Source: an uncultured Latescibacterota bacterium (lineage in GTDB: Bacteria > Latescibacterota > UBA2968). Taken from it: 64,000 bases of DNA. The notes beneath the pieces are model-generated. The model did no database searches. It had not been told where the DNA came from and worked only from the letters and a program-made list of their open reading frames with translations. A program made the position numbers and the translations under genes. This document shows positions 1 to 64,000 of this stretch, piece after piece. How positions within the stretch are numbered: position 1 is the first letter of the stretch; the number at the start of each line of letters is the position of its first letter. The stretch covers positions 2,494,394-2,558,393 of the forward strand of contig OY282377.1 in NCBI GenBank assembly GCA_958295785.1, given 5' to 3'.

Positions 1-636
1 GACATCGACATCATCGCCTATGTCCGCCGAGTTCACACCCTCATCGCGGATGTCGATCCCATCGCCATTACCCGCGAGCAGGTGGAGGCCAACATCGCCC
101 GCGTGCCCGCCCCGGATATTGCCGAGCAAATCATTCGGCGCATCGACGCGGCCCGCAAAGACGGCGATTCCCTCGGCGGCGTGGTCGAGGCCGTTGCCCA
201 TCGCGTTCCCCCCGGCTGGGGCGAACCGGTCTTTGACAAACTCGAAGCCGACTTGGCCAAAGCCATGCTCTCGCTGCCGGCCTGCAAGGGCTTTGAGTCC
301 GGTTCTGGCTTTGGCGGCATTGCCATGACCGGCTCTGCACACAACGATCCCTTTTACAGCGATGGCAGCGGCATTCACACGCGCACCAACCATTCGGGCG
401 GCATTCAGGGCGGCATCTCCAACGGCGAGCCCATCATCATTCGCGCGGCCTTCAAACCCACGGCCACGATTTTGGTCGAGCAAGAGACCGTCGATATACG
501 CGGCAACCCCACCACCCTCAAAGGACGCGGTCGCCACGACCCATGCGTCTTGCCCCGCGCCGTTCCCATTGTCGAAGCCATGATGGCCCTCGTGCTCGCG
601 GATCACTATTTGCGCCAACGCGGACAAAGAGGATGA
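1..636 (+). CDS. aroC: Chorismate synthase, C-terminal part
   Basis: The open frame runs from base 1, so the N-terminus lies outside the window. Chorismate synthase converts 5-enolpyruvylshikimate-3-phosphate to chorismate with reduced FMN, the last common step of aromatic synthesis in the cytoplasm. Visible family blocks are GDSLGGVVE near residue 57, then FESGSGFGG, then [18 protein letters not shown], and a C-terminal block with [22 protein letters not shown]. The visible 211 residues are a normal-looking C-terminal part. The TGA stop overlaps the ATG of the next gene (ATGA), so the two are probably co-translated. Recognition is by motif only, but these blocks are very characteristic. Confidence 0.95.
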
Positions 637-2282
637 AAATGGTTGACGCCAAAATATTCACCTGCATCAAAAACGCGAGGCCGCGTGTGTATCGGTTTGC
701 GTGGCGGAATTTCGCGCATCTCTTGAAGGATCGCGCAGAACAGCAACCGCACAGCCCCGCATTGATATTTTGCGATAGCACTGCGGATACCCGCAGCGTC
801 ATCACCTATTCTGAATTTGAACGGCGCACCGCCGCGCTCGCAGGCCGGATGCACCGGGAATTTGGCATCCAACGCGGCGACTGCGTTGGGCTTGCCCTGC
901 CCAACTGCGCGGAAATCCCCTTGCTGACCCTCGCCCTGTTTCGCTTGGGCGCGACCGCTGTGCCCCTCGACCTCGCCAAAGACGTTTCCGCGCGCAAACG
1001 CTACAAACTCAAAAACGCCGGGGCCGAGCTGCTCGTCGTTTTGCCCGAACACGCGGACGCCCAACGCCGGGAAATGCCCGATATCCAGATTGCGACAACC
1101 GACCAATTGCTCGCCGCCGCGCCTGACGCAGATCTCGAACCCGAATGGACTGGCGATCCAAAATGCGAACAACACCCCAATATCGTACTTTATACATCCG
1201 GCACAACTGGTCGGCCCAAAGGCGCGTGCATCACCCGACAAAGCCTCGCGTCCAATGCCGATGGCATCATTCGCTGGCTCGGGTTTGACGCACGCGAACG
1301 CCTCAACCTGGTTTTGCCCCTTCACCACATCAACTCCACCACGTTCTCCATTGCCAGCCTGATGGCGGGCGGCACGCTCATCCTCAACGCGCGGTACAGC
1401 GTCTCGGCATTTTGGCGCGTCATAGCGCGGGAACGGGCGACCTCTGCGAGTATTGTGCCCACGATCATGGCCGACCTGCTCGCCCGTGCCGATGAGTTTG
1501 AGCGCGAAGGCCACGATATTTCTTCGCTGAAAAAAATCATGATCGGCTCGGCACCCGTGCCGCCCAATATCGCGTGTCAATTTGTGGATCGCTTTGGCGT
1601 GCGCTTGATTCAGGGCTACGGCTCAACCGAAGTCAGTTTGCGCGTGACCGGTGTGCCACCCGATTTGCCCGATGACCAATACCGCGATGTGCTCGAACAA
1701 AACGCCATCGGCGTCGAGCTCGCCAACAACAACTTGTGTATTGACGGCGGGGCGGGCGAAGGCGAGATCGGCGAGATCCTCGTGCGCGGCCCGGTGATTG
1801 CCAATGGTTACCTCAACCAGCCCAAAGCCACCGCCGAAGTTTTTTGCAATGGCTGGTTCCACACCGGCGACATGGGATATTACCGAGACCTCCACGCTCG
1901 GCGTTTCTACTTTATCCACGGGCGAAAAAAAGAAATCATCATCAAAGGCGGCGTCAACATCTCGCCCATCGCCGTTGAAAACGCCCTGCGAGACGCCTGT
2001 CCAGAACTCGATGCGGTCTATGTGATCGGCCTCTGCCACGGCCGATGGGGCGAAGACGTGGGCGCGGCGGCCATTTTCAAACCCGCGGTCAAACATCCCG
2101 ACCACGCGGCCCAAGATATTCTCCAGCGCGGTCAAACCGGGCAAATCCCCGGCTTGAGCATGTACGAGGCCCCGTCGCGCATCATCCCCATCGCGCACGA
2201 GGACTTGCCCCTCACCTCAACCGGCAAAGTCCAACGCAGTGCCCTGCGCGAGAGGGTTCAAAACGAGTTTATTGTCAAGTGA
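633..2282 (+). CDS. AMP-binding acyl-CoA ligase (ANL superfamily)
   Basis: Encodes a 549-residue ANL-family enzyme that would activate a carboxylate with ATP to an acyl-adenylate and then to a CoA thioester. Motifs in order: the P-loop-like [10 protein letters not shown] around residue 190, GYGSTE around 330, the HTGD block, the hinge [16 protein letters not shown] around 430, and the C-terminal catalytic lysine in STGKVQ near residue 535. The frame is open further upstream, but the ATG at 633 overlaps the aroC stop and fits translational coupling. A second ATG lies at 639. The substrate cannot be told; a fatty or aromatic acid is possible. It has no other obvious pathway partner here. Confidence 0.88.
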
Positions 2283-2328
2283 TGCGATCTGCGATATATT
2301 AAAAAAAGGGAATTATATACTTGACAAC

Positions 2329-2556
2329 CTAAATTTTCTTGTTTCGGATCGCCCGTTCCCGTTCACTGTCAAGCGTCCACCTATCACAAAACGCCTCAAC
2401 CTGCTCGGGAAGTGGTCGCCCTGTTTCATCCTTGTAAATCGCGTGGTAAGCCCTATTGGAATTGAACGGAGGATCAAGGGAGATAAGATCAACGCTTGAT
2501 GCCCTCATTTCCTGTTGCATGATGGTCATACAATCGCCAGAATAAAGTTTGTTCAT
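2329..2556 (-). pseudogene. Truncated DNA methyltransferase passenger of the IS
   Basis: Encodes 75 residues that begin MNKLYSGDCMTIMQQ and contain LISLDPPFNSNRAYHAIYKD, the N-terminal catalytic DPPF region of an amino-methyltransferase. The reading frame stops at 2329-2331, inside the terminal inverted repeat. The rest of the enzyme, including its FxGxG cofactor motif, is missing. Its ATG overlaps the transposase TGA (ATGA), so it is translated in coupling with the transposase. IS1595 relatives with passenger genes are known; this looks like a deleted version. An active product is unlikely without the second half. Confidence 0.8.
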
Positions 2557-3497
2557 GCAACCGCCTCACTTGCTACAAGTTGCTTGTAAGTCAACCGTGC
2601 GCCCATCGCCATATTCAACATATCATCAACCCGACTTAAGGTATCAACCTTTTTTCGATTGATGCGAAACACGCAAGCATTCAGGTACTTTTGCATGTGT
2701 TTGTCTGACCAGTGGTGATGAATACCCATATAGACACGCTTAACCAGTGCCCACAAACTCTCAATGGAGTTCGTATGGACCCCATCGCGTTCATATTCGT
2801 CGGCAGAATGATTGATTTGTTCCACTTCGTAATCATCCCTCAATGCGCCGTATGCGCGGTTCTCGTCTGCATGAATAGTTGCGCCCGTCAAGACCCGGTT
2901 CAACATCTTCTTGTGTAATGTTGCCCCTTTTGCGTCCTGTACATGAACCGCCATTGCCTCACCATCTTCACCTTTTTCCCGCATTCCGAAAGCAACCGAT
3001 TTACCTACTGTTCCGCGACCCGCATTCAACTTTTTGGATTTATGTTTGTTCTTTTCTTTCCCACCGATGTAGGTTTCATCAATTTCAACGATACCAGACA
3101 GAAAATCATCATCATCACCGTCTTTGTTGCCAAAAGCGTTTCGTATTCTTTGAAGCATAAACCAAGCGGTCTTTTGCGTTGTACCGATCATTTTAGCCAA
3201 CTGAACGCTTGAAATACCTTTTGAGTGGTTCGTTTCAATCCATATGGCGGCGAACCATTTAGGCAACATCTTGATTTTTGACTTGCCAAACATCGTTCCG
3301 TAAATCATATGAAAATTACGCCCACAATCCGAGCACCGATACGCCAAATCAGAACGACGATAGATTTTTCCCATACTACCACAATGCGGACAAGACTCGC
3401 CATCCTTAAAGCGTATCTTTTCAAGGTGCAAAATACACGCTTCAGGCGTGGCAAACTTCTGTGTGAACGCGACGAAACTAAGCTGCTTTGCCATCAT
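2553..3497 (-). CDS. IS1595-family (ISXO2-like) transposase
   Basis: A 314-residue transposase. The N-terminus carries a zinc ribbon with CPHCG near residue 36 and CSDCG near residue 55. The DDE-type catalytic core follows, with EIDETYIGG near 145, HADENRAYG near 215, and HTNSIESLWALVKR near 245, as in ISXO2 transposases. The start ATG at 3497 follows an AGGGGG-type ribosome site. The length is normal and no break is seen, so it is probably active. It drives movement of the element at 2308-3574 and sits directly upstream of, and overlaps, the truncated methylase. Confidence 0.95.
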   Translation of the reverse strand: MMAKQLSFVAFTQKFATPEACILHLEKIRFKDGESCPHCGSMGKIYRRSDLAYRCSDCGRNFHMIYGTMFGKSKIKMLPKWFAAIWIETNHSKGISSVQLAKMIGTTQKTAWFMLQRIRNAFGNKDGDDDDFLSGIVEIDETYIGGKEKNKHKSKKLNAGRGTVGKSVAFGMREKGEDGEAMAVHVQDAKGATLHKKMLNRVLTGATIHADENRAYGALRDDYEVEQINHSADEYERDGVHTNSIESLWALVKRVYMGIHHHWSDKHMQKYLNACVFRINRKKVDTLSRVDDMLNMAMGARLTYKQLVASEAVA

Positions 3498-3639
3498 AAC
3501 CCCCTTGTTAATTCGTAACTTGTAACTTGTATAAATATAACAAGAAAGGTTAGGTTGTCAAGTATATAATTCCCTAAAAAAACACTGGACTCCGGCGTTG
3601 GCTACGCCTGTGCTTGCGCGTGACCGGCGTGACGAAAAT

Positions 3640-3666
3640 GGGCGAGCACGGGGCATCGCCCCTACA
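3640..3666. repeat. 28-bp dispersed GC-rich repeat, copy 1
   Basis: First copy of a family found at least 16 times in this window, always between genes or at gene edges. The core is a GGGGC...GCCCC inverted repeat flanked by GGGCGAGCAC on one side and CTACA on the other. This copy has lost one G of the core. The function is unknown; it resembles REP-type repeats. Confidence 0.85.
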
Positions 3667-3679
3667 TACATTGCTCGCC

Positions 3680-3722
3680 TTTCATCCGTGTAATCCGCGC
3701 CATCCGCTTAATCCGCGATCCA
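3680..3722. repeat. Short tandem array with ~10-bp period (ATCCGCG family)
   Basis: Units such as CATCCGTGTA, ATCCGCGCC and AATCCGCGATC follow each other with a period of about 10 bp. Related arrays lie at 10836, 57838, 57959 and 63455. It sits next to a copy of the 28-bp repeat, as it does at the right end of the window. Confidence 0.7.
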
Positions 3723-3751
3723 TCTTGCCTTTCACTTCTCCGGCGATTGTC

Positions 3752-4078
3752 ATGCGTGGCCTTTTTGCTCTTTTGCGTCTGATCCGCATCCGCGGTATTT
3801 TCTCAATCATCACGCGCCTCCCGCAATATCTGCGCCTTGCATGGCGGCTCTTTTGGGATGCCCGCGTTCCGTTGTTGCCCAAAGTGATCGCGATTTTGGC
3901 GGTGCTATACGGCCTTTCGCCCTTTGATTTGATCCCCGAAATCCTCTTGCCCCATCTCGGCTTTGGGGAAGACATCGCGATCAATATCCTCGCCATCCGC
4001 AACCTGATCGCCGCCAGTCCGCCGGAAGTCGTGCGCGAACACGCCCGCAATATCGCCGAGAAAACGAGATCTGAGTAG
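3752..4078 (+). CDS. DUF1232 (YkvA-like) small membrane protein
   Basis: Encodes 108 residues starting MRGLFALLRLIRIRG. The core around residues 36-75 (PLLPKVIAILAVLYGLSPFD followed by LIPEILLP) is the DUF1232 signature, a hydrophobic hairpin ending in SPxDLIP. The frame is open to 3614, but the upstream part is dispersed-repeat sequence, so the ATG at 3752 was chosen. DUF1232 proteins are small membrane proteins of unknown role. It lies just upstream of mutY, with only a possible 20-codon ORF between them. Confidence 0.8.
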   Translation: MRGLFALLRLIRIRGIFSIITRLPQYLRLAWRLFWDARVPLLPKVIAILAVLYGLSPFDLIPEILLPHLGFGEDIAINILAIRNLIAASPPEVVREHARNIAEKTRSE

Positions 4079-4101
4079 CCAGCCAGCAATTTTATGATAT
4101 C

Positions 4102-4164
4102 ATGAGCACCTGTCACACTGAGGCAGCCGAACAATCGCTCGCAAAGCTGATGGACACATACTGA
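4102..4164 (+). CDS. Possible 20-residue leader peptide coupled to mutY
   Basis: A small frame, MSTCHTEAAEQSLAKLMDTY, ends in a TGA that overlaps the mutY ATG (TGATG). That is a typical translational-coupling junction. No good ribosome site is visible before its own ATG, so it may not be translated. Confidence 0.3.
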   Translation: MSTCHTEAAEQSLAKLMDTY

Positions 4165-5261
4165 TGCCCCATTTCAAAATCTCATCGCAGATCGCGCCTC
4201 GCCTTTTGGCGTGGTATCGCAAGCACAAACGCGACTTGCCGTGGCGCCACACGGATGATCCCTATCGCATCTTGCTAGCCGAGTTTATGCTCCAGCAAAC
4301 GCAGGTGGATACGGTCATTCCCTATTACCGCCGGTTTCTCGACCGCTTTCCCACGGTTTGCGACCTCGCCAATGCCACGCAGGACGACGTGCTCAAGGCG
4401 TGGGAGGGATTGGGCTATTACGCCCGTGCGCGCAACCTGCACAAAGCCGCCCACGCCATAGCCACGGACTTTGCCGGCAGCGTGCCCAATACGTATGACG
4501 AACTCAAATCCCTGCCCGGGTTTGGCCCTTATACCACCGCCGCGGTTTTGAGCATTGCTTATGACCGCGACTACGCGGTGCTCGACGGCAATGTCATTCG
4601 CGTGCTCACGCGCCTTTTCGACATCCGCGACGATGTGGGGCAAACCCGCGTCAAAAATCAACTTTGGGAACTCGCCCAAGCCCTTTTGTCCAAGGGCGAA
4701 GCCAGCGACCACAATCAGGCGGTCATGGAACTCGGCGCGATGGTCTGCACGCCCAAAAACCCGGCGTGCGATCAATGCCCCGTACAAAAATGCTGCGCGG
4801 CCCACAAAGCGGGCGATCCGCAGAGCCTGCCCGTCAAAGCGAAAAAAAAACCGCGCCCCCATCACACGCTGTGCGCGGGCATTGCGTGGCACAACGACAA
4901 AGTGCTCATCGCAAAACGCCCGCGAAACGGCTTGCTCGGCGGCCTCTGGGAATTTCCCGCGGGCACGCAACGCGACGGGGAATCCCTGCGAGACACCTGC
5001 ACGCGCGGCCTCTGGGAAACCGCGGGCATTCAAGTCGAAATTGACGGTCGCTATCGCACGGTCAAACACGCTTTTACCCACTTCAGCATCACGCTTCACA
5101 CGTTTCAGTGTCGCTATGTCAAAGGCAAAGCGCGCCCGCTCACCTGTGACGAGATCGCATGGGTTGTCCTTGCGGATCTCAACGCTTACGCTTTTTCCCG
5201 CACGAGCCGCAAACTCATCGACTATCTGCAACGAGACGATCACCCCGATCTCTTTTTCTGA
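4164..5261 (+). CDS. mutY: A/G-specific adenine DNA glycosylase
   Basis: MutY removes adenine mispaired with 8-oxoguanine and so prevents G:C to T:A changes. The 365 residues show all expected parts. WR..DPYRILLAEFMLQQTQV carries the catalytic glutamate near residue 40. The helix-hairpin-helix is SLPGFGPYTTAAV near 117. VLDGNVIRVLTR carries the catalytic aspartate near 141. The [4Fe-4S] cluster pattern is C-x6-C-x2-C-x4/5-C near residues 195-212. The C-terminal third is a Nudix-like 8-oxoG recognition domain (GGLWEFPAG). Length is as in Escherichia coli. The start is set by the TGATG junction with the small upstream frame. Confidence 0.96.
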   Translation: MPHFKISSQIAPRLLAWYRKHKRDLPWRHTDDPYRILLAEFMLQQTQVDTVIPYYRRFLDRFPTVCDLANATQDDVLKAWEGLGYYARARNLHKAAHAIATDFAGSVPNTYDELKSLPGFGPYTTAAVLSIAYDRDYAVLDGNVIRVLTRLFDIRDDVGQTRVKNQLWELAQALLSKGEASDHNQAVMELGAMVCTPKNPACDQCPVQKCCAAHKAGDPQSLPVKAKKKPRPHHTLCAGIAWHNDKVLIAKRPRNGLLGGLWEFPAGTQRDGESLRDTCTRGLWETAGIQVEIDGRYRTVKHAFTHFSITLHTFQCRYVKGKARPLTCDEIAWVVLADLNAYAFSRTSRKLIDYLQRDDHPDLFF

Positions 5262-5381
5262 AAGTGCAGCGTGCAAAGCAAGGAGCAGCGCCTCTGTACC
5301 CGTCCGCAAAGGCGAAAAGCAACCACACAGATTGACACAGATGTTATACACCATTCCGTCTATTCATCGCAGGGGGTTTTT

Positions 5382-6200
5382 GTGAAACTGAAAAACAAAA
5401 TCGCGCTCATCACGGGCGCGGGATCGGGCATTGGCAAAGCCATTGCCATCGAAATGGGCAGGGAAGGCGCGCATATCGCCATCAACGATCTCACCGCTGA
5501 CACTGCCGAAGCCACGGCGCGCGAAGTTGAGGCCCTCGGACGCGAGGCCCTGGCCATTCCCGCAGATGTGGCAGACGCGGCGCAGGTCGATCACATGGTT
5601 GGGCAAACGCACGACCGCTTTGGGCGCATCGACATTTTGGTCAACAATGCCGGCGTGTACATTCCCCAAGACGGTGGATTCACGGCCATTACAGACGCGG
5701 CGTGGCAGCGCATTCTCGATGTCAACCTCAACGGCCCTTTTTACTGTTCGCGCGCTGTTGTCAAAGACATGATGGATCGCAAGCAGGGCGGCAAAATCAT
5801 CAATATTTCGTCTGTGCAGGCCGAAGTCGCGCATTTTGACGCTTCTGCTTACCAGCCCTCCAAAGCCGCGGTGGTCATGCTCACGCGAACCCTTGCCGTG
5901 GAACTCGCCCCTTACAAGATCAACGTCAATGCCATTGGCCCAGGCGCCATTGCATCCGAGGGCATGGGCGCGACATTGGGGGCTGAAATTATTGAAGCCT
6001 ACCGCAAACGCATTCCATGGGGCGCACGCGGGTACACCCGCGACATTGCAACTGCCGCCGCTTTTCTCGCTTCAGAAGACGCGCGCTACATCACGGGCCA
6101 AATTGTCTATGTCGATGGCGGGTACTTGTCCGACAGCACGCCGACGGAACTCAAATCACAAGACCATCCGGTTCCGCCAGACGATCCGGATCCCAAATAG
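5382..6200 (+). CDS. Short-chain dehydrogenase/reductase (SDR)
   Basis: A 272-residue classical SDR. The Rossmann motif TGAGSGIG is at residues 11-18, NNAG is near 92, the active-site Ser is in INISS near 144, and the Tyr-x3-Lys pair YQPSK is near 160. The C-terminal GQIVYVDGGY block is typical. The GTG at 5382 was chosen because AGGGGG lies six bases before it and the next codons give the usual SDR start (KLKNKIALITG). The frame is open further upstream without family similarity. It would be an NAD(P)-dependent oxidoreductase; the substrate is unknown. The stop abuts the brnA stop on the other strand. Confidence 0.9.
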   Translation: MKLKNKIALITGAGSGIGKAIAIEMGREGAHIAINDLTADTAEATAREVEALGREALAIPADVADAAQVDHMVGQTHDRFGRIDILVNNAGVYIPQDGGFTAITDAAWQRILDVNLNGPFYCSRAVVKDMMDRKQGGKIINISSVQAEVAHFDASAYQPSKAAVVMLTRTLAVELAPYKINVNAIGPGAIASEGMGATLGAEIIEAYRKRIPWGARGYTRDIATAAAFLASEDARYITGQIVYVDGGYLSDSTPTELKSQDHPVPPDDPDPK

Positions 6201-6455
6201 CTACGCCTGTGCGTCTATTTGCTCGGCGTAAATATCGAGAACCCTGCGGATCATGCGCTGGTAGGGAACGCCATTTTCCCGGGCTTTCAACTTGAAGAAA
6301 TCCACGCTCTTTTTGTTTAGGTTCAGGGTCACGCGCACGCTTTCTTCTTTGAGAACGAGTTGATCGCGTGGCGGCAAAAAGTCGGGAATCACTTCCGCCC
6401 GTTCAATGGCATCTGCAATATCAGCGGGGGCGTTCTCATATTCGTTCTTGCTCAT
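6201..6455 (-). CDS. brnA: BrnA-like antitoxin
   Basis: Encodes 84 residues. The C-terminal half (VRVTLNLNKKSVDFFKLKA followed by GVPYQRMIRRVLDIYAEQ) is a ribbon-helix-helix of the BrnA type, which binds DNA and neutralises BrnT. The ATG at 6455 follows AGGAAGGAAG. Its first 20 bases overlap the end of brnT, the usual toxin-first order for this module. It probably represses its own operon through the palindrome at 6744-6769. Confidence 0.85.
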   Translation of the reverse strand: MSKNEYENAPADIADAIERAEVIPDFLPPRDQLVLKEESVRVTLNLNKKSVDFFKLKARENGVPYQRMIRRVLDIYAEQIDAQA

Positions 6456-6711
6456 AACGCTTCCTTCCTTCGCGCCAATAACCGGCACCGAAAATGCGGA
6501 TATTGTTTTGGCGATGCGTAAAGCGGACTGTCAAAACGCGATCCCCAACTTTTCCAAAGCAAAAATATCGCGTTTCCTCAGCGGTGCTGTGTTTGTGATC
6601 GTGGGCGATGATGCGATGAGGATCGGTGAACGCGAGTCGCGCTTGGAAAAATGAGACATGGTGTTTGGACTGGTTGATGCTGTCCTTTTGGGGATCCCAT
6701 TCGAAGTTCAT
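6436..6711 (-). CDS. brnT: BrnT-like ribonuclease toxin
   Basis: Encodes 91 residues starting MNFEWDPQKDSINQSKHHVSF, the classical BrnT opening (FEWD..K...N..KH.VSF). Later conserved parts are AFTDPHRI, the ETRYFCFGKVGDRVLTVRFTHR strand region, and the C-terminal IRIFGAGYWREGRKRYE. BrnT is a RelE-fold mRNA ribonuclease that inhibits growth unless bound by BrnA. A GTG two codons upstream (6717) is an alternative start. It is the first gene of a two-gene operon with a strong promoter just upstream. Confidence 0.87.
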   Translation of the reverse strand: MNFEWDPQKDSINQSKHHVSFFQARLAFTDPHRIIAHDHKHSTAEETRYFCFGKVGDRVLTVRFTHRQNNIRIFGAGYWREGRKRYEQERI

Positions 6712-6743
6712 AGTCACGCGGTTTCATGTTGGTTGGTACGTTT

Positions 6744-6769
6744 TGATATGTATAGTTATACACATATCA
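6744..6769. promoter_or_regulatory. Palindrome overlapping the brnTA promoter, probable operator
   Basis: Eight-base arms TGATATGT (6744-6751) and ACATATCA (6762-6769) are separated by 10 bp. The palindrome covers the -10 box of the promoter below, a natural place for autorepression by BrnA. Binding by BrnA is inferred. Confidence 0.55.
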
Positions 6770-6783
6770 TCATCTCATGTCAA
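6755..6783 (-). promoter_or_regulatory. Sigma-70 promoter for brnT-brnA
   Basis: On the minus strand, TTGACA (6783-6778) is followed after exactly 17 bases by TATAAC (6760-6755). This is a near-consensus promoter about 45 bases before the brnT start. Confidence 0.7.
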
Positions 6784-6812
6784 GATCACTTGGCGATTTT
6801 GGGCGTGTGATG

Positions 6813-7256
6813 TAATACCAAATTGATTTTCTGTTGTCCTAATGTGATGCGATATGCTACCTGCAAATGATTCCCTTGACCTTACATAGTCATTCAGAGA
6901 AGCCATGGCAACCAGGCCATCACAAAAAACCATCAGATCATGCCATCACGCACAGCGCGCAAGGCCGTCTCGCAACGAACCTCTATTTTGCAACCCACTT
7001 GGCAGGCCAACGCATGTCGTGCTGTTACAAAAGCGATTTGCGCTGTGCAAGCCCCTCGGCGTCTGAGAGCGGCATTTTTTGCTTCCTTTTTTTTGCTGCT
7101 GAAAAAAAGGAAGTCGCCGAAGGCATTGAAAGCAACCCACCTGGAGGCAGAACCAAACGCTTGAGACAAGCAACGCATGATCCTTACAGAAGTTTGTTCC
7201 TCATTCCTCCCTGATGGGAGGCAGGATATGGACAACTTAAAATCAAATTGGTATTA
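6813..7256. mobile_element. 444-bp inverted-repeat-ended element (MITE-like), copy A
   Basis: It begins TAATACCAAATTGATTTT and ends with the inverted counterpart AAAATCAAATTGGTATTA; 24 of the terminal 27 bases match. It has no convincing gene. A second, diverged copy lies at 59872-60314. Inside is a hairpin (7082-7113, CTTCC..GGAAG with an eight-T/seven-A inner stem). In the second copy two base pairs of this stem have changed on both sides. Other conserved stretches are GCGCAAGGCCGTCTCGCAAC and CTCCCTGATGGGAGGCAGGA, which can also form hairpins. It may be a non-autonomous transposable element. Confidence 0.75.
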
Positions 7257-7343
7257 TGAGTTACAAATGAATCAGTATACGAATGAAAACCGCTTTCATT
7301 CGCAATTCCCAGTTGACAATTCGCAATGGATTGGAGGTTTGTT

Positions 7344-8114
7344 ATGAAATACGGTATCCGCGATACCATGTTGCAAGCGCCGGTGGAAACGATGTTTTCC
7401 GTGGCACGAGACATTGGCTTTGATGGCGTGGAGTTTTGCGTTGGGCGCGCCTATCGGGAAAATATTCTGTGGCGCGATGGCGGCGCCGAGGGCTTGAAGG
7501 CATTGGCCGATGGCGCGGGGGTTGAGATTTCTTCCTTGTCGCCGGGGGTGTTTGCCCAATTTCATCCCGCCCTGCCAGAAGCGGAAAAGCGCGCCGAGGG
7601 CGTCGAAATTTTGACGCATGTCATCGCATCGTGCGCGGCGGTCGATACGCGGCATATTCTCGTGCCGATGTTTCCCAGAGATATGGATGCGTGGCCCGAT
7701 GCGACATGGGATCAACTGGTGGATGGGTTCAAAGCACTCGGGGAGGTCGCCGAGGAGCGCGGCGTGATTTTGGATTTGGAGACGACGTTTAGCGCGGATC
7801 AGTTGGCGATGCTTTTGGAGCGCATCGGATCAGACGCTGTGAAGGTCTATCACGATACGGGCAATACGACCATGCGCGGGCAAGATGCAGCAGAGGAGAT
7901 TTTGAAGTTGGGGCGCGAGGGCATTGGAATGATCCACGCCAAAGACACGGACCGACAGGCATTGGGCGAAGGCCGCGTGGATTTCGACGCGGTGGATGCA
8001 GCCATGCGCGCGATCAATTACGACGGGTACATCGTGTTGGAAACGCCCTCTGGCGACGACCCGCATGCCGATCACGCAAAGAATTTAGCGTTTGTCAAGA
8101 AACTGGGGGTTTAG
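7344..8114 (+). CDS. Sugar phosphate isomerase/epimerase-like TIM barrel protein
   Basis: A 256-residue protein of the xylose-isomerase-like TIM-barrel family. Likely metal ligands are the Glu in LDLETTFSA near residue 148, the His/Asp in VYHDTGN near 170, the His in MIHAKD near 198, and the Glu in IVLETPSGDD near 236. The ATG at 7344 follows GGAGG at 7333-7337; the first ATG of the open frame (7326) has no such site. Family members isomerise or epimerise sugars or inositols; the substrate here is unknown. Its last 20 bases overlap the end of the antitoxin gene on the opposite strand. Confidence 0.85.
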   Translation: MKYGIRDTMLQAPVETMFSVARDIGFDGVEFCVGRAYRENILWRDGGAEGLKALADGAGVEISSLSPGVFAQFHPALPEAEKRAEGVEILTHVIASCAAVDTRHILVPMFPRDMDAWPDATWDQLVDGFKALGEVAEERGVILDLETTFSADQLAMLLERIGSDAVKVYHDTGNTTMRGQDAAEEILKLGREGIGMIHAKDTDRQALGEGRVDFDAVDAAMRAINYDGYIVLETPSGDDPHADHAKNLAFVKKLGV

Positions 8115-8439
8115 CACGCAGAGGCGATTCACACTTCTCGAATCGCCTCGTCTTTTTTGATACGATGTCGATTTGCACGACGGCATCCAAGGCTTCGGCG
8201 ACCTTTTTTAGGGTGCTGATCGTGCAGTTTCCCCGGTTTTCCAATCGGCTAATGACCGGCGTGCTGGTGTCCAACTTCGCGGCCAATTGCGCTTGGGTCA
8301 ATCCGCGCTGCTTCCGCAGTTGTGCAATTTTAACCGCAAGACGCAGTTCATCGAGTCCTTCATGAAATGATTCCGCAACCTCTCGGTCTTTCAACTGTTC
8401 TTCGAGAAAGACCTGAACACTCGTCTTTTGAACGGACAT
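8095..8439 (-). CDS. XRE-family helix-turn-helix protein, HigA-type antitoxin
   Basis: Encodes 114 residues. Residues about 35-90 form an HTH domain (IAQLRKQRGLTQAQLAAKLD followed by TSTPVISRLENRG.....STLKKVAEALD). The N-terminus (EEQLKDREVAESFHEGL) is typical of HigA-like antitoxins. The start follows AGAAGGA. No toxin gene is adjacent: downstream is the isomerase on the other strand, upstream a broken antitoxin-like gene. It is therefore an orphan antitoxin or a solitary regulator. Confidence 0.8.
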   Translation of the reverse strand: MSVQKTSVQVFLEEQLKDREVAESFHEGLDELRLAVKIAQLRKQRGLTQAQLAAKLDTSTPVISRLENRGNCTISTLKKVAEALDAVVQIDIVSKKTRRFEKCESPLRAKPPVS

Positions 8440-8468
8440 GTTTTATCCTTCTTGTATCTTGCATTTTC

Positions 8469-8495
8469 GGGCGGGCACGGGGGCACCGCCCCTAC
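8469..8495. repeat. 28-bp dispersed repeat, copy 2
   Basis: Variant GGGCGGGCACGGGGGCACCG with the usual CCCCTACG end. It lies between the divergent HTH gene and the broken antitoxin-like gene. Confidence 0.8.
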
Positions 8496-8512
8496 GTTCT
8501 GTTTTGGAGAAA

Positions 8513-8838
8513 ATGATGATCGCGCTTCCCAAAGAACTTCAACAGACAGTCCGCGCCTCTCAGGGCAACCCGTGCGTCTGGCCGATCCAAAAACGAATAT
8601 CGAATATGTCGTGTTGCCTGCCGAGATATTCGACCAAATGCAAAATTTTTTTGATGACGCGCCGCTAACAGACGCTGAAAAGCGGAATCTGCTCGTCAGC
8701 ACAGGGCTGCGTGCAGGATGGGACGACGCAGAGATCATGAAAATCCGACGAGGTGAGGTGCTCATTGTCGGCGGCGCGTTTCTGTGGCTGGGGCGGCGCA
8801 GCGACTTGGCGAACGCACGGATTCGAGCGGCTGATTGA
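8513..8838 (+). pseudogene. Frameshifted antitoxin-like gene with a short toxin-like tail
   Basis: The frame starting at 8513 (MMIALPKELQQTVRASQGNP) is a known style of small antitoxin N-terminus. Its continuation (VRLADPKTNIEYVVLPAEIF followed by DQMQNFFDD, then LRAGWDDAE) lies in a different frame. One missing base near 8570 explains the switch. After WDDAE the frame continues as MKIRRGEVLIV, which resembles the first residues of a MazF-like toxin, and then degenerates before the next gene. The whole looks like a dead toxin-antitoxin module. The exact family is not certain. Confidence 0.5.
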
Positions 8839-8850
8839 AGTGGAGTTGAG

Positions 8851-10827
8851 ATGGCTGAATTGAACACAGCGGATCGCGGGTTGTACGCAGCAACCGAGCG
8901 GATGGGGGTGACGGCACGCGCTTTTTGGGTGGGCGTTGGGGTCGCGCTGTGGGTGAATCTGTTGCCCGCGTATTCGGCCTATATCGTGCATTCGTCTCGC
9001 ATGGTATTTGCCCATTTGCCCATGGCGACGATGGTGGTCTTCACGGCGTTGGCGTGGCCGCTGAACGCGCTGCTCGCGCGGGTCAAACCGCGATGGGCAC
9101 TCTCGCAGGGCGAAATGGTGGTGGTCTTTTCGATGGGGTGGATCGCAGGGGCCATCCCCGCGGCCAATTTTATGGGCTTGTTCATCGGGGGCATTGCCGC
9201 GCCCTATTATTACGCGTCGCCCGAGAATCAATGGGCCGATTATTTGTTAGACGGGTTGCCCAAATGGGCCGCGCCGCCCGATCACGCGAATCAGATGACG
9301 TGGTTTTTCGAAGGCAAGCCCCCGGGCGTTGGCATTCCGTGGGATGCGTGGGCCGCGCCGCTCGCGTGGTGGGGCGCGTTTTTGATCGCGCTGGCATTGG
9401 TCAGCGTGGCGCTGATGGCCGCGTTGCGGAAGCAATGGGTGGATCGCGAGCGATTGCCTTTTCCCCTGGCCGAGGTGCCACTGGCGATGTTGGACCAGGG
9501 CGAGACAGGAACGTACAGGCTCTTATCATCCCGCCTGTTCTGGGCCGGCCTGAGCATTCCCCTCGCGGTGATGGCGTGGAATATCGCGGGGTATTTTTGG
9601 CACGCCTTTCCGCCGATTCCGCTGATGGAAAGATGGGCGTTGCCCCTCGGGCGCGGGTTTCCTGCGCTGCCGATCAAATTGAATTTCTTCGTATTGGGCT
9701 TTGCGTTTTTCACGCATCTCGACGTGTTGTTCAGCCTGTGGTTTTTCTACGCGCTGGGCGTGGTGCAAACCGGCGTTTTTGACCGCTTGGGCTATTCGAT
9801 AGGCGCGTCTGATATTTGGGGGTCGCGCGGGGGCGCGGCACTGGGCTGGCAGGCCATGGGGGCGTTTTTTGCATTTACAGCGTTGAGCGTGTGGATGGCG
9901 CGGGCGCATTTGCGCGACGTGTGGCGCAAGGCCATGCGCGGCGATGAGGATGTGGATGATTCGAATGAATTGTTGTCATACCGCGCGGCGGTTTGGGGCA
10001 TAATCACGGGATCGGGGTTTCTCTTTTTTTGGTTGTGGCATTCGGGCATGTCTGCACTCGTGACCGCTGTGTTTTTGTTTGCCCTGATCGTGATGACCGT
10101 GGGCGTGACGCGCTTTGTCGCCGAATCCGGATTGGCTTATGCGCGGATGCCCATTACGCCGCAGAGTTTTACGTTTTACGCGATTGGCATTCGGCAGATG
10201 GATGCGAATAGCGCGGCATCACTGGCGCTGTCCTATTCGACATTTGGCCTGGGCAATACGTTCGGCGCATCCACCCTGGCGCACATTGCACAGATGGGCG
10301 CGCGGATCAAACTCAAAACCCGCGCGCTATTCTGGACGACCATGTGCGCCCTCGTGCTGTCGCTGTTTGTTTCGGCTGCGTTTACGCTCTATCTGGGCTA
10401 CGAGCACGGCGCGTATAATTTCAATGTCTATACCTTCAATTCCGGGAATGTGGTGATTTTCAGCAATGTGGTAAAAAAATTGCAAAACCCCTTTGGCACT
10501 AGCCTCGATAGGCTGATGTTTTTCGGCATTGGCACGCTCATCACCTTGCTGTGCGGCGTTCTGCGCCATCGGTTTTTGTCATGGCCGCTCAGTCCGATTG
10601 GCTTGACCGTGTTCACAACGGGCATTTTGCAACGTCAGGTGTTTTCGGTCTTTTTCGCGTGGCTGGTCAAATCCGGCCTGCTAAAAATCGGCGGCATTGG
10701 CCTCTATCGCCGATCCCTACCCCTGTTTATGGGCCTCATGCTCGGTTATATCTTGGGCATCGGGCTGGTCTTTCTGGTCGATGTGTGCTTTTTCATGGGG
10801 CAAGGCCACATGGTGCATCACTGGTGA
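8851..10827 (+). CDS. Polytopic membrane protein, DUF6785/DUF6784 type
   Basis: A 658-residue integral membrane protein with about 14 hydrophobic segments (for example ALWVNLLPAYSAYIV, MVVVFSMGWIAGAIPAANFMG, TLITLLCGVLRHRF). It has no signal peptide. Sequences of this style (ALSQGEMVVVFSMGW, LPFPLAEVPLAML, VTRFVAESGLAYARMPITPQ) are annotated as DUF6785 and occur mainly in uncultivated lineages and Planctomycetes-like bacteria. They recall oligopeptide-type transporters, but the function is unknown. The start ATG follows AGTTGAG. It is a single gene, followed by repeats and a hairpin terminator. Confidence 0.75.
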   Translation: MAELNTADRGLYAATERMGVTARAFWVGVGVALWVNLLPAYSAYIVHSSRMVFAHLPMATMVVFTALAWPLNALLARVKPRWALSQGEMVVVFSMGWIAGAIPAANFMGLFIGGIAAPYYYASPENQWADYLLDGLPKWAAPPDHANQMTWFFEGKPPGVGIPWDAWAAPLAWWGAFLIALALVSVALMAALRKQWVDRERLPFPLAEVPLAMLDQGETGTYRLLSSRLFWAGLSIPLAVMAWNIAGYFWHAFPPIPLMERWALPLGRGFPALPIKLNFFVLGFAFFTHLDVLFSLWFFYALGVVQTGVFDRLGYSIGASDIWGSRGGAALGWQAMGAFFAFTALSVWMARAHLRDVWRKAMRGDEDVDDSNELLSYRAAVWGIITGSGFLFFWLWHSGMSALVTAVFLFALIVMTVGVTRFVAESGLAYARMPITPQSFTFYAIGIRQMDANSAASLALSYSTFGLGNTFGASTLAHIAQMGARIKLKTRALFWTTMCALVLSLFVSAAFTLYLGYEHGAYNFNVYTFNSGNVVIFSNVVKKLQNPFGTSLDRLMFFGIGTLITLLCGVLRHRFLSWPLSPIGLTVFTTGILQRQVFSVFFAWLVKSGLLKIGGIGLYRRSLPLFMGLMLGYILGIGLVFLVDVCFFMGQGHMVHHW

Positions 10828-10835
10828 AGAAAGAC

Positions 10836-10878
10836 GGATCGCGGATTAAACAGATGGCGCGGATGGCGCGGATGAAAG
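10836..10878. repeat. ~10-bp period tandem array, inverted orientation
   Basis: GCGGATTAAAC, AGATGGCGCGG and ATGGCGCGGATG follow one another with about 10-bp period. It is the reverse complement of the array at 3680. Confidence 0.6.
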
Positions 10879-10904
10879 GCAAAGGCAAGAGGCAAAAACA
10901 AAAA

Positions 10905-10932
10905 CGTAGGGGCGGTGCCCCCATGCCCGCCC
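10905..10932. repeat. 28-bp dispersed repeat, copy 3
   Basis: Variant CGTAGGGGCGGTGCCCCCAT with CCCGCCC at the end; it is only 8 bp from copy 4. Confidence 0.8.
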
Positions 10933-10940
10933 GCAGTATG

Positions 10941-10968
10941 TGTAGGGGCGCGGCCCCTGTGCCCGCCC
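10941..10968. repeat. 28-bp dispersed repeat, copy 4
   Basis: Variant TGTAGGGGCGCGGCCCCTGT, with a perfect GGGGCGCGGCCCC inverted core. It is in direct tandem with copy 3. Confidence 0.8.
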
Positions 10969-10980
10969 GAAAAAATAAGA

Positions 10981-11010
10981 AGCCCCGGCGATTTTTGTAT
11001 CGTCGGGGCT
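10981..11010. terminator. Bidirectional hairpin terminator
   Basis: Stem AGCCCCGGCGAT / ATCGTCGGGGCT with a 6-7-base T-rich loop, one G.T pair. It is followed by TTGTTATTGTT on the plus strand and by TCTTATTTTTT on the minus strand. It lies between the convergent membrane protein gene and the E1-beta gene. Confidence 0.65.
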
Positions 11011-11131
11011 TGTTATTGTTCATTTCATCTTACCGCAGAACCCAATCCCGAACATCCTCCAATCCCAAAATCCCGATTCAGACAATGGGCGAGCACAGGG
11101 GCAGGTCTCTATATTTCATCCGCGTTCCTTC

Positions 11132-12124
11132 TCACGCCTTTTCAATTCCCATCTCCCGCACGGCGTTGACCACATCTGTTGCCGTGGGGATGGTGGCATC
11201 TTCGAGGGGTTTGCTAAACGGAACGGGCACGTCCATCGCCCCCAAGCGCACGATGGGCGCGTCGATGTAGTCAAATGCACCGCGATAGACGACCGAGGCG
11301 ATTTCTCCGGTAATGCCAAAACTTTTGTGGCCTTCGTCGATGATGACCGCACGGGTGGTTTTGACCACAGAGTCGATGAGGGTTTCGCTATCTAAAGGGA
11401 CGAGGGTGCGCGGGTCAACGACTTCCGCGCTGATGCCCTGTTCGGCGAGGGTGTGGGCAGCGTCGAGGGCAACGTGAACCATGCTCGACGTGGCAATCAG
11501 GGTCACGTCGTCTCCTTCGCGTTTGATGTCGGCCTGCCCAAACGGGATGGTATAATTTTCTTTGCTGGGCACCATGCCTTTGAGCGCGTACATCATTTTG
11601 TCTTCGTAGATGACCACGGGGTTGTCGTCTCGCACAGCGGATTTGAAGAGGCCCTTGGCATCGGCGGGCGTGGCGGGGATGGCGACTTTGAGGCCGGGAA
11701 TGTGCGCGAGCCAGGCGTGCAAACTCTGCGAATGTTGCGCCGCAGAAGATCGCCCCGCGCCCATGGTGGAACGAATGGTGAGGGGCACGCGGGCCTGACC
11801 GCCGGACATATAGCGCAATTTGGCGGCTTGGTTGACGATTTGATCCATCGCCAACGTGATGAAATCGCCGAACATAATATCCACAATGGGGCGCGAACCC
11901 GTCAGCGCGGCGCCAACGCCCAAGCCCACCAAACCCGCTTCGGCAATGGGCGTGTCTATCACCCGGTCATCGCCAAATTCATCGTGCAACCCGGCGAGCA
12001 CTTTGAAAACCGTACCCGCTTTGCCCACATCTTCGCCCATCAAAAAGACCGTGGGATCGCGCCGCATTTCTTCGGCAATGGCTTCTTTGACCGCTTCGCC
12101 ATACGTCATTTCACGCATAGACAT
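11132..12124 (-). CDS. 2-oxoacid (pyruvate/acetoin) dehydrogenase E1 beta subunit
   Basis: A 330-residue transketolase-like E1 beta chain. Visible blocks are MTYGEAVKEAI, the conserved FLMGEDVGKAGTVFKV, TPIAEAGLVGLGVGAAL, and the second domain with VVDPRTLVPLD and VIIDEGHKSFGITGEI. With E1 alpha it decarboxylates a 2-oxoacid using thiamine diphosphate and passes the acyl group to E2. Its first 14 bases overlap the end of the E1 alpha gene, so the two subunits are translated together. Pyruvate and acetoin enzymes cannot be separated by sight. It is the last gene of the operon; no E3 gene is present here. Confidence 0.92.
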   Translation of the reverse strand: MSMREMTYGEAVKEAIAEEMRRDPTVFLMGEDVGKAGTVFKVLAGLHDEFGDDRVIDTPIAEAGLVGLGVGAALTGSRPIVDIMFGDFITLAMDQIVNQAAKLRYMSGGQARVPLTIRSTMGAGRSSAAQHSQSLHAWLAHIPGLKVAIPATPADAKGLFKSAVRDDNPVVIYEDKMMYALKGMVPSKENYTIPFGQADIKREGDDVTLIATSSMVHVALDAAHTLAEQGISAEVVDPRTLVPLDSETLIDSVVKTTRAVIIDEGHKSFGITGEIASVVYRGAFDYIDAPIVRLGAMDVPVPFSKPLEDATIPTATDVVNAVREMGIEKA

Positions 12125-13073
12125 GCTTTTTCACCTCCGCAACATCGGGATAGGGCGCGGCTTTGGCCGCTTTTAGGGCGTTTTCCATTTCTCGTTCCAC
12201 TTCGCGCATTTCCGCATCAAGTTCGGCTTCAGACGCGAGGTCGTCCGCGACAATTTTTTTTCGCAACCGCTCGATGGGGTCTTTTGCCATCCACGCTTCA
12301 ATTTCTTCTTTGGGTCGATAGCCTTCGCCCGGATCGCCCACATGGTGGCCGCGATAGCGATACGTGTCGCATTCGATGAGCGTGGCCCCATCGCCCCGTC
12401 GTGCGCGTGCGACCGCTTCGGCCGTGGCCCCATACACGGCGATGGCGTCGCTGCCGTCAACCGTCGTGCCGGGAATGCCAAAGGGCAGGGCGCGATCCGC
12501 AATGCGCTCGCCCGCGGTGACGCTTGCGGTGGGCGTGTATTCGCCGTAGTGGTTGTTTTCACAAACGTAGATGACCGGGAGTTTCCAGATCGCGGCGAAG
12601 TTCATCACTTCAAAAAAAATGCCCTGATTGGACGCGCCGTCGCCAAAAAAGCAGACCGCCACTTGGTCCGTCCCGCGCTTTTTCGCGGAAAGACCCGCGC
12701 CTGTGGCAATGCCAAATCCGCCGCCGACAATGCCGTTCGCGCCCAGGATGCCAACGGACATGTCCGCGATGTGCATAGACCCGCCCTTGCCGCGGCAATG
12801 GCCCGTGACGCGGCCCATCACTTCGGCCATCATCGCTTCGAGATCGCCGCCTTTGGCAACGCAATGCCCGTGCCCGCGATGCGTGCTGGTGATAAAATCG
12901 TCATCGCGCAACGCAGCGCAAACCCCCACGGCAACGGCTTCTTCGCCGATGTAGAGATGCGCCAACCCGTGCATGAGGCCGCTGGTATAGACCTCCCAGA
13001 TTTGCTCTTCAAACCGGCGGATGCGGAGCATTGCGCGGTACATTTTGATCAAAATTTCAGCGGGTATAGACAT
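12111..13073 (-). CDS. 2-oxoacid (pyruvate/acetoin) dehydrogenase E1 alpha subunit
   Basis: Encodes 320 residues starting MSIPAEILIKMYRAMLRIRRFEEQ. The thiamine-diphosphate motif is FFGDGASNQGIFFEVMNFA...CENNHYGEYTP around residues 165-205. HRGHGHCVAKG and GKGGSMHIAD are conserved active-site blocks, and YRYRGHHVGDPG is the phosphorylation-loop region of the family. The ATG at 13073 follows AAGGAGT; the open frame upstream is not similar to the family. It pairs with the overlapping E1 beta gene and lies downstream of the E2 gene. Confidence 0.93.
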   Translation of the reverse strand: MSIPAEILIKMYRAMLRIRRFEEQIWEVYTSGLMHGLAHLYIGEEAVAVGVCAALRDDDFITSTHRGHGHCVAKGGDLEAMMAEVMGRVTGHCRGKGGSMHIADMSVGILGANGIVGGGFGIATGAGLSAKKRGTDQVAVCFFGDGASNQGIFFEVMNFAAIWKLPVIYVCENNHYGEYTPTASVTAGERIADRALPFGIPGTTVDGSDAIAVYGATAEAVARARRGDGATLIECDTYRYRGHHVGDPGEGYRPKEEIEAWMAKDPIERLRKKIVADDLASEAELDAEMREVEREMENALKAAKAAPYPDVAEVKKHVYA

Positions 13074-13144
13074 CGAGACTCCTTGGTGAGAGCTTTCAGC
13101 GGTCAGTGGTCGGCAAAACAAGCGGTTAGCCCATACATCGCTTT

Positions 13145-13172
13145 GGGCGAGCACGGGGGCATCGCCCCTACA
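13145..13172. repeat. 28-bp dispersed repeat, copy 5
   Basis: Canonical variant GGGCGAGCACGGGGGCATCG, in the gap between the E2 and E1 alpha genes of one operon. It would therefore be part of the transcript. Confidence 0.85.
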
Positions 13173-13184
13173 TTCTCTTACCTC

Positions 13185-14345
13185 TCACAACCACCGCTCC
13201 AATTGATCCGTATCTTCCAAATTGCGCTTGAGCACTTGTAAAAATCGCGCTGCGACCACGCCATCGACGAGGCGATGATCCGCAGAGAGGGTGACTTCGG
13301 CGATTTGGCGAATGCCGATGGTCAGGCCGTCGCCGATGGGGACCACGCGGGGAATGGCCGCGCCAATAGCTAAAATCGCGGCTTCGGGCGGATTGACAAT
13401 GGCGGTGAAAGACGTGACGCCGTACATCCCCAGGTTCGAGATCGTGAACGTGGCGCGGGCGTCGCCGCGCAATTTGCCCTGCCGGGCTTCGGCAACGCGC
13501 TGACTGCGCTCGTCGGCCAAGTCGGTCAAAAATGCTTGGTCGGCATTTGGTATGACCGGCACCACAAGGCCATCGTCTGTGCCAACCGCTAGGCCGATGT
13601 TGACCGCGTCGTGCAGGATGACCGCAACCTCGCCCTCCAGACTGGCATTCAGAGCCGGGTATTGGGTGAGGGCATCGGCGGCGGCTTTGACAAAGAGGTC
13701 TGTCACCGAAAGCGCGATGCCATCGGTTTCCGCGAGATTTTTTCGCCAGATTTCCGCATCCGTCATGTCGATTTCCCCGGCGACATAAAAGTGCGGAATG
13801 GTGCTTTTGCTGTACGCCATGGTTTTCCCAATGGCCTGCCGCATGCGCGACAGCGCGCTCGAACGCGGCGCGGCAGAGGCTGCGCGTTCAACATCGGTCA
13901 ACACGATGCGCCCACCCGGCCCCGTGCCCGCGATAGTGGCGAGGTCAATATTGAGCTCGCGGGCGCGCCGCCGCGCAGCAGGCGACCGCTTGACACGCCG
14001 ATCAGGGGCTTCCCGCATAAGTTCGGGTTCTCGGCGTATGGCTGTTGTTTCCGATGCGCCGCTCGCGCCCTGTTCTGTCGTCTCTGCGTGCTCAATGGCT
14101 TCGTCGGCTTCATCGGTGATCAGGGCGATCACCGAGAGCACCGGCACCACATCGCCGTTTCGCGCCACGAGTTTGCGGACATAACCGCTTTCGGGCGATT
14201 CGTATTCAAAAAGGGCCTTGTCCGTTTCCAAATCGAGCAGGACATCGCCCTTGCCAACACGGTCGCCTTCCTTGACGCGCCATTCGACAACCGTGCCTTC
14301 GTCTTGCTGAAGCCCGTATTTGGGCATAATGATGGTTTTGGTCAT
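13185..14345 (-). CDS. Dihydrolipoamide acyltransferase (E2)
   Basis: A 386-residue E2 chain. The N-terminal lipoyl domain has the lipoylated lysine in LDLETDKALFE near residue 44. The E3/E1-binding domain is near residues 122-155 (SPAARRRARELNIDLATIAG followed by TGPGGRI). The C-terminal catalytic domain ends with the active-site DHRLVDGVVAARFL near residue 360. It moves the acyl group from E1 to CoA. It is first in the E2-E1alpha-E1beta order, which recalls acetoin or branched-chain clusters as much as pyruvate dehydrogenase. Confidence 0.92.
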   Translation of the reverse strand: MTKTIIMPKYGLQQDEGTVVEWRVKEGDRVGKGDVLLDLETDKALFEYESPESGYVRKLVARNGDVVPVLSVIALITDEADEAIEHAETTEQGASGASETTAIRREPELMREAPDRRVKRSPAARRRARELNIDLATIAGTGPGGRIVLTDVERAASAAPRSSALSRMRQAIGKTMAYSKSTIPHFYVAGEIDMTDAEIWRKNLAETDGIALSVTDLFVKAAADALTQYPALNASLEGEVAVILHDAVNIGLAVGTDDGLVVPVIPNADQAFLTDLADERSQRVAEARQGKLRGDARATFTISNLGMYGVTSFTAIVNPPEAAILAIGAAIPRVVPIGDGLTIGIRQIAEVTLSADHRLVDGVVAARFLQVLKRNLEDTDQLERWL

Positions 14346-14452
14346 GGTAGTGATCAGTGGTTAGTCCACCCGGCCCCCTTGAAGCAAAAAGCGAGAGGTG
14401 AGAAGGCCCGCCATCCGACCTCGAGCCTCTCCCGCCTTTCACGTCTGCCATC

Positions 14453-14950
14453 TTACTTTTTTATCACATTGAGACCTTCAATTTTTCGCACGGGCGAATC
14501 GCACAAAGACCCTGCCAAAAATTGAATGGAGTGTCCCAAAACCGGATGTTTGAGATCCGGGTTGAGGTCGCAAAGCGGTATCAGAACAAATGCGCGCTCG
14601 TGCAAGTGCGGGTGCGGCACCTGCAAGCCCGGCTGATGAATGACGGCATCGCCGTAAAGTAAAATATCCAAATCCAGCGTGCGCGGCCCCCATCGCGTTT
14701 GGCGTACCCGACCGAATTGTCGCTCAACCGCCAGCAGGCAATTCAACAACTTTCGCGCGGAAAGTCGGGTGCGAATTTGCAGAACCGCATTGAGAAAATG
14801 CGGCTGATCGACCACGCCGACCGGCGCGGTTTCATAGACCGAAGAAGCCGCGGCAACATCAATTTTGGGATGGGCGTCCAAAATGCCAACCGCCTCTTGG
14901 AGCGTCTTTTCCCGATCCCCCAAATTCGCGCCTATGCCGATGTAGATCAT
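14453..14950 (-). CDS. folK: 6-hydroxymethyl-7,8-dihydropterin pyrophosphokinase
   Basis: A 165-residue HPPK, which transfers pyrophosphate from ATP to the pterin in folate synthesis. The family marks are IGIGANLGDRE at the start, SSVYETAPVGVVDQPHFLNA, and the signature RWGPRTLDLDILLYGD near residues 85-100, followed by VPHPHLHERAFVL. It is in one direction with folB and the ygfZ-like gene upstream, so the three form a folate-linked group. The gap to folB is 91 bp. Confidence 0.95.
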   Translation of the reverse strand: MIYIGIGANLGDREKTLQEAVGILDAHPKIDVAAASSVYETAPVGVVDQPHFLNAVLQIRTRLSARKLLNCLLAVERQFGRVRQTRWGPRTLDLDILLYGDAVIHQPGLQVPHPHLHERAFVLIPLCDLNPDLKHPVLGHSIQFLAGSLCDSPVRKIEGLNVIKK

Positions 14951-15041
14951 TTTGAAAAGTGGTCAGTATAACGGTGTAACTTCGACAGAAGTTTATCTTG
15001 ATTCCGGCGGGGGTTGCTTCTCGCTTTTCCCATCTTACATC

Positions 15042-15401
15042 TCACCTCTTACGTCTCACCTCCACTTCAACGCCATCGAAATTGACGGGTACCGGAGGAT
15101 TGGGTTTTCGCACCCGCACCAGCAATTTTTCCAATCCCAATTCAGATTGCAAAACTTCGGCGATGCGGTCTGCCAAGGCTTCGATCAGGCCGAATCGCTC
15201 GCCTGTCACTACTTGCTCAACCAACGCACAAACGCGCGGATAATCCACAGCCTGCGGCAGATTCTCGCGGGCAAATCCCCTGAAATCGCCATAGACCTCG
15301 ACATCGACCTCAAATTTTTGACCGAGTTTGGCCTCTTCTTCAAACAAGCCGTGGTACGCGTGAAACGCCATATTTTTAATTTTGAGTACGTCGTTTGCCA
15401 T
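15042..15401 (-). CDS. folB: Dihydroneopterin aldolase
   Basis: Encodes 119 residues. The core AFHAYHGLFEEEAKLGQKFE near residue 12 holds the family HG.....E..LGQ.F signature. DYPRVCALVEQVV and FGLIEALADRIAE are also conserved, the latter with the active-site Glu. The enzyme makes 6-hydroxymethyl-dihydropterin, the FolK substrate, and folK lies just downstream. The ATG at 15401 follows TAGGCGAC; the frame is open further up, inside the ygfZ-like gene, without similarity. Confidence 0.92.
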   Translation of the reverse strand: MANDVLKIKNMAFHAYHGLFEEEAKLGQKFEVDVEVYGDFRGFARENLPQAVDYPRVCALVEQVVTGERFGLIEALADRIAEVLQSELGLEKLLVRVRKPNPPVPVNFDGVEVEVRRKR

Positions 15402-15450
15402 GTCGCCTAATATTTGCAATTCCACTTGTGAAGTCAAGCGGTTTGCCGTT

Positions 15451-16425
15451 TCACTTTTGCACAAAGGGCAACGCGACCACTTCGGCTCCGGAATTGTCCG
15501 ATAGCACCACCTTTTGCCCGGCCTCGTGATAGCCCCGGCGCATGATGGCAAGTGCGATCACGCGATTGAGACCGAGGGATTTTACACACGTCGCTACGCG
15601 CCCAACGGTCTTGCCATTGACCGTCACATCGCCGCTCGCGGAATTATCCAGCAACAAGCCCGTCAGATAGCGGCGGGGGCGTCCGCGAAAGTGCATTTTG
15701 GCGATCACCTCTTGCCCGATGTAGCACCCCTTGTCAAAATCGACCGCGCGATACAAACCCGACTCAATGGGCGTGACCGACTCATCGATCTCTGCGCCAT
15801 ATCGGGGGATACCGGCCTCGACCCGCAATATTTCCGCCACCTGCTGTCCAATCGGCATGCCGCCCGCTGCAATGAGGGCCTGCCACAACAAATCGGCATG
15901 TGCTCGCGCAATGCGAAGGTCGCAACCCGGTTCGCCCGTGAAGGACCGCGCTGTAACCCATATCGGGACGCCATCGAAAGTTCGCGCAACTGTATGGTGT
16001 TCGGGCAAATCGGGCGACACGCGGTTCACAACCCGGCCGATCACTTCATGGGCTTCAGGCCCCTGCACGCCAAAAATTGCCCATGCATCGGATTCGTCCG
16101 CTAGCGCGACATCATCGGCAATCAAATAGCGGTTCAGAGTTTCAATCAATTTCGCCGCAAGCCCGGCCTCTGTTTCCAGCCAGACGCAATTTTCCAAGCG
16201 GTGTACCCAAACATCCAGCAGGGTTTGCCCCCGCGCCGACGTGACCGCTGCGTAATTGCCATGGTTTTCGGCCAGGGATTCGACGGTATGGGTCACCATG
16301 CCGTGCAAAAATCTCAGACAATCTGCCCCGGTTGCGCGCACTTTGCCCCGGTTGTTGCGGTTGAACACCCCCGCGCGTTCCCGAACAGCGCGATACTGCG
16401 TTTCCACATCTCGAAGTAATGCCAT
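15451..16425 (-). CDS. ygfZ: YgfZ/GcvT-like folate-binding protein
   Basis: Encodes 324 residues of the GcvT fold, starting MALLRDVETQYRAVRERAGVF. The YgfZ signature K-G-C-Y-x-G-Q-E is present as DKGCYIGQEVI near residue 233. ILRVEAGIPRYGAEIDES is typical of the family as well. YgfZ proteins bind folate and help repair or assemble some iron-sulfur enzymes, including MiaB-type tRNA modification. The ATG at 16425 follows AGAGGAG. The neighbouring folB/folK genes fit the folate link. A plain aminomethyltransferase is less likely, because the KGCYxGQE motif belongs to YgfZ. Confidence 0.85.
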   Translation of the reverse strand: MALLRDVETQYRAVRERAGVFNRNNRGKVRATGADCLRFLHGMVTHTVESLAENHGNYAAVTSARGQTLLDVWVHRLENCVWLETEAGLAAKLIETLNRYLIADDVALADESDAWAIFGVQGPEAHEVIGRVVNRVSPDLPEHHTVARTFDGVPIWVTARSFTGEPGCDLRIARAHADLLWQALIAAGGMPIGQQVAEILRVEAGIPRYGAEIDESVTPIESGLYRAVDFDKGCYIGQEVIAKMHFRGRPRRYLTGLLLDNSASGDVTVNGKTVGRVATCVKSLGLNRVIALAIMRRGYHEAGQKVVLSDNSGAEVVALPFVQK

Positions 16426-16600
16426 ATATTCTCCTCTCTTTTTGGTGACGCCGCATATCCTGCTGTTGCCTAATCCGCGCAATGTCCATATACTTACCGC
16501 CAGTCGTCCCACAAGGCCCCCGCGCCTGTCGCCGGTGGGGGATCGGGCGAGGGCCAAAAGCGGATAACTGACAGCTCATCTCATCACAAAGGAGATTCAC

Positions 16601-17569
16601 ATGAAAGCCATTCGCATATCGCAATACGGCGGTGCAGATGTGTTGCGTTTTGAGGACATTGACGCGCCAGAACCGGGCGATAGACAGGTTCGCATCGCCA
16701 TTGAAGCCGCTGGTGTCAACTTCATCGACACCTATCACCGCACGGGTCTCTATCCCCTGGACTTGCCGCTTACCTTGGGACTGGAAGGTGCCGGCACTGT
16801 GAACGCCGTGGGCGCGGGAGTTTCAAATTTGACGGCAGGAGACCGCGTGGCGTGGAAAAGCGTGGCCGGCTCTTATGCCGAGCAAGTTGTCGCCAATGAA
16901 GATGACGTGGTCAAAATTCCCTCAAAAGTCGCCACCAAGACCGCGGCCGCGGTGATGTTGCAGGGCCTGACCGCGCATTATTTGGTCAACAGCACCTATC
17001 CCATTCGGGAAGGCGACACCTGCCTCATCCACGCAACCGCAGGGGGCGTTGGCCTCTTGCTCGTGCAGATGGCGAAAATGCGCGGCGCACGGGTCATTGG
17101 CACCACCTCCACCGAAGAAAAAGCCGCCCTCGCACGCGGCGCAGGGGCAGATGACATTATCCTCTACACCGAACAAAATTTTGAAGCCGAAGTCCAGCGG
17201 CTCACGGATGGGCAGGGCGTTGAAGTCGTTTACGATTCCGTTGCCAAAGCCACTTGGGAAAAGAGCATCAACTGCCTCAAACCGCGCGGTTACATGGTCT
17301 TTTTTGGCAATGCCAGCGGCCCGGTGCCGCCCATCGATCCCCTGCTGTTGTCGCAAAAAGGCTCAATTTATCTCACGCGCCCCACCCTCAACGACTACAC
17401 GCAGACCCGCGAGGAATACCTCCAGCGCACCGACGAGGTCATGGGTTGGCTTCAAGATGGCGTGCTCAGTGTGCGGATTGGCGAAGAGCATCCCCTCGAA
17501 AATGCCGCCGAAGCACATACCCGCCTCGAAGGTCGGCAGACCACGGGGAAAGTGCTACTGATTCCGTAA
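16601..17569 (+). CDS. qor: NADPH:quinone oxidoreductase (zinc-free MDR family)
   Basis: A 322-residue medium-chain reductase without the zinc cysteines. Marks are IRISQYGGADVLRFEDIDAP at the start, GVNFIDTYHRTGLYPLDLP near residue 40, GLEGAGTVNAVG, and the nucleotide motif HATAGGVGLLLVQMAK near 148. These match bacterial quinone oxidoreductase 1, which reduces quinones by one electron with NADPH. The start follows AAAGGAG at a good distance. It is a single gene, divergent from the ygfZ-like gene. Confidence 0.92.
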   Translation: MKAIRISQYGGADVLRFEDIDAPEPGDRQVRIAIEAAGVNFIDTYHRTGLYPLDLPLTLGLEGAGTVNAVGAGVSNLTAGDRVAWKSVAGSYAEQVVANEDDVVKIPSKVATKTAAAVMLQGLTAHYLVNSTYPIREGDTCLIHATAGGVGLLLVQMAKMRGARVIGTTSTEEKAALARGAGADDIILYTEQNFEAEVQRLTDGQGVEVVYDSVAKATWEKSINCLKPRGYMVFFGNASGPVPPIDPLLLSQKGSIYLTRPTLNDYTQTREEYLQRTDEVMGWLQDGVLSVRIGEEHPLENAAEAHTRLEGRQTTGKVLLIP

Positions 17570-17600
17570 AGCGGTAAGACGTAAGATGCGAGGATAGAAA

Positions 17601-17628
17601 CGTAGGGGCGATGCCCCCGTGCTCGCCC
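17601..17628. repeat. 28-bp dispersed repeat, copy 6
   Basis: Canonical variant in the reverse orientation, CGTAGGGGCGATGCCCCCGT. A GTAAGACGTAAGATGCGAGG leader precedes it; GATGCGAGG also precedes copies 7 and 9. Confidence 0.85.
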
Positions 17629-17823
17629 AAAGATACAAGATGGAAGCCGAAAAAAAAAGAAAGACGGGAGAGGGGTTGGGCGGCCATCTTCCCCCTTGCC
17701 TCTTACGTCTTACTGCTATCAGCCCCCGCCTATCCACCCGTTTGAATCAGGATTTGTAGGATGAGAGCCTGTTCTTCTCTCCACTCTCCACCGATCACTC
17801 TCCACTTAGCCAATAGGTATATC

Positions 17824-18321
17824 GTGAAGCGCACCACGCTGATATTGCTCGTCAGGGGCAATCCCATAACCCATGTGTTGCTCGGCTATAAAAAACGCGG
17901 TTTTGGCGCGGGGAAATACACGGGCATTGGCGGCAAAATTGAACCAGGCGAAACCGTGCGCGAAGCCGCGGTGCGCGAAATGCATGAAGAAACCGGCGTT
18001 GTGATGTCGCCGTGCGACCTCGTGGATGCCGGGCATGTGGCGTTCTATTTTCCCGCCCGCCCCAACTGGAATCTCATCACCCATATTTTTCTGGGCCGCA
18101 ACTGGCAGGGCGAGCCGATAGAAACTCGGGAAATACGCCCCGAGTGGTTTGCAACTGATCGCTTGCCCTTTGGCGATATGTGGGACGACGCCACCTATTG
18201 GTATCCGCATGTGTTGAAAAAACAGCGCGTCGACGCTACATTTGCCTTTGCCCCAGACTGCGAAACCGTCGCGACCAGCCTAATTGACGTGCAACAGACA
18301 AAACGAACGGGCACGCCATGA
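17824..18321 (+). CDS. Nudix hydrolase, MTH1/MutT-like
   Basis: Encodes 165 residues with a complete Nudix box, G-x5-E-x7-R-E-x2-E-E-x-G, near residues 38-60. GKYTGIGGKIEPGET recalls the eukaryote-type 8-oxo-dGTP/2-OH-dATP hydrolase MTH1. The GTG at 17824 begins the family-like VKRTTLILLVRGN; the frame is open further up without similarity, and only AGGT is seen as a ribosome site. The gene overlaps the methyltransferase start by 4 bases (ATGA), which places it in an operon with a restriction-modification system. Confidence 0.83.
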   Translation: MKRTTLILLVRGNPITHVLLGYKKRGFGAGKYTGIGGKIEPGETVREAAVREMHEETGVVMSPCDLVDAGHVAFYFPARPNWNLITHIFLGRNWQGEPIETREIRPEWFATDRLPFGDMWDDATYWYPHVLKKQRVDATFAFAPDCETVATSLIDVQQTKRTGTP

Positions 18322-19292
18322 AGCAAAAAGCACCGAGAAATCGCACGCTGGCCTGTAGCAAAGCGGAGATAGATCGGCTATCCACACGAATTTTTCAAGT
18401 GCAACGCCCCGTCAGCGCGGGGGAAATTGAGGGCGAGATCATCGGCGGAGATATGTTTGACATCGCGGGGTATTTGCCCAAAAAATTCGTGGATTTGCTC
18501 ATCTTAGATCCCCCGTATAATCTGTCCAAAAACTATCACGGTCTCGTGTTCAAAGCGCGAGAACGAGACAGCTATCAAAATTGGTTTCAACGGGTTATTG
18601 AGATTTTGCTGCCCGCGCTACATCCAAATGCGACAGTCTATGCGTGCTCGGATTGGCAAACATCCGTTCTCATCGCGCCCATTCTCGAATCGCATTTTCA
18701 TCTCCGCAACCGCATCACATGGGAAAGGGAGAAAGGCCGCGGGTCAAAGATCAACTGGAAAAACAACGCGGAGGATATTTGGTTCTGTACCGTCTCGGAC
18801 GAGTACTGCTTTGATGTCGATTCCGTGAAGCTCAAACGGAAAGTCATTGCGCCCTATCGGATAAGCGGAAAGCCAAAAGATTGGCGCGAAGAAGACAGCG
18901 GCAATTATCGCTTGACCCATCCCTCCAATCTTTGGACGGACATCGCGGTTCCATTTTGGTCTATGCCGGAAAACACCGATCACCCAACTCAGAAACCCGA
19001 AAAACTCATCGCCAAGCTGATGCTCGCCAGTTCCAAAAAAGGCAATTTTGTATTTGATCCCTTCCTCGGCAGTGGCACGACAGCCGTGGTCGCCAAAAAA
19101 TTGGGACGGCGGTTTTGCGGCATCGAACAAAACCGCGAATACTGTTGCTGGGCACTCAAACGCTTAGAACACGCCGCCAAAGACGAGGCGATTCAGGGAT
19201 ATGTGGATGGCGTGTTCTGGGAAAGAAATTCGCTAAACGAGCGACAAAAATCCGCCAAACCACACGGACACCAAACAGAGTTGTTCAAATGA
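18318..19292 (+). CDS. Site-specific DNA methyltransferase (DPPY, beta-type order)
   Basis: A 324-residue DNA amino-methyltransferase. The catalytic motif DLLILDPPYNLSKNYHG is near residue 60. The cofactor motif FDPFLGSGTTAVVAKKLGRR near residue 242 comes after it, the beta-class order. HPTQKPEKLIAKLML lies just before. The product would modify adenine N6 or cytosine N4 in the target of the next gene. Its stop overlaps the next start (ATGA), so the pair forms a type II restriction-modification unit. The recognition sequence cannot be read from the protein. Confidence 0.92.
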   Translation: MKQKAPRNRTLACSKAEIDRLSTRIFQVQRPVSAGEIEGEIIGGDMFDIAGYLPKKFVDLLILDPPYNLSKNYHGLVFKARERDSYQNWFQRVIEILLPALHPNATVYACSDWQTSVLIAPILESHFHLRNRITWEREKGRGSKINWKNNAEDIWFCTVSDEYCFDVDSVKLKRKVIAPYRISGKPKDWREEDSGNYRLTHPSNLWTDIAVPFWSMPENTDHPTQKPEKLIAKLMLASSKKGNFVFDPFLGSGTTAVVAKKLGRRFCGIEQNREYCCWALKRLEHAAKDEAIQGYVDGVFWERNSLNERQKSAKPHGHQTELFK

Positions 19293-19957
19293 AATCATCG
19301 TTTTATTACGACGGTCACTACCTGAAAGTGGCCGAGAAAATCAAAAAGCACATCAATTCGTCTTCCGGTTTTTTATCGCACCAAACTGCTCAAAGCACTC
19401 GCGCTGTGGGAGATGCGATAGAGTTTTTGATAGGGGAGACATTTGACTCATTTCTGCAAAATTGGTGCAGTGAGTATTCAAAGGATTTCTCCCGGCGCGC
19501 AATGGCCGATCTCGCATTTATAGATAAAGAAGGTTTTTATTCCATCGTTGATGTGAAGACGCATCGAGAAGATACGCGGTTTAATATGCCAAATCTCACC
19601 TCGGTTGAGCGGTTGGCAAGATTTTACGAATCAGATTCAAACATATTTTCACTGGTGATGGTTAAATACGCTATTGAAAGCACAAAGCTCACTGCGACTG
19701 AAGTTATATTTTCTCCCATAGAGTTCTTAGATTGGGAATGCTTAACAGTTGGTGCATTGGGCTGGGGACAAATTCAAATTGCAAACTCAAACAACATCAA
19801 ATTGATTGATCGCTATTCTCGAAAGAAGTGGATGCTCCAACTCTGCGATACGCTATTTGAATTTTATCCAAAAGAAATCGCAAAAATACAAGATAGAATT
19901 GGACGGTTCGACGAAGTTGTGATGCACTGGGAGTCGCGCGAAGATATATGGGGCTGA
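19289..19957 (+). CDS. Probable type II restriction endonuclease, HincII-like
   Basis: Encodes 222 residues. The likely PD-(D/E)xK site is ADLAFIDKEGFYSIVDVKTH around residues 73-92: Asp, then Asp-Val-Lys 12-13 residues on. From memory, HincII has the same layout (ADILL...FYELLDVKT) and a similar upstream block (SG.LS......E). That makes a HincII/EcoRV-type fold likely, but the paired methylase does not look like the HincII one. The start ATG overlaps the methylase stop. Base composition is more AT-rich than flanking genes, which suggests transfer. Confidence 0.7.
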   Translation: MKSSFYYDGHYLKVAEKIKKHINSSSGFLSHQTAQSTRAVGDAIEFLIGETFDSFLQNWCSEYSKDFSRRAMADLAFIDKEGFYSIVDVKTHREDTRFNMPNLTSVERLARFYESDSNIFSLVMVKYAIESTKLTATEVIFSPIEFLDWECLTVGALGWGQIQIANSNNIKLIDRYSRKKWMLQLCDTLFEFYPKEIAKIQDRIGRFDEVVMHWESREDIWG

Positions 19958-19988
19958 AGCCGCGCGCCTCGTTCACCCCTGTTTTTGC

Positions 19989-20016
19989 TTGACTCTTTTG
20001 GCAGAAGCCCTATATA
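19989..20016 (+). promoter_or_regulatory. Probable promoter of the sigma factor gene
   Basis: TTGACT (19989-19994) is followed after 16 bases by TATATA (20011-20016), about 65 bases before the start codon. Confidence 0.5.
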
Positions 20017-20082
20017 TCTCAAAATTCGGCTTATCGCAAAACCCAATGCCTCCTTTACTCCCCCTTCAAAGAGGTGATTGCC

Positions 20083-20919
20083 TTGCCTACGACAACCTCC
20101 TCCAAAGACGCGCTGTATCGCTATCTTGAAGATGTGGCTCCGTCTCAACCGCTCTCTGCACAAGAGGAAGTTCGACTCGCCGAGCGCATTCGCAAAGGCG
20201 ATCTGAAAGCGCGTGCAAAGCTCATTGAAGCCAATCTGCGCTTTGTCATCACCGTTGCGTACGAATATCAAAATCAAGGGGTGCCGGTCGTCGATCTCAT
20301 CAGCGCGGGAAATGTCGGCTTGATCACCGCGGCAGAGCGTTTTGACGGCACCCGAGGGTTTAAGTTCATCTCTTATGCTGTCTGGTGGATTCGCCAGTCC
20401 ATTTTGCAAACATTGGCAGAACACGCCCGCGTGGTGCGCCTGCCGCTCAATCGCGTGGATTTGCTCAGGCGCATCGCACGTTGTGCGAACGGCCACGCAT
20501 CGACGCGGTCCATTGAAGAAATTGCCGAAGAACTGAACATTTCGGTCGAACAGGTGACAGAGACCCTCACCAGTGGGCAGCGCGTTTTGTCCTTGGATGC
20601 GTCTTTTGGCGACGACGATGAAAACAGCCTCCTCAACATCATGCCCGACAACGCGCAAGAGTCGCCTGACGCCCTGACCTTGCGAAACACCCTCAAAGAC
20701 GAAATTACACGCGCTTTGAGCACCCTTAACGAACGCGAGCGAGAAGTCATCTACCTCTATTTTGGATTGGGGGACGACACAGAAATGACGCTGGAAGAAA
20801 TTGGCAGGCGATATCGCCTCACGCGCGAGCGGGTACGGCAAATCAAAGAAAAGGCCCTTCGCAAATTGCGCCACCCCACCCGAAAGAGAAAACTGATGCC
20901 CTACGCCGATGAGATCTAA
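20083..20919 (+). CDS. RNA polymerase sigma factor, sigma-70 family (RpoD/RpoS-like)
   Basis: Encodes about 278 residues: region 1.2 (DALYRYLEDVAPSQPLSAQE), region 2 with ANLRFVITVAYEYQNQGVP and FISYAVWWIRQSILQTLAEH, region 3, and region 4 with TLNEREREVIYLYFGLG and the HTH TLEEIGRRYRLTRERVRQIK followed by EKALRKLRH. The acidic region 1.1 is absent, so it may be the main sigma in a short form or a group 2 factor. AAAGAGGTGAT lies at a good distance before the TTG at 20083; the GTG at 20074 falls inside that site and is a poorer start. Confidence 0.92.
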   Translation: MPTTTSSKDALYRYLEDVAPSQPLSAQEEVRLAERIRKGDLKARAKLIEANLRFVITVAYEYQNQGVPVVDLISAGNVGLITAAERFDGTRGFKFISYAVWWIRQSILQTLAEHARVVRLPLNRVDLLRRIARCANGHASTRSIEEIAEELNISVEQVTETLTSGQRVLSLDASFGDDDENSLLNIMPDNAQESPDALTLRNTLKDEITRALSTLNEREREVIYLYFGLGDDTEMTLEEIGRRYRLTRERVRQIKEKALRKLRHPTRKRKLMPYADEI

Positions 20920-20988
20920 AAAACAGGGGCGGACCGTGAAATTTATAGTGTTCTGATACCCCCACAGAAGCCACATAAAACCACAAAG

Positions 20989-21018
20989 AGCGAGACCATT
21001 ACCCGGCCTCGCTTTTTG
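20989..21018 (+). terminator. Intrinsic terminator after the sigma factor gene
   Basis: Stem AGCGAGACC / GG(C)CTCGCT with one mismatch, then TTTTTGTTTTTT. It lies between the convergent sigma factor and murD genes. Confidence 0.7.
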
Positions 21019-21038
21019 TTTTTTATGATCGAAACCAC

Positions 21039-22409
21039 TTATGGCCCTGATTTCCGTTGCAATTTTTTCACCCATGCGCGGAATCGCTCGCCGCGCTCTT
21101 CAAAATTCCGAAATTGGTCGTAACTCGCTGACGCGGGCGATAGCAAGACCACATCGCCGCGCTGTGCCACGCGGGTAGCGCACGCCATGGCATCGCCCAA
21201 ATTTTTGACCCGGTGAATGGTGGCCCCGCCTTTTGCCGCATTGGCTATCGCGTCCCCGGTTTTGCCCATCACAATCAGGTGCGCCACCTTTTCCGCAATA
21301 GCCGGGCCCAACTCGTCAAATGCGATTCCCTTGTCATATCCCCCGGCAATCAGCACCATCGGCTTGTCAAACGCCTCGAGCGCGGTTCGCGTGCGGTCAG
21401 GGCTTGTGGCTATCGAATCGTTCACATAGCAAACGCCGTTTATCTCGGCCACCTGCTCCAACCTGTGGGGCACGCCCTCAAATGTTCTGAGCACCTCTGC
21501 GACATCTGTCAGATGCACGCCGGATACAATCGCCGCTCCTATAGCCGCCAGCGCGTTGGCAAGGTTGTGCCGACCGCACAAGCGCAGCGCATCCACAGAA
21601 CAGACCGTTCGCGTCGCGCCCCCAATCGCGTGTTGGATTTTGCCATCGCGCACAAACACATGCCCTTTGCCTTCAACGGCAAAGACCGCCCGCTGCCCAT
21701 CGCCCGGCCAACGCAACGCTTCGGCATCTTCCCCATTGACAATGGCCCAATCGCCTCGGCTTTGATGCGCTACGATCTGTTGCTTGGCTTTGCGATACGC
21801 TTCTAAAGACCCGTGAACGTCGAGGTGATTGGGCGCGAAATTGGTCAGCACGGCGATATGCGGGCTCCACGGCAAATCGCCCAATCGGTCGAGTTGAAAA
21901 CTCGACAACTCCAGCACAACCGGGATATTTGCATCGCGGTGCAGGATGTCCAACGCATCCAACAAGGACCCGCCAATATTGCCGCCGATCAAGGTGCGGT
22001 CATTTTTTCGCTTTAGCATTTCGCCCAATAGCGATGTCGTGGTGGTCTTTCCACTGCTGCCCGTTATGCCGATCACGGGTGCGGGACAGCGTTCAACAAA
22101 CAGACAGATTTCAGACGTGACGGGCACGCCCGCAGATTCCGCGACCCGCAAAAACCGCGACGACCGGGGCACTGCGGGATTGGCGACAATTAAATCCGCG
22201 TTCCGAAAGTCTCGCTCCTCGTGCCCGCCCAACACAAACGCCACGGGCAGTCCATCCAATGCGCGCACCGATGCGGTCAGTTCCGCTTTCGGGCGCAAAT
22301 CCGTCACTGTCACCACGGCGCCTTCGCGCACCAAAAAACGCACTGCCCCTACGCCCCCACCAAACAGCCCCAACCCCATCACCAAAACGCGCTGGTCTTT
22401 TAAGTTCAC
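21039..22409 (-). CDS. murD: UDP-N-acetylmuramoylalanine--D-glutamate ligase
   Basis: A 456-residue Mur ligase that adds D-glutamate to the peptidoglycan precursor in the cytoplasm. The N-terminal domain has GLGLFGGGVGAVRFL. The ATP motif is GITGSSGKTTTTSLLGEML near residue 115. NFAPNHLDVHGS and the C-terminal domain block YVNDSIATSPDRTRTALEAF followed by LIAGGYDKG are typical of MurD. Length is normal. Unusually, it stands alone, away from the other division and cell-wall genes. Confidence 0.95.
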   Translation of the reverse strand: MNLKDQRVLVMGLGLFGGGVGAVRFLVREGAVVTVTDLRPKAELTASVRALDGLPVAFVLGGHEERDFRNADLIVANPAVPRSSRFLRVAESAGVPVTSEICLFVERCPAPVIGITGSSGKTTTTSLLGEMLKRKNDRTLIGGNIGGSLLDALDILHRDANIPVVLELSSFQLDRLGDLPWSPHIAVLTNFAPNHLDVHGSLEAYRKAKQQIVAHQSRGDWAIVNGEDAEALRWPGDGQRAVFAVEGKGHVFVRDGKIQHAIGGATRTVCSVDALRLCGRHNLANALAAIGAAIVSGVHLTDVAEVLRTFEGVPHRLEQVAEINGVCYVNDSIATSPDRTRTALEAFDKPMVLIAGGYDKGIAFDELGPAIAEKVAHLIVMGKTGDAIANAAKGGATIHRVKNLGDAMACATRVAQRGDVVLLSPASASYDQFRNFEERGERFRAWVKKLQRKSGP

Positions 22410-22438
22410 GAAAAATCTCCTAGATGCGAGGAGAAAAA

Positions 22439-22466
22439 CGTAGGGGCGCGGCCCCTGTGCCCGCCC
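22439..22466. repeat. 28-bp dispersed repeat, copy 7
   Basis: Variant CGTAGGGGCGCGGCCCCTGT, 30 bp upstream of the murD start. It is preceded by GATGCGAGGA as at copy 6. Confidence 0.8.
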
Positions 22467-22490
22467 GAAAATGCAAGATACAAGGGGGGT

Positions 22491-22535
22491 GAAAAAAACG
22501 TCACTTCGGCATTGGCGACGCCCGGAGTGACGTTT
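22491..22535 (-). terminator. Intrinsic terminator of metH
   Basis: On the minus strand the stem AAACGTCACT..CGGG / CCG.AGTGACGTTT is followed by seven T. It sits 16 bp after the metH stop. Confidence 0.75.
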
Positions 22536-22550
22536 GTCCTTCGTGGATTA

Positions 22551-25500
22551 CTACTTATACCCCAAATTCGGCGCCAGCCAGCGTTCGGCCTCGGCGATAG
22601 ACATGCCCTTGCGCCGCGCGTAATCGGTTACTTGATCCGCGTCTATTTTGCCCACGGCAAAGTATCGGGCGTCGGGATGGGCGAAATACCAGCCGCTGAC
22701 CGAAGCCGCAGGCCACATGGCAAACGTCTCGGTCAGGTGGATATCCGTCTCTTGCTCAACGCAGAGCAAATCGAACAACGCGCGTTTCTCCGTGTGATCC
22801 GGGCAGGCCGGATACCCGGGCGCGGGCCGAATGCCGCGGTATTTTTCCCGGATCAAATCCGCATGGCTCAACGCTTCGCCCAGGCCATATCCCCAATCGC
22901 GGCGCGCCTTGGCGTGCAGGCATTCGGCAAATGCCTCGGCCAAGCGGTCGGCGAGTGCCTGAAGCAAAATCGCATTGTAGTCGTCCAGCGCGTCCTTAAA
23001 CGCAACGGTTTTCTCATCTGCGCCCAAGCCAGCGGTCAGGGCAAACGCGCCGATATAATCGGCATATCCGCGCGGCGCGACATAATCGGCCAGCGAAAAA
23101 TACGGCCCGCCCAACCGCTTTTTTTCTTGCTGGCGCAACATGGGCAAGCGCGCGCGCACGGCGTCTCTGCGCTCGTCTTCAAACACCGCGATATCCTCGC
23201 CATCGGCATTGGCGGAAAAAAAACCGTACACCGCTTGCGCCGTCAGCCACCCCTCTTGGATAATTGCGTGGAGCATCGCCTGCGCGTCGTCAAACAATTT
23301 GCGCGCCGCCGCGCCCCTGTGCGGATCGCGCAACAAATTGGGATAACTGCCCCGAAATTCCCATGCGTGGAAAAACGGCCCCCAGTCGATGAACGCGACC
23401 AATTGTGCGATGGGAAAATCGCGCAAATCCCGCACGCCCGTAAATTTGGGCTTGGGCAGATCGACCTGCGCCCAATCAAACCCTTGGCGATGGGCGCGTG
23501 CGTCTGTATATGAAACGAGTGGCCGCCTCGGTTGATTGAACTCGGCCAAGGCTCGCTGTTGCGCGCGGCGATTTTCCCGCACGTATTCTTCGCGTTGCTC
23601 TGCATTTAGCAAAGTGCCCACCACCCCGCTCGCGCGCGATGCGTCTTTGACGTGTATGGTGGCGCGCTCGTAAACTGGCGCGATTTTGACAGCCGTGTGC
23701 TTGCGGCTCGTGGTTGCCCCGCCGATCAACAGGGGCAAGTCAAACCCCTCGCGCTGCATCTCTTGCGCGACGTGTACCATCTCGTTGAGCGATGGCGTAA
23801 TCAGGCCGCTCAACCCGATGATATCCACCTCCTTTTCCCGCGCCATTTTCAAAATGCGGTCCGCAGGCACCATCACGCCCAAGTCGATCACCTCGTAGTT
23901 GTTGCACCCCAACACCACGCCCACGATATTTTTGCCGATATCGTGGACATCGCCCTTCACGGTTGCCATCAGCACCTTGCCGCGCCCCCTGCCCCCGGCT
24001 TTTTCATCGGTCATCAAGGGCTCGAGATACGCCACAGCTTGCTTCATCACGCGCGCGGTTTTCACCACTTGGGGCAAAAACATCTTGCCCGCCCCAAACA
24101 AATCGCCCACCACATTCATCCCATCCATCAACGGGCCTTCGATTACCTCGAGCGGTTTGTATCGACGCAGGGCCTCTGCCAAGTCTTTTTCCATATACTC
24201 TGACTGCCCGTGCAACAAGGCGTGTTTTAAGCGGTCTTCAACGGAGCCTTGCCGCCACGCATCGTCTCGCGTCCGGGTTTTGCCGGCGGCGCGCACGGAC
24301 TCGGCGTATTCCACCAGGCGGTCGGTCGCGTCTTTTCGCCGGTTGAACAACACATCTTCGATCAGCGCGAGCAGTGCTTCGGGGATCTCTTCGTACACCA
24401 TCAATTGCCCGGCATTGACGATGCCCATATCCAGCCCCGCGCGAATGGCGTGGTACAAAAAGGCCGCGTGAATCGCCTCTCGCACGTAATCATTGCCCCG
24501 AAACGAAAACGAAATATTGCTGATGCCCCCGCTCGTTTTCGCGCCCGGGCACAGGGCTTTGATTTGCCGCACCGCCTCGATAAAATTGACCGCGTAATCG
24601 TTGTGCGCGTCAATGCCCGTCGCCACGGTCAGGATATTGGGATCAAAAATAATATCCGCCGCATCCATGCCCACATCTTCGGTCAAAATCCGATAGGCGC
24701 GGCGGCAAATCCGCACCTTATCTTCAACCGACGTGGCCTGTCCCTTTTCGTCAAACGCCATCACCACAACCGCAGCGCCATAGCGCAGAACCGTTTCGGC
24801 CTGCGCCACAAAAACCGCTTCGCCCTCTTTCAGACTGATCGAATTGACGATGGCCTTGCCCTGCACGCATTTGAGGCCGGCCTCGATCACCGCAAAATCG
24901 GAACTGTCGATCACGATGGGCACGCGGGCGATGTCCGGCTCGGCGGCGATCAAGCGCAAAAACACGGTCATTGCTTCTTTGGAATCGAGCAACCCCTCGT
25001 CCATGTTGACGTCGATCATATTCGCGCCCCCGGCCACTTGCTCTCGCGCAACCGCGAGTGCCGCCGCGTAATCCCCGGTTTTGATCAACCGCGCAAACCG
25101 CCGCGACCCGGTCACATTGGTGCGCTCGCCGATCATCATAAAATTGGAATCCGGATAAATAATCATCGGCTCCAAGCCGCTGAAGCGCGACAGGGATGAC
25201 CGCTCCGGGATTTTGCGCGGCGCCTTATCGGCAACCGCAGCGGCTATTGCGGCGATGTATTCCGGCGTTGTGCCACAGCACCCGCCCGCGATATTCAACC
25301 ACCCCCGCGCGGCAAAATCGCCCAAAATACCCGCCATGTGGCCTGGGGAATCGTCGTATTCCCCAAACTCGTTGGGCAGGCCCGCGTTGGGATAACAACT
25401 CACAAACACCGGCGCGAAATGCGACAACGCCTCCACATAAGGGCGCATGTCCCGCGCACCCAGGGCGCAGTTGATCCCCACGCTTAGGGGCCGCGCATGC

Positions 25501-26207
25501 GCCACCGACAGCCAGAATGCCTCGATGGTTTGCCCCGACAAGGTGCGCCCGCTTTGATCCGTCACAGTCCCGGAAATCATCACCGGCACCTTCGCCCCGC
25601 GATCAGAAAAATAACGCGCCACGGCAAACAGCGCGGCCTTGCCGGTGAGCGTGTCAAACACCGTCTCGACCAAAATCAGATCCACACCGCCTGCCATCAA
25701 CCCCTCGACCTGCGCGTAATACGCCTGCACCACCTCGTCAAACCCGTGCGTGCGAAATGCCGGATCATTCACATCGGGCGACAAGGAAAGCGTGCAACTC
25801 GTTGGCCCCAAAGCACCTGCGACAAAGCGCGGCTTGTGTGGATTTTGCTTTGTCACCTCGTCTGCCACCTCGCGCGCAATAGTGGCGGCTGCCACATTGA
25901 GATCATGCACCCTGTCCTGAAGCTGATATTCCGCCATTGAAATCGCCGTGGCATTAAACGTATTGGTTTCGATAATATCGGCCCCTGCATCCAAAAATCG
26001 CCGGTGAATATCCGCGATCATATCCGGTTGCGTCAGAGACAAAAGCTCGTTGCACCCCTTCAAATCCACGGGATGCGCGGCAAACCCATCGCCCCGAAAC
26101 GTCTGCTCGTCCAAGTCATACGCCTGAATCATCGTGCCCATTGCCCCGTCGAGCAACAAGACGCGCTCGGCCATTGTGTTGCGAAGTTTTGTTTCTGTAT
26201 CGCGCAT
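22551..26207 (-). CDS. metH: Cobalamin-dependent methionine synthase
   Basis: A full-length 1218-residue MetH. Domains in order: the homocysteine domain ([13 protein letters not shown] at the start; zinc ligands VGINCALGA and [10 protein letters not shown] near 235-310); the pterin domain ([15 protein letters not shown] near 355); the cobalamin domain with the axial His in [20 protein letters not shown] near 740; and the reactivation domain ([16 protein letters not shown] near 1145). It transfers the methyl group of methyl-tetrahydrofolate to homocysteine. The 55-bp gap to the upstream gene is too short for a cobalamin riboswitch. No metF is nearby. Confidence 0.97.
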
Positions 26208-26262
26208 CGCGCTTCTCCCATTTCGCCATCTATCCCTGCGGGCTACCGACCACCGATCTCCA

Positions 26263-27021
26263 CTAAAAAATTGCCGCTGCCAATCCGCCGGCCATGACCA
26301 TGCCTATTGAAATCCAGCGAAACACCGCAACATGGTGAACCCGTGCGCGCAGATAGGTCGCGGTCACAAATCCCAACACCAAGCCCGGCGCGCCCCAAAG
26401 GACAAATTGCACGCTCTCAAACGTCACAACGCCCACCAGCCACAACACGCCCAAACTCAGCGCGGAAGTACAAAAAAAGCAGGTCAAAAGCGTCGCGCGC
26501 ATCATCGCATGGGGCCAACGCTGTTTCAGCCCAAACAGAACCAAGGGCGGCCCGGACACGCCAATACTCGACGACAAAAAACCGCTGAACATGCCCACGC
26601 CTACACAAGTCGGCGCATCGTATTTGAACGGGCGGCCCGGCCGCACTTGCAAAAAAATGGCCAACCCCACCATCGCCAATCCAATGGCGCGCTTCATCAC
26701 TTCTGCATCTGTATCGCGCAACAAAAACGCGCCCAAGGGCATGCCCACAATCGCGCTGCCCACAATTGTGCCCAAAATCAGCCCATCCACATCGCGGCGC
26801 AGTTGCACAAATTGCCCGATGCCCAAGGGCAAATACGACAGCAAAACCCCGGGCACGACCACCTGCGCGGGAAACCACAAGACCAATGCGGGCACGGATA
26901 GCAGGTTGAACCCAAACCCGGTCAACCCCTGCAAACTGCCCGCGATCCAAAAAACGCCGCTTGCATAGCATATTTCGCGTATGGGAAATTCGATGAGGAG
27001 TTCTCCAAAGTGAGCGTTCAT
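26263..27021 (-). CDS. TauE/SafE-family membrane transporter
   Basis: A 252-residue polytopic protein with about seven to eight membrane segments. Family marks are [15 protein letters not shown] near residue 33 and the repeat-half motif [20 protein letters not shown] near 145. TauE/SafE proteins export sulfite, sulfoacetate or similar organic anions; the substrate here is not determined. It is in the same direction as metH, 55 bp upstream, so the two may be co-transcribed. Its start codon lies in a 33-bp direct repeat. Confidence 0.82.
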
Positions 27022-27143
27022 CTGCGTTTATCTGTGGTTGCTTTTCGCGTCGGGCGAGCACGGGGGCACCGCCCCTACGCTACCCTGCACTTCTCTCACC
27101 GCTTGCCTTCCATCTGCGTTTATCTGCGGTTGCTTTTCGCGTC
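27019..27143. repeat. Two 33-bp direct repeats flanking a 28-bp dispersed repeat
   Basis: A unit CATCTGCGTTTATCTGTGGT followed by TGCTTTTCGCGTC occurs at 27019-27051 and again, with one change, at 27111-27143. Copy 8 of the 28-bp repeat (27052-27079) directly follows the first unit. The first unit includes the start codon of the TauE-type gene. Confidence 0.75.
27052..27079. repeat. 28-bp dispersed repeat, copy 8
   Basis: Variant GGGCGAGCACGGGGGCACCG; it abuts a 33-bp direct repeat unit. Confidence 0.8.
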
Positions 27144-27204
27144 AAACCGCGTATCTTGCTGACTCTGCTGCTTTTACTCATCACGCTCCACTCTCCACTG
27201 CTTC

Positions 27205-28440
27205 ATGAACACCATCATCCGCAATCCGCTCATTCTTCCCGTCTATATCCCCACCTTCCTGATCAGATTGGGTAGCGGCTTGCTCATTCCCATTTTGCCA
27301 CTGTATGCCAAATCGTTTGACATCTCCTACGGCGTCGTCGGCCTCGTGCTCGCAGCCGACGGTCTGGGTCATCTCATTGGCGACCTGCCCGCGGCTGTCG
27401 TGCTGAACCGAATCGGGCGAAAAATGGCGATGCTTTTGGGCGTGCTCACGGTCGCGTTGTGCGGCGTGGGGCTTTTTATTGCGCCGTCCATTTTGGCGGT
27501 CTTCCTCCTGCGGTTTGTCGGCGGCATCGGCGGCGCGCTGTGGGACATCTCGCGCTATGCCTATTTGGCGGACACCACCGCCACGCACCAACGAGGCCGC
27601 GCCCTCTCGGTATTCGGCGGGATCAGCCGCGTCGGCACCTTTGCAGGCCCCGCCATTGGGGGCTATATCGCCTCGCTCACATCTGTCAAAGGCCCGTTTC
27701 TCGCTTATGGCGGCATCGTCCTTATGGCCGCAGTCATCGCCGCCATCGCTGTCGAAGCCTCTGGCAAACGCCTCGCCCCTCCGCAACGCGGTCATCTGCG
27801 CCACATCGCCGACATCTTCCGCGCCCACAGCCGGGATTTGCTCACCGCGGGGACAGGCCAACTCTTTGCCCAAACCATTCGCAGTGGTCGCTACGCCATC
27901 ATACCGCTGTACGGCGCCGAGGTGCTCGGCTTGGGGTATGAACACGTCGGCCTCATTCTCAGCATCTCGGGGGCGATTGACATGGCGATGTTCTATCCCG
28001 CCGGGGTCATCATGGATCGCCTGGGCCGCAAATTCTCTTATGTGCCCAGTTTCGCGCTGCAAGCCATTGGCATGGCACTCATTCCCGCCACGCAAGTCTT
28101 TGCCCCGTATTTGAACATGGTGCCCCTTTTGCCCCTCGATCTCATCAGCGGAGAATTTATCGCCCTCCTGCTCGCCGCCAGCTTGATTGGATTTGGCAAT
28201 GGCCTCAGTTCAGGAGGCATGATGACCTTGGGCGCGGACCTCGCCCCTCGCGACGGTCTCAGCGCGTTTTTGGGGCTTTGGCGGCTGATCGGCGATGGGG
28301 GTCGTCTCAGCGGCCCGGTGTGCGTGGGTTATATCGCCGACTTGCTCGGCCTGTCGCCCGCGGCTTTGGCTATCGCCGGCATCGGCCTCTCCGCAGCGGG
28401 CATCTTTCTCTTTTTTGTACCCGAAACGCTGAAAAAATAA
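27205..28440 (+). CDS. Major facilitator superfamily transporter
   Basis: A 411-residue protein with 12 predicted membrane segments. Both halves carry the MFS loop motif: LNRIGRKMAMLLG near residue 72 and MDRLGRKFSYVPS near 272. The N-terminal LIRLGSGLLIPILPLYAKSF and GISRVGTFAGPAIGGYIAS are typical of drug-efflux type members. The substrate is unknown. It is divergent from the TauE/SafE gene and ends 7 bp from the convergent unknown gene. Confidence 0.85.
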   Translation: MNTIIRNPLILPVYIPTFLIRLGSGLLIPILPLYAKSFDISYGVVGLVLAADGLGHLIGDLPAAVVLNRIGRKMAMLLGVLTVALCGVGLFIAPSILAVFLLRFVGGIGGALWDISRYAYLADTTATHQRGRALSVFGGISRVGTFAGPAIGGYIASLTSVKGPFLAYGGIVLMAAVIAAIAVEASGKRLAPPQRGHLRHIADIFRAHSRDLLTAGTGQLFAQTIRSGRYAIIPLYGAEVLGLGYEHVGLILSISGAIDMAMFYPAGVIMDRLGRKFSYVPSFALQAIGMALIPATQVFAPYLNMVPLLPLDLISGEFIALLLAASLIGFGNGLSSGGMMTLGADLAPRDGLSAFLGLWRLIGDGGRLSGPVCVGYIADLLGLSPAALAIAGIGLSAAGIFLFFVPETLKK

Positions 28441-28447
28441 CCATCAG

Positions 28448-29194
28448 CTAAACCTTCGCCACAACTTCCAAACGCGCCACAATCTCGTCAATCGGGGCGT
28501 GGCAGCCCAAACACGGATGGGGAAACGCGCCTGTTGCGCGCAAGTGTTCGCCATTTCGCACATGAAATCGCCCCGTGCGATCCATAAACTGCCCCCAGTG
28601 CCCCATTCCGATTCCCGACCGAGAACTCGCTTTGGCACTGTCGCGCCAGCTTTTGGGAAAGAGCGTCTGAAACGGCGGCGCGGAATTGAGCCAACTGCCA
28701 CACCGAACGGTCTCGACTTCGGGACGGCGAGCTTGCGTATCGCGCAACAATTGCAACAACGTATCCCGAAACGCGCCGCGCATCTCGCTCAGCGGGGACT
28801 TGGGCTGATACACATTGGCAATGTGGAGCGCGATGTAATCCTCGCCATCGTCATACGTCCAGCAGTGATAGGGACGCCCTTGGGGGGATGGTCTGCGCCC
28901 TCCCTTTGTCACGCGAGGCCACAAATAGGCCAGCCCCTCGTCTTCCCACGCGCCGCCCTCGCGGCGATCAAAAATGGCCTTTAAGCCTTTGAGATAGGCG
29001 TTCCAATCCAAATCTTCACGCCCCCAAGCCGGGTGGTGTTCGCCGTCGAAAAAATCCGTATTGCGATACACATTGACCCGAGAGACTATCGCATCTTCAA
29101 ACGCGATGCCCTCCCGTTCCATCAACACCCGCACATACCACAAACTCAACTTGAGAAAATGGCTGACGTAGTGAACGCGGATTTCATTTTCCAT
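28448..29194 (-). CDS. Conserved-looking protein of unknown function with HPCLGCH motif
   Basis: Encodes 248 residues of a soluble protein that I do not recognise. It starts MENEIRVHYVSHFLKLSLWYVRVL, is rich in Trp and Tyr (GRPYHCWTYDDGEDYIALHIANVY), and has a C-terminal cluster of possible metal or haem ligands, FPHPCLGCHAPIDEI, near residues 225-240. The single C-x2-C-H resembles a haem c attachment site, but there is no signal peptide, so that is unlikely. The start is the first ATG after a terminator hairpin 20 bp upstream. Confidence 0.6.
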   Translation of the reverse strand: MENEIRVHYVSHFLKLSLWYVRVLMEREGIAFEDAIVSRVNVYRNTDFFDGEHHPAWGREDLDWNAYLKGLKAIFDRREGGAWEDEGLAYLWPRVTKGGRRPSPQGRPYHCWTYDDGEDYIALHIANVYQPKSPLSEMRGAFRDTLLQLLRDTQARRPEVETVRCGSWLNSAPPFQTLFPKSWRDSAKASSRSGIGMGHWGQFMDRTGRFHVRNGEHLRATGAFPHPCLGCHAPIDEIVARLEVVAKV

Positions 29195-29205
29195 AAACCC
29201 CTCGC

Positions 29206-29260
29206 AAAAAAATTAAGGCGTCTATGCGCGTTCGGAACGAATCCGAGTTCATGGACGCCT
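29206..29260 (-). terminator. Intrinsic terminator after the two-gene membrane/FlgT-like operon
   Basis: On the minus strand the stem AGGCGTC / GACGCCT, with an inner CGG/CCG pair, is followed by TAATTTTTTT. It separates the 29303-30226 gene pair from the next gene. Confidence 0.6.
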
Positions 29261-29302
29261 CGTGCTTATATGGCCTTAAGTGCCTTAGTTGTTGACATCC
29301 CA

Positions 29303-29758
29303 TTAGCTGTTCACATTTTCCAGTTCTGCTTTTGCATCGCGCTCTTTCAAAACTTGACGAACGGGATCTCCAACCTGCACATCGCTTTCTAGATCATAGA
29401 GATAGGAAAAAAAAGTTCTTTGGGGTTCATATCTCGTTATCCAGTCGGAAGGCATAAGGGCCCGAGCCAATGGGCCAAATGCCAAGCCGTGATCGTCAAT
29501 TTTCTCCCCGGGCATGGATTGGTAGGCAGATGTCACAGAAAATTTTGCATGAACCTCAGTAACCACTACTCTGACTTTTGTGCGTTCAATAGAGCCTAAA
29601 ACTTCTGTTGTATCGGGGTCTATAATATCTCCAGTTTCAAGAGACATTACGTCGAAGAGCATGCCAACAGAGACGCCCTCTGTAGAGCCTATGTTTACCG
29701 CAATTTCTCGCTTGTTGTTAAACACAGCCGCGACTTTTCCGCGAATCGGTTTGGTCAT
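29303..29758 (-). CDS. Hypothetical protein with FlgT-C-like fold pattern
   Basis: Encodes 151 residues. The first 75 residues (GKVAAVFNNKREIAVNIGST followed by EGVSVGMLFDV...VRVVVTEVHAKFSVT) follow the small beta-barrel pattern seen at the C-terminus of flagellar protein FlgT and in related hypothetical proteins: a glycine-rich start, then VNIG...GV..G..F.V. No signal peptide is visible. It starts 3 bp after the membrane-protein gene, so the pair is one operon. The function is unknown. Confidence 0.5.
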   Translation of the reverse strand: MTKPIRGKVAAVFNNKREIAVNIGSTEGVSVGMLFDVMSLETGDIIDPDTTEVLGSIERTKVRVVVTEVHAKFSVTSAYQSMPGEKIDDHGLAFGPLARALMPSDWITRYEPQRTFFSYLYDLESDVQVGDPVRQVLKERDAKAELENVNS

Positions 29759-29761
29759 TGT

Positions 29762-30226
29762 CTATCCCTCGTTCGTTGTGTTGTCAGGAAAGTACCTCGG
29801 GTCTAATTCTTTTACATCTTCCGGAACAATATCTCTCCAATCCTCAAGCGCGTCATCTGCCGTAGCGAGTTGTTCAATGACAATGGCTTCAACCCTGGCG
29901 AGTGTCACTTGATATTCCACAGAAGACTCAGGGTGCTGTGAGGACGCTATTGTTTTGGCTACCCGAGAAAGGCTTTGATAGAGCGAAAAAAGACGCCGGA
30001 ATGCAGACCGTGCGTGTGGCTTGATGATTTCTCTGGCTGCCACACGCGCTGAGTGACGACCGAAAATGAATGAACCACCAAGCCCTGCCAATAAGGAAAA
30101 GGATTGCAAAAGAACACTCTCCAAATTGGTCAAAGTACGCGAGGTTGCTACATACGCGAAAAGACCTGCTACCACTACGGAGATTGCGATGAGCAAAAGG
30201 GGGGCGACGCGTTCGAGGTTTTTCAT
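29762..30226 (-). CDS. Small membrane protein of unknown function
   Basis: Encodes 154 residues. Two hydrophobic segments lie at about residues 9-27 (PLLLIAISVVVAGLFAYVA) and 38-56 (LLQSFSLLAGLGGSFIFG). A soluble helical C-terminal part follows, residues 65-154, with EYQVTLARVEAIVIEQLATA. It resembles membrane-anchored partners of small signalling or defence operons, but no family is recognised. It is the first gene of a pair with the FlgT-C-like protein. Confidence 0.5.
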   Translation of the reverse strand: MKNLERVAPLLLIAISVVVAGLFAYVATSRTLTNLESVLLQSFSLLAGLGGSFIFGRHSARVAAREIIKPHARSAFRRLFSLYQSLSRVAKTIASSQHPESSVEYQVTLARVEAIVIEQLATADDALEDWRDIVPEDVKELDPRYFPDNTTNEG

Positions 30227-30254
30227 GCCAATAAAGAATTTTCAGAACAAAAAA

Positions 30255-30330
30255 TGGAGCGGGAAACGGGACTCGAACCCGCGACATCAAGCTTGGGAAG
30301 CTTGCACTCTACCAACTGAGTTATTCCCGC
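30255..30330 (-). tRNA. tRNA-Gly (anticodon CCC), CCA encoded
   Basis: The minus strand gives a full cloverleaf: acceptor GCGGGAA/TTCCCGC, D stem ACTC/GAGT with AGTTGGTA loop, anticodon stem CAAGC/GCTTG with loop TTCCCAA, T arm GCGGG-TTCGAGT-CCCGT, discriminator T and an encoded CCA. The anticodon CCC reads GGG glycine codons. Confidence 0.96.
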
Positions 30331-30371
30331 TCCGCAATGGGTAGCCAATTTACACTTGTGAATATGTGGTG

Positions 30372-31286
30372 TCAAGATTTTTTCAGATGGCGCGAAATGG
30401 TTTCTGCCGCGCCATGTGCATCCACCCATGTGACGCGCTCGTCTTTGCGAAAAAAGGTCATCTGTCGCTTGGCATAGTGCCGCGTAGCCTGTTGCACATC
30501 GGCGATGGCGTGGTCGAGTGTGATCTCGCCATTGAGATATTGAAAAACTTCGCGGTAGCCAAAGGTTTTGAGCGCGTTCAGATCCGAGGCGTAACCCCTT
30601 TCGCGGAGGCAACGCGCTTCTTCAACCAAGCCCTGCGCGAACATCTGACGGGCGCGTGTGTTGATTCGATCATAGAGGGCCTCGCGTTCCCAGTACAAGC
30701 CAAAATAAGATGCGGTGCAATGGATCGGCGGCGATGGCGGCACTTTCTGGTACTCAGAGAGGGGCTTGCCCGATGCCTCATAAACCTCCAACCCGCGTAT
30801 GATGCGCTGCGTATCGGTCGCCTGAATTTTTGCGGCCCATTCCGGATCGACCTCCCGCAGTTTTTTGTACAATTTGGGAAGCCCATCTCGCGCTTCTGCC
30901 TGCAAGCGCGTGCGAATCCCCGCGGGAATCTGCGGCATGGGCGAAAAGCCGTCGCACAATGCGCGGATATACAACCCCGCGCCGCCGACCACGAGAGGCA
31001 TCTTGCCGCGACTCAAAACATCCCCAATCGCTGCTGTGGCATCTTCGGCAAATTGCCCCGCGCTATAATCGGCGGCTGGATCGACAAAATCGATCAGGTG
31101 ATGGCACGCGGCAACCCGTTCTTCAGGGGTCGGCTTTGCGGTGCCAATATCCATGAAGCGATAGACCTGACGCGCATCTGCCGAGATGATTTCGCCATTT
31201 AACCGTTGCGCCAGTTCAATGCCCACAGCCGTTTTGCCCGACGCCGTGGGGCCGGCAAGCACCAGAATATGTGGAAGAGAAGCCAT
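30372..31286 (-). CDS. miaA: tRNA dimethylallyltransferase
   Basis: A 304-residue MiaA, which adds the dimethylallyl group to A37 of tRNAs that read UNN codons. The P-loop is LAGPTASGKTAVGIELA near residue 9; SADARQVYRFMDIGTAKPT, VVGGAGLYIRAL, and ALKTFGYREVFQYL...TRHYAKRQMTFFR are family signatures. The ATG at 31286 was chosen because the upstream codons are dispersed-repeat sequence. It lies downstream of mutL in the same direction, a common pairing in bacteria. Confidence 0.95.
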   Translation of the reverse strand: MASLPHILVLAGPTASGKTAVGIELAQRLNGEIISADARQVYRFMDIGTAKPTPEERVAACHHLIDFVDPAADYSAGQFAEDATAAIGDVLSRGKMPLVVGGAGLYIRALCDGFSPMPQIPAGIRTRLQAEARDGLPKLYKKLREVDPEWAAKIQATDTQRIIRGLEVYEASGKPLSEYQKVPPSPPIHCTASYFGLYWEREALYDRINTRARQMFAQGLVEEARCLRERGYASDLNALKTFGYREVFQYLNGEITLDHAIADVQQATRHYAKRQMTFFRKDERVTWVDAHGAAETISRHLKKS

Positions 31287-31343
31287 AATCAGTACGGCAG
31301 GTGAGATGGAAGACGGAAGAGAGAGAAGATGCGAGGATAGAAA

Positions 31344-31371
31344 CGTAGGGGCGATGCCCCCGTGCTCGCCC
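31344..31371. repeat. 28-bp dispersed repeat, copy 9
   Basis: Canonical, reverse orientation; the GATGCGAGGATAGAAA leader is the same as at copy 6. It lies in the mutL-miaA gap. Confidence 0.85.
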
Positions 31372-31416
31372 GAAAAGGCAAGATACAAGATGGAAGTTTA
31401 GCCACAAAAAATTCGC

Positions 31417-33204
31417 TTACCGCTTGAACCGATTGTCGATTTCGTCCAGCCCGATCTTGATCAGCGTTGGACGGCCATAAGGGCCGATGAAAGGTTCGCG
31501 CGTTGCGAACAATTGATCGATGAGCGCGCGCATTTCTTCGGTCGATAAATCCTCACCCGTGCGTATGGATGTGTGCCACGCATAAGACGAAGCCAGCCGG
31601 TGTTCTTGCGGCGCGATCTGTCGCTCCTGCCCTGCCGGCGGCACAGCGGTCGCCTGTTCGGCTTCGGCCATGTCCCGAATCATATCTCGCAAAAGTTGCC
31701 CGTCTTGCCACGCCCGTAGCCCGATGGGAATCGCATCCACGACAACCGTATTGCCGCCAAAATCGCGGATGCCAAACCCCATTTTCTCCAAAAGCGGCAT
31801 GGTCTCGCGCACGATGTGAATTTCTTTCACACCAAAGGCGAGCGTGAGCGGAAACAACATCCGCTGGCTCGTTGCGGGACGGGCGTGCATATTTTCAATG
31901 GCGCGTTCGTACAAAATCCGCTGGTGGGCCACCTGCTGATCTATGGCGATCAGCCCGTTTTTGATATGCGCCAAAATGTACTTGCTGTGCAACTGCCACA
32001 CGGAAACCTGCGCCATATCCTCTTCGGCAAGACCGCCCGCCTCAACATCCGCCGCGCCCTTTGAACCCCTCGGCGACGACCGCACGGTTAGGGGCAATGC
32101 CATCTGCGGTTCGCCGCCCACTTTGGGCTGATAGGCCATGGGATTTTCTGCGACGCGCCCTTGCGTGCCTTCGGGCATCGCGGCAACGGCGCCATCGCCC
32201 AGTTGGGGAATCAGATCTTCGCCGCGCAATGCTCGATGCACCGCACGGGTGATGGTGGCGTAAATCAACCGCTCATCGGCAAAGCGAACCTCGCGCTTGG
32301 ACGGATGCACATTGACATCCACGCGGGCGGGATCGATGCTCAGGCAGAGGCAATAAGACGGCGCCAGGCCTTTGGGCAAAAGCCCGCCATACCCTTCGTA
32401 CACCGCATGGGCAATGGCTTTGTGCTGCACCCATCGGTGGTTGACGATCAAAACCTGTTGCGCGCCGGATTTTCGCGCGGTCTCGGGCTTGCCGACAAAG
32501 CCGCGCACCTCTGCCCCGCTCGCGCTGCTTTCAACGCCAATGGCGTCTTTGCCATATCGCACGCCAAAGATCTGCTCGGCCCGGCGATCAAAGCTGCCCC
32601 TGGCCAATTGCAACACATGGCGGCCGTTGTGCCTGAGGTCAAACCCGATCTCGGGATAGGCCATTGCCATCGCGGTTATAGTGTTCACAATATGGCGAAA
32701 TTCCGTATCCACACCCTTGAGAAATTTTCGCCTGGCGGGCACGTTAAAAAATAGCCCGTGCAAGGTAATGGTCGTGCCCGGCCCGCGCCCAATCGCAGAC
32801 ACATCTCGCACGCGCCCGCCCACCACATCCACGCGCGTTCCCTCGATAGCCTCTGCAACCCGCGTTTCAAGGGCCATCCGCGAAACCGCGGCAATGCTGG
32901 GCAGGGCCTCGCCCCGGAACCCATGCGTGAGCAACCCTTTCAGGTCATCCAAATTTTGAATTTTGCTCGTCGCATGTCGCTCGAGTGCCAAAAGCGCGTC
33001 GTCGCGCGACATCCCGCACCCGTTGTCGCTGACCCGCAGGCTGTCCTTGCCGGCGGCGGTCACTTCGATGAGGATGCGATCCGATCCCGCATCTATCGAA
33101 TTTTCGATCAATTCTTTTGCGACAGATGCCGGGCGTTCAACCACTTCGCCTGCGGCGATGCGGTTGGCAATGTCATCTGGAAGGATGTGAATTTTATTGC
33201 CCAT
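31417..33204 (-). CDS. mutL: DNA mismatch repair protein MutL
   Basis: A 595-residue MutL. The GHKL ATPase N-terminus shows KELIENSIDAGSDRILIEV near residue 30, VSDNGCGMSRDDA near 57, HGFRGEALPSIAAVSR near 93, and GTTITLHGLFFNVPARRKFL near 140. The C-terminal domain has IDQQVAHQRILYE where nuclease-type MutL proteins have DQHAxxExxxxE; two of the key residues are changed. It would therefore act without its own nicking activity. miaA follows it. The start ATG comes 18 bases after the T-rich end of a candidate structured RNA. Confidence 0.95.
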   Translation of the reverse strand: MGNKIHILPDDIANRIAAGEVVERPASVAKELIENSIDAGSDRILIEVTAAGKDSLRVSDNGCGMSRDDALLALERHATSKIQNLDDLKGLLTHGFRGEALPSIAAVSRMALETRVAEAIEGTRVDVVGGRVRDVSAIGRGPGTTITLHGLFFNVPARRKFLKGVDTEFRHIVNTITAMAMAYPEIGFDLRHNGRHVLQLARGSFDRRAEQIFGVRYGKDAIGVESSASGAEVRGFVGKPETARKSGAQQVLIVNHRWVQHKAIAHAVYEGYGGLLPKGLAPSYCLCLSIDPARVDVNVHPSKREVRFADERLIYATITRAVHRALRGEDLIPQLGDGAVAAMPEGTQGRVAENPMAYQPKVGGEPQMALPLTVRSSPRGSKGAADVEAGGLAEEDMAQVSVWQLHSKYILAHIKNGLIAIDQQVAHQRILYERAIENMHARPATSQRMLFPLTLAFGVKEIHIVRETMPLLEKMGFGIRDFGGNTVVVDAIPIGLRAWQDGQLLRDMIRDMAEAEQATAVPPAGQERQIAPQEHRLASSYAWHTSIRTGEDLSTEEMRALIDQLFATREPFIGPYGRPTLIKIGLDEIDNRFKR

Positions 33205-33221
33205 GCCATACGCGCTCGAAT

Positions 33222-33354
33222 AAAAAACAAAAAACGCCTAACCCGCTGGGCGCCGAATAATAATTGTCGAAGTCCCGGTGTAAAACAGCGGAAAACTTCC
33301 TGTGGGGCCACCCTTGTGCAGATTCAAGGCGTTTTTTTGTGAAGCCTAAGCTCC
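33222..33354 (-). ncRNA. Candidate structured RNA upstream of mutL
   Basis: A closing stem AAAACGCCT (33231-33239) / AGGCGTTTT (33327-33335) encloses 87 bases and is followed on the minus strand by TTTTTTGTTTTTT. Inside, CCGCTG (33243) pairs with CAGCGG (33286), and GAAGT (33269) pairs with ACTTC (33295). These two pairings cross, so a pseudoknot is possible. A promoter lies just upstream (33361-33389). No known family is recognised. Confidence 0.45.
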
Positions 33355-33360
33355 GCAGAA

Positions 33361-33389
33361 AATATAGCAATTTTGCACATTGAAATCAA
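33361..33389 (-). promoter_or_regulatory. Promoter for the candidate RNA and mutL
   Basis: On the minus strand, TTGATT (33389-33384) is followed after 17 bases by TATATT (33366-33361). Predicted transcripts start near 33354. Confidence 0.6.
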
Positions 33390-33427
33390 GGGCTTTGATA
33401 TTCATGCTGGCGTCATTTTTCACTGGC

Positions 33428-33456
33428 TTGCCTCAGTCGCTTTATGGCATTATCTT
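33428..33456 (+). promoter_or_regulatory. Possible promoter of hpt
   Basis: TTGCCT (33428-33433), a 17-base spacer, then TATCTT (33451-33456), about 45 bases before the hpt start. Confidence 0.4.
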
Positions 33457-33500
33457 TGTTTTTTGTGCCGGCGTATTGTGTCTCTCAAGGAGATTTTCTC

Positions 33501-34025
33501 ATGCAAAACCCGCCCCTTCAAGTCAAATCCGTCTTAATTGATGAAAAAGCGATTCAGCGCCGCGTTGAGGAACTCGGCGCCGAGATTTCCGAGCAGTATC
33601 CAGAGGGCGTTGTCCTCGTGGGCATTCTCAAAGGCGCGATCTATTTTTTGGCGGACCTTTCGCGTGCGATCAAAAGCCCCGTTGAAATGGACTTCGTCGT
33701 CGCTTCAAGTTATCGGGGCACCGAGAGTTCGGGCGCGGTGACGCTCTCAACAGACCTCAGTGGTAAAATTGCCGACCACCATGTGATCATCGTCGAAGAT
33801 ATCGTGGATACCGGGCGCACGGTCTCGGCACTGATCGCGTCATTACAGGACAAAGACCCACGCAGCATCGGCGTTTGCACCCTTATCGACAAACCAGACC
33901 GCCGCATCGTACCCGTTCCCATTGATTACTGCGGTTTCACCATCCCAGACAAATTTGTGGTGGGCTATGGCCTCGACTACGACCAAGCCTACCGCAACCT
34001 TCCCTATATCGCTGTGATTGCTTGA
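33501..34025 (+). CDS. hpt: Hypoxanthine phosphoribosyltransferase
   Basis: A 174-residue purine salvage enzyme that makes IMP or GMP from the base and PRPP. Marks are LVGILKGAIYFLADLSRAI near residue 40, SSYRGTESSG near 70, the PRPP loop VIIVEDIVDTGRTVSALI near 97, and the C-terminal FVVGYGLDYDQAYRNLPYI. The ATG at 33501 follows AAGGAG; upstream codons show no similarity. The gene is divergent from mutL and is not followed by ftsH, its frequent neighbour elsewhere. Confidence 0.95.
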   Translation: MQNPPLQVKSVLIDEKAIQRRVEELGAEISEQYPEGVVLVGILKGAIYFLADLSRAIKSPVEMDFVVASSYRGTESSGAVTLSTDLSGKIADHHVIIVEDIVDTGRTVSALIASLQDKDPRSIGVCTLIDKPDRRIVPVPIDYCGFTIPDKFVVGYGLDYDQAYRNLPYIAVIA

Positions 34026-34092
34026 AGCGAGCAGTCCCCGCTCACCCCCAAAAAAACGCTACGCCCTTCAATTTCGCAGATTCGTCCGTTCC

Positions 34093-34773
34093 TCACCCGA
34101 GCAACGCACGCACGCGCTGAAATAACGCATCGATCATATCTTCGGTCAGAACGCCTGTGTTCATATTGTAGCGGCTAAAATGGTAGGTCGCCACGAGGGT
34201 TTTATCGCTGCCCTCAAAATGATAAACCCCGCCGTGCTGAAACGGATATGCGTTCAGGCGGGGTACGCGCCCTGCTGCCTTTTCCAACCGAACATAACTG
34301 TCAAACGCATCCTTGCCCATCGCCAAAACGATTTTGACGCCGTGCAAAAAGGCGATCTCTCGATCCAGCCATTTGAGGCAAGCGCGTTTTTCTGCGGCAG
34401 TTGGGCGGTTTTGAGGCGGGACGCACTTGACGGCATTGGTAATGTACACATTGTCCAGACGCATGCCGTCATGGCGATCAAGCGATGTTTCCCGGTTGGC
34501 AAAACCGTGCCGAAACAGGGCGCGGTAAAGCACGTCGCCCGCCCCATCGCCCGTAAATGGCCTGCCCGTGCGATTGGCCCCATGCGCGCCGGGTGCCAGG
34601 CCAATAATGAGCAGTTGCGCGCTACCATCCCCAAATCCCGGAACCGGCTTTGCCCAGTAGGTGCTGTCGGCGATCTTGCGATTTTCTGCCCGATCAAATG
34701 TGCGGCAGTACGCGGATAGACGCTCGCACAGGGTACAGGCGGCAATTTCTTTTTTTGAGATGCGGTTTTGCAT
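34093..34773 (-). CDS. Uracil-DNA glycosylase, family 5 (UdgB-like)
   Basis: Encodes 226 residues. Motif 1 is LAPGAHGANRTGRPFTGDGAG near residue 60, the family 5 form (GLAPAxxGxNRTGRxFxGDxxG). The N-terminal CTLCERL and the later VKCVPPQNRP carry iron-sulfur cysteines. ATYHFSRYNMNTG near the C-terminus is motif 2. The enzyme removes uracil, and often other deaminated bases, from DNA. The ATG at 34773 (MQNRISKKEI) was preferred over 34815, because the upstream codons overlap a terminator hairpin. Confidence 0.88.
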   Translation of the reverse strand: MQNRISKKEIAACTLCERLSAYCRTFDRAENRKIADSTYWAKPVPGFGDGSAQLLIIGLAPGAHGANRTGRPFTGDGAGDVLYRALFRHGFANRETSLDRHDGMRLDNVYITNAVKCVPPQNRPTAAEKRACLKWLDREIAFLHGVKIVLAMGKDAFDSYVRLEKAAGRVPRLNAYPFQHGGVYHFEGSDKTLVATYHFSRYNMNTGVLTEDMIDALFQRVRALLG

Positions 34774-34785
34774 ATTGCCAAAAAA

Positions 34786-34812
34786 GAAAAAGGCGACCCT
34801 TGACGGATCGCC
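34786..34812 (-). terminator. Intrinsic terminator of the glutaredoxin-like gene
   Basis: On the minus strand, GGCGATCC / GGGTCGCC is followed by TTTTTCTTTTTT. It lies 26 bp after the stop at 34838. Confidence 0.6.
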
Positions 34813-34837
34813 CAAAGAGAAATTTCATCTCCTTTTT

Positions 34838-35206
34838 TTACGCGCCAAAGTGAGGGTTGGCAATGGTCGGTTGCGCGGTTGCGGCCCGCGCCATTGCTTC
34901 GTGCTGTTCGTCTGTACAAGAACTGTCTGTCGGAACCTCGGGATTTGGGCCGCCGGGTTGGTAGCCGTTTTCGATCAACCAAGTTTCCAACTCATCCCCG
35001 CTGATGTCGGGCAGCATCGTATCCCCAATCTGAACGCAGGGCTGTAAGGGCTGCCCGCTCTTCATCACCATCTCCCGATAGTTGTCGGGATTGTTGATGA
35101 TATCGCGGTCTTCATAGTCGAGGCCGTATTTTGCCAGCACGGCCCGCACGCCCCCGCTCCAGCCGCAAACCGGCTTCAAATAGGCGATAACTTTGGGATT
35201 GTCCAT
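34838..35206 (-). CDS. Glutaredoxin-like protein with C-terminal extension
   Basis: Encodes 122 residues. Residues 1-85 follow the glutaredoxin fold: KVIAYLKPVCGWSGGVRAVL with a CxxS-like site (CGWS), then LDYEDRDIINNPDNYREMV, then a QPCVQIGD loop where the usual cis-proline TVP motif stands, and MLPDISGDELETWL. The last 35 residues are a low-complexity tail (GGPNPEVPTDSSCTDEQHEA). The monothiol site suggests a role in iron-sulfur handling or glutathione-linked reactions rather than dithiol reduction. It is a single gene. Confidence 0.75.
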   Translation of the reverse strand: MDNPKVIAYLKPVCGWSGGVRAVLAKYGLDYEDRDIINNPDNYREMVMKSGQPLQPCVQIGDTMLPDISGDELETWLIENGYQPGGPNPEVPTDSSCTDEQHEAMARAATAQPTIANPHFGA

Positions 35207-35315
35207 CGAAAAACCTCCTGAAAAGTGAATGTCGTCGTCTGCCTGCTTCCTTAATCTACAAAAAAACGCACATTAGGCAAGTGTTCTATTGGCTTTTGGC
35301 GGAAGGTCACTGCGA

Positions 35316-36272
35316 TTAAAATCCAACACTTGGAATCCTGCCCATATCAAATCTATGGCCCTGTCCCCATTCAATCGTCCGAGTTGTCTCGTCTAAGATA
35401 CCGACATGATACCACAACTCCGTGCCTTCATGAGACTGGTGCATTTCCACCACGATATTGTCGTTGATCGCGACCGTGGGAATTTTTCCCCTGTCGTAAT
35501 TCACGCTCCTGCCCCACACAATGGTCCGCGTTCTTTCTTCCACCGTGCCCACGCGATACCACAGTTGCAAGTCGTCATGCCCCTGGTGAACTTCCACAAT
35601 GGTGTTGCCGTCAACATCGCACCTGGGCAAGCGACCGACGTCGTATTGGTGGCTTTCGCCCCAATGGATCGTCCTCGCGGTCGGATCGACAACGCCAACG
35701 TGGTACCACAGATTCGTGCCATCGTGGGATTGGTGAACTTCGACAATGGTGTTCAATTCCGATTCGGGAAATCCAATGCCTGGAACTTTTCCGCGATCAA
35801 ATTTTTTGCTTTCATTCCAGTTGATAACCCCAGTCGCGCGATCCAAAATCCCAACGTGGTACCACAAATCCGCGCCATCGTGGGACTGGTGCATCTCAAC
35901 GACAATATCGCCTCGTATGGCGACGACTGGGTTTCTGCCTCTATCGTCGTAATTGACACTTTTTTTCCAATTGATGGTTCTCGTCTTTTCTTCGACCGTG
36001 CCCACGCGATACCACAGCGTCAAATCGTCGTGCCCCTCGTGGACTTCCACAATCGTATTGCCATCAAAATCACACATGGGCAAGCGCCCGATGTCGTATT
36101 TGTGACTTTCGCCCCAGTCAATCGTTTTTGCTGTGGGATCGACAATGCCGACGCGGTACCACAGATCCGTTCTCGCATGGGATTGATGCACTTCGACAAC
36201 GACATCATTTTCACCCAAAGCGGGATTCAAAAACAGAGGAATGAGTACAGCAGAAAATTTCAAAAAACGCAT
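35316..36272 (-). CDS. Secreted protein of six ~48-residue repeats
   Basis: Encodes 318 residues with a signal peptide (MRFLKFSAVLIPLFLNPALG). The rest is six tandem repeats of about 48 residues, each with V(V)EVHQSHxxxxLWYRVG, then W..S..YD.G..P. Repeats 1-3 are most like repeats 4-6 in order, so a three-repeat block was doubled. The pattern suggests a six-bladed beta-propeller of the lectin-like kind. The function is unknown; sugar or surface binding outside the cell is plausible. The ATG at 36272 follows AAAGGGAA. Confidence 0.75.
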   Translation of the reverse strand: MRFLKFSAVLIPLFLNPALGENDVVVEVHQSHARTDLWYRVGIVDPTAKTIDWGESHKYDIGRLPMCDFDGNTIVEVHEGHDDLTLWYRVGTVEEKTRTINWKKSVNYDDRGRNPVVAIRGDIVVEMHQSHDGADLWYHVGILDRATGVINWNESKKFDRGKVPGIGFPESELNTIVEVHQSHDGTNLWYHVGVVDPTARTIHWGESHQYDVGRLPRCDVDGNTIVEVHQGHDDLQLWYRVGTVEERTRTIVWGRSVNYDRGKIPTVAINDNIVVEMHQSHEGTELWYHVGILDETTRTIEWGQGHRFDMGRIPSVGF

Positions 36273-36297
36273 TTCAATTCCCTTTACTTGTATCTTT

Positions 36298-36324
36298 GGG
36301 CGAGCACGGGGCATCGCCCCTACA
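36298..36324. repeat. 28-bp dispersed repeat, copy 10
   Basis: Variant with one G lost in the core, as at copy 1, 25 bp upstream of the repeat-protein gene start. Confidence 0.8.
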
Positions 36325-36474
36325 TACTGCTCGCCTTTTGTGGCTAAACTTCCATCTCGCCACTATCGCCCGGCTCTCTCTTCTCTGCGCCGCGCTTTCA
36401 GGCGTTTTTTTCGCCGCTGCCGCCTTCGGCGAAGTTCTCTGCGGCGTTCACTGCATGCCATAAATCCCTCCTAT

Positions 36475-37077
36475 TTACATTCCAAAGTTCAAGCCAATTG
36501 TGAATTGCAACGCGCTGTCTTTTTCATCGTCTGCAATGACGAGCTTTATTTCTCCAAACCAAGCCATACCACCGCCCAATTTGCGCTGATACCCCAACGG
36601 CACATTTAAGCTGATTTTGGTGTTGCCCGTTACCTCCTCTGGCTCTTGATCTGTCTTTAGGCGAAAGAAATGGATGCCAAAACCGAGCCCCGCATAGCCT
36701 CGGCCGCGTGAACTTTGATGAAAAAAGTAATTGGCGTCCAGATTGGCGGTATAAACGCGCAAATTTTCCTTTATGGTGCGTTCCTCGTTATTGGCACCGG
36801 GCTCAACGCGCAAATTTTCCTTTATCGCAATATCCACGCCAGGGACCAGATGCAACTTCGGCAAAATAAATGCCCCCAAGTCGAGATTGCTGCCCAGCAT
36901 CCAGCGATGCGCGTCAAATTGCCCGCCCAACCCATAAAAGGTGTCAAACCGCTGTTGGCGCGTCAAATTCACCCCGGCTTTGACCCGCAATCCCAGAGCA
37001 TCAGACACTTGGGGCACGCACAGCACCACCAAAGCCGCCAGCCCCCATACAGCGAATGTTGAAGTTAATCGGTTCAT
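36475..37077 (-). CDS. Outer-membrane beta-barrel-like protein
   Basis: Encodes 200 residues. A signal peptide (MNRLTSTFAVWGLAALVVLC followed by VPQVSDA) precedes alternating beta strands such as LGLRVKAGVNLTRQQRF, HLVPGVDIAIKENLRV, YAGLGFGIHFFRL, and a final strand ALQFTIGLNFGM that ends with an aliphatic/aromatic pattern as in outer-membrane barrels. Eight strands are plausible. TIKENLRV occurs twice, 16 residues apart, from a short DNA duplication (IKENLRV...TIKENLRV). The ATG at 37077 follows GGAAAGGGG. No specific family is recognised. Confidence 0.65.
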   Translation of the reverse strand: MNRLTSTFAVWGLAALVVLCVPQVSDALGLRVKAGVNLTRQQRFDTFYGLGGQFDAHRWMLGSNLDLGAFILPKLHLVPGVDIAIKENLRVEPGANNEERTIKENLRVYTANLDANYFFHQSSRGRGYAGLGFGIHFFRLKTDQEPEEVTGNTKISLNVPLGYQRKLGGGMAWFGEIKLVIADDEKDSALQFTIGLNFGM

Positions 37078-37165
37078 ACAGTGCCCCTTTCCTTGCTGAT
37101 TATGGCAACATTGCCGCACCATCACTTCAAAGGGCCGGCAACCCAAGATCGCCGGCCCCAACAAA

Positions 37166-39451
37166 TCAGGTCGTCCCGTTTTTTGTCCACAATGCCTTCA
37201 AAATTTCGCCCGGGGACATGGGCAGAATAGTCAGTCTGACGCCTATGGCGTCGTAAATGGCATTTGCAACTGCCGCAACCGGTGGCACTATCGGCACTTC
37301 GCCCACGCCGCGCACGCCATAAGGATGGCCGGGGTTTGGCACTTCGACGATATGCGTCTCGATCATGGGCAAATCGAGACACGTCGGCATGCGATAATCG
37401 AGCAAACTCGCATTGGTCAAAAGCCCGTCCGCATTGTAGGCGTATTCCTCGTTGAGTGCCCACCCAATGCCCTGCGCCGTGCCCCCCTGCATTTGCCCTT
37501 CGACATAGCTGGGGTGAATCGCTTTGCCGGCGTCTTGAATCATTGAAACGCGCAAAATCTCCACTTTGCCGGTGTCGGTATCGACCTCGACATCTGCGAT
37601 CATCACCGCAAAAGCCCCGCCAACGCCGGGGGGATTCACGGTTGCTCGTCCCATGAGGGGGCCACCGGTTTCGTCAAGTCTTCCTGCCAATTCCTTGAAT
37701 GAGATTGTTTTAGAAGCATCGGATGAAGAGAAATATCCATCTTCAAAGACCACATCATCAACCGCAATTTCCCACAATTTGGCCGCGCGTTCGATCATTT
37801 GCGCTTTGATATCCAGCGCGCATTGATAGGCCGCCCACCCGGTCGCAAAGGTCGTGCGGCTTCCCCCGGTCACATCTGTTTCGCCAACCGAGTCTGTATC
37901 GACCACTTGGGGCTTGACCTCTTCGGCCCCAATGCCGAGCACTTCGGCCAACTGCATGGCAATGGAGGTGCGCGTTCCGCCGATATCCGTCGAGCCTTCA
38001 ACCAGACTGACCGTGCCATCGGGATTGACGCTCGCCGCCGCACTCGACTTGAGGCCCACGTTGAACCAGAACCCGGAAGCGACCCCACGCCCGCGATTTT
38101 TGCCATTGAATTGCGTGGCGTAGTGTTCTGAATCCCGCGCGGTTTCCACGCATTGCTCGTGACCGATGCGCGGATACACCGGGCCATCTGCGCGGCGCGT
38201 GCCCTCTTTCGCGGAATTTTTGAGCCGAAAGGCCAAGGGATCGACGCCGAGTTGCTCGCAGAGTTCGTCGATGAGGGTTTCCGATGCAAAGGCCGCATTG
38301 GTCGCCCCCGGCGCGCGATAGGCCATGGTCCAGGGTTTGTTGACCAAAACCTCGTAACCGTCGATCAGCACATGGGGAATATTGTAGGGCGCGAAAATAC
38401 ACATCGCCCCGGGCGCGGCCCAACTGCCGGGAAAACTGCCCGATTCGTAGCGCATATCGGCTTGGGCAGCGATGAGGTTGCCCGCTTTGTCAACCCCCAT
38501 TTTGCACCTGATAACAGAACCCGCGGTCGGACCGGTCGCCTGCAAAACTTCCGTGCGGCTCATGACCATCTTGACGGGCCGCCCGGTCTTTTTGGACAAA
38601 ATCGCGGCCAGGGGTTCGAGATAAATGCGAATTTTGCCCCCAAACCCACCGCCAATCTCCATCGGCACGACCTTCACCTGTGAAACGGGCACCTCGAGGA
38701 TTTGCGCGGTTTGTGCGCGCACGTCAAACGCGCCCTGCGTGCTGCACCACACCGTAATCTGACCGTCTGCGCCCCACAGGGCCGTGGCGTTTTGCGGCTC
38801 GATATAGCCCTGATGCACGGTTGCCGTGAAAAATTCGCGCTCAATGACGAGGTCGGCTTCGGCAAACCCCTTTTCAATGTCGCCCAATTCGTGGCGAAAA
38901 TGCGTACACACATTGCTCTTTTTTTCCGAATCTTCGCCGAGCGACTGCGTGGTCAGATCCTCCAAGAGCAATGGCGCGTCCGCTTGCATGGCTTCGCGTA
39001 CTGTCAAAACCGGTTGCAGGACCTCGTACTCGATCTCGATCAAATCCACGGCTTCTTGCGCGGTGTGGACATCTGTTGCCGCGACTGCCGCAATGGCATG
39101 CCCGTGGTACAAGACCTTGCCGTCGGCCAGCACATTGGCGCGCAGATGTTGCAAATTGGCCGCGCCTTCGCCGAGTTCTTCAATTTTGTCTTCTTGCAAT
39201 GGCAAATCTGCCACCGCAATCACGGCTTTGACGCCCGGCAGGGCCTCTGCTTTGCGCGTGTCCAGCGATTTGATCCGCGCATGGGCATGCGGGCTGCGCG
39301 CCACCGCGCCGTGCAACATGCCGGCCATGTCGATGTCCGCGCCGTATTTGGCCCGCCCGACGACTTTATCGACCCCATCGTGCCGGATCGGGCGGGTGCC
39401 AATGACTTTGTAATCTGTAATGCCCAGATAATCTTCTGTTTTTGTCGCCAT
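37166..39451 (-). CDS. Molybdenum hydroxylase large subunit (xanthine dehydrogenase/CoxL family)
   Basis: A 761-residue molybdopterin-binding chain. Blocks: RHDGVDKVVGRAKYGADI at the start, EIGGGFGGKIRIYLEPLAAI near 270, the cofactor-contact region AYRAPGATNAAFASETLIDE near 390, and the catalytic Glu in GVRGVGEVPIVPPVAAVANA near 730. The AYRAPG loop lacks the AYxCSFR of true carbon monoxide dehydrogenase, so a xanthine, nicotinate or aldehyde substrate is more likely. It forms an operon with the two following subunit genes; 15 bp separate it from the iron-sulfur subunit. Confidence 0.9.
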   Translation of the reverse strand: MATKTEDYLGITDYKVIGTRPIRHDGVDKVVGRAKYGADIDMAGMLHGAVARSPHAHARIKSLDTRKAEALPGVKAVIAVADLPLQEDKIEELGEGAANLQHLRANVLADGKVLYHGHAIAAVAATDVHTAQEAVDLIEIEYEVLQPVLTVREAMQADAPLLLEDLTTQSLGEDSEKKSNVCTHFRHELGDIEKGFAEADLVIEREFFTATVHQGYIEPQNATALWGADGQITVWCSTQGAFDVRAQTAQILEVPVSQVKVVPMEIGGGFGGKIRIYLEPLAAILSKKTGRPVKMVMSRTEVLQATGPTAGSVIRCKMGVDKAGNLIAAQADMRYESGSFPGSWAAPGAMCIFAPYNIPHVLIDGYEVLVNKPWTMAYRAPGATNAAFASETLIDELCEQLGVDPLAFRLKNSAKEGTRRADGPVYPRIGHEQCVETARDSEHYATQFNGKNRGRGVASGFWFNVGLKSSAAASVNPDGTVSLVEGSTDIGGTRTSIAMQLAEVLGIGAEEVKPQVVDTDSVGETDVTGGSRTTFATGWAAYQCALDIKAQMIERAAKLWEIAVDDVVFEDGYFSSSDASKTISFKELAGRLDETGGPLMGRATVNPPGVGGAFAVMIADVEVDTDTGKVEILRVSMIQDAGKAIHPSYVEGQMQGGTAQGIGWALNEEYAYNADGLLTNASLLDYRMPTCLDLPMIETHIVEVPNPGHPYGVRGVGEVPIVPPVAAVANAIYDAIGVRLTILPMSPGEILKALWTKNGTT

Positions 39452-39466
39452 TTGGGCTGCCCTCCG

Positions 39467-39943
39467 CTATTCGGCCATTGCAGATGCGGCGTCTTGCACC
39501 GCGCGAACGATTTTGTCGTACCCCGTGCATCGGCACAAGTTGCCCGCCAAGTACAGGCGAATGCGTTCTTCCGAAGGCGTTGGCTCGTTGTCGAGCAGGG
39601 CCTTGGCCGCCACGATAAAGCCCGGCGTGCAAATGCCGCACTGAAGGGCCGCGTGTTCGAGAAATTTCTGCTGGAGGGGGTGCAACCCCTCTGCGCTGGC
39701 AACGCCTTCGATGGTCGTGAGTTCCTCGCCTTCGGCTTCAACGGCCATCATCAAACACGCGTCGATAACCCCTCCATTGACCAGAATGCTGCACGCGCCG
39801 CAGTTGCCGTTGCTGCACCCTTCTTTGGTGCCCGTGAGATCGAGTTGATCCCGCAGGACTTCGAGAATCGTCTGGCGAGGTTCGCACAAAAACTCGACCG
39901 ATTCCCCGTTGATTGTCGTGGTAACGTGAACTTTTCCTGGCAT
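39467..39943 (-). CDS. Molybdenum hydroxylase [2Fe-2S] subunit (CoxS-like)
   Basis: Encodes 158 residues with both clusters. The plant-type N-terminal cluster is GCSNGNCGACSILVNG (C-x4-C-x2-C) plus a further Cys, near residues 40-58. The second cluster is CGICTPGF and CRCTGYDKIV, near 97-135. It passes electrons from the molybdenum centre to FAD. Gaps are 4 bp to the FAD subunit gene and 15 bp to the large subunit gene. Confidence 0.95.
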   Translation of the reverse strand: MPGKVHVTTTINGESVEFLCEPRQTILEVLRDQLDLTGTKEGCSNGNCGACSILVNGGVIDACLMMAVEAEGEELTTIEGVASAEGLHPLQQKFLEHAALQCGICTPGFIVAAKALLDNEPTPSEERIRLYLAGNLCRCTGYDKIVRAVQDAASAMAE

Positions 39944-39947
39944 GTGC

Positions 39948-40823
39948 TCAAGACTCCTTTGCTCTTTGAATGGCTCCCCGAATGGCGCGGCCCGTCAAAA
40001 CCCCGCTCAGGTGAACCCGCTGTTCAATTGTTCCCCGCATATCGCTGATGGGATTGGCCGCCGCACGCGAGGCCGCGCACGCCGCTTCTAGCGCGTCTTC
40101 GTCATCCACTGCTTTTCCCGCAAGTGCCGCGCCTGCATCGGCAACGAGCAATGGCGTTGGCGCGACCGCCCCAATGGCGATGCGAGCCGATAGGATGGTC
40201 GTTTTGTCCGCGTCCAAAACCACAGACGCCGCGGCATTGGCCACGGCAATGTCCATCTCGTTGCGCGGAATAAAGCGCAGGAAAAACGCCCCGGAGTTGG
40301 CAACCGGGGGGGGAATGCGAATGGCGATGAGCAATTCGCCGGGTTGCAGGGCACTTTGCCCGGGGCCGACAAAGAAATCCTCGGCTACGACTTCGCGCGC
40401 GCCATTTGGCCCAACAATGCGACACGCGCCCCCCTGCACAATCACAGACGGCGGGGTATCTGCCGCGGGCGAGGCATTGCAAAAATTGCCGCCCATCGAT
40501 CCGCGGTTTTGAATCTGAATCGAACCGATGAGCGAGGTGCAATCCACGAGCGCGGGATACAGGCTTTGAACCACATCGAACGTGTAAATTTGGGCACAGG
40601 ACGTCGCCGCGCCAATGTGCAAACCCGCCTCGTCAAAAGTCAACGCCGTTGCTTCGGGAATCCGCTTGAGATCGAGCAACAAATCGATCTTGCGACCTCC
40701 CTCCTTCAACTGCGCGATCAAGTCGGTGCCCCCTGCCAGAATGCCGACATCGCCATTTTCCGCGTCGAGCAAAGAAATGGCTTCATCTACAGACCGAGGG
40801 GCGGCATAATCAAATGCGTTCAA
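39948..40823 (-). CDS. Molybdenum hydroxylase FAD-binding subunit (CoxM-like)
   Basis: Encodes 291 residues. FAD contact motifs are GILAGGTDLIAQLKEGGRKI near residue 28 and NRGSMGGNFCNASPAADTPP near 105. The C-terminal region carries the GAVAPTPLLV block of the CO-dehydrogenase flavoprotein family. It is first in the operon order M-S-L. About 130 bp of AT-rich leader with no clear promoter boxes lies between its start and the upstream terminator. Confidence 0.93.
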   Translation of the reverse strand: MNAFDYAAPRSVDEAISLLDAENGDVGILAGGTDLIAQLKEGGRKIDLLLDLKRIPEATALTFDEAGLHIGAATSCAQIYTFDVVQSLYPALVDCTSLIGSIQIQNRGSMGGNFCNASPAADTPPSVIVQGGACRIVGPNGAREVVAEDFFVGPGQSALQPGELLIAIRIPPPVANSGAFFLRFIPRNEMDIAVANAAASVVLDADKTTILSARIAIGAVAPTPLLVADAGAALAGKAVDDEDALEAACAASRAAANPISDMRGTIEQRVHLSGVLTGRAIRGAIQRAKES

Positions 40824-40951
40824 CTTTTCTCCTCCTTTTCATGTCGTGAATCACCTAAAATCGAGTCGGCAAAGAATAAACCCGGGATTCCGGGCTGTCA
40901 AGCCTTTTGCCGATTGGAAATTAACGCTTTGAAAATGGATGTGTCAACCAG

Positions 40952-41025
40952 AAAAAAAGCGGGTTTCCGCGACATATCCCAGTCTGGCGGGAGGGAACCC
41001 AGACCGGACACATGCGGAAACCCGC
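40952..41025 (-). terminator. Two-level hairpin terminator
   Basis: The perfect 12-bp outer stem GCGGGTTTCCGC (40959-40970) / GCGGAAACCCGC (41014-41025) encloses a second stem AGTCTGG / CCAGACC. On the minus strand it is followed by seven T. It ends the transcript of the RsmC-like gene. Confidence 0.8.
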
Positions 41026-41034
41026 GACCAACCA

Positions 41035-42159
41035 TCAGACCTCATCCTTCACTGCCATAAACGCCTGAACCATCTGCGAGTTCCCAACCCGAGCCACAAG
41101 CGCGGCATATCCGTCTTTTCGCGCTGCGATTTGCCCCTGCCCAAAAATCCGGCGGATGTGTTTCAAATACGGTTCGGGACGCATCACAACGAGCATCAAA
41201 CGCCCGCCCGGTCGCAGCGCGTGAAACGCTCCCTCAATGAGGGGATGCGCCGCTGCATTGCCATCGTGCAGGGGCGGATTTGAAACGATCAGATCGTATT
41301 TTTCCTTCCCGTCATAAACGCGGGCGTCTTTCACCCGCGCGGCCGCGTTGCGAATTTGGTTGCGCTTCAAATTGTTTTTCGCGCAGGCAATGGCGCGAAT
41401 ATTCGAATCTACGAGCGTTGCGCGACCTCGGCCCGCCAAACGCGCCGCGACCATGCCGAGCGCGCCCCACCCACACCCCCAGTCCAGCACCTGATCTGTG
41501 GGCCGAATATCCATGCAGTTGATCAACAACTCGGTACCGGGATCCAGGCCATCCCGCGAAAAAACGCCCGCGCGGGTTTCAACCCCGTACGGGCCGTGCG
41601 GCAGGTCGTCCAATTCAAATGAGATGCGATTGTCAACCGGTGCTTGCAAGGGATCGGGCAGTTCCTTTTGCGCGCTGTACATTTCCAACCTGCCCACACG
41701 CCCCGCGCGTTTGCAGTTGCCAAAAACCGCCTGTATGTATTTGGCATAACTCCGCACACCGCGATTTCGTTGCCCCGCCAAATAGAGCACGCCGCCCAGT
41801 TCAAGGGCGCGAAAGCCCTCGTCGATCCACTCAAACACCTGGCCCTTGGCGGCTTTTTGCGCGGGTTTGTAAAAGACGACATGGGCATTGGCAACAACCT
41901 GCGATGGCGTTGTGCTCAACACGCCGTTTCCCCGATGCACAGCGCGGATATCCTCTGCCACAAACGTCACCCGCGCACCCGTTCCCCGCAAACACGCGAG
42001 GCAATCGCCTTCCCAACCGAGGTCCAACACCCGGTTGCCAACCTGCAAATTTGCCGCGGCGACAAATGCTTCGCGTGCGCGCCTGTCCTTTGTTTTTATC
42101 ACTCGCAACTGCCTCGACGGAACGGCTTCGGACAGGCACGGGGGCCTGTCCCTACGCAT
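41035..42159 (-). CDS. RsmC/RlmG-like rRNA guanine-N2 methyltransferase
   Basis: Encodes up to 374 residues with two methylase-like halves, as in RsmC and RlmG. The active C-terminal half has VLDWGCGWGALGMVAARLA near residue 225 and the catalytic LIVSNPPLHDG near 290. The N-terminal half (NRVLDLGWEGDCLACLRG) is the degenerate partner. The start is unsure: the ATG at 42159 lies inside a dispersed repeat, and a GTG at 42102 follows GAGG at a fair distance. The product would methylate a guanine in ribosomal RNA. Confidence 0.82.
   Translation of the reverse strand: MRRDRPPCLSEAVPSRQLRVIKTKDRRAREAFVAAANLQVGNRVLDLGWEGDCLACLRGTGARVTFVAEDIRAVHRGNGVLSTTPSQVVANAHVVFYKPAQKAAKGQVFEWIDEGFRALELGGVLYLAGQRNRGVRSYAKYIQAVFGNCKRAGRVGRLEMYSAQKELPDPLQAPVDNRISFELDDLPHGPYGVETRAGVFSRDGLDPGTELLINCMDIRPTDQVLDWGCGWGALGMVAARLAGRGRATLVDSNIRAIACAKNNLKRNQIRNAAARVKDARVYDGKEKYDLIVSNPPLHDGNAAAHPLIEGAFHALRPGGRLMLVVMRPEPYLKHIRRIFGQGQIAARKDGYAALVARVGNSQMVQAFMAVKDEV
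42131..42156. repeat. Dispersed repeat, copy 11, GACAGGCACG variant
   Basis: Variant GACAGGCACGGGGGCCTGTC; the outer bases have changed on both sides (GGGCG to GACAG, and CGCCC to CTGTC), so the inverted symmetry is kept. It overlaps the N-terminal codons of the RsmC-like gene. Confidence 0.75.
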
Positions 42160-42204
42160 GATGGGATGGGGACTGACCGCTGACCACTCTCCACTGACCA
42201 CTAA

Positions 42205-42725
42205 TATTCGTCACGATTTCTCTGCCCGCGCCTTGAGACTCGCGTAGGAATTGGCGTCGTTGACCTCTGTTTCAACTGGCAAATTGGAATCGCGCCATCC
42301 CACGACCACGAGGACGCCATTTTCGACTTTGCCGCCAAAGCCGCCCTGCACATTGACCAGATTGGAATACCCGGCCCGCGCCATCAATTCCGCAGCCATC
42401 TGGGAACGCATCCCGACCTGACAGCCGCAAAACACGGGTTGTTCTTTGTCCGGCAACACCTTTTGAACAACGGTCAAAAAATTGGGATTCGGCATTATAC
42501 CCGCGGCCCCGGGCACGGCAACCGGAATGTTGATCGCGCCTTCGGGATGCCCCTGTGCAAATTCCATTTCCGTACGCACATCGAGATACACCGCATTTTC
42601 CGCTTCATCCATCGCGGCCTTCGCTTCTTTGGGTTCGAGCTGTGTAATCGCCATGTAACACTCCAAATTGAGGTGATGGTGTTTTCTTAGGTTGATTGAT
42701 TTACAGCATTCTGACCAGTTCCAGC
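42205..42725. repeat. 521-bp duplicated rhodanese segment, copy 1
   Basis: Matches 50403-50923 without gaps and with only a few changes. It contains the whole rhodanese gene and about 70 bp upstream of it. Sequence on both sides is unrelated beyond these limits. Confidence 0.95.
42211..42654 (-). CDS. Rhodanese-like sulfurtransferase, copy 1
   Basis: A 147-residue single-domain rhodanese. YLDVRTEMEFAQGHPEGAIN is the entry motif, and the active-site loop is FCGCQVGMRSQMA with the catalytic Cys near residue 78. The domain would move sulfane sulfur between carriers. The ATG at 42654 opens MAITQLEPKE. It differs from the second copy only at residues 71 (Glu here) and 133 (Asp here). It lies directly downstream of the HEPN-ATPase gene, whose last codons are in the duplicated segment. 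Confidence 0.9.
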   Translation of the reverse strand: MAITQLEPKEAKAAMDEAENAVYLDVRTEMEFAQGHPEGAINIPVAVPGAAGIMPNPNFLTVVQKVLPDKEQPVFCGCQVGMRSQMAAELMARAGYSNLVNVQGGFGGKVENGVLVVVGWRDSNLPVETEVNDANSYASLKARAEKS

Positions 42726-44090
42726 TTGGTGGCCGACATTGAGCGTGTTCAAAATCTCGTTGCAATACCCTTCGGCAATTTGACGTTCGTATTCTCGGAG
42801 GGACTCGTCTCGGTTGTGGGCCAATGGGTTTCTGATTTTGGCGAGAAGGGATGCGCGTTGATCCCAGTACTGTTTATCCCTGCCAAAAATGTCCTTAAAA
42901 CTGCTCCACTCCCCGAAGATTATTGCAAACAGATCTTGGGGATAGGTGAAATCGAGCAGATTTTGAGAAGCGTGGTTTCCGAATAGGCGTTCGTCTTTTT
43001 GTCGTGCCTCTCGGCATTTCTCGAAAATTTCCTTCAACTGCGGATGGGCTTTTTCGACCCGACCAACCCAACGCTCACCGTATTTATCTATCATGGCATT
43101 TGTGATCCGCTGGCGCAGTGCCTTCTCGGTATCCCGCCATATCGGCCACAAGTCAGCAGCAAATTCTGCTGCCCGCTCCTGCATCTCGAGATAAGCGTGA
43201 AAGTGTTCTGAGTAGGCGACATACCGTCCATTTTCGTTCGGCTTAATCAAGCCGTAGTTTTCAAGTGCAGTCACATCCGTTTGCCTGACATCAATCACAG
43301 GTCCGAACAAAATTTGAAGCAACTTATTCAGGGTCTCTTCCTCCTGTAGTAAGCGAATCGCATCGTCATAATGCTCAAAGACAGACTGGATAATCGCATC
43401 GGCGGCTTTATCGACATCAATTTTCCGATTTTGACGAAATTTTTCGACGATTTCGCAACCCAACATTTCGAGGAGATAGGGATGAGCCCCGCAATAGAAC
43501 AACACGCGCGCTCGGCTGTCATCGGATATGGGCATCCCGATAGACGAAAATTGAGAAAAGTAGGCTTCCAAGTCTTCATCGCCAAACATCGCCAAACGCT
43601 GAACCTGAAAAATATTGTGAAATGGCGAACTGGATCCAGCTTCATGTTCAATCTCTCGAATGCTCCGGCGAGACGTGAGCACGAGGGATAAGCGATAATC
43701 AGGGTAATCGGCCAGTTCTCGCAATCGCTGAAAAGCCGTATCCCCTTTGAAGAGCAGTCGTGCGCGATCAAATTCGTCTAAAATGAAAAGCGTGCCATAT
43801 CCAGCTTCTCGGACTTTTTTAAAAAAGCGTTTAATCTGGTCCCATGGATCATCAGCCGCCAACGCCTGGTCGGCCAAACGTCGAATCTGTTCTGATTGTT
43901 CAATGATCGTTTTGTAAGCCAGACTGCTTTTGACGATGCGATGCATGCCAATGATAGCCATGTTCCCCGGATTCATGGGCTGAATGATCCGGTTTTCAAT
44001 AACGCCTATCATTTTTTTTCGCCCGATAAAACGGTCCCCGCGGACGATTTTACCGTAATCGGCAAATGGATTTTCAAACGCATCATTCAT
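42687..44090 (-). CDS. Degenerate P-loop ATPase with C-terminal HEPN (Swt1-like) domain
   Basis: A 467-residue protein. FIGRKKMIGVIENRI leads to a P-loop-like GMHRIVKSSL at residues 48-57, in which Val stands where the last Gly before Lys is expected. The Walker B strand LFILDEFDRA (101-110) and a sensor strand LVLTSRR are present. The C-terminal part, about 310-450, looks like a Swt1-type HEPN domain with R-x4-H (R420, H425 in IRNPLAHNR), the active site of HEPN ribonucleases. AAAGGAA precedes the ATG at 44090, 11 bp after the stop of the 1560-residue gene. The role is probably as effector of that ATPase. Confidence 0.75.
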   Translation of the reverse strand: MNDAFENPFADYGKIVRGDRFIGRKKMIGVIENRIIQPMNPGNMAIIGMHRIVKSSLAYKTIIEQSEQIRRLADQALAADDPWDQIKRFFKKVREAGYGTLFILDEFDRARLLFKGDTAFQRLRELADYPDYRLSLVLTSRRSIREIEHEAGSSSPFHNIFQVQRLAMFGDEDLEAYFSQFSSIGMPISDDSRARVLFYCGAHPYLLEMLGCEIVEKFRQNRKIDVDKAADAIIQSVFEHYDDAIRLLQEEETLNKLLQILFGPVIDVRQTDVTALENYGLIKPNENGRYVAYSEHFHAYLEMQERAAEFAADLWPIWRDTEKALRQRITNAMIDKYGERWVGRVEKAHPQLKEIFEKCREARQKDERLFGNHASQNLLDFTYPQDLFAIIFGEWSSFKDIFGRDKQYWDQRASLLAKIRNPLAHNRDESLREYERQIAEGYCNEILNTLNVGHQAGTGQNAVNQST

Positions 44091-44101
44091 TTCGTTTCCT
44101 T

Positions 44102-47100
44102 TCACCCGTTGACGATGAGCCACTCATTAAAAAGGCCGACCCGAATGCGATAATACTGTCCCTGATCGCATTCAACGACATCTCGCTTCACGAGATCGTC
44201 TAGAATTGTATCAACCGATATTTCGCCATCCATTCTATCGCGATGACAGGGACCTGTCCCGCTATTGTCAGCAATCGTCTTCAAGATTTTTAGCGCGTCT
44301 TCATCTGAGATGGCATCTTCTGAGGTATCTCCCGAATTGATGAGATTGTCAAACTTATCCAAAGCCAGCGCATTGACACCGCGTATCAGTTCGTTTTTGA
44401 CTTGTTCCACATCCGCCTCTGTCACCAGTCTAGCGCGTTTGACATTCATGTATTCGACCAGACGGTTGCAAATGATTTGAATGTAGAATGGACTGCCCGC
44501 GGTGAGATTCAAAATTCGTTCAATCGCGTTTTCTCGGTAACGGCTTTCGCCTTGCCTGCCACCGATGCGTATGGGGTCGTCAATGAGTCGCCGGGCATCC
44601 TCCGGTTTGAGATAGGTGACGCGCTCATCCTGCGTTGTGCCAAACTCATTGGGAAAGCGGAGTTTGAACTTTGGCATCACATCTTGTCCGACCAACACCG
44701 CATTGAAATAATTTGCCTGCAACAGAGCCTTCCAGTTTTTCATGAACGATTCGGAAATTTTGCCCGCAACGATTCGACCGTAAATATACTGGAACTCATC
44801 GATCAGAAGCACGACCCGCACACCGCGCCAATCCGCTTGTTTCGAGGCGAGGCGTTTTAATTTTCCAAAGGTCTCTTCAAAGCATTGAAGCGGCGCGGGA
44901 TGGTCGTAAAATTCCCTATCGTTTGGGACGGAAAGGGCCAAGGGACTAAACCCCTCATCGACGCGATCTTCAATCGCGTATTCCAGTTTTGTTAAAATGC
45001 GTTTGAGAATCTGGTACAGGAGTTGTACGGAGGAATTCTCATCCTGAATAGCCCCAATATTGCCCAAATCGAGAATGAGGATATCCGCATCTTTTTGGAG
45101 TAAGGTCTTTAGGTGATACAACACTGAAGACTTTCCAGATCGCTTTTGTCCAAAAACCATGACGCATTTGCTCTGCAAGCGAGATTCTAGGATGACAGAT
45201 GCGATGTTTTGGAGCAACTCGGTACGCCCAAAGAACATGGCAGGATCGCCGACAATTCCCCCTTCGGCATAAGCAGCATACGGATTTTCAATGTCCTCAA
45301 ACTCATCTTTGGAATAGAGCCGAATGGAGAAATTTTCGACCGTGGTTTTTTCTTCTACTTCTGCACGGGTGCGATACCGAGCATAAATGGGTAAAGAGAA
45401 TGTTTGGGAGGCCAAAGCCTCGGCGGTCACACGCAATGGCACCTTTAGAATGGACTGTTCGCCTCCTCGTAAGGATCCATCTCGTTTAATCTCTAGTTCT
45501 GTAATCTGAAAAAACGTTGAATCTCCCTCAACGACCAACGCCAATGACTCAGCGGGGCTCCGCCCGCTCTCATTCTCTACCGCAATCTGAACCTCAATTT
45601 TTTCGTCTGTGTCCGGTACATAAGATTCCACCGGCAACCTAAGTGTCAACTGGGGCTTTGATGTCTCATAAATTTCATCGAGATATTCGCCGACTGTTTT
45701 CTTGATATTCTCGATAATCGGGTAAAACATCTCGACAGATATTCGGGTTGGACTTGCTTCTATCTCTTTTAGCAAATCGCGACAAGAATCGTCAATCTGC
45801 CTGCATAGACGTTCTCGCGCTTCAAACTGTACCTCCTTGCACATTTCTACAGCTCGCCTCAAGATATCCTGTAGATGTCGGATTCTCTCTTGGTCGAGAT
45901 CAAATCTGAGTCGCTGAACAATGTCCTGGGCCTGTTCAATGGCATCTTCCAACCAAGCTGTTGTCAATTGAAAGTTGTTGAAGTAGCGCAACCTGCTGTC
46001 AAGATCTCTCGTTTCTCCAGAGAGTCTATCACTCAATTCGTCCCATAGAGAGATAAAATCATTACGCGGCAACTCGGTACCGGAAGTCTGAACACCCTTA
46101 TACTTGAGATATTGTAGGGCCCTCTCGCGCAAATCCTGTTGATCGTATAGACGCCGAAGCAAACGGCTTGCCGCATATCTGCTGCGAAAAATGAGATAGG
46201 TAATGTCACCAAATATCCTTTTGGAATCAGCGAGTTTAATAACCTCATTTATTGTGTCATCAATAGTAGGAGTATGAGGCGGCAGAGGAACATGAGATCG
46301 GCCCAACCGTGAATAGAGGAACCTTACGAGTGCATTGACAGCATCTTGTTCATCTTTTCTCTGACTTCGATCTCCGTCATAAACACTGAGTGCTTCGGCA
46401 TACCATTCTCGCGCTGCGTCAAGATTTCCACTTTTAACTACTATGTCATCTCCTTTAGAGGCGAAACTTTTACAAAGGAATACATAAAATCTATTGGGAT
46501 CTTCATCTTTCAAACTATTGGGATCTTTATCTTCCAAAGTCCTGATGATTTTAGTAGCAGAGAGGTAATAACTGGCGCGATCAGACGGGCGGAATGTTTT
46601 CGATTCTGTCGCTTGACGTTCCAAATAAGAAATATCCGAATGCCTAAATTTCTTTGACCGAACGCGCTCGGGCGGTACACCTGTGAAGTCGCAACCATCC
46701 AAAAAGAACTGAGTGAAAGAACTGATCTGACCGCTCGAATAATCTGAAAGCTCCGTTTCGATAGCAATATCATCAACGAGTTCTCTCTCGCCAGTCTTTT
46801 TGGCTTGCAGAACGGCCTCGAGTAGTGCGGTGGCCCCTGCGTCTGACGAAACGGCTAAAATTTGATTGAGCAGGTCTTCAGCCTCGTCGTAGCGTTCCTG
46901 CCTTGACAGACAGAGAGCGAGGTTGCGTTTGGCGGAGATGAGGTCCGGTTGGCGTTTCAGAATTTCTCTGAATAGCTTCTCAGCTTCTTCATGTTTGTTT
47001 AGCTGGAAGTAGGAACTTGCAATTTGCCACTGAATTATATCCTCTTTTTTTTCCGTTTGCTCCTGTCGGAGTTGCTTTTTCAAAAGTGCAATCGCTTTGT

Positions 47101-48784
47101 CATGCATCTCGCCTTTTTTGTAAATAGTCGTCAGTACATTGTCCAATGATCGTTTGTTGCGAATCCGAGACCGATTTTGTTCGATGACTTTAACAGCATC
47201 CTCAAAGCGTTCGCGTTGCGATAGCAGCGATGCCAAATCGTTCACAGCGGATTCCAGATTGTCGTTTTGTAAAATGGCTTGCCGGAAGAGTTTCTCGGCC
47301 TTGTCCAAATCCTTCTCGACCAACTGCGCCCGCTTGGCGCGGGCAAAATAGCTCGATCCCTTTGGAACGCCTATCACCCGTGCGTACTCCCGCCATTTGT
47401 CATGATTTTCTCGCGCATTTGGGTAATTCTTGTTGATCGAAAGAACCCGTCTGATATGCGAGATGGCTACGCCATAGTCGCCAGCGTCCGCTACACTTTC
47501 GGCGAGTTCGTACCAGTCGTGAATCGTTTTGTGTCGGGAAATTCGGATCGCCTTAGGTCCTTTAGGCCCTTGAGTTGTCTGAAAGTCAACAGGAATTGAT
47601 TCACTGGTAAAACGAGTTATATCTTCGCGCAACATCGGATCTGTAATTGCGCTTACATGAAAGAAATATGAGGTTCCCTTTTGATCTCGAATAAAACCAT
47701 AGCCCTGATGGGAGTTATAGCTGTAAATATGCCCGCGAGGCGGGCGGTCCTCTAAGTTTGGAATCGCTGGCCTTGAAAACTCTTCAATGACGCTCTGATA
47801 GCCTTCTGTCGGTTCTCGGTCGAGGGCGTTCAAGATTTCCCGAATATCAGAAACCGAAACGCCCGCGATGGGTTTTCTCAAAGCCTCCCTTGCCCCTGAT
47901 TCCTCGTCTGCCACGATGAGGAGATAAACCGCTGTTTCCAACAGGAGCGCGGTTTCTTTTTGCGAAATTTTTTGGGACTTGGCTCGACAGATCGCGATCA
48001 AATCCCTGTGGCTGTCGAACTTGAGCAGCAGATTTATATACATATACCAAGCGTCCAATTCCTTCATAGCTGGCGATTTCCGGAACAGTTGGCTTAAACT
48101 GTAGCAAGCCAGTTCCCCGTTTCCGGTTTCTTGGGCGACGACGGCGAGGTTGTACCAATCGATCTCATTTTGAGAAGAAATTGCGGCTTCGCGATAAGAC
48201 TTGAGCGCGTCTTGTCGGTTGTTAGACAGGGTATAGAAATACGCGAGGTGGCGTTTTACACTCGCCGAACTCCGAAACCAATTTGCCATGTTCTCGAGTT
48301 CGGTGAGAATGGGTTGAATGCGGCCATAAGCCGCGCCGAGTTCGTTCACCTTTTTCGCGTATTGGTATTTGTCTCGGATCCGGTTCCAGATCACAGTCGT
48401 TTCTTTTTTCGCGCCACTGCTTAACTCCTCAGTTGGAAACACGAAATCCGGTTCTTTAAGCCCAATTTTCGCGCTTTGGCGTTTGGCTTGAAATCGCGCT
48501 TTAATTTCGACCTCTTTTTTCGTGATCTCAATTTCTGACTCTCTCGCACCCTTTCCTTCATCCGAGGGCTTGCTATTCCCGCCGTTAATTGGTGACGTAT
48601 CCAAAAGCTGCCAAAAAATGATTCTGTCAATGGGCACCATGGCGGCTTGGCCTTCCACGGTTTCAATTTTTATGAGTTCCTGTTCAATTCCTACAAGACT
48701 GCCAGAAATGTCACTGCCGCCCGCAAGAGAAAACTTGACTCGGCTTCCAAGTGGAATTTGCTTTTGAATCAATTGGGCATTCAT
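44102..48784 (-). CDS. Giant Sm-like/TPR/cold-shock/STAND-type ATPase
   Basis: A 1560-residue multidomain protein. An Sm-like barrel lies at about 10-62 (GSRVKFSLAGGSDISGSLVG). TPR-like helices lie at 160-300. A cold-shock/S1-like domain at 350-415 has GYGFIRDQKGTSYFFHVSAI. More TPRs lie at 480-650 and long helices at 730-1040. A CARDB-like beta sandwich lies at 1043-1155. The ATPase at 1165-1450 has FFGRTELLQNI, Walker A GQKRSGKS (1212-1219) and Walker B VVLLIDEFQ, and a winged-helix end spans 1490-1560. GAGG precedes the ATG. RNA or nucleic-acid sensing coupled to the downstream HEPN protein is inferred. I know no described protein with this order. Confidence 0.75.
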   Translation of the reverse strand: MNAQLIQKQIPLGSRVKFSLAGGSDISGSLVGIEQELIKIETVEGQAAMVPIDRIIFWQLLDTSPINGGNSKPSDEGKGARESEIEITKKEVEIKARFQAKRQSAKIGLKEPDFVFPTEELSSGAKKETTVIWNRIRDKYQYAKKVNELGAAYGRIQPILTELENMANWFRSSASVKRHLAYFYTLSNNRQDALKSYREAAISSQNEIDWYNLAVVAQETGNGELACYSLSQLFRKSPAMKELDAWYMYINLLLKFDSHRDLIAICRAKSQKISQKETALLLETAVYLLIVADEESGAREALRKPIAGVSVSDIREILNALDREPTEGYQSVIEEFSRPAIPNLEDRPPRGHIYSYNSHQGYGFIRDQKGTSYFFHVSAITDPMLREDITRFTSESIPVDFQTTQGPKGPKAIRISRHKTIHDWYELAESVADAGDYGVAISHIRRVLSINKNYPNARENHDKWREYARVIGVPKGSSYFARAKRAQLVEKDLDKAEKLFRQAILQNDNLESAVNDLASLLSQRERFEDAVKVIEQNRSRIRNKRSLDNVLTTIYKKGEMHDKAIALLKKQLRQEQTEKKEDIIQWQIASSYFQLNKHEEAEKLFREILKRQPDLISAKRNLALCLSRQERYDEAEDLLNQILAVSSDAGATALLEAVLQAKKTGERELVDDIAIETELSDYSSGQISSFTQFFLDGCDFTGVPPERVRSKKFRHSDISYLERQATESKTFRPSDRASYYLSATKIIRTLEDKDPNSLKDEDPNRFYVFLCKSFASKGDDIVVKSGNLDAAREWYAEALSVYDGDRSQRKDEQDAVNALVRFLYSRLGRSHVPLPPHTPTIDDTINEVIKLADSKRIFGDITYLIFRSRYAASRLLRRLYDQQDLRERALQYLKYKGVQTSGTELPRNDFISLWDELSDRLSGETRDLDSRLRYFNNFQLTTAWLEDAIEQAQDIVQRLRFDLDQERIRHLQDILRRAVEMCKEVQFEARERLCRQIDDSCRDLLKEIEASPTRISVEMFYPIIENIKKTVGEYLDEIYETSKPQLTLRLPVESYVPDTDEKIEVQIAVENESGRSPAESLALVVEGDSTFFQITELEIKRDGSLRGGEQSILKVPLRVTAEALASQTFSLPIYARYRTRAEVEEKTTVENFSIRLYSKDEFEDIENPYAAYAEGGIVGDPAMFFGRTELLQNIASVILESRLQSKCVMVFGQKRSGKSSVLYHLKTLLQKDADILILDLGNIGAIQDENSSVQLLYQILKRILTKLEYAIEDRVDEGFSPLALSVPNDREFYDHPAPLQCFEETFGKLKRLASKQADWRGVRVVLLIDEFQYIYGRIVAGKISESFMKNWKALLQANYFNAVLVGQDVMPKFKLRFPNEFGTTQDERVTYLKPEDARRLIDDPIRIGGRQGESRYRENAIERILNLTAGSPFYIQIICNRLVEYMNVKRARLVTEADVEQVKNELIRGVNALALDKFDNLINSGDTSEDAISDEDALKILKTIADNSGTGPCHRDRMDGEISVDTILDDLVKRDVVECDQGQYYRIRVGLFNEWLIVNG

Positions 48785-48962
48785 GTTTTTCCCTCATCGC
48801 AAAATATCGCTGTTGTCCCTGTCTTTGAGCACTTGGGCTTGCTGCTAAATTAAGCAAAATCATCGCGGCTTCCCCTCGTCAGAGAGATTGACAAGGGGCG
48901 CGTTGACGCCTAATATTGTCGCGGTTTTGCGCGGGATCACATCTCTAACCAAAGGAATTTCG

Positions 48963-50309
48963 ATGCCCGAATCTCCCAATGTCATCCTCGTCTTTGGCGA
49001 TCAGTGGCGCGCACAGGCGTTTGGTTATGCCGGCAACACCTGCGTGCAAACGCCCAACATCGACCGCCTCGCGTCTCAAAGCATCAATGCCTCGCACGCG
49101 GTTTCCGGGTGCTCGGTCTGCTGCCCGGCGCGTGCGTCTCTGCTCACGGGGCAATACCCCCTCACGCACGGCGTTTTTGTCAACGATGTCCACCTAAGCG
49201 ACAGGGCCATCAGCCTTGCACACGCATTCAAAAGCGCGGGCTACGACACCGCTTATGTCGGCAAATGGCACGTCAATGCAAATGGCCGATCCCAGTATAT
49301 CCCGCCCGAAAATCGGCAGGGCTTTGACTACTGGAAAGTGCGGGAATGCACGCACAACTACAACCACTCCTTTTACTATGCCAATGACTCAGACGAAAAG
49401 CGCGTCTGGGGAGGATACGACGCCATCGCGCAGACGCGGGATGTGCGAGACTACATTCAAAATCACAACGCGGAAAACCCCTTCCTCCTCGTGCTCTCGT
49501 GGGGGCCACCGCACGCGCCTTACGAAACCGCGCCCGAAAAATACCGCGCCATGTACCGCGCAGAAGACGTACCGCTGCGCCCCAATGTGCCGGCACAAGC
49601 CGAAGCAAACGCCCGAAAATGGATCGCGGGATACTACGGCCATTGCACCGCGCTCGACGACTGCATGGGCGATCTGCTCCAAACCCTCGACGACACGGGC
49701 AGGGCGGACAATACCCTCGTGCTCTTTTTTTTGGATCACGGCGATATGCTCGGCTCGCAGGGCAGCGCGAAAAAGCAACAGCCTTGGGACGAGTCCATTC
49801 GCATCCCCTTCTTGTTGCGTTGGCCCGCGCAATTTGGAACTGAAGGCCGCGAAATTGATGACCCCATTGACATACCCGACATCATGCCCACGCTTTTGGG
49901 CCTGTGCGGGATCGACATACCCGACACGGTTGAAGGCTTGGATTATTCGGCCTATCTCAACGGGGGCGACAATCCCTCTGATGGCGCGGCCCTTTTGCAA
50001 TGCCCGCAACCCTTTGGGCAGTGGACGCGCGCACAAGGGGGGCGCGAATATCGCGGGCTTCGCACCCGGCAATACACGTATGTTCGCACCCTGGATGGCC
50101 CGTGGTTGCTCTACGACAACAACGCCGATCCCTTCCAGTTGAACAATCTCATCGACAACCCCAACTCTGCGGATTTGCGCCGCGAATTGGACAACGGGTT
50201 GCAACGCCGCCTCAATGCACAAAACGACGCCTTTCTCCCCGGCGCGGCCTATATTGAACAGTGGGGATATACGGTCAATGAAACGGGCACAGTGCCTTAT
50301 GCGAATTAG
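48963..50309 (+). CDS. Sulfatase, copy 1
   Basis: A 448-residue type I sulfatase. The formylglycine motif C-x-P-x-R is CCPAR at residues 53-57, followed by ASLLTGQYP. Metal ligands are in FGDQWRAQ near 11, KWH near 101, and the DHGDMLG block near 258. Residue 257, just before that Asp, is Leu here but Ser in copy 2, where the family norm is SDHGD. Two other differences are Gly150 and Asp244. No signal peptide is present, so it would act in the cytoplasm. The ATG at 48963 follows AAAGGAA. No formylglycine-generating enzyme gene is nearby. Confidence 0.93.
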   Translation: MPESPNVILVFGDQWRAQAFGYAGNTCVQTPNIDRLASQSINASHAVSGCSVCCPARASLLTGQYPLTHGVFVNDVHLSDRAISLAHAFKSAGYDTAYVGKWHVNANGRSQYIPPENRQGFDYWKVRECTHNYNHSFYYANDSDEKRVWGGYDAIAQTRDVRDYIQNHNAENPFLLVLSWGPPHAPYETAPEKYRAMYRAEDVPLRPNVPAQAEANARKWIAGYYGHCTALDDCMGDLLQTLDDTGRADNTLVLFFLDHGDMLGSQGSAKKQQPWDESIRIPFLLRWPAQFGTEGREIDDPIDIPDIMPTLLGLCGIDIPDTVEGLDYSAYLNGGDNPSDGAALLQCPQPFGQWTRAQGGREYRGLRTRQYTYVRTLDGPWLLYDNNADPFQLNNLIDNPNSADLRRELDNGLQRRLNAQNDAFLPGAAYIEQWGYTVNETGTVPYAN

Positions 50310-50354
50310 CGAAACGGCGAAACGGTGTACAACTGCGTCAGCAGTTACATCGAC

Positions 50355-50382
50355 GGCCAGGCACAGGGGCCACGCCCCTACG
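50355..50382. repeat. 28-bp dispersed repeat, copy 12
   Basis: Variant GGCCAGGCACAGGGGCCACG, inside the duplicated sulfatase segment. Confidence 0.75.
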
Positions 50383-50402
50383 GCTCGATTCGTCGATTCG
50401 TC

Positions 50403-50923
50403 TATTCGTCACGATTTCTCTGCCCGCGCCTTGAGACTCGCGTAGGAATTGGCGCCGTTGACCTCTGTTTCAACTGGCAAATTGGAATCGCGCCATCCCA
50501 CGACCACGAGGACGCCATTTTCGACTTTGCCGCCAAAGCCGCCCTGCACATTGACCAGATTGGAATACCCGGCCCGCGCCATCAATTCCGCAGCCATCTG
50601 GGAACGCATCCCGACCTGACAGCCGCAAAACACGGGTTGTGCTTTGTCCGGCAACACCTTTTGAACAACGGTCAAAAAATTGGGATTCGGCATTATGCCC
50701 GCGGCCCCGGGCACGGCAACCGGAATGTTGATCGCGCCTTCGGGATGCCCCTGTGCAAATTCCATTTCCGTACGCACATCGAGATACACCGCATTTTCCG
50801 CTTCATCCATCGCGGCCTTCGCTTCTTTGGGTTCGAGCTGTGTAATCGCCATGTAACACTCCAAATTGAGGTGATGGTGTTTTCTTAGGTTGATTGATTT
50901 ACAGCATTCTGACCAGTTCCAGC
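50403..50923. repeat. 521-bp duplicated rhodanese segment, copy 2
   Basis: Same extent as 42205-42725. Only 12 bp separate it from the end of sulfatase segment copy 1. Confidence 0.95.
50409..50852 (-). CDS. Rhodanese-like sulfurtransferase, copy 2
   Basis: 147 residues, identical to copy 1 except Ala71 and Gly133; the active-site loop CGCQVGMRS is unchanged. The open frame continues upstream to 51101 without similarity, so the same ATG as in copy 1 is used. It lies downstream of the TOPRIM gene of cargo 2. Its purpose in each unit is unclear; it may be simply the chromosomal neighbour of the insertion site. Confidence 0.9.
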   Translation of the reverse strand: MAITQLEPKEAKAAMDEAENAVYLDVRTEMEFAQGHPEGAINIPVAVPGAAGIMPNPNFLTVVQKVLPDKAQPVFCGCQVGMRSQMAAELMARAGYSNLVNVQGGFGGKVENGVLVVVGWRDSNLPVETEVNGANSYASLKARAEKS

Positions 50924-51516
50924 AAGGGCCGGAACGCATCGGTTTCAAACGGCCATATACCGCTTTCTGCGGCCTCGCCCAAGCGAAGCCCCGGACGGTT
51001 CCTCGACGCGAGGAATGCGTGTAATCGCGCCTTTGACATCCATACTTTTTTTGGCCCTTCAATCTCCGTCTGGCTGAGGCATTCAAAATACCGATCCACA
51101 CATTTCATTGCGAGGTCCGCGCTTACCGAGTTGAGGCATACATCCTCGATCATCGTACCCGCTACGTTATGTGGAATAATCAAGTAGGCGACTTGCAACT
51201 CGCCATTTGAAGCGAGTTCAAGCGGACGAGATGGGGCAGGCAACGCCATATCCGACAATGCGTTGCAAATTCGGCGTTCTCTTTTCTCCCTGTCCGAATT
51301 TGCATCCGCCACGACTGCGAGAGATTGAACGAGACCAAATTCAGGCAAATCTCTAAAGGTATCGAGAAATCTCCGCAAGTTATCGATCCCGCCATAACCG
51401 TGTATTTGCACATCTCGGATGTTCAGATGCTTGGACAACGCGCCAAATACCCGAACGTCGTCGTTGCCCTCGACGATGACCTGTTTGGGTCGTTCGATCT
51501 TCAGGTGGTCGGGCAC
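50899..51516 (-). CDS. TOPRIM-type nuclease-like protein (DUF3226-like)
   Basis: Encodes 205 residues. The N-terminal half follows the TOPRIM pattern: PKQVIVEGNDDVRVFGALSK with the catalytic Glu near residue 16, GYGGIDNLRRFL, then LAVVADANSDREKRERRI with the metal Asp near 70. Such proteins are labelled DUF3226 or DUF4435 and occur with AAA ATPases in phage-defence units such as PARIS. The GTG start directly follows the stop of the ATPase gene (TAAGTG). The final codons lie inside the duplicated rhodanese segment. Confidence 0.72.
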   Translation of the reverse strand: MPDHLKIERPKQVIVEGNDDVRVFGALSKHLNIRDVQIHGYGGIDNLRRFLDTFRDLPEFGLVQSLAVVADANSDREKRERRICNALSDMALPAPSRPLELASNGELQVAYLIIPHNVAGTMIEDVCLNSVSADLAMKCVDRYFECLSQTEIEGPKKVWMSKARLHAFLASRNRPGLRLGEAAESGIWPFETDAFRPLLELVRML

Positions 51517-52626
51517 TTATCGAATCTCCATGTTGTATTTGATGGCCGTTTCGATCCGCTCGCTACCAAAGCCCACCGCGTTAATATCTTCTTGGACGCG
51601 ATCGAGGCGGTAGAATGCCAACGCTTGATGTCCCTGTTTTGCAAGCCCCCGGTGCGCTGCCCTGATACACTCGTCGCTGTGCGTGGTGGCAAATATCTGC
51701 ACATCAAATGATCGGGCCATGTCCATCAGGATGGAAAACACTTTTTCTTGCACAGTATGGTGCAAGCCGTTTTCGATCTCATCTATCAAGAGCAACCCGC
51801 CACGCGCCTCGCTCATCGACAATATGAGTCCGAGCATCCGGTTCAAGCCTTCGCCGAGCAATTGGACGGGGATGGGCCTGTTCATACCGTCTATATAGGC
51901 GTGAATGACGGGTATATTGTTGATCGCGATAAGCGTCAACCCCGTCAAGCGCGGTTCCAATAAACGCAAGAACCTCAGAATTTCAGCATCCTTTCTCTCC
52001 AACTGAAATTTTCCAAATCTCAACGCAATGGCTTGAAGGCTATCTCGGAGAACCGCTGGCATAAATATCGAATTGGTCCTATTGTGTACTGCTTGCCGTT
52101 CTTGGCGGATACTCTCACCCGTCAACGCAGCGCCAGGGGCAACCGCCATCTGCTCTGCAACCCACCATGCTCGGGACATGTATTTGCCATCGCTGCCATG
52201 TTGGTATCGAAACACGAGCTCAAATTCGCCTTCGGTTAGGGGCCGCGTCAATCGTTCTATGCTCGCCCTTTCCAAAGCATCGGCACGGATGGCATCGACC
52301 TGTTGGCGTTTCTGTAAATAGATCTCCAATTTTCGCGGATGGCTTCCCCAATCTCCTGATGCACTTATTTTGATGTGCGTACTCGTATCGAAGTTGCGAA
52401 AGATGTCTTGAAAAATCGTTTCAGGCCCAAGTGTTGGAAGACCCCTGAATGAATTTATTCTTTCACTCAATTCCGGGAGATCTGAACCCGCGAGCAACCA
52501 AAGTGCTTCGAGCAGAGCCGTTTTTCCCACCCCATTTTTCCCGCCAATCAGCGTCATCCGCCCAAGGCGTTCCAATGTGACCGACTCGAGATTGCGAAAA
52601 TTTGTTACGGTAAAACTCGTCAGCAT
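51517..52626 (-). CDS. OLD-like AAA/ABC ATPase
   Basis: A 369-residue ATPase of the OLD/AAA_15/AAA_21 kind. It starts MLTSFTVTNFRNLESVTLER. Walker A is LIGGKNGVGKTALLEALWLL near residue 27, the ABC-type signature is QLLGEGLNRMLGLIL near 255, Walker B is GGLLLIDEIENGLHH near 278, and the switch His is in FATTHSDECI near 310. It lacks a fused TOPRIM domain; that function is supplied by the next gene. The pair recalls split OLD-type systems such as PARIS. The role is inferred as sensing infection and activating the nuclease. Confidence 0.85.
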   Translation of the reverse strand: MLTSFTVTNFRNLESVTLERLGRMTLIGGKNGVGKTALLEALWLLAGSDLPELSERINSFRGLPTLGPETIFQDIFRNFDTSTHIKISASGDWGSHPRKLEIYLQKRQQVDAIRADALERASIERLTRPLTEGEFELVFRYQHGSDGKYMSRAWWVAEQMAVAPGAALTGESIRQERQAVHNRTNSIFMPAVLRDSLQAIALRFGKFQLERKDAEILRFLRLLEPRLTGLTLIAINNIPVIHAYIDGMNRPIPVQLLGEGLNRMLGLILSMSEARGGLLLIDEIENGLHHTVQEKVFSILMDMARSFDVQIFATTHSDECIRAAHRGLAKQGHQALAFYRLDRVQEDINAVGFGSERIETAIKYNMEIR

Positions 52627-52837
52627 GGGACATTCTCTTTTCGTCTTGGTGATGGTTTCAGAAGTTCATTTAGACTTGGGCTTGTTGCTAAATTAAGCAA
52701 AATCATCGCGGTGGGGCAAGCCCCAATTCTGGTCGCATCGCGGCTTCCCCTCGTCAGAGAGATTGACAAGGGGCGCGTTGACGCCTAATATTGTCGCGGT
52801 TTTGCGCGGGATCACATCTCTAACCAAAGGAATTTCG

Positions 52838-54184
52838 ATGCCCGAATCTCCCAATGTCATCCTCGTCTTTGGCGATCAGTGGCGCGCACAGGCGTTTGGT
52901 TATGCCGGCAACACCTGCGTGCAAACGCCCAACATCGACCGCCTCGCGTCTCAAAGCATCAATGCCTCGCACGCGGTTTCCGGGTGCTCGGTCTGTTGCC
53001 CGGCGCGTGCGTCTCTGCTCACGGGGCAATACCCCCTCACGCACGGCGTTTTTGTCAACGATGTCCACCTAAGCGACAGGGCCATCAGCCTTGCACACGC
53101 ATTCAAAAGCGCGGGCTACGACACCGCTTATGTCGGCAAATGGCACGTCAATGCAAATGGCCGATCCCAGTATATCCCGCCCGAAAATCGGCAGGGCTTT
53201 GACTACTGGAAAGTGCGGGAATGCACGCACAACTACAACCACTCCTTTTACTATGCCAATGACTCAGACGAAAAGCGCGTCTGGGAAGGATACGACGCCA
53301 TTGCGCAGACGCGGGATGTGCGAGACTACATTCAAAATCACAACGCGGAAAACCCCTTCCTCCTCGTGCTCTCGTGGGGGCCACCGCACGCGCCTTACGA
53401 AACCGCGCCCGAAAAATATCGCGCCATGTACCGCGCAGAAGACGTACCGCTGCGCCCCAATGTGCCGGCACAAGCCGAAGCAAACGCCCGAAAATGGATC
53501 GCGGGATACTACGGCCATTGCACCGCGCTCGACGACTGCATGGGCGATCTGCTCCAAACCCTCGACAACACGGGCAGGGCGGACAATACCCTCGTGCTCT
53601 TTTTTTCGGATCACGGCGATATGCTCGGCTCGCAGGGCAGCGCGAAAAAGCAACAGCCTTGGGACGAGTCCATTCGCATCCCCTTCTTGTTGCGTTGGCC
53701 CGCGCAATTTGGAACTGAAGGCCGCGAAATTGATGACCCCATTGACATACCCGACATCATGCCCACGCTTTTGGGCCTGTGTGGGATCGACATACCCGAC
53801 ACGGTTGAAGGCTTGGATTATTCGGCCTATCTCAACGGGGGCGACAATCCCTCTGATGGCGCGGCCCTTTTGCAATGCCCGCAGCCTTTTGGGCAGTGGA
53901 CGCGCGCACAAGGGGGGCGCGAATATCGCGGGCTTCGCACCCGGCAATACACGTATGTTCGCACCCTGGATGGCCCGTGGTTGCTCTACGACAACAACGC
54001 CGATCCCTTCCAGTTGAACAATCTCATCGACAACCCCAACTCTGCGGATTTGCGCCGCGAATTGGACAACGGGTTGCAACGCCGCCTCAATGCACAAAAC
54101 GACGCCTTTCTCCCCGGCGCGGCCTATATTGAACAGTGGGGATATACGGTCAATGAAACGGGCACAGTGCCTTATGCGAATTAG
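52838..54184 (+). CDS. Sulfatase, copy 2
   Basis: 448 residues, differing from copy 1 at Glu150, Asn244 and Ser257. The last gives the regular SDHGDMLG metal site, so this copy is the more normal one. The formylglycine Cys53 motif CCPAR is intact. Sulfate esters of sugars or small molecules are likely substrates, but none can be named. Beyond it lie DUF2237, an aldo/keto reductase and an Ldh2-type dehydrogenase in the same direction. Confidence 0.93.
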   Translation: MPESPNVILVFGDQWRAQAFGYAGNTCVQTPNIDRLASQSINASHAVSGCSVCCPARASLLTGQYPLTHGVFVNDVHLSDRAISLAHAFKSAGYDTAYVGKWHVNANGRSQYIPPENRQGFDYWKVRECTHNYNHSFYYANDSDEKRVWEGYDAIAQTRDVRDYIQNHNAENPFLLVLSWGPPHAPYETAPEKYRAMYRAEDVPLRPNVPAQAEANARKWIAGYYGHCTALDDCMGDLLQTLDNTGRADNTLVLFFSDHGDMLGSQGSAKKQQPWDESIRIPFLLRWPAQFGTEGREIDDPIDIPDIMPTLLGLCGIDIPDTVEGLDYSAYLNGGDNPSDGAALLQCPQPFGQWTRAQGGREYRGLRTRQYTYVRTLDGPWLLYDNNADPFQLNNLIDNPNSADLRRELDNGLQRRLNAQNDAFLPGAAYIEQWGYTVNETGTVPYAN

Positions 54185-54229
54185 CGAAACGGCGAAACGG
54201 TGTACAACTGCGTCAGCAGTTACATCGAC

Positions 54230-54257
54230 GGCCAGGCACAGGGGCCACGCCCCTACG
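54230..54257. repeat. 28-bp dispersed repeat, copy 13
   Basis: The same variant as copy 12, in the second sulfatase segment. Confidence 0.75.
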
Positions 54258-54317
54258 TCTCGATTTGGGGGGTGTCTGGGTCACTGACCACTAACTGCTT
54301 AACCTTTGGAGTGAACC

Positions 54318-54686
54318 ATGAATCGCGGAAAAAATGTTTTTGGCGAAGACCTCGTCGATTGTTGCACCGAGCCGATGACGGGATTTTTTCGAGACGGGTG
54401 TTGCCGCACGGGGCCGGGCGATCTGGGGTTGCACATCCTCTGCGCGGAAATGACCGAGGAATTTCTGGCTTTCTCCCGGGCTGCGGGCAATGACCTGAGC
54501 GCGCCCGTGCCGGAATATCGCTTTCCCGGCCTCAAACCCGGCGACCGCTGGTGTTTGTGCGTGCAACGCTGGGTCGAAGCGCTCAACGCAGGCGTTGCCC
54601 CGCCTGTTTTCCTTTCGGGCACGCACATCTCCACACTCGAATTTGTCGATATGGACGACCTCATCGCACACGCGCTGGACGATTGA
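54318..54686 (+). CDS. DUF2237 family protein
   Basis: Encodes 122 residues, full-length for the family. Marks are NVFGEDLVDCCTEPMTGFFR followed by DGCCRTGPGDLGLHILCAEM, then MTEEFLAFS, GLKPGDRWCLCVQRWVEA and APPVFLSGTHISTLEFV. The family has several conserved cysteines (CC, CC, WCLC) that could bind metal. No function is known. It shares direction and short spacing (43 bp) with the aldo/keto reductase gene downstream. Confidence 0.88.
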   Translation: MNRGKNVFGEDLVDCCTEPMTGFFRDGCCRTGPGDLGLHILCAEMTEEFLAFSRAAGNDLSAPVPEYRFPGLKPGDRWCLCVQRWVEALNAGVAPPVFLSGTHISTLEFVDMDDLIAHALDD

Positions 54687-54729
54687 CGACATTGCGCTTT
54701 GCTCTCTGCATTTCCCAAGGAGTTTACCC

Positions 54730-55662
54730 ATGTCCGATCTGCAAGTCCCCCGGCGTCGCTGGGGCAAAACCGAACTCTCCATCCCCGTGATCCCGTTTGG
54801 CACGCAGGGGTTTGGCAACCACTTTGGCCCCGTCACCGATACCGAAGCCGCGGACCTCATTCGGTTTGCCGTGGATATCGGCGTCAACCACTTCGATTGT
54901 GCGCGGTGTTATGGGGACTCCCTCCGCAAACTCGGCCTCGCCATCAAACAGGGCGTTGTCAGACGCGATGAACTCATCATCAGCGGGCGCGTCTGCTGTC
55001 ACAGCGCGGCACAATGGGGGGGATATGGCAGTGGCGATCCCAACTACACAGCCGAGCGCGTGCTCGCCGATGTGGAAGACCAACTCGGCATTTTGGGCAT
55101 CGACCACTTCGACGTGCTCTTCATCCACGACCCCGAAAACATCGAACCCACGCTCGCATCGGGGGGCACGCTCGAAGGCTTGGAAAAAGCGCGAGAGCGG
55201 GGATGGGTCAATTTCATCGGCTACGGCATGCGCCCCCACGACTTCCACCTCGCGCATATTGAATCCGGGCGCACCGATTGCTTCCTGTGTTTTGGCGATC
55301 ACAACCTCTTGCGGCAAACCATCGGCGACGACCTCTTGCCCGTTGCGGCCCAACGCGATTTGGGCGTGATGAACGGCTGGTCGATCAGGCGCGGCTATCT
55401 CACGGGCGTACCCGTTGAAAACTTCGTCCCCCGTGACCGCTGGCGAGACGACCACCACCGCGCGGAAACCATGCGCCTGTGGTGCGAAGAACGCGGTTAC
55501 AACCTGCTCGAACTCACCTTGCAATTTTCCATCCGCGAAACCCGCATCCACGGCAACCCCCTCGGCAGCCTCGACAAAGGCCAACTCACCGCCAACGTCC
55601 GCGCGGCATGTGCAACGGTTCCCGCCGAGGTGTTCGAAGCCTTTTTCGCTGCGGGGCTTTAG
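54730..55662 (+). CDS. Aldo/keto reductase
   Basis: A 310-residue AKR starting MSDLQVPRRRWGKTELSIPV. The barrel motifs are present: GVNHFDCARCYGDSLRKLG with the catalytic Tyr near residue 62, and VLFIHDPENIEPTLA with the His near 137. The usual catalytic Lys is replaced, because the strand reads ELIISGRVCC where most members have a TKV-type motif. That Arg may alter activity. The ATG at 54730 follows AAGGAG; upstream codons are in another frame of DUF2237. Confidence 0.85.
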   Translation: MSDLQVPRRRWGKTELSIPVIPFGTQGFGNHFGPVTDTEAADLIRFAVDIGVNHFDCARCYGDSLRKLGLAIKQGVVRRDELIISGRVCCHSAAQWGGYGSGDPNYTAERVLADVEDQLGILGIDHFDVLFIHDPENIEPTLASGGTLEGLEKARERGWVNFIGYGMRPHDFHLAHIESGRTDCFLCFGDHNLLRQTIGDDLLPVAAQRDLGVMNGWSIRRGYLTGVPVENFVPRDRWRDDHHRAETMRLWCEERGYNLLELTLQFSIRETRIHGNPLGSLDKGQLTANVRAACATVPAEVFEAFFAAGL

Positions 55663-55718
55663 GCATACAAAGCAGTGGTTCGTGGTTAGTCCCCATCCAG
55701 ACACCCCCAAAATCGAGA

Positions 55719-55746
55719 CGCAGGGGCGTGGCCCCTGTGCCCGCCC
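55719..55746. repeat. 28-bp dispersed repeat, copy 14
   Basis: Variant CGCAGGGGCGTGGCCCCTGT, between the reductase and dehydrogenase genes. Confidence 0.75.
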
Positions 55747-55805
55747 AAATGAATGTTCTGAGCGACAGTCGCCGATGACACAGCCTTGAGGAGACCCCGT
55801 CAACC

Positions 55806-56876
55806 ATGAAAATGCACACCTATCGACCCGCATATCTTCACGCGCTTACGAGACTTCTGTTTGAAGCGTCGGGCGCGACGTGCGAAATCGCACATATCGT
55901 CGCCAAAATTTTGGTCAACGCCAACCTCGCCGGGCACGATTCTCACGGCGTTCTCCGCATTCCAGTCTATCTCCGCCGCATATCTGAGGGCCTCATGGAT
56001 CCAGCGGCAGAACCCACAATCGTGCGCGAATCGACCACCACATTGGTCATTGATGGCAATCGGGGGCCGGGCCACTTCACGGCCTACCGCGCCCTCCACA
56101 AAGCCATGCAAAAAGCGCGAAGTGCTGAAATCTGCTCGGTTTCATTTACGCAAATTGAACACATCGGACGCTTGGGCGAATATGCCGAACTTGCCGCGCA
56201 CCAAGGGTTTGTCGGCATCAGCATGGTCGGCGTGGGATCGCCCAATGCCATGAAAGTCCTGCCCTTTGGCGGGAAAAAAGGCAGCTTGGGCACCAATCCC
56301 ATCGCCGTAGGCATTCCCACCGGCGACGAGACGCCCTTTGTCCTTGATGTCGCCACCTCAGCGGTCGCCGAGGGCAAACTTCAGGTTGCGCGGAGCAAAA
56401 ACCTGCCCATACCCGACCATCTCATTGTCGATAAAAACAACGCGCCATCAACCAATTCCCTCGATTTTTACGACGGAGGCTATCTGCGTACCTTTGCAGA
56501 ACACAAGGGATATGCGTTTTCCCTGTTCACTTGTTTGATGGGCCAACTTTCGGGAAACCGCGGTGAAGGCTCGCCTTCTGGAGGGGCTTTCATGCAGGTG
56601 ATTGACATCGGTGCATTCACAGACTTGGATCGTTATCAACAGGGCATCCGCGCATTCTTAAACGCGATGAAAACAACCGAACCCGCCGATGGCATAGACG
56701 AAGTTCAAGTGCCCGGCGAGTTTGAACATCGCAACCGCATACATCGCCTCAACCGCGGCATTGAAATACCCGACACCATCAACCGGCAAATTTTGGAATG
56801 GGCAGACCGCCTCGGGGTCTCGACAGACGACGCCATCGTCGAAAACCAAGACAACGCGCATTATTCTCGATCCTAA
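55806..56876 (+). CDS. Malate/L-lactate dehydrogenase family (Ldh_2) oxidoreductase
   Basis: A 356-residue NAD(P)-dependent enzyme of the Ldh_2 (YlbC/ureidoglycolate dehydrogenase) family. Conserved blocks are LAGHDSHGVLRIPVYLRRI near residue 42, FTQIEHIGRLGEYAELAA near 118, LGTNPIAVGIPTGDETPFVL followed by DVATS near 162, and FAEHKGYAFSLFTCLM near 230. It reduces or oxidises a 2-hydroxy acid; the exact acid is unknown. GAGGAGA precedes the ATG. The following IS begins 4 bp after the stop. Confidence 0.88.
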   Translation: MKMHTYRPAYLHALTRLLFEASGATCEIAHIVAKILVNANLAGHDSHGVLRIPVYLRRISEGLMDPAAEPTIVRESTTTLVIDGNRGPGHFTAYRALHKAMQKARSAEICSVSFTQIEHIGRLGEYAELAAHQGFVGISMVGVGSPNAMKVLPFGGKKGSLGTNPIAVGIPTGDETPFVLDVATSAVAEGKLQVARSKNLPIPDHLIVDKNNAPSTNSLDFYDGGYLRTFAEHKGYAFSLFTCLMGQLSGNRGEGSPSGGAFMQVIDIGAFTDLDRYQQGIRAFLNAMKTTEPADGIDEVQVPGEFEHRNRIHRLNRGIEIPDTINRQILEWADRLGVSTDDAIVENQDNAHYSRS

Positions 56877-56888
56877 TACTAAGAAGCC

Positions 56889-57296
56889 CTAACATAAAGA
56901 AATCAAGCGTCTGAAACAGAGGAGTGAACACCCGATGGAGAGGAACGCCTCATGGATGTCCGCTCTGCGCTCGTCGCGCACTCGCAGGCTGCGGAACTGA
57001 CGGAGCCAGGCCAGCGTCCGCTCAACGACCCACCGGTACACGCCCAACCCGCTGCCATGCTCTGCACCCCGTCGGGCGATCACCGGCGAGATGTAGCGCG
57101 CACGCAGGGCCTTCCGGTGTGCCCTCGAGTCATAGGCACGGTCTGCATACAGCCGTTGGGGTCTGCGACGCGGACGACCGCGTTTGCCTCTGACCGCGGG
57201 CACAGCGTCCACCCATGGCAACCATTGCGTCACATCTGGCCGGTTCGCCCCGGGCACAATCGCGGCCAGAGGCAGCCCGTTGGCATCGGTGATCAC
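56889..57296 (-). CDS. IS5/IS427-type transposase, second frame (orfB part)
   Basis: 135 residues counted from the GTG. The frame itself extends upstream to the junction near 57347, where it reads KTGPNPTDRRKPGRKHH, the classical IS5-type DDE entry. Further blocks are LYADRAYDSRAHRKALRARY and VYRWVVERTLAWLRQFRSLR with the final catalytic Glu. It has no good start of its own, so it is probably made as a fusion with the first frame by frameshifting. Confidence 0.85.
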   Translation of the reverse strand: MITDANGLPLAAIVPGANRPDVTQWLPWVDAVPAVRGKRGRPRRRPQRLYADRAYDSRAHRKALRARYISPVIARRGAEHGSGLGVYRWVVERTLAWLRQFRSLRVRDERRADIHEAFLSIGCSLLCFRRLISLC

Positions 57297-57333
57297 ATGA
57301 TGCTTACGCCCGGGCTTGCGGCGGTCTGTGGGA

Positions 57334-57699
57334 TTAGGCCCGGTTTTTCCCCCCAGCGCCTACCGCACGCAGGGAGGCACTGTCCACGCAGGCACGAGAC
57401 CCGTCCAAGGCGTCGGCCGCTCGCAGTTTGGACAACAGCAGATGATGAAGCCGCTCCCACACGCCGGCGTCATGCCATGCCTTCAGACGACGCCAGCAGG
57501 TCATCCCGGAACCCCACCCCATCTCTTGGGGCAACTGCTCCCATGGGATGCCGCTCTTCAGGACGAATAGCATGCCGGTCAACGCCTTGCGGTCATCAAT
57601 GCGCTTACGTCCGGGAAAGCGGAACCGTCTCGGCTTGGGAACCGGCAAAAGGGGGTGGCCCTTTTCCCAGAGTTCATCGCTCACGAGTGGTTTGGACAT
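57334..57699 (-). CDS. IS5/IS427-type transposase, first frame (orfA part)
   Basis: 121 residues starting MSKPLVSDELWEKGHPLLP, with GIPWEQLPQEMGWGSGMTCWRR and CVDSASLRAVGAGGKNRA, the DUF4096-like start of IS5 transposases with the first catalytic Asp. The ATG at 57699 follows GAGGAGGGA. At GGGGGGAAAAAC (near 57343-57354) the frame leaves the family. The orfB frame is reached by +1 (or -2) movement there. Either a programmed slip or a one-base change explains it. Confidence 0.85.
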   Translation of the reverse strand: MSKPLVSDELWEKGHPLLPVPKPRRFRFPGRKRIDDRKALTGMLFVLKSGIPWEQLPQEMGWGSGMTCWRRLKAWHDAGVWERLHHLLLSKLRAADALDGSRACVDSASLRAVGAGGKNRA

Positions 57700-57837
57700 C
57701 TGTCCCTCCTCGCCCGGTTGCAGATGCCGGGCATGTACGTTGTAAGGGTTGGGCTGAGGAGAAAATCGGCCTCTCACAAATCCATGTCAACGCTTTCTGT
57801 TAGGGCTTCTTAAAATCAAATGGGTATAACTGTCTGA

Positions 57838-57997
57838 AACGCGTATTAACCAGATGGCGCAGATGACGCGGATTGGGCGGCACCGGTAGGGCAGAACGTG
57901 CAGGGGGTGTAAAGGATGTAGCAGGTGCGGAGGACGCAGTGAGTGGCAGGGGGTGGGGTTAATCCGCGCAATCCCTAAATCCGCGACAATCCGCGAT
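57838..57997. repeat. ~10-bp period arrays and repeat-derived spacer
   Basis: A short tandem of ACCAGATGGCGCAGATGACG with GCGGATTGGGCGG at the left, and AATCCGCGCAATCCC / CGCGACAATCCGCG at the right (57959-57997). No gene is seen. This is the fourth location of the array family. Confidence 0.55.
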
Positions 57998-58019
57998 TCA
58001 GACAAGGGACTGACCGCTT

Positions 58020-58344
58020 GATGGCGGGAATGGGTGACGAACCACTTGACAGAGCGAGAGATATTGCAGATTATTTATTGATGTTACGCAGTTTGTCCAA
58101 TTCAAGCTGTAAGACGTGTTCTGCTTGTGGCGTGGTAAAAGTTGCCACAGCGTGAACGGGTCTTTGTTTGCGACTGTGGCTATGAAACTGACCGAGATTT
58201 GAACGCGGCCACAAACATTCATCGGGTTGGGATGTCAACCCTTGCAGGCGAAGATGTCAGATGGCTTGTTGCTTTTGCCGCACTCTTTGTTGATCGCACA
58301 ATCTCCTTAGAAGCCCCTTTGCTTCAGCAAGGGGAGTTCGTCAC
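58020..58344 (+). mobile_element. Relic of an IS200/IS605-type element with a tnpB tail
   Basis: The decayed 3' end of a TnpB gene is visible in two frames: SSCKTCSACGVVKVA up to a stop at 58151, then RERVFVCDCGYETDRDLNAA followed by TNIHRVG in the next frame (58142-58230), the zinc-finger and final Asp region of TnpB. A subterminal hairpin CCCC(T)TTGCT / AGCAAGGGG at 58314-58334 and a TTCGTCAC end follow, as at IS605 right ends. The left part of the element is missing. Confidence 0.7.
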
Positions 58345-58358
58345 TTGGTGGTATCCCC

Positions 58359-59288
58359 ATGGCAGAATACGATACGATTTCCAAACATTTGATTCAAACC
58401 TACCCTGCCGATTTCGTCCGCTTCACCCTCGGACGAGCCGATGTCGAAATCCGCGCAATCCTCGACCCCGAGATCCCTAGGGTTGAAACGCGCTTAACCG
58501 ATAGCCTGATTCGCGTGTGGATTGATGGCGAGGAGGTCTTGGTACACACGGAATTTCAAACCACCGACAGCAGGGATTCCCCCATGCCGATCCGCATGGC
58601 CAGCTATATCATCCGGCTCATTGAATACTATGGCCTGCCGGTCTATTCCCATGTGATCTACCTACGGCCCGATGCCGGGCGACGCGATGAAGGGCTTTAC
58701 CTCCAAAAGCATCCCGACTACCCAGTGGTGGTGCGCTATAAGGTGATTCGGCTGAACGAGATAGACGGGCAAGACATTGTTGAAGGTGATCATCCGGGTT
58801 TGCTTCCATTCGCGCCATTGATGAAGCGTCCTGCGGGGATGACTTCTGAGGAATGGTTGCGTCAGTGCATTCGCAGGACCGATGCCGTGTCGTTGGCGCA
58901 GGCCGAAAAGGCTAACTTTTTGGGCGGCTTGGCTGTATTAAGTGGGTTGGCGTATGATCCAAACACTATCACGAGTATCATTTCTCAGGAGGGTCTTATG
59001 GACGCGATTATGCGTGAATCATCGTTTGCCCAATACCTCAAGGAACTGGGCGTTAAACAAGGCATTGAGCAGGGCATTGAGCAGGGCATTGAGCAGGGCA
59101 TTGAGCAGGGCATCCAAGAGAGCATCCGAGAAGCGTTGGCGGTTCGCTTTGATGCGGGTGTGGCCGGCCAGTTCGCTGATCGCATTGCGGTCATCGACGA
59201 TTTGCAACGGCTCAAGCAGTTGCATCGTGCAGCAGTGCAAGTCAATAATCTGGCGGCATTTCAGCGCGTGTTGGATGCGGAGGCATGA
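58359..59288 (+). CDS. Rpn/YhgA-like PD-(D/E)xK nuclease family protein
   Basis: A 309-residue protein of the recombination-promoting nuclease/putative transposase group. The core around residues 30-70 (RADVEIRAILDPEIPRVETR, then VLVHTEFQTTDS) contains the Asp and the E-x-Q of the PD-(D/E)xK fold. MPIRMASYIIRLIEYYGLPV is typical of the family. Near residue 228 the sequence GIEQ is repeated four times (12-bp units GGCATTGAGCAG, 59068-59109), forming a helical linker. Function in DNA exchange is known for Rpn relatives. It begins 15 bp after the IS605 relic. Confidence 0.82.
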   Translation: MAEYDTISKHLIQTYPADFVRFTLGRADVEIRAILDPEIPRVETRLTDSLIRVWIDGEEVLVHTEFQTTDSRDSPMPIRMASYIIRLIEYYGLPVYSHVIYLRPDAGRRDEGLYLQKHPDYPVVVRYKVIRLNEIDGQDIVEGDHPGLLPFAPLMKRPAGMTSEEWLRQCIRRTDAVSLAQAEKANFLGGLAVLSGLAYDPNTITSIISQEGLMDAIMRESSFAQYLKELGVKQGIEQGIEQGIEQGIEQGIQESIREALAVRFDAGVAGQFADRIAVIDDLQRLKQLHRAAVQVNNLAAFQRVLDAEA

Positions 59289-59427
59289 CGCGATTTCCCG
59301 CTGAATGACAAGCGGAGCATTGCGTAACGTCAAATGTTCACTGAAATCAGCTTTGGGCTTTCAGCCCCACCTCGCCACCGCTGATTGCTTGTTTTGCTGA
59401 CCGCCAACCGCTGACAACGAAAAACAA

Positions 59428-59461
59428 AAGCCCGAGTTCCTTGCGAACCCGGGCTTGTTTT
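59428..59461 (+). terminator. Intrinsic terminator downstream of the Rpn-like gene
   Basis: Stem AAGCCCG(A)GTTC / GAAC(C)CGGGCTT with a CTTGC loop, then GTTTTGT. It lies 140 bp after the stop; the bases between hold no gene. Confidence 0.6.
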
Positions 59462-59520
59462 GTGACCCCTTGTCTGAATCAGGATAAACTTCTGTTGAAG
59501 TTGTACGCCGTTATTCAGGA

Positions 59521-59784
59521 TTATATGACCCTCGTGTAGCGACGTTCTAAAATTCTACCCCCCTCGCTTCTGCTCAACGTTAGGATATTACCTCTTATGT
59601 GGTACTTATAGGTATAAGTAGTGCCATCTTCATTAGTCATGGTAAGTACATCGTCCGCAATGCTCCACTGTCCTCTTTTACTTTCATCCAAAGGAGTGTA
59701 AGTGTATTTATCGTATGAGTTGTCCGCGTGGAAGTGAAGTGAATGGGGCTGAATATAAGAGTCCCTAACAAAAAGCGTTGACAT
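59521..59784 (-). pseudogene. 5'-truncated lipocalin-like gene, re-started inside a MITE
   Basis: 87 residues; only the part from about residue 10 (YIQPHSLHFHADNSYDKYTY) is from the host gene. LDESKRGQWSIADDVLTMTN followed by EDGTTYTYKYHIRGNILTLS resembles small lipocalin-like domains. The first nine codons (MSTLFVRDS) come from the end of the 114-bp IS427-derived MITE inserted at 59758. The original N-terminus, probably with a signal peptide, is lost. Whether the product is made is unknown. Confidence 0.5.
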
Positions 59785-59871
59785 GGATTTGTGAGAGGCC
59801 GACTTTGAGGCGTTCCATCGGGTGTTCGCTCATCTGTTTCAGACGCTTGATTTCTTTATGTTAGGGACTCT
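59758..59871. mobile_element. 114-bp MITE derived from the IS427-type element
   Basis: The ends AGAGTCCCTAACA (59758-59770) and TGTTAGGGACTCT (59859-59871) match the IS ends with two to three changes. On the minus strand the inside is the left ~60 bp of the IS (TAAAGAAATCAAGCGTCTGA with AACAG) joined to its right ~45 bp (GGCCTCTCACAAATCCATGT with CAACGCTTT). The trinucleotide TAA flanks it on both sides if the outer A/T bases are counted as target. The IS at 56881 could move it. Confidence 0.88.
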
Positions 59872-60314
59872 AAATTGTTTTTCAGTTGACCTGATGTGAT
59901 GCGCTATGTTGCCAGCAAAGATTCCCTTGACGTTCCGCAGTCATTCAAAGAAGCCATGGCAACCAGGCCATCCCAAAAGACCATCAGATAAAACCATCGC
60001 GCACAGCGCGCAAGGCCGTCTCGCAACCCACGGCGATTATGTAGCCAACCTTGCAGGCCGACGCATGTCGTTCTGTTACAAAAGCGGTTTGCGCTGTGCC
60101 AGCCTCTCGGCGCATGAGAGCGGCATTTTTTGCCTACTTTTTTTTGCTGTTGAAAAAAAGTAGGTCGCCGAAGGCATCGAAGGCAACCCACCAGGAGGCA
60201 GAACCAAACGCTTGAGACAAGCAACCCATGATCTCTGAGGAACGTCTGTTCCTCATTCCTCATTCCTCCCTGATGGGAGGCAGGATACGGAAAAAGAAAA
60301 ATCAAATTGGTATA
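59872..60314. mobile_element. 444-bp inverted-repeat-ended element, copy B
   Basis: Diverged copy of 6813-7256, about 443 bp. The right end ATCAAATTGGTATA is intact. The left end is cut to AAATTG, because the 114-bp MITE abuts it. The inner hairpin CCTAC (60133-60137) / GTAGG (60160-60164) differs from copy A (CTTCC/GGAAG) at two base pairs, both with pairing kept. Confidence 0.75.
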
Positions 60315-60422
60315 ACAGCACGCGACAGATAGTCTATGACTCGGATTGGGCGGATGAAAGGCGAGGAGTGAGCGAGGTGTCCTTGTCCAGAAGCGTTCAC
60401 GGCCCGAAAGGGAGAACCAAAT

Positions 60423-60463
60423 CCAAAAAAAAGGGGTGAAACCCAATCTCGGTTTCACCCCTT
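60423..60463 (-). terminator. Intrinsic terminator of the MoeB-like gene
   Basis: A perfect 13-bp stem AAGGGGTGAAACC (60431-60443) / GGTTTCACCCCTT (60451-60463). On the minus strand it is followed by eight T. It begins 20 bp after the stop. Confidence 0.85.
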
Positions 60464-60483
60464 CGCTTTGCATCTCGCGGCGA

Positions 60484-61662
60484 TTAGTCCGCTGCCTCGC
60501 TGTGATCCATCGCGCAGAACGCTTGGTAATCCATCAGTTCGGTGATCGTGGGATTGTCTCCGCACACCGGGCAACTCGGATCGCGGCGAATCTTAAACGT
60601 GTTGAAGTTCATTTGCAGGGCATCGTACATCAGCAAGCGCCCGATGAGCGGGTCGCCCTGACCGAGAATGAGTTTGACAACTTCAGTGGCCTGCACGAGG
60701 CCAACCGTGCCGGGCAAAACGCCCAGCACACCGGCTTCGTCTCACGACGGCGCCAAATCTGCCGGCGGCGGCGCGGGATAGAGGCATCGGTAGCAAGGCC
60801 CCTCACCATCGCACGGATACACCGTGACCTGCCCCTCAAACCGGAAAATGCTGCCATCCACGATGGTTTTTTTCAGAAACACGCACGCATCGTTGACCAG
60901 ATAGCGTGTTGGGAAATTGTCGCAGCCATTGACGATGATATCGTATTTGGGAAGAACATCCATGATATTGTCGGACGTGAGATAATCGGTATGGGGCACC
61001 ACATGGCAACCGGGGTTGATCTCTTTGAGCGTCTCGTAAGCCGAAATGGCTTTGAGGCGACCGAGATCGGACGTGCCGTGCAGGACTTGGCGTTGCAAAT
61101 TGGTGACATCCACGACATCGGCATCGACAATGCCGAGCGTCCCAATGCCCGTCGCGGCCAGGTAAAGCCCCGTTGGACTGCCCAATCCGCCCGCGCCGAT
61201 GAGCAACACTTTGGCGTCGAGCAATTTGCCCTGCCCGCGTTCCCCCACTTCGGGAATGAGCAGGTGGCGAGAGTAACGTTGCACTTCGGCCTTGTTGAGT
61301 GCGCGGTCGCGGTCAATGTCAAAACCGGCATTTTGCCATGCGTCGATGCCGCCTTGGATATACGCGACATTGGCATAGCCCATGCCTTGCAATGCCTGCG
61401 CGGCCAACGCGCCCCGGCCTTCGGTGCCATAGACTATAATCGCGCGGTCGCGGTCATTGTCCATGCCTTCAATGCGAAGTTCGAGAAACCCACGCGGCAC
61501 ATTTTCTGCGCCGGGGATATATCCTTCGATATAATGTTCGCGCTCGCGCACGTCGATGAGCAACGTGCCATTGGCGTGGATTTTCTCCTGTGCGCGTTCT
61601 GGAGAAAGCCCCGTGGTAGTGGCCGCTGCCCGTGCGACGAGCATGTCATAAGTCGCGCTCAT
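60484..61662 (-). CDS. moeB: Rhodanese-MoeB/ThiF adenylyltransferase with in-frame TGA (probable selenoprotein)
   Basis: An N-terminal rhodanese-like domain, residues 25-115 (LLIDVREREHYIEGYIPGAE), lacks the active Cys: the loop reads VYGTEGRG. The adenylating E1-like domain has LIGAGGLGSPTGLYL near 154, NLQRQVLHG near 188, VNGCDNFPTRYLVND near 245, and zinc pairs CYRC (290, 293) and CPVC near the end. Codon 307 is TGA (60742-60744) in APPPADLAPS-U-DEAGVLGVLPG, where relatives have Cys. The frame continues cleanly to 60484 for 392 residues in all. It adenylates a sulfur carrier for molybdopterin or thiamine synthesis. Sec is inferred; a nonsense mutation or read error is the alternative. Confidence 0.82.
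60707..60729 (-). promoter_or_regulatory. SECIS-like hairpin after the in-frame TGA
   Basis: On the minus strand, 12 bases after TGA, GTGCTGGGC (60729-60721) pairs with GCCCGGCAC (60715-60707), nine pairs with one G.T. The loop GTTTT has G in first position. Distance, size and loop fit bacterial SECIS elements, which require a G in the apical loop. Confidence 0.65.
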
Positions 61663-61742
61663 GGCGTGCCCTTTCGAGTTGGTGGTTCAAGATGCCCCTT
61701 CCTCCGCAACACCCTCTCCCCGAATCCTTTCAAAAATACAAT

Positions 61743-61985
61743 TCAAAACAGCCTGTAGATTCTGCTGTTGAGACGCTTCAATGCGACCTTGGCGATGATA
61801 TCGAGCCAATAATAACTATACTTTTTCAACGCCCCGCTTACAAATACTTCTGAAATTCTCAAATTTGTGCCATCCTCAAGAAATGCGATTGCTTTTATTT
61901 GTTCCACATCGCGCCGAATACGATGTAGGACAACTTCATAATCGAGAATCATATCTCGATATCGATTTGGGGTATCGAGATCCAT
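61743..61985 (-). CDS. DUF6516-like protein, probable toxin, shortened C-terminus
   Basis: 80 residues starting MDLDTPNRYRDMILDYEVVL. EQIKAIAFLEDGTNLRISEV followed by FVSGALKKYSYYWLD follows the DUF6516 pattern (LR..E.....L..YSY.W.D). The usual histidine-rich end with RWDNAPHHP is absent; the frame instead runs on as IIAKVALKRLNSR. A frameshift or replacement of the end is likely, so the protein may be inactive. The ATG overlaps the stop of the upstream gene (TAATG). Confidence 0.5.
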   Translation of the reverse strand: MDLDTPNRYRDMILDYEVVLHRIRRDVEQIKAIAFLEDGTNLRISEVFVSGALKKYSYYWLDIIAKVALKRLNSRIYRLF

Positions 61986-62311
61986 TACGGCGATAAAAAT
62001 TGGCGTAAATTTATTAAAACAGCTTGGGCGCGTTGCACGCACTCCGTCCAGAAATACCAATCGTTATAGTCTTCTTGATAATCGACCCCCACAAATTCCA
62101 AGTCATTGATTTTTTTTTCGTATGCTTGAAAAGAAAGACCATATTTCTTTTCGTACTGTTCCAAATAGCCCTGTCCTTCTCTGATTTCCTCCTCGACCTG
62201 AACCATGCGGTACTCAACAGCACCTCTCAGCGCACGCCCCATGAGAAGTGCCTGTTCTTTTTTCGGCAAATCCGTCAGAACATCCGGAATATTCAATGTA
62301 ATTTCGCTCAT
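61985..62311 (-). CDS. Small helical protein, probable antitoxin partner
   Basis: 108 residues starting MSEITLNIPDVLTDLPKKEQ. The first part (ALLMGRALRGAVEYRMVQVE followed by EEIREGQGYLEQYEKKYG) is a long charged helix of the kind placed before DUF6516 genes as antitoxin. The start follows AGAGAGA. TAATG coupling with the next gene supports a two-gene module. No direct evidence of antitoxin activity exists. Confidence 0.6.
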   Translation of the reverse strand: MSEITLNIPDVLTDLPKKEQALLMGRALRGAVEYRMVQVEEEIREGQGYLEQYEKKYGLSFQAYEKKINDLEFVGVDYQEDYNDWYFWTECVQRAQAVLINLRQFLSP

Positions 62312-62472
62312 TTATATCTCTCTTAAAATCGGCGGATGGGGTTATTTTGGCTCCTGATCTTAAATGTAACGCATTTCTACCCTCTCTGCAAGCCCCTGAC
62401 CTTTGAGAATCAGCCATCCGCCTCCCCTCATCGCTAAGTACGAGGACTGGTCACCGACCACTGATTGTTGTC

Positions 62473-63282
62473 TCAAACAATCGCAATTTCCGGCAAGTCG
62501 CTCTCTCGTTCTCTCAATGCCTCGACAACGCACGCGGCAATCTCGGCAAACACATGGTCTCCATCCAGCGCAATGGGCATGCCCGCATCGCCGCGTTCGC
62601 AAATGTCGGGCTGAATGGGGATTTGTCCGAGAAGCGGCAGGCCAAACGCATCGGCGATTTGCCGACCGCCATCTGCGCCGAACAGGGGCGTGCGGTCTCC
62701 GCAACACGGGCACGAAAAATAGCTCATGTTTTCTATGATGCCGAGCATGGGCACTTCCACTTTGTGAAACATCTCAATGCTGCGGTGGACATCTTCCAAC
62801 GCGACCTTTTGCGGCGTGGTGACAATAACCGCGCCGGCGAGGGGCACGGTTTGGGCAAGGGTGAGTTGTGCATCGCCCGTGCCGGGGGGCAAATCGACCA
62901 CGAGATAGTCGAGCGCGCCCCATATCACGTCGATCATAAATTGCTGAATCATTTTGCCCACAATGGGCCCGCGCCAGATGATGGGGGCATTTTCGCCCGC
63001 AATGAGGCCGAGAGACATCAATTTGACATTGTGATTTTCAAGGGGCAGAATTTTTTGTCCGCGCGCTTTGGGTTGCGCCCTCGCGCCCATCATCAGCGGC
63101 ACATTGGGGCCGTAAATATCCGCGTCGAGCAGGCCAACCGCCGCGCCCTGTTTGGCGAGCGAAACAGCGAGATTGACGCTCACAGTTGTCTTTCCCACGC
63201 CGCCTTTGCCACTGGCAACAGCGACGATATTTTTTACGTCGGGCAAAATTTCAGCGCGTTTGGGAGCAGGGGGTGTTGGCAT
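62473..63282 (-). CDS. mrp: Mrp/ApbC-family iron-sulfur carrier ATPase
   Basis: A 269-residue P-loop ATPase. The deviant Walker A is VASGKGGVGKTTVSVNLAVS near residue 24, DADIYGPNVPLMMG follows near 52, the switch region DLPPGTGDAQLTLAQ near 120, and the cluster-binding Cys pair lies in FSCPCCGDRTPLFG near 195. It carries or transfers [4Fe-4S] clusters. The N-terminal MIP18/DUF59 domain of many Mrp proteins is absent. The ATG at 63282 follows GGAG; upstream codons are repeat sequence. iscS lies upstream in the same direction. Confidence 0.93.
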   Translation of the reverse strand: MPTPPAPKRAEILPDVKNIVAVASGKGGVGKTTVSVNLAVSLAKQGAAVGLLDADIYGPNVPLMMGARAQPKARGQKILPLENHNVKLMSLGLIAGENAPIIWRGPIVGKMIQQFMIDVIWGALDYLVVDLPPGTGDAQLTLAQTVPLAGAVIVTTPQKVALEDVHRSIEMFHKVEVPMLGIIENMSYFSCPCCGDRTPLFGADGGRQIADAFGLPLLGQIPIQPDICERGDAGMPIALDGDHVFAEIAACVVEALRERESDLPEIAIV

Positions 63283-63324
63283 TCGTAACTCCAGTGATAA
63301 GTCTGTAAATTTGAAAAAATAAAA

Positions 63325-63344
63325 GCGGGCACGGGGGCATCGCC
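63325..63344. repeat. 28-bp dispersed repeat, partial copy 15
   Basis: Only GCGGGCACGGGGGCATCGCC remains; the CCTAC end is changed to TCAAT. Confidence 0.65.
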
Positions 63345-63399
63345 TCAATCTGCGTTCATCTGTGCAATCCGTGTCATCCGCGATTCGCCTTGTATCTTT

Positions 63400-63426
63400 G
63401 GGCGAGCACGGGGGCATCGCCCCTAC
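63400..63426. repeat. 28-bp dispersed repeat, copy 16
   Basis: Canonical variant next to arrays of the ATCCGCG type on both sides. Confidence 0.8.
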
Positions 63427-63454
63427 ATTTCTCTCCTCGCCTCTTGCCTTGCCT

Positions 63455-63550
63455 TTCATCCGCGTCATCCGCGCAATCCGTGTAATCCGCGATCCGCCTT
63501 TCGCCTTTCATCCGCGCAATCCGCGCAATCTGCTTAATCCGCGATCTGCC
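63455..63550. repeat. ~10-bp period ATCCGCG tandem array, longest in window
   Basis: At least eight units of the form (C/A)ATCCGCG(T/C/A) with about 10-bp spacing, for example TTCATCCGCGTCATCCGCGC. It overlaps the last codons of the iscS frame, which read KADRGLSRLRGLRG. Confidence 0.75.
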
Positions 63551-64000
63551 TTTCTTCTGCGGATGTTTTTGTAATTCGGCGAGATCTCTCGAAGCCGGTT
63601 GACTTCCCGAATCGCGCGGTCTGCAACATAGTCGATCTCTGCTTCGGTATTGAAACGCCCAATGCCAAAGCGGATGCTACTTTGCGCCATATCATCGCCA
63701 ACGCCAATGGCTTTGAGCACATAAGACGGCTCCAAAGAAGCCGAGGTACACGCCGAGCCAGACGAGAGGGCCACATCGCACAAGCCCATCAGCAGGCTTT
63801 CGCCATCCACGCCGGCAAAGCTGATGTTGAGATTGCCCGGCAAACGCCGTTCCGGGTGGCCGTTGAGTTGGAGTTGATCCAGCGCGTTGAAGAGATGGTC
63901 GCGCAAGCGATGGCACAATTTCCGACAGTGTTCGGCTTCCGCCGCGAGGTGTTGTTGTGCGAGCGCGCAGGCTTCCCCAAGCCCCACGATGCCCGGCACG
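63508..64000 (-). CDS. iscS: Cysteine desulfurase, C-terminal part
   Basis: The open frame runs off the right edge, so only about 164 C-terminal residues are seen. The active-site loop with the persulfide cysteine is ALSSGSACTSASLEPSYVLK followed by AIG near the middle; SIRFGIGRFNTEAEIDYVAD is the typical end block. IscS/NifS takes sulfur from cysteine for iron-sulfur clusters and thio-cofactors. Mrp and MoeB follow downstream in the same direction. The last ~14 codons are repeat-derived and go beyond the usual end, so the C-terminus has been extended by the array. Confidence 0.9.
   Translation of the reverse strand, partial: VPGIVGLGEACALAQQHLAAEAEHCRKLCHRLRDHLFNALDQLQLNGHPERRLPGNLNISFAGVDGESLLMGLCDVALSSGSACTSASLEPSYVLKAIGVGDDMAQSSIRFGIGRFNTEAEIDYVADRAIREVNRLREISPNYKNIRRRKADRGLSRLRGLRG

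What the first reader, a model, noticed from the sequence alone, without database searches (positions are those of the whole stretch)
6813..7256. 444-bp element in two copies with compensatory changes in an internal hairpin
Seen: copies at 6813-7256 and 59872-60314 are diverged, yet the hairpin CTTCC/GGAAG in one is CCTAC/GTAGG in the other, so two pairs changed on both sides. The terminal inverted repeats are ~27 bp. Inferred: the hairpin is under selection as folded RNA or single-stranded DNA, so this is more than a passive MITE; it may be an RNA-guided or structure-recognised element.
Basis: partly seen in the sequence, partly recalled or inferred. Interest (0 to 1): 0.65.

Follow-up and report, generated by a model that had tools for sequence, protein, structure and literature searches.

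The report
Transposon-borne triple-helix RNA element
The repeated 444-bp element is a small parasitic transposon that carries a copy of an older, widespread bacterial RNA-like element, whose 3' end shows the sequence signature of a pseudoknot held by a three-stranded helix, a fold known from telomerase RNA, in a family that is not in the RNA catalogue searched here.

Summary
In detail: two copies about 85% identical, with CTTCC/GGAAG replaced by CCTAC/GTAGG. The element is a MITE of Candidatus Latescibacterota (TIR TACCAAWTTGATTTT, 3-bp TNA target duplications, 130+ copies recovered, no autonomous partner found). The hairpin is much older than the MITE. Its core, without the TIRs, occurs in all 10 other genomes of the genus and in 23 of 47 genomes of the class. 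It is one stem of a roughly 170-nt structured element: P1 (replaced wholesale by compensation between genera), hairpin A, then an H-type pseudoknot. The hairpin loop pairs with the 3' arm of hairpin A (0/2000 shuffles as good). The pyrimidine tract between them matches the purine strand of the hairpin in parallel (Hoogsteen) orientation: U opposite A, C opposite G, 23 of 29 exact parallel against 0 antiparallel. This predicts U*A-U/C+*G-C triples, as in telomerase RNA. A conserved G-U wobble favours RNA. Rfam has no match above threshold. Within the MITE copies constraint is relaxed (41/87 arms perfect against 24/25 in relatives), though arms stay associated far above background linkage. Covariation is confirmed; 'RNA-guided' has no support. 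Transcription and function are untested.

The parts
6816..7253 (+). MITE copy 1 (438 bp between the TNA target duplications)
   Evidence: TIR and 3-bp TNA flanks; 130+ copies in the genome
6813..6815 (.). left target-site flank TAA
   Evidence: TNA duplications in 33/50 copies; right flank of this copy is TTA, so imperfect here
7254..7256 (.). right target-site flank TTA
6816..6839 (+). left terminal inverted repeat (TACCAAATTGATTTT core, imperfect to 27 nt)
7230..7253 (-). right terminal inverted repeat
6950..6958 (+). P1 5' strand GCACAGCGC of the carried RNA-like element
   Evidence: pairs with 7040-7048; P1 replaced by GATTTTCCGCA/TGCGGAAAATC and GCTTTTCCGCG/CGCGGAAAAGC in other genera with about 80 nt enclosed
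7040..7048 (+). P1 3' strand GCGCTGTGC
7055..7069 (+). hairpin A (CTC...GAG), terminator-like, followed by U6
   Evidence: 3 of 4 pairs with changes on both sides across relatives
7069..7074 (+). x = GCGGCA, 5' strand of pseudoknot stem 1
   Evidence: pairs with loop 7094-7099; shuffle test 0/2000; A-U, C-G, U-A exchanges at the last pair
7075..7081 (+). L1 = TTTTTTG, predicted third strand in the major groove of the hairpin
   Evidence: length and sequence covary with the purine strand in parallel orientation
7082..7093 (+). S2a, 5' arm of the reported hairpin (CTTCCTTTTTTT)
7094..7099 (+). x' = TGCTGC, hairpin loop, 3' strand of pseudoknot stem 1
7102..7113 (+). S2b, 3' arm of the reported hairpin (AAAAAAAGGAAG), purine strand of the predicted triplex
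7115..7125 (+). conserved tail CGCCGAAGGCA with short GCC-GAA-GGC hairpin
   Evidence: conserved in relatives and in Parcubacteria and Saprospirales contigs
59872..60312 (+). MITE copy 2, left terminal repeat lost
60001..60009 (+). copy 2 P1 5' strand
   Evidence: pairing
60091..60099 (+). copy 2 P1 3' strand
60106..60120 (+). copy 2 hairpin A
   Evidence: pairing
60120..60125 (+). copy 2 x = GCGGCA
60126..60132 (+). copy 2 L1 = TTTTTTG
60133..60144 (+). copy 2 S2a (CCTACTTTTTTT)
60145..60150 (+). copy 2 x' = TGCTGT
60153..60164 (+). copy 2 S2b (AAAAAAAGTAGG)
60298..60312 (-). copy 2 right terminal inverted repeat (AAAATCAAATTGGTA), followed by TAA
59758..59871 (.). unrelated second small mobile element abutting copy 2
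   Evidence: inverted ends; 13 copies in 464 kb of this genome, its end absent from 384 kb of G008

Best explanation
The repeat is a non-autonomous DNA transposon (MITE) with TACCAAWTTGATTTT ends that duplicates 3-bp TNA targets. It has amplified to well over a hundred copies in this Latescibacterota genome. Between its ends it carries a copy of an older dispersed element, present without these ends in the rest of the genus and, in diverged form, across much of the class. That element most likely encodes a small RNA of about 170 nt read from the + strand: a closed domain (P1, about 80 nt inside), a short hairpin A, and a 3' H-type pseudoknot. The reported hairpin is stem 2 of the pseudoknot. 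Its loop pairs with the 3' arm of hairpin A (stem 1), and the pyrimidine tract between them lies in the major groove of stem 2, forming U*A-U and C+*G-C triples parallel to the purine strand. Shown by sequence: the pairings, the pseudoknot covariation, the parallel third-strand match, and the spread in relatives without TIRs. Inferred: that it is transcribed, that the triplex forms, and that its role is to cap or stabilise the RNA 3' region or bind a protein. In MITE copies the structure is mostly a passenger under weakened constraint.
For: MITE: 3-bp TNA duplications identical in 33/50 copies; copy numbers; TIR absent from 384 kb of a congener. Older core: present in all 11 genus genomes, outside the genus matched by DNA only in G014 among the 60 genomes tried, in 23/47 class genomes by covariance model, G021 with 89 matches. 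Hairpins and pseudoknot: 99% of cells paired, 10 pairs with changes on both sides against 4.2 shuffled, covariation score 0.217 against 0.068, 0/500; partner slides by 1-3 columns collapse it. Loop-arm pairing 5.51 against 3.22 +/- 0.24, 0/2000. L1 U number = stem-2 inner pairs minus 1 in nearly all sequences: 37 of 45 directly, 43 after correcting 6 parser choices. In order-level relatives L1 matches the purine strand in parallel: 6.54 against 4.92 +/- 0.24 shuffled, 0/2000, antiparallel 4.57; 23/29 exact parallel, 0 exact antiparallel, rho 0.93 and 0.87. P1 replaced wholesale. RNA rather than DNA: G-U pair conserved 24/24.
Against: No transcript data. No clear 3' terminator follows the module in most copies, and hairpin A with U6 itself looks like a terminator that would end the RNA before stem 2. 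Related copies are not independent events, so shuffle counts overstate significance. G-C pairs inside the U-A stack of some sequences (TTTTTG/CAAAAA) would break the triplex at one step. Stem 2 has 12 bp while L1 spans only 6-9. At orthologous loci the core is less conserved than its flanks, which is unusual for a functional RNA unless copies convert each other. Several L1/S2b parses were made by mechanical regex and a few wrong-strand picks were removed by hand.
Confidence: 0.74

Rival explanations
1. Passive MITE: the arms stay complementary only because replication template switching at quasi-palindromes copies one arm onto the other; no selection on structure.
For: Within MITE copies many arms are mismatched (46/87 not Watson-Crick perfect) yet associated (r2 0.47), as correction of one arm by the other would give.
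Against: It cannot produce the covariation between loop and upstream arm or between the pyrimidine tract and the purine strand in parallel orientation; P1 arms are about 80 nt apart; the signal exists in relatives that lack the MITE.
Confidence: 0.1
2. DNA-level structure: the module acts as folded single-stranded DNA or H-DNA, for example a recognition hairpin for a transposase or recombinase.
For: Mirror-symmetric polypyrimidine tracts (L1 and S2a) are also what H-DNA needs; the element is dispersed in many copies; an IS is inserted in the A-tract in L310.
Against: The pseudoknot stem keeps a G-U pair in 24/24 sequences, natural for RNA and a mismatch in DNA; no Y1 transposase in the genome; relatives' copies carry no TIRs and sit at shared intergenic loci.
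Confidence: 0.13
3. Terminator or attenuator: hairpin A plus U-tract is an intrinsic terminator and stem 2 part of a bidirectional or attenuating terminator.
For: GC hairpin followed by TTTTTT in the genus; both covary.
Against: In order-level relatives the tract contains C at positions dictated by the purine strand (TTCTTTTTC), a poor U-tract; at least one copy (L138) lies between divergent genes; the upstream P1 domain is conserved.
Confidence: 0.15
4. RNA-guided element (omegaRNA, bridge RNA or similar) mobilised in trans.
For: Dispersed structured RNA-like element of about 170 nt; pseudoknots occur in such guide scaffolds (general knowledge).
Against: No conserved gene beside the copies; no Rfam match above threshold; the 3' module ends in a conserved tail and not in a variable guide.
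Confidence: 0.04

Closest known systems
Triple-helix pseudoknot of telomerase RNA (H-type pseudoknot with U*A-U triples)
   Same: Order stem1 - U-rich loop - stem2 with U-A pairs - stem1' - stem2'; the loop runs parallel to the A strand; loop and stem lengths change together.
   Different: Bacterial, multicopy, 3' of a closed P1 domain, no template and no reverse transcriptase tested; up to 9 predicted triples with C+*G-C steps. Comparison rests on general knowledge, not on a database match.
ENE/MALAT1-type RNA stability elements
   Same: U-rich tract and A-rich strand forming a major-groove triplex near an RNA 3' end; ENEs are also known in transposon RNAs of plants and fungi (general knowledge).
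   Different: ENEs clamp a poly(A) tail through an internal loop; here the A strand is encoded in a pseudoknot stem.
Bacterial MITEs with 3-bp TNA target duplications (IS5-like)
   Same: TIRs, TNA duplication, non-coding, high copy number.
   Different: Most of the interior is a structured RNA-like element that exists independently in relatives; no parental IS found.
REP/RAYT and IS200/IS605-type palindromic repeats
   Same: Dispersed intergenic hairpins.
   Different: No Y1 transposase in the genome; conserved pseudoknot; MITE copies have TIRs and target duplications.
Rfam families, including Acido-Lenti-1 (RF01687)
   Same: A sub-threshold Acido-Lenti-1 match (29.5 bits, cut-off 37) lies about 250 nt upstream of one module in L359.
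   Different: The module itself matches no Rfam family above threshold; that match does not overlap it.

Membership tests
MITE | terminal inverted repeats | tested here: met
   27 nt, 89%; 103 perfect 16-mer ends genome-wide, 0 in reversed control
MITE | target-site duplication | tested here: met
   3-bp TNA identical in 33/50
MITE | no coding capacity, high copy number | tested here: met
   ORFs match no Pfam family; 130+ copies
MITE | autonomous relative supplying the transposase | tested here: inconclusive
   none with these ends among 30 IS630-type and 30 DDE_Tnp_1 loci or perfect-TIR pairs; the one 2.0-kb pair is a 76-bp derivative plus a full copy; genome not read in full
IS5-family derivative | 3-bp TNA duplication | tested here: met
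IS5-family derivative | ends shared with a known IS5 member | tested here: inconclusive
   no transposase gene flanked by these ends in the loci read, but most of the genome's transposase loci were not read and no IS-end library was available; therefore not filed as IS5
REP/RAYT or IS200/IS605 | Y1 transposase in the genome | tested here: not met
   PF01797: 0 matches, control genomes positive
Known Rfam RNA family | match above gathering score | tested here: not met
Triple-helix pseudoknot (architecture, not homology) | H-type pseudoknot supported by covariation | tested here: met
Triple-helix pseudoknot (architecture, not homology) | loop 1 able to form U*A-U/C+*G-C triples parallel to stem 2 purine strand | tested here: met
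   sequence test only:
Triple-helix pseudoknot (architecture, not homology) | triplex formed in solution | not testable with these tools
   needs NMR, probing or melting
Intrinsic terminator | GC hairpin directly followed by a U-tract that ends transcription | tested here: inconclusive
   sequence fits in g1, C-containing tracts in other families fit poorly; termination not measured

The most novel reading that the evidence does not exclude
An undescribed class of dispersed bacterial RNAs, spread through much of Latescibacterota with a matching 3' module in a Parcubacteria and a Saprospirales MAG, ends in a telomerase-like triple-helix pseudoknot whose base triples themselves covary (U opposite A, C opposite G, moving together), a portable 3' element reused behind unrelated 5' domains; in one species it has been captured and multiplied by a MITE.
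Probability: 0.55. Interest if true: 0.85.

Novelty: new variant of a known kind. Interest (0 to 1): 0.7.

Why it matters
Covariation of base triples, as opposed to base pairs, is rarely visible in sequence data. Here the third-strand position of C tracks the G of the purine strand across genera, so a bacterial triple-helix RNA could be tested directly. If the module is a 3' stability cap it would be a bacterial counterpart of the ENE and telomerase triplexes. The hundreds of natural variants, including the decaying MITE copies, form a ready mutational series. It also shows a MITE that multiplied a structured RNA element and not a mere IS remnant.

Tried and rejected
Loop inversion as the cause of the arm change: rejected (one inverted loop, L218). 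A two-base TA duplication (IS630/mariner): at first assumed, rejected, since only 5/64 two-base matches against 33/50 for three-base TNA. IS630 (35 DDE_3 matches) as partner: ends do not match in the 30 read. A 2.0-kb perfect-TIR pair at 4.05 Mb as autonomous partner: it is a 76-bp derivative plus a full MITE with ordinary ORFs between. RAYT/REP: no Y1. Known RNA families: Rfam negative; the LOOT RNA (named for Latescibacteria and OD1) was considered from memory and never appeared at lax thresholds. Protein coding of the 115-aa and 189-aa ORFs: no Pfam match. Cis partner gene: clustering of flanking ORFs returned mainly the element itself and orthologous loci. Literature searches returned no description of this module.

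Full report
CHECK OF THE OBSERVATION. Both copies exist. Copy 1 has 12-bp perfect arms at 7082-7093/7102-7113 (CTTCC...GGAAG) and copy 2 at 60133-60144/60153-60164 (CCTAC...GTAGG), with the same loop orientation. Copy 2 lacks its left terminal repeat because a second 112-114-bp inverted-repeat element abuts it (59758-59871). Genome-wide, the full element gives 40 scored copies out of 311 candidates, a 21-mer of the right part gives 158 hits with none in the control, and I recovered 132 distinct stretches.

THE MITE. In 50 copies with both ends, the three bases beside TACCAAWTTGA...TCAAWTTGGTA are identical in 33 and follow TNA in 44 (left) and 47 (right), so this is a transposon with 3-bp TNA duplications; the window's first copy has an imperfect one (TAA/TTA). 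No partner was found. DDE_3 copies have other ends. The perfect-TIR pair 2.0 kb apart is a 76-bp deletion derivative next to a full MITE. Thirty of the 150 scored DDE_Tnp_1 loci were read without finding these ends flanking a transposase. Y1 transposases are absent. The partner may lie in unread parts of the genome or be lost.

THE CORE IS OLDER THAN THE MITE. The element's middle (query about 70-323), without the ends, is found in all ten other genomes of the genus, 2-12 scored matches each, at intergenic loci some of which are shared between species. The end sequence is absent from 384 kb of a congener. In another genus of the family (G014, 66 candidates) the 3' part follows two different 5' domains, one of them (type Y) G-rich and unlike the window's. 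Exact-pattern scanning also found the module in a Parcubacteria MAG (three contigs), a Saprospirales MAG and one viral contig, behind unrelated 5' sequences. A covariance model found it in 23 of 47 genomes of the class, with 89 matches in G021 and essentially none in family f4.

STRUCTURE. In relatives the arms are Watson-Crick perfect in 24 of 25 loci, with the alleles CCTAC, CTTAC, CCGAC and CCTCC; G014 adds CATAC and GTTAC. On 24 aligned modules, hairpin A, the reported hairpin and the loop-arm helix give 99.0% paired cells, 10 pairs with changes on both sides (shuffled mean 4.2) and a covariation score of 0.217 (0.068), all 0/500, collapsing when partners are slid. The loop-arm helix is the new point. 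The base after GGC and the base before GCTG exchange as A-U, C-G and U-A, and other variants follow (GCGAC/GTCGT, GAGAC/GTCTC, GCGCCC/GGGCGC). Shuffling loops among sequences never reaches the observed pairing (5.51 against 3.22 +/- 0.24, 0/2000; 0/2000 for G014 plus other phyla alone). The order x - L1 - S2a - x' - S2b is an H-type pseudoknot.

TRIPLE HELIX SIGNATURE. In the genus, L1 is U6 and the top of stem 2 is seven U-A pairs. Across sequences the two lengths move together (4/5, 5/6, 6/7, 7/8; 37 of 45 as parsed, 43 when six parser choices of a shorter stem are set to the standard register). In order-level relatives L1 contains C, and its place matches the G of the S2 purine strand read in the same direction: TTTCTTTTT with AAAGAAAAA, TTCTTTTTC with AAGAAAAAG, TTCTTTTG with AAGAAAAG, TTTTCTG with AAAAGAG, TCTTTTG with AGAAAAG. 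Exact parallel agreement occurs in 23 of 29 sequences, antiparallel in none; rho is 0.93 and 0.87 for the two flanks, and shuffled pairs never reach the observed match. Parallel, pyrimidine-on-purine matching is the rule for U*A-U and C+*G-C Hoogsteen triples and not for ordinary pairing. This is inference from sequence; no structure was measured. Caveats: related copies are not independent; G-C pairs interrupt some U-A stacks; L1 covers 6-9 of 12-13 base pairs.

UPSTREAM DOMAIN. P1 has 8-11 pairs with mostly 79-84 nt enclosed in the genus, in type X and in family f2, while its sequence is replaced wholesale: GCACAGCGC/GCGCTGTGC, GATTTTCCGCA/TGCGGAAAATC, GCTTTTCCGCG/CGCGGAAAAGC. A CCGTC motif follows the 5' strand. 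This makes an RNA of about 170 nt the simplest reading; the G-U pair conserved in all 24 aligned sequences argues for RNA over DNA.

WHAT THE MITE COPIES SHOW. Among 87 parsed MITE copies, 41 have Watson-Crick perfect arms and 55 are fully paired with G-U allowed; shuffling gives 22 and 29 (maximum 33 and 42). Relatives have 24/25, so constraint is weaker here (Fisher p about 5e-6; copies are related, so indicative only). Linkage among other sites 16-40 bp apart is near zero (mean r2 0.034) while the arms reach 0.47. A common mismatch (right arm GTCGG with left CCTAC, 15 copies) shows that imperfect copies multiply.

MECHANISM, WITH STATUS. Shown from sequence: MITE anatomy; older core; pairings; pseudoknot and parallel-tract covariation; modular reuse of the 3' part behind different 5' domains; absence of a conserved neighbouring gene. 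Inferred: transcription from the + strand; triplex formation; role as a 3' stabilising or protein-binding module. Unresolved: hairpin A with U6 resembles a terminator, which would end transcription before stem 2; the core diverges faster than flanks at orthologous loci (81-87% against about 88-93% in the three pairs with well-aligned flanks), perhaps through gene conversion among copies.

KNOWN KINDS. Architecture: telomerase-type triple-helix pseudoknot and ENE-like triplexes (general knowledge). Homology to a catalogued RNA: none found in Rfam 15. I file the mobile part as a MITE, do not assign it to IS5 (no IS with matching ends found), and treat the RNA-like part as a new family with a known type of fold.

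Noticed in passing
window 59758-59871: A second small inverted-repeat element (AGAGTCCCTAAC...GTTAGGGACTCT, 112 bp) abuts or replaces an end of this MITE here and in several other copies (L023, L042, L053, L057); 13 copies in 464 kb of this genome, its end absent from 384 kb of G008.
   Followed up: partly
L102 (G000 40010-42550): A long CRISPR-like array, 34 repeats of TTTGGAAGTACTACCCGCCTACTGGGGTATTGAAAC at about 76-bp spacing.
   Followed up: no
G000 0-400 kb (L100-L119): All the longer MITE matches in the first 400 kb lie on the minus strand, and the right-part 21-mer is 57 forward to 101 reverse genome-wide: an orientation bias that may follow replication.
   Followed up: no
L310 about 372-2075: A 1.2-kb insertion with TIR GGGAATTATATAYTTGCCAACCCT sits inside the A-tract of the hairpin of one MITE copy.
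   Followed up: no
L170-L199 (G014): A G/U-rich RNA-like element (type Y, GTGCAGTTGGTG...GGGAACTGCRC) of unknown identity uses the same 3' module; about a dozen copies aligned, no Rfam match.
   Followed up: partly
L091/L137, L094/L099, L095/L096: At loci shared between species the core is less conserved than its flanks (81-87% against about 88-93%), suggesting exchange between copies.
   Followed up: partly
L359 1805-1849: Sub-threshold Acido-Lenti-1 RNA match about 250 nt upstream of a module (29.5 bits, cut-off 37).
   Followed up: partly
window 48888-50309 and 52763-54184: Two 473-aa open frames of equal length with the same internal ORF pattern; the first is a sulfatase by Pfam, suggesting a local duplication.
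   Followed up: no
L218 and L293 1041-1117: One MITE copy has the hairpin loop inverted (L218); a 76-bp TIR-only derivative (L293) and a 189-bp one (L059) also exist.
   Followed up: no

Follow-up and report, generated by a model that had tools for sequence, protein, structure and literature searches.

In the PARIS system, the ATPase AriA, as a hexamer, sequesters AriB and, upon a trigger, releases it to cut tRNA-Lys (PMC11455837), and the covered parts of PMC12409363 likewise describe an ATPase that sequesters a TOPRIM nuclease and frees it on infection, with tRNA being cut. The rule for PARIS detection, as it is given in the portion of PMC9122126 covered, requires a DUF4435 protein (AriB) as the partner of the ATPase. 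In the class scheme of the OLD enzymes, PARIS is class 4, and no DUF3226 class is named in the parts of the sources covered (PMC10568477, PMC12796447). Furthermore, in E. coli, AAA ATPases neutralise TOPRIM_OLD toxins, and one AAA pair screened against phages in this host gave no hits (PMC10440598, in the sections covered).

The pair described here lies within a 64,000-nucleotide stretch of the genome of an uncultured Latescibacterota bacterium, the whole of which is referred to as the window. Both genes are on the reverse (-) strand. The first (51517-52626, ATG start), assigned from its open reading frame (ORF) and from profiles, encodes a complete ABC/OLD-type ATPase of 369 residues that has no TOPRIM domain and matches the Pfam families AAA_21 (83.9 bits, cut-off 27) and AAA_15 (82.3 bits, cut-off 32.1). 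The second (50899-51516, GTG start), assigned from its ORF, from profiles and from a predicted model, encodes a TOPRIM protein of 205 residues. The junction reads TAAGTG, i.e. the stop codon of the ATPase gene and, at once, the start codon of the TOPRIM gene. An earlier note on this DNA had described an ATPase devoid of a TOPRIM domain directly adjoining a TOPRIM gene through this junction, and both ORFs are exactly where it had placed them; its remark that the TOPRIM protein looked closer to DUF3226 is also borne out, this being the sole Pfam match of the protein at E <= 0.1 (96.1 bits, cut-off 27). No Rfam family matched positions 40000-60000 of the window at gathering scores, and the sole tRNA gene found is that at 30255-30330.

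Among the PADLOC models, the ATPase is best matched by PDC-M38A (5.8e-58, residues 1-369), followed by AbiLi (6e-52) and AriA (2.3e-28), and the TOPRIM protein by PDC-M38B (1e-9, residues 9-185), with no other model, AriB and AbiLii included, at E <= 1. The relatives scanned gave a PDC-M38A match in 46/46 cases and a match to one PDC-M38B model in 45/48; AbiLii was matched at E <= 1e-3 by five of the 48 relatives of the window TOPRIM protein. On profile grounds, the pair is the unproven PADLOC candidate PDC-M38. A literature search returned no paper naming PDC-M38, DUF3226 or PF11536, and an activity of any DUF3226 protein was not found in the literature searched; the part of PMC11514479 that was covered names, among PDC systems, others only.

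Residue conservation was evaluated on sets made non-redundant at 80%, in which near end-to-end profile matches were kept (from 119 to 107 TOPRIM and from 137 to 121 ATPase ORFs), a filter that favours complete C-termini. The ATPase motifs are conserved, namely Walker A (G29-K35), GEG (258-260), Walker B (D282-E283) and the H-loop (H316), with K35, D282 and H316 found in 121/121 sequences and E283 in 120/121. In the TOPRIM set, the glutamate of the VEG motif (Glu16, codon at 51469-51471, -) is present in 106/107 proteins, and the aspartate of the D-A-[D/E/N] motif (Asp71, 51304-51306, -), a third invariant acidic residue (Glu124, 51145-51147, -) and K/R162 in 107/107. The position that follows D-A is Asp in 67, Glu in 28 and Asn in 12 of the 107; the window protein has Asn (D71-A-N73), and the strict DxD motif is absent from it. 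Position 20, which we take to be the second acidic position of OLD, is Gln or Ala in 19/107. The earlier note had singled out Glu16, correctly, and the region of Asp70, which is in fact Asp71; the lack of conservation at these sites that it had named as evidence against its proposal is not seen.

The predicted model of the TOPRIM protein (pLDDT 91.6) has as its best match a hypothetical protein of Pyrococcus, 2p62 (Z 13.2, rmsd 3.2, 189 aligned), followed by the TOPRIM domains of OLD enzymes with Z of about 10 (at best 10.6 for 6nk8, rmsd 4.6, 159 aligned). The structure comparison with AriB, called for in the earlier note, gives a weak match (Z 7.1, rmsd 5.6, 165 aligned), which may reflect a common arrangement and no more. 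The 48-member TOPRIM profile matches the PH0156 (2p62) sequence at E 2.2e-4; the first TOPRIM profile, run against the sequences of solved structures, found weak matches only (AriB, E 0.6). In profile-profile comparisons, in which the partner profiles were small (3 to 7 sequences), DUF3226 matches DUF4435/AriB with 93.6% probability (E 2e-7, 62 columns, residues 6-73) versus 4.7% for RloB and 2.0% for the GajA TOPRIM domain, and, as judged from these profiles, it is nearer to DUF4435/AriB than to either of the other two. The DUF3226 protein is probably a metal-dependent nuclease. For the ATPase model (pLDDT 77.8), the matches are to SMC and Rad50 heads, PtuA and GajA, at Z of 16 to 18 and with many ties (for GajA 8x5i, Z 16.9, rmsd 3.5, 253 aligned). 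The end of the ATPase, residue 369, maps near residue 371 of GajA, and the alignment of the TOPRIM model to GajA begins at about residue 361.

The likeness of the ATPase to SMC and Rad50 heads raises the question of whether the pair could be a house-keeping one, made of a Rad50/RecF-like ATPase and a TOPRIM nuclease engaged in DNA repair or RNA processing, and no conflict system at all. A cell-cycle role reported for an archaeal OLD ATPase, in the part of PMC12796447 covered, would agree with this, as would the broad range of phyla among the matches listed, which includes Latescibacterota, Chloroflexota, Cyanobacteria, Planctomycetota, Proteobacteria, Bacillota, archaea and others. However, presence is patchy within one genus, DUF3226 being found in 15/60 relatives, a single genome holds four divergent copies, and the pair is carried on plasmids and viral contigs, all of which make a house-keeping function very unlikely.

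The association of the two genes is far from chance. In the genome of the window (5.66 Mb, one contig), each of the four DUF3226 genes has an ATPase gene directly upstream, as do all the DUF3226 loci examined in this genome and its relatives together (31/31). Among the best 80 loci of named genomes, which span the phyla listed above, 78 are paired, the exceptions being L051, where a short frame contains a DUF3226-like stretch, and L098; among the matches listed, the closest named locus is that of a Candidatus Latescibacterota genome (70% identity). On viral contigs, 18/29 DUF3226 loci are paired. Moreover, the distances among the ATPases correlate with those among the TOPRIM proteins over 100 loci (Mantel r 0.82), a value reached in 0/999 permutations. 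L032 and L018 apparently represent one contig, being equal in length and content. Besides its four DUF3226 pairs, the window's genome contains single DUF4435 and RloB loci and a single GajA-like gene.

Plasmids provide a second setting. A relative of the ATPase is encoded in 151 of 72,556 plasmid records, 134 of which are from Klebsiella, and a DUF3226 partner lies next to it in 5/5 of the plasmids inspected out of the 151. In Klebsiella ColRNAI plasmids of 4167 and 4693 bp, the annotated genes are those of Rop, a helix-turn-helix protein, the ATPase and the DUF3226 protein, the larger plasmid having one small gene in addition. On such tiny plasmids the main payload is therefore this pair, which travels as a module of its own. 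A literature search on these small plasmids found no paper on point. Phage records gave two partial ATPase matches, neither of which covers 80% of the protein.

A payload of this kind, together with the fact that 135/151 of the matching plasmid records are typed as non-mobilizable, is also what could be expected of a toxin-antitoxin or plasmid-maintenance module without phage sensing, in which the TOPRIM protein would be the toxin, the ATPase the antitoxin, and loss would be punished; indeed, AAA:TOPRIM pairs are so classed in the part of PMC10440598 covered. Nevertheless, the ATPase is large, of the motor type and with fully conserved motifs, and the genes nearby match more defence models: 250 PADLOC models were matched at E <= 1e-5 by genes up to 2 kb from the pair versus 42 by genes more than 6.5 kb away, a count to be taken as a crude hint rather than a rate, because one protein can match many models. 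This test covered 145 ORFs in each group, out of 270 nearby and 215 distant ones, with genes of more than 700 residues excluded and spurious ORFs in both groups. The same crude count bears on the location of the pair mainly outside defence islands, which the earlier note had listed as speaking against its reading and which is not what was found. As PARIS also illustrates that toxin-antitoxin-like pairs can serve defence (PMC11455837), a pure maintenance module is an unlikely account.

The genomic surroundings of the window pair carry traces of its history. Its flanks are recent repeats: a 521-bp stretch, comprising a rhodanese gene and the final 25 nt of the TOPRIM gene, is found at 50403-50923 and again at 42205-42725 (99.4% identity, 3 differences), and a 1530-bp stretch with a sulfatase gene at 52736-54265 and 48861-50390 (99.35%). 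Between the other copies of these repeats lies cargo 1, with genes for proteins of 478 and 1560 residues (42726-48823, -), flanked on one side by what is left of the TOPRIM gene, 25 nt of its 3' end (42701-42725, 25/25 identical), and on the other by a sequence that resembles the upstream region of the ATPase gene (48824-48868). Among ten congeners, an orthologous pair with about 65-75% identity occupies the rhodanese site in three (G005, G009 and G010) and is absent from it in seven, where 173 to 1266 bp separate the rhodanese gene from a distant sulfatase gene; in 10/10, the orthologue of the window's sulfatase is found elsewhere, next to g54724 and Ldh2. The simplest reading is that a rearrangement set the pair by the sulfatase gene, that the rhodanese-pair-sulfatase unit was then duplicated in tandem, and that cargo 1 eventually replaced the pair of copy 1. 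Such a history makes the pair an older resident of the rhodanese site and no newcomer, so that its designation as 'cargo 2' in the earlier note is misleading.

Other features of the region may be recorded. Of the cargo 1 products (42687-48784), the 478-residue protein matches PDC-M34B (4.8e-11), and the 1560-residue one has TPR, a cold-shock-domain match and nSTAND-like ATPase stretches. The pair of congener G009 is preceded by a gene (L171:6842-7981) whose DUF4268 product weakly matches NucS_C, and which may represent another cassette at the rhodanese site. Elsewhere in the window, 56882-59871 holds two near-perfect inverted repeat pairs, one of 58 nt (93%, arms 56882-56939/59814-59871) and one of 57 nt (89%, arms 57762-57818/59750-59806), and 63342-63554 contains three imperfect direct repeats of 52 nt.

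We favour, with a probability of roughly two-thirds (0.66), the reading in which PDC-M38 is a self-contained two-gene module whose ATPase would restrain the TOPRIM nuclease until a phage trigger releases it. The intact ATPase motifs, the conserved TOPRIM acidic residues, the near-constant pairing and co-inheritance, the patchy presence, and the carriage on plasmids and viral contigs support such a module; the logic of an ATPase restraining a nuclease is taken by analogy from PARIS and the AAA:TOPRIM_OLD pairs. The ATPase, probably an oligomer like AriA of PARIS, would bind and restrain the nuclease, and a phage-made trigger would alter it; the nuclease, once freed, could cut host nucleic acid, either tRNA, which is the target in PARIS, or DNA, which is that in OLD, and cleavage would stop both growth and phage. 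Points against this reading are that no DUF3226 activity was found in the literature searched, that PDC-M38 is a database candidate only, that the TOPRIM protein has no strict DxD and position 20 is Gln or Ala in part of the set, that the AAA pair screened in E. coli was without phage hits, and that the neighbour count is crude. An [E/D]-x-Arg tail of the ATPase may help to hold, or to signal to, the nuclease or a neighbouring ATPase subunit.

This tail, which in the window protein consists of Glu367-Ile368-Arg369 (codons GAG ATT CGA, 51520-51528, -), is found as [E/D]-x-R directly before the stop codon in 114/121 non-redundant ATPases, as EVR in 80, EIR in 14, EMR in 11 and other forms in 9. 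In six of the remaining seven, the motif is one or two residues earlier. When the end-to-end filter is not applied, the [E/D]-x-R end is found in 133/142 ATPase ORFs scoring more than 100 bits, redundant copies included. Control ATPases do not share it: none of four paired with DUF4435 (PARIS-type) and none of seven AAA_21 ATPases adjoining RloB genes end in this way. All seven of the latter and three of the four DUF4435 partners were confirmed as AAA_21; six DUF4435 loci were available, of which L207 and L208, being long single ORFs, were not counted, and L209, among the four counted, is below the DUF4435 cut-off. The alignment of GajA with the ATPase profile stops short of the E-x-R end. We know of no report of this ATPase tail.

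The GAG codon of the tail also fits the ribosome-binding site (RBS) of the TOPRIM gene, and it encodes the tail Glu in 110/126 cases when 50.3 are expected from the codon use of the genes themselves, so that it probably serves the RBS as well. The tail might, then, be a mere RBS, meaningless for the protein. However, the final Arg, kept in 116/121 ATPases, uses all six of its codons at near background frequencies, which implies that the constraint on it acts on the protein, and Asp takes the place of Glu in 7/121. Furthermore, viral mini-ATPases without a neighbouring DUF3226 gene retain the tail as E-[V/I]-R in 4/5 copies, two of which look identical, and an RBS function alone is, on balance, doubtful.

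These miniature relatives of the ATPase, of 140-186 residues, were observed on viral contigs (L137:3796-5137, L138:5449-5868, L139:4458-4877 and L140:1229-1717); they have Walker A, Walker B and the H-loop, lack the middle part of the protein and adjoin no DUF3226 gene. Two of them, searched against 50,697 phage records, gave no match. A speculative and quite unlikely extension of our reading would see in the tail, absent from PARIS and AbiL, a latch that silences the TOPRIM nuclease and is combined with RBS coupling, and in the viral mini-ATPases decoy inhibitors. If it were true, the RBS codons would couple synthesis of the nuclease to that of its guard ATPase, and the nuclease-less viral proteins, with their Walker motifs and tail, would be decoys against PDC-M38.

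PDC-M38 was already known as a database candidate; what is added here is the ATPase tail along with its controls, the finding of the pair as a plasmid payload, and the history of its replacement. The module is widespread, in bacteria, archaea, small clinical plasmids and viral contigs, with no function found in the literature searched, and it is now sharply testable, given the defined residues, a tail with PARIS and RloB controls, and natural plasmids that carry nearly the pair only. Finally, one genome exhibits a resident defence-type pair that was duplicated and of which one copy was replaced by another cassette.

As compared with the known systems, the window pair agrees with PDC-M38 in the best full-length ATPase match, the best TOPRIM match and the adjacency of the genes, and differs in that its TOPRIM protein is a divergent member (36 bits). 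The closest solved fold to the latter, PH0156 of Pyrococcus horikoshii (2p62), is itself uncharacterised. The OLD enzymes of classes 1-3 and GajA of Gabija have the same two domains and folds, but in one chain, whereas the window pair is split at about the domain border; no ORF with both the DUF3226 and the ATPase profiles was present among the loci scanned. AbiL resembles the pair in its AbiLi component, the second-best ATPase match, and in its two-gene ATPase and TOPRIM_OLD build (PMC10440598, in the part covered), but the window TOPRIM protein has no AbiLii match at E <= 1 and the RloB-adjoining ATPases end otherwise (0/7 with E-x-R); membership of AbiL was rejected on the partner, for which no AbiLii/RloB match was obtained. 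With PARIS, the pair has in common a separate ABC ATPase gene followed by a TOPRIM nuclease gene, an ATPase matched by AriA models and by the AAA_15/AAA_21 families called for, and a TOPRIM core related by profile. However, DUF3226 is found where PARIS has DUF4435, no AriB model matches at E <= 1, and PARIS-type ATPases are without the E-x-R end. As the defining DUF4435 partner is absent, DUF3226 being the only partner family at E <= 0.1, the pair is not PARIS by definition, and membership was rejected. Of the 'PARIS-like defence variant' of the earlier note, what stands, on TOPRIM folds and profiles, is a split module of an OLD/PARIS-kind ATPase and a TOPRIM protein, and what falls is inclusion in PARIS proper; the pair is PARIS-like in its build and probably in its working.
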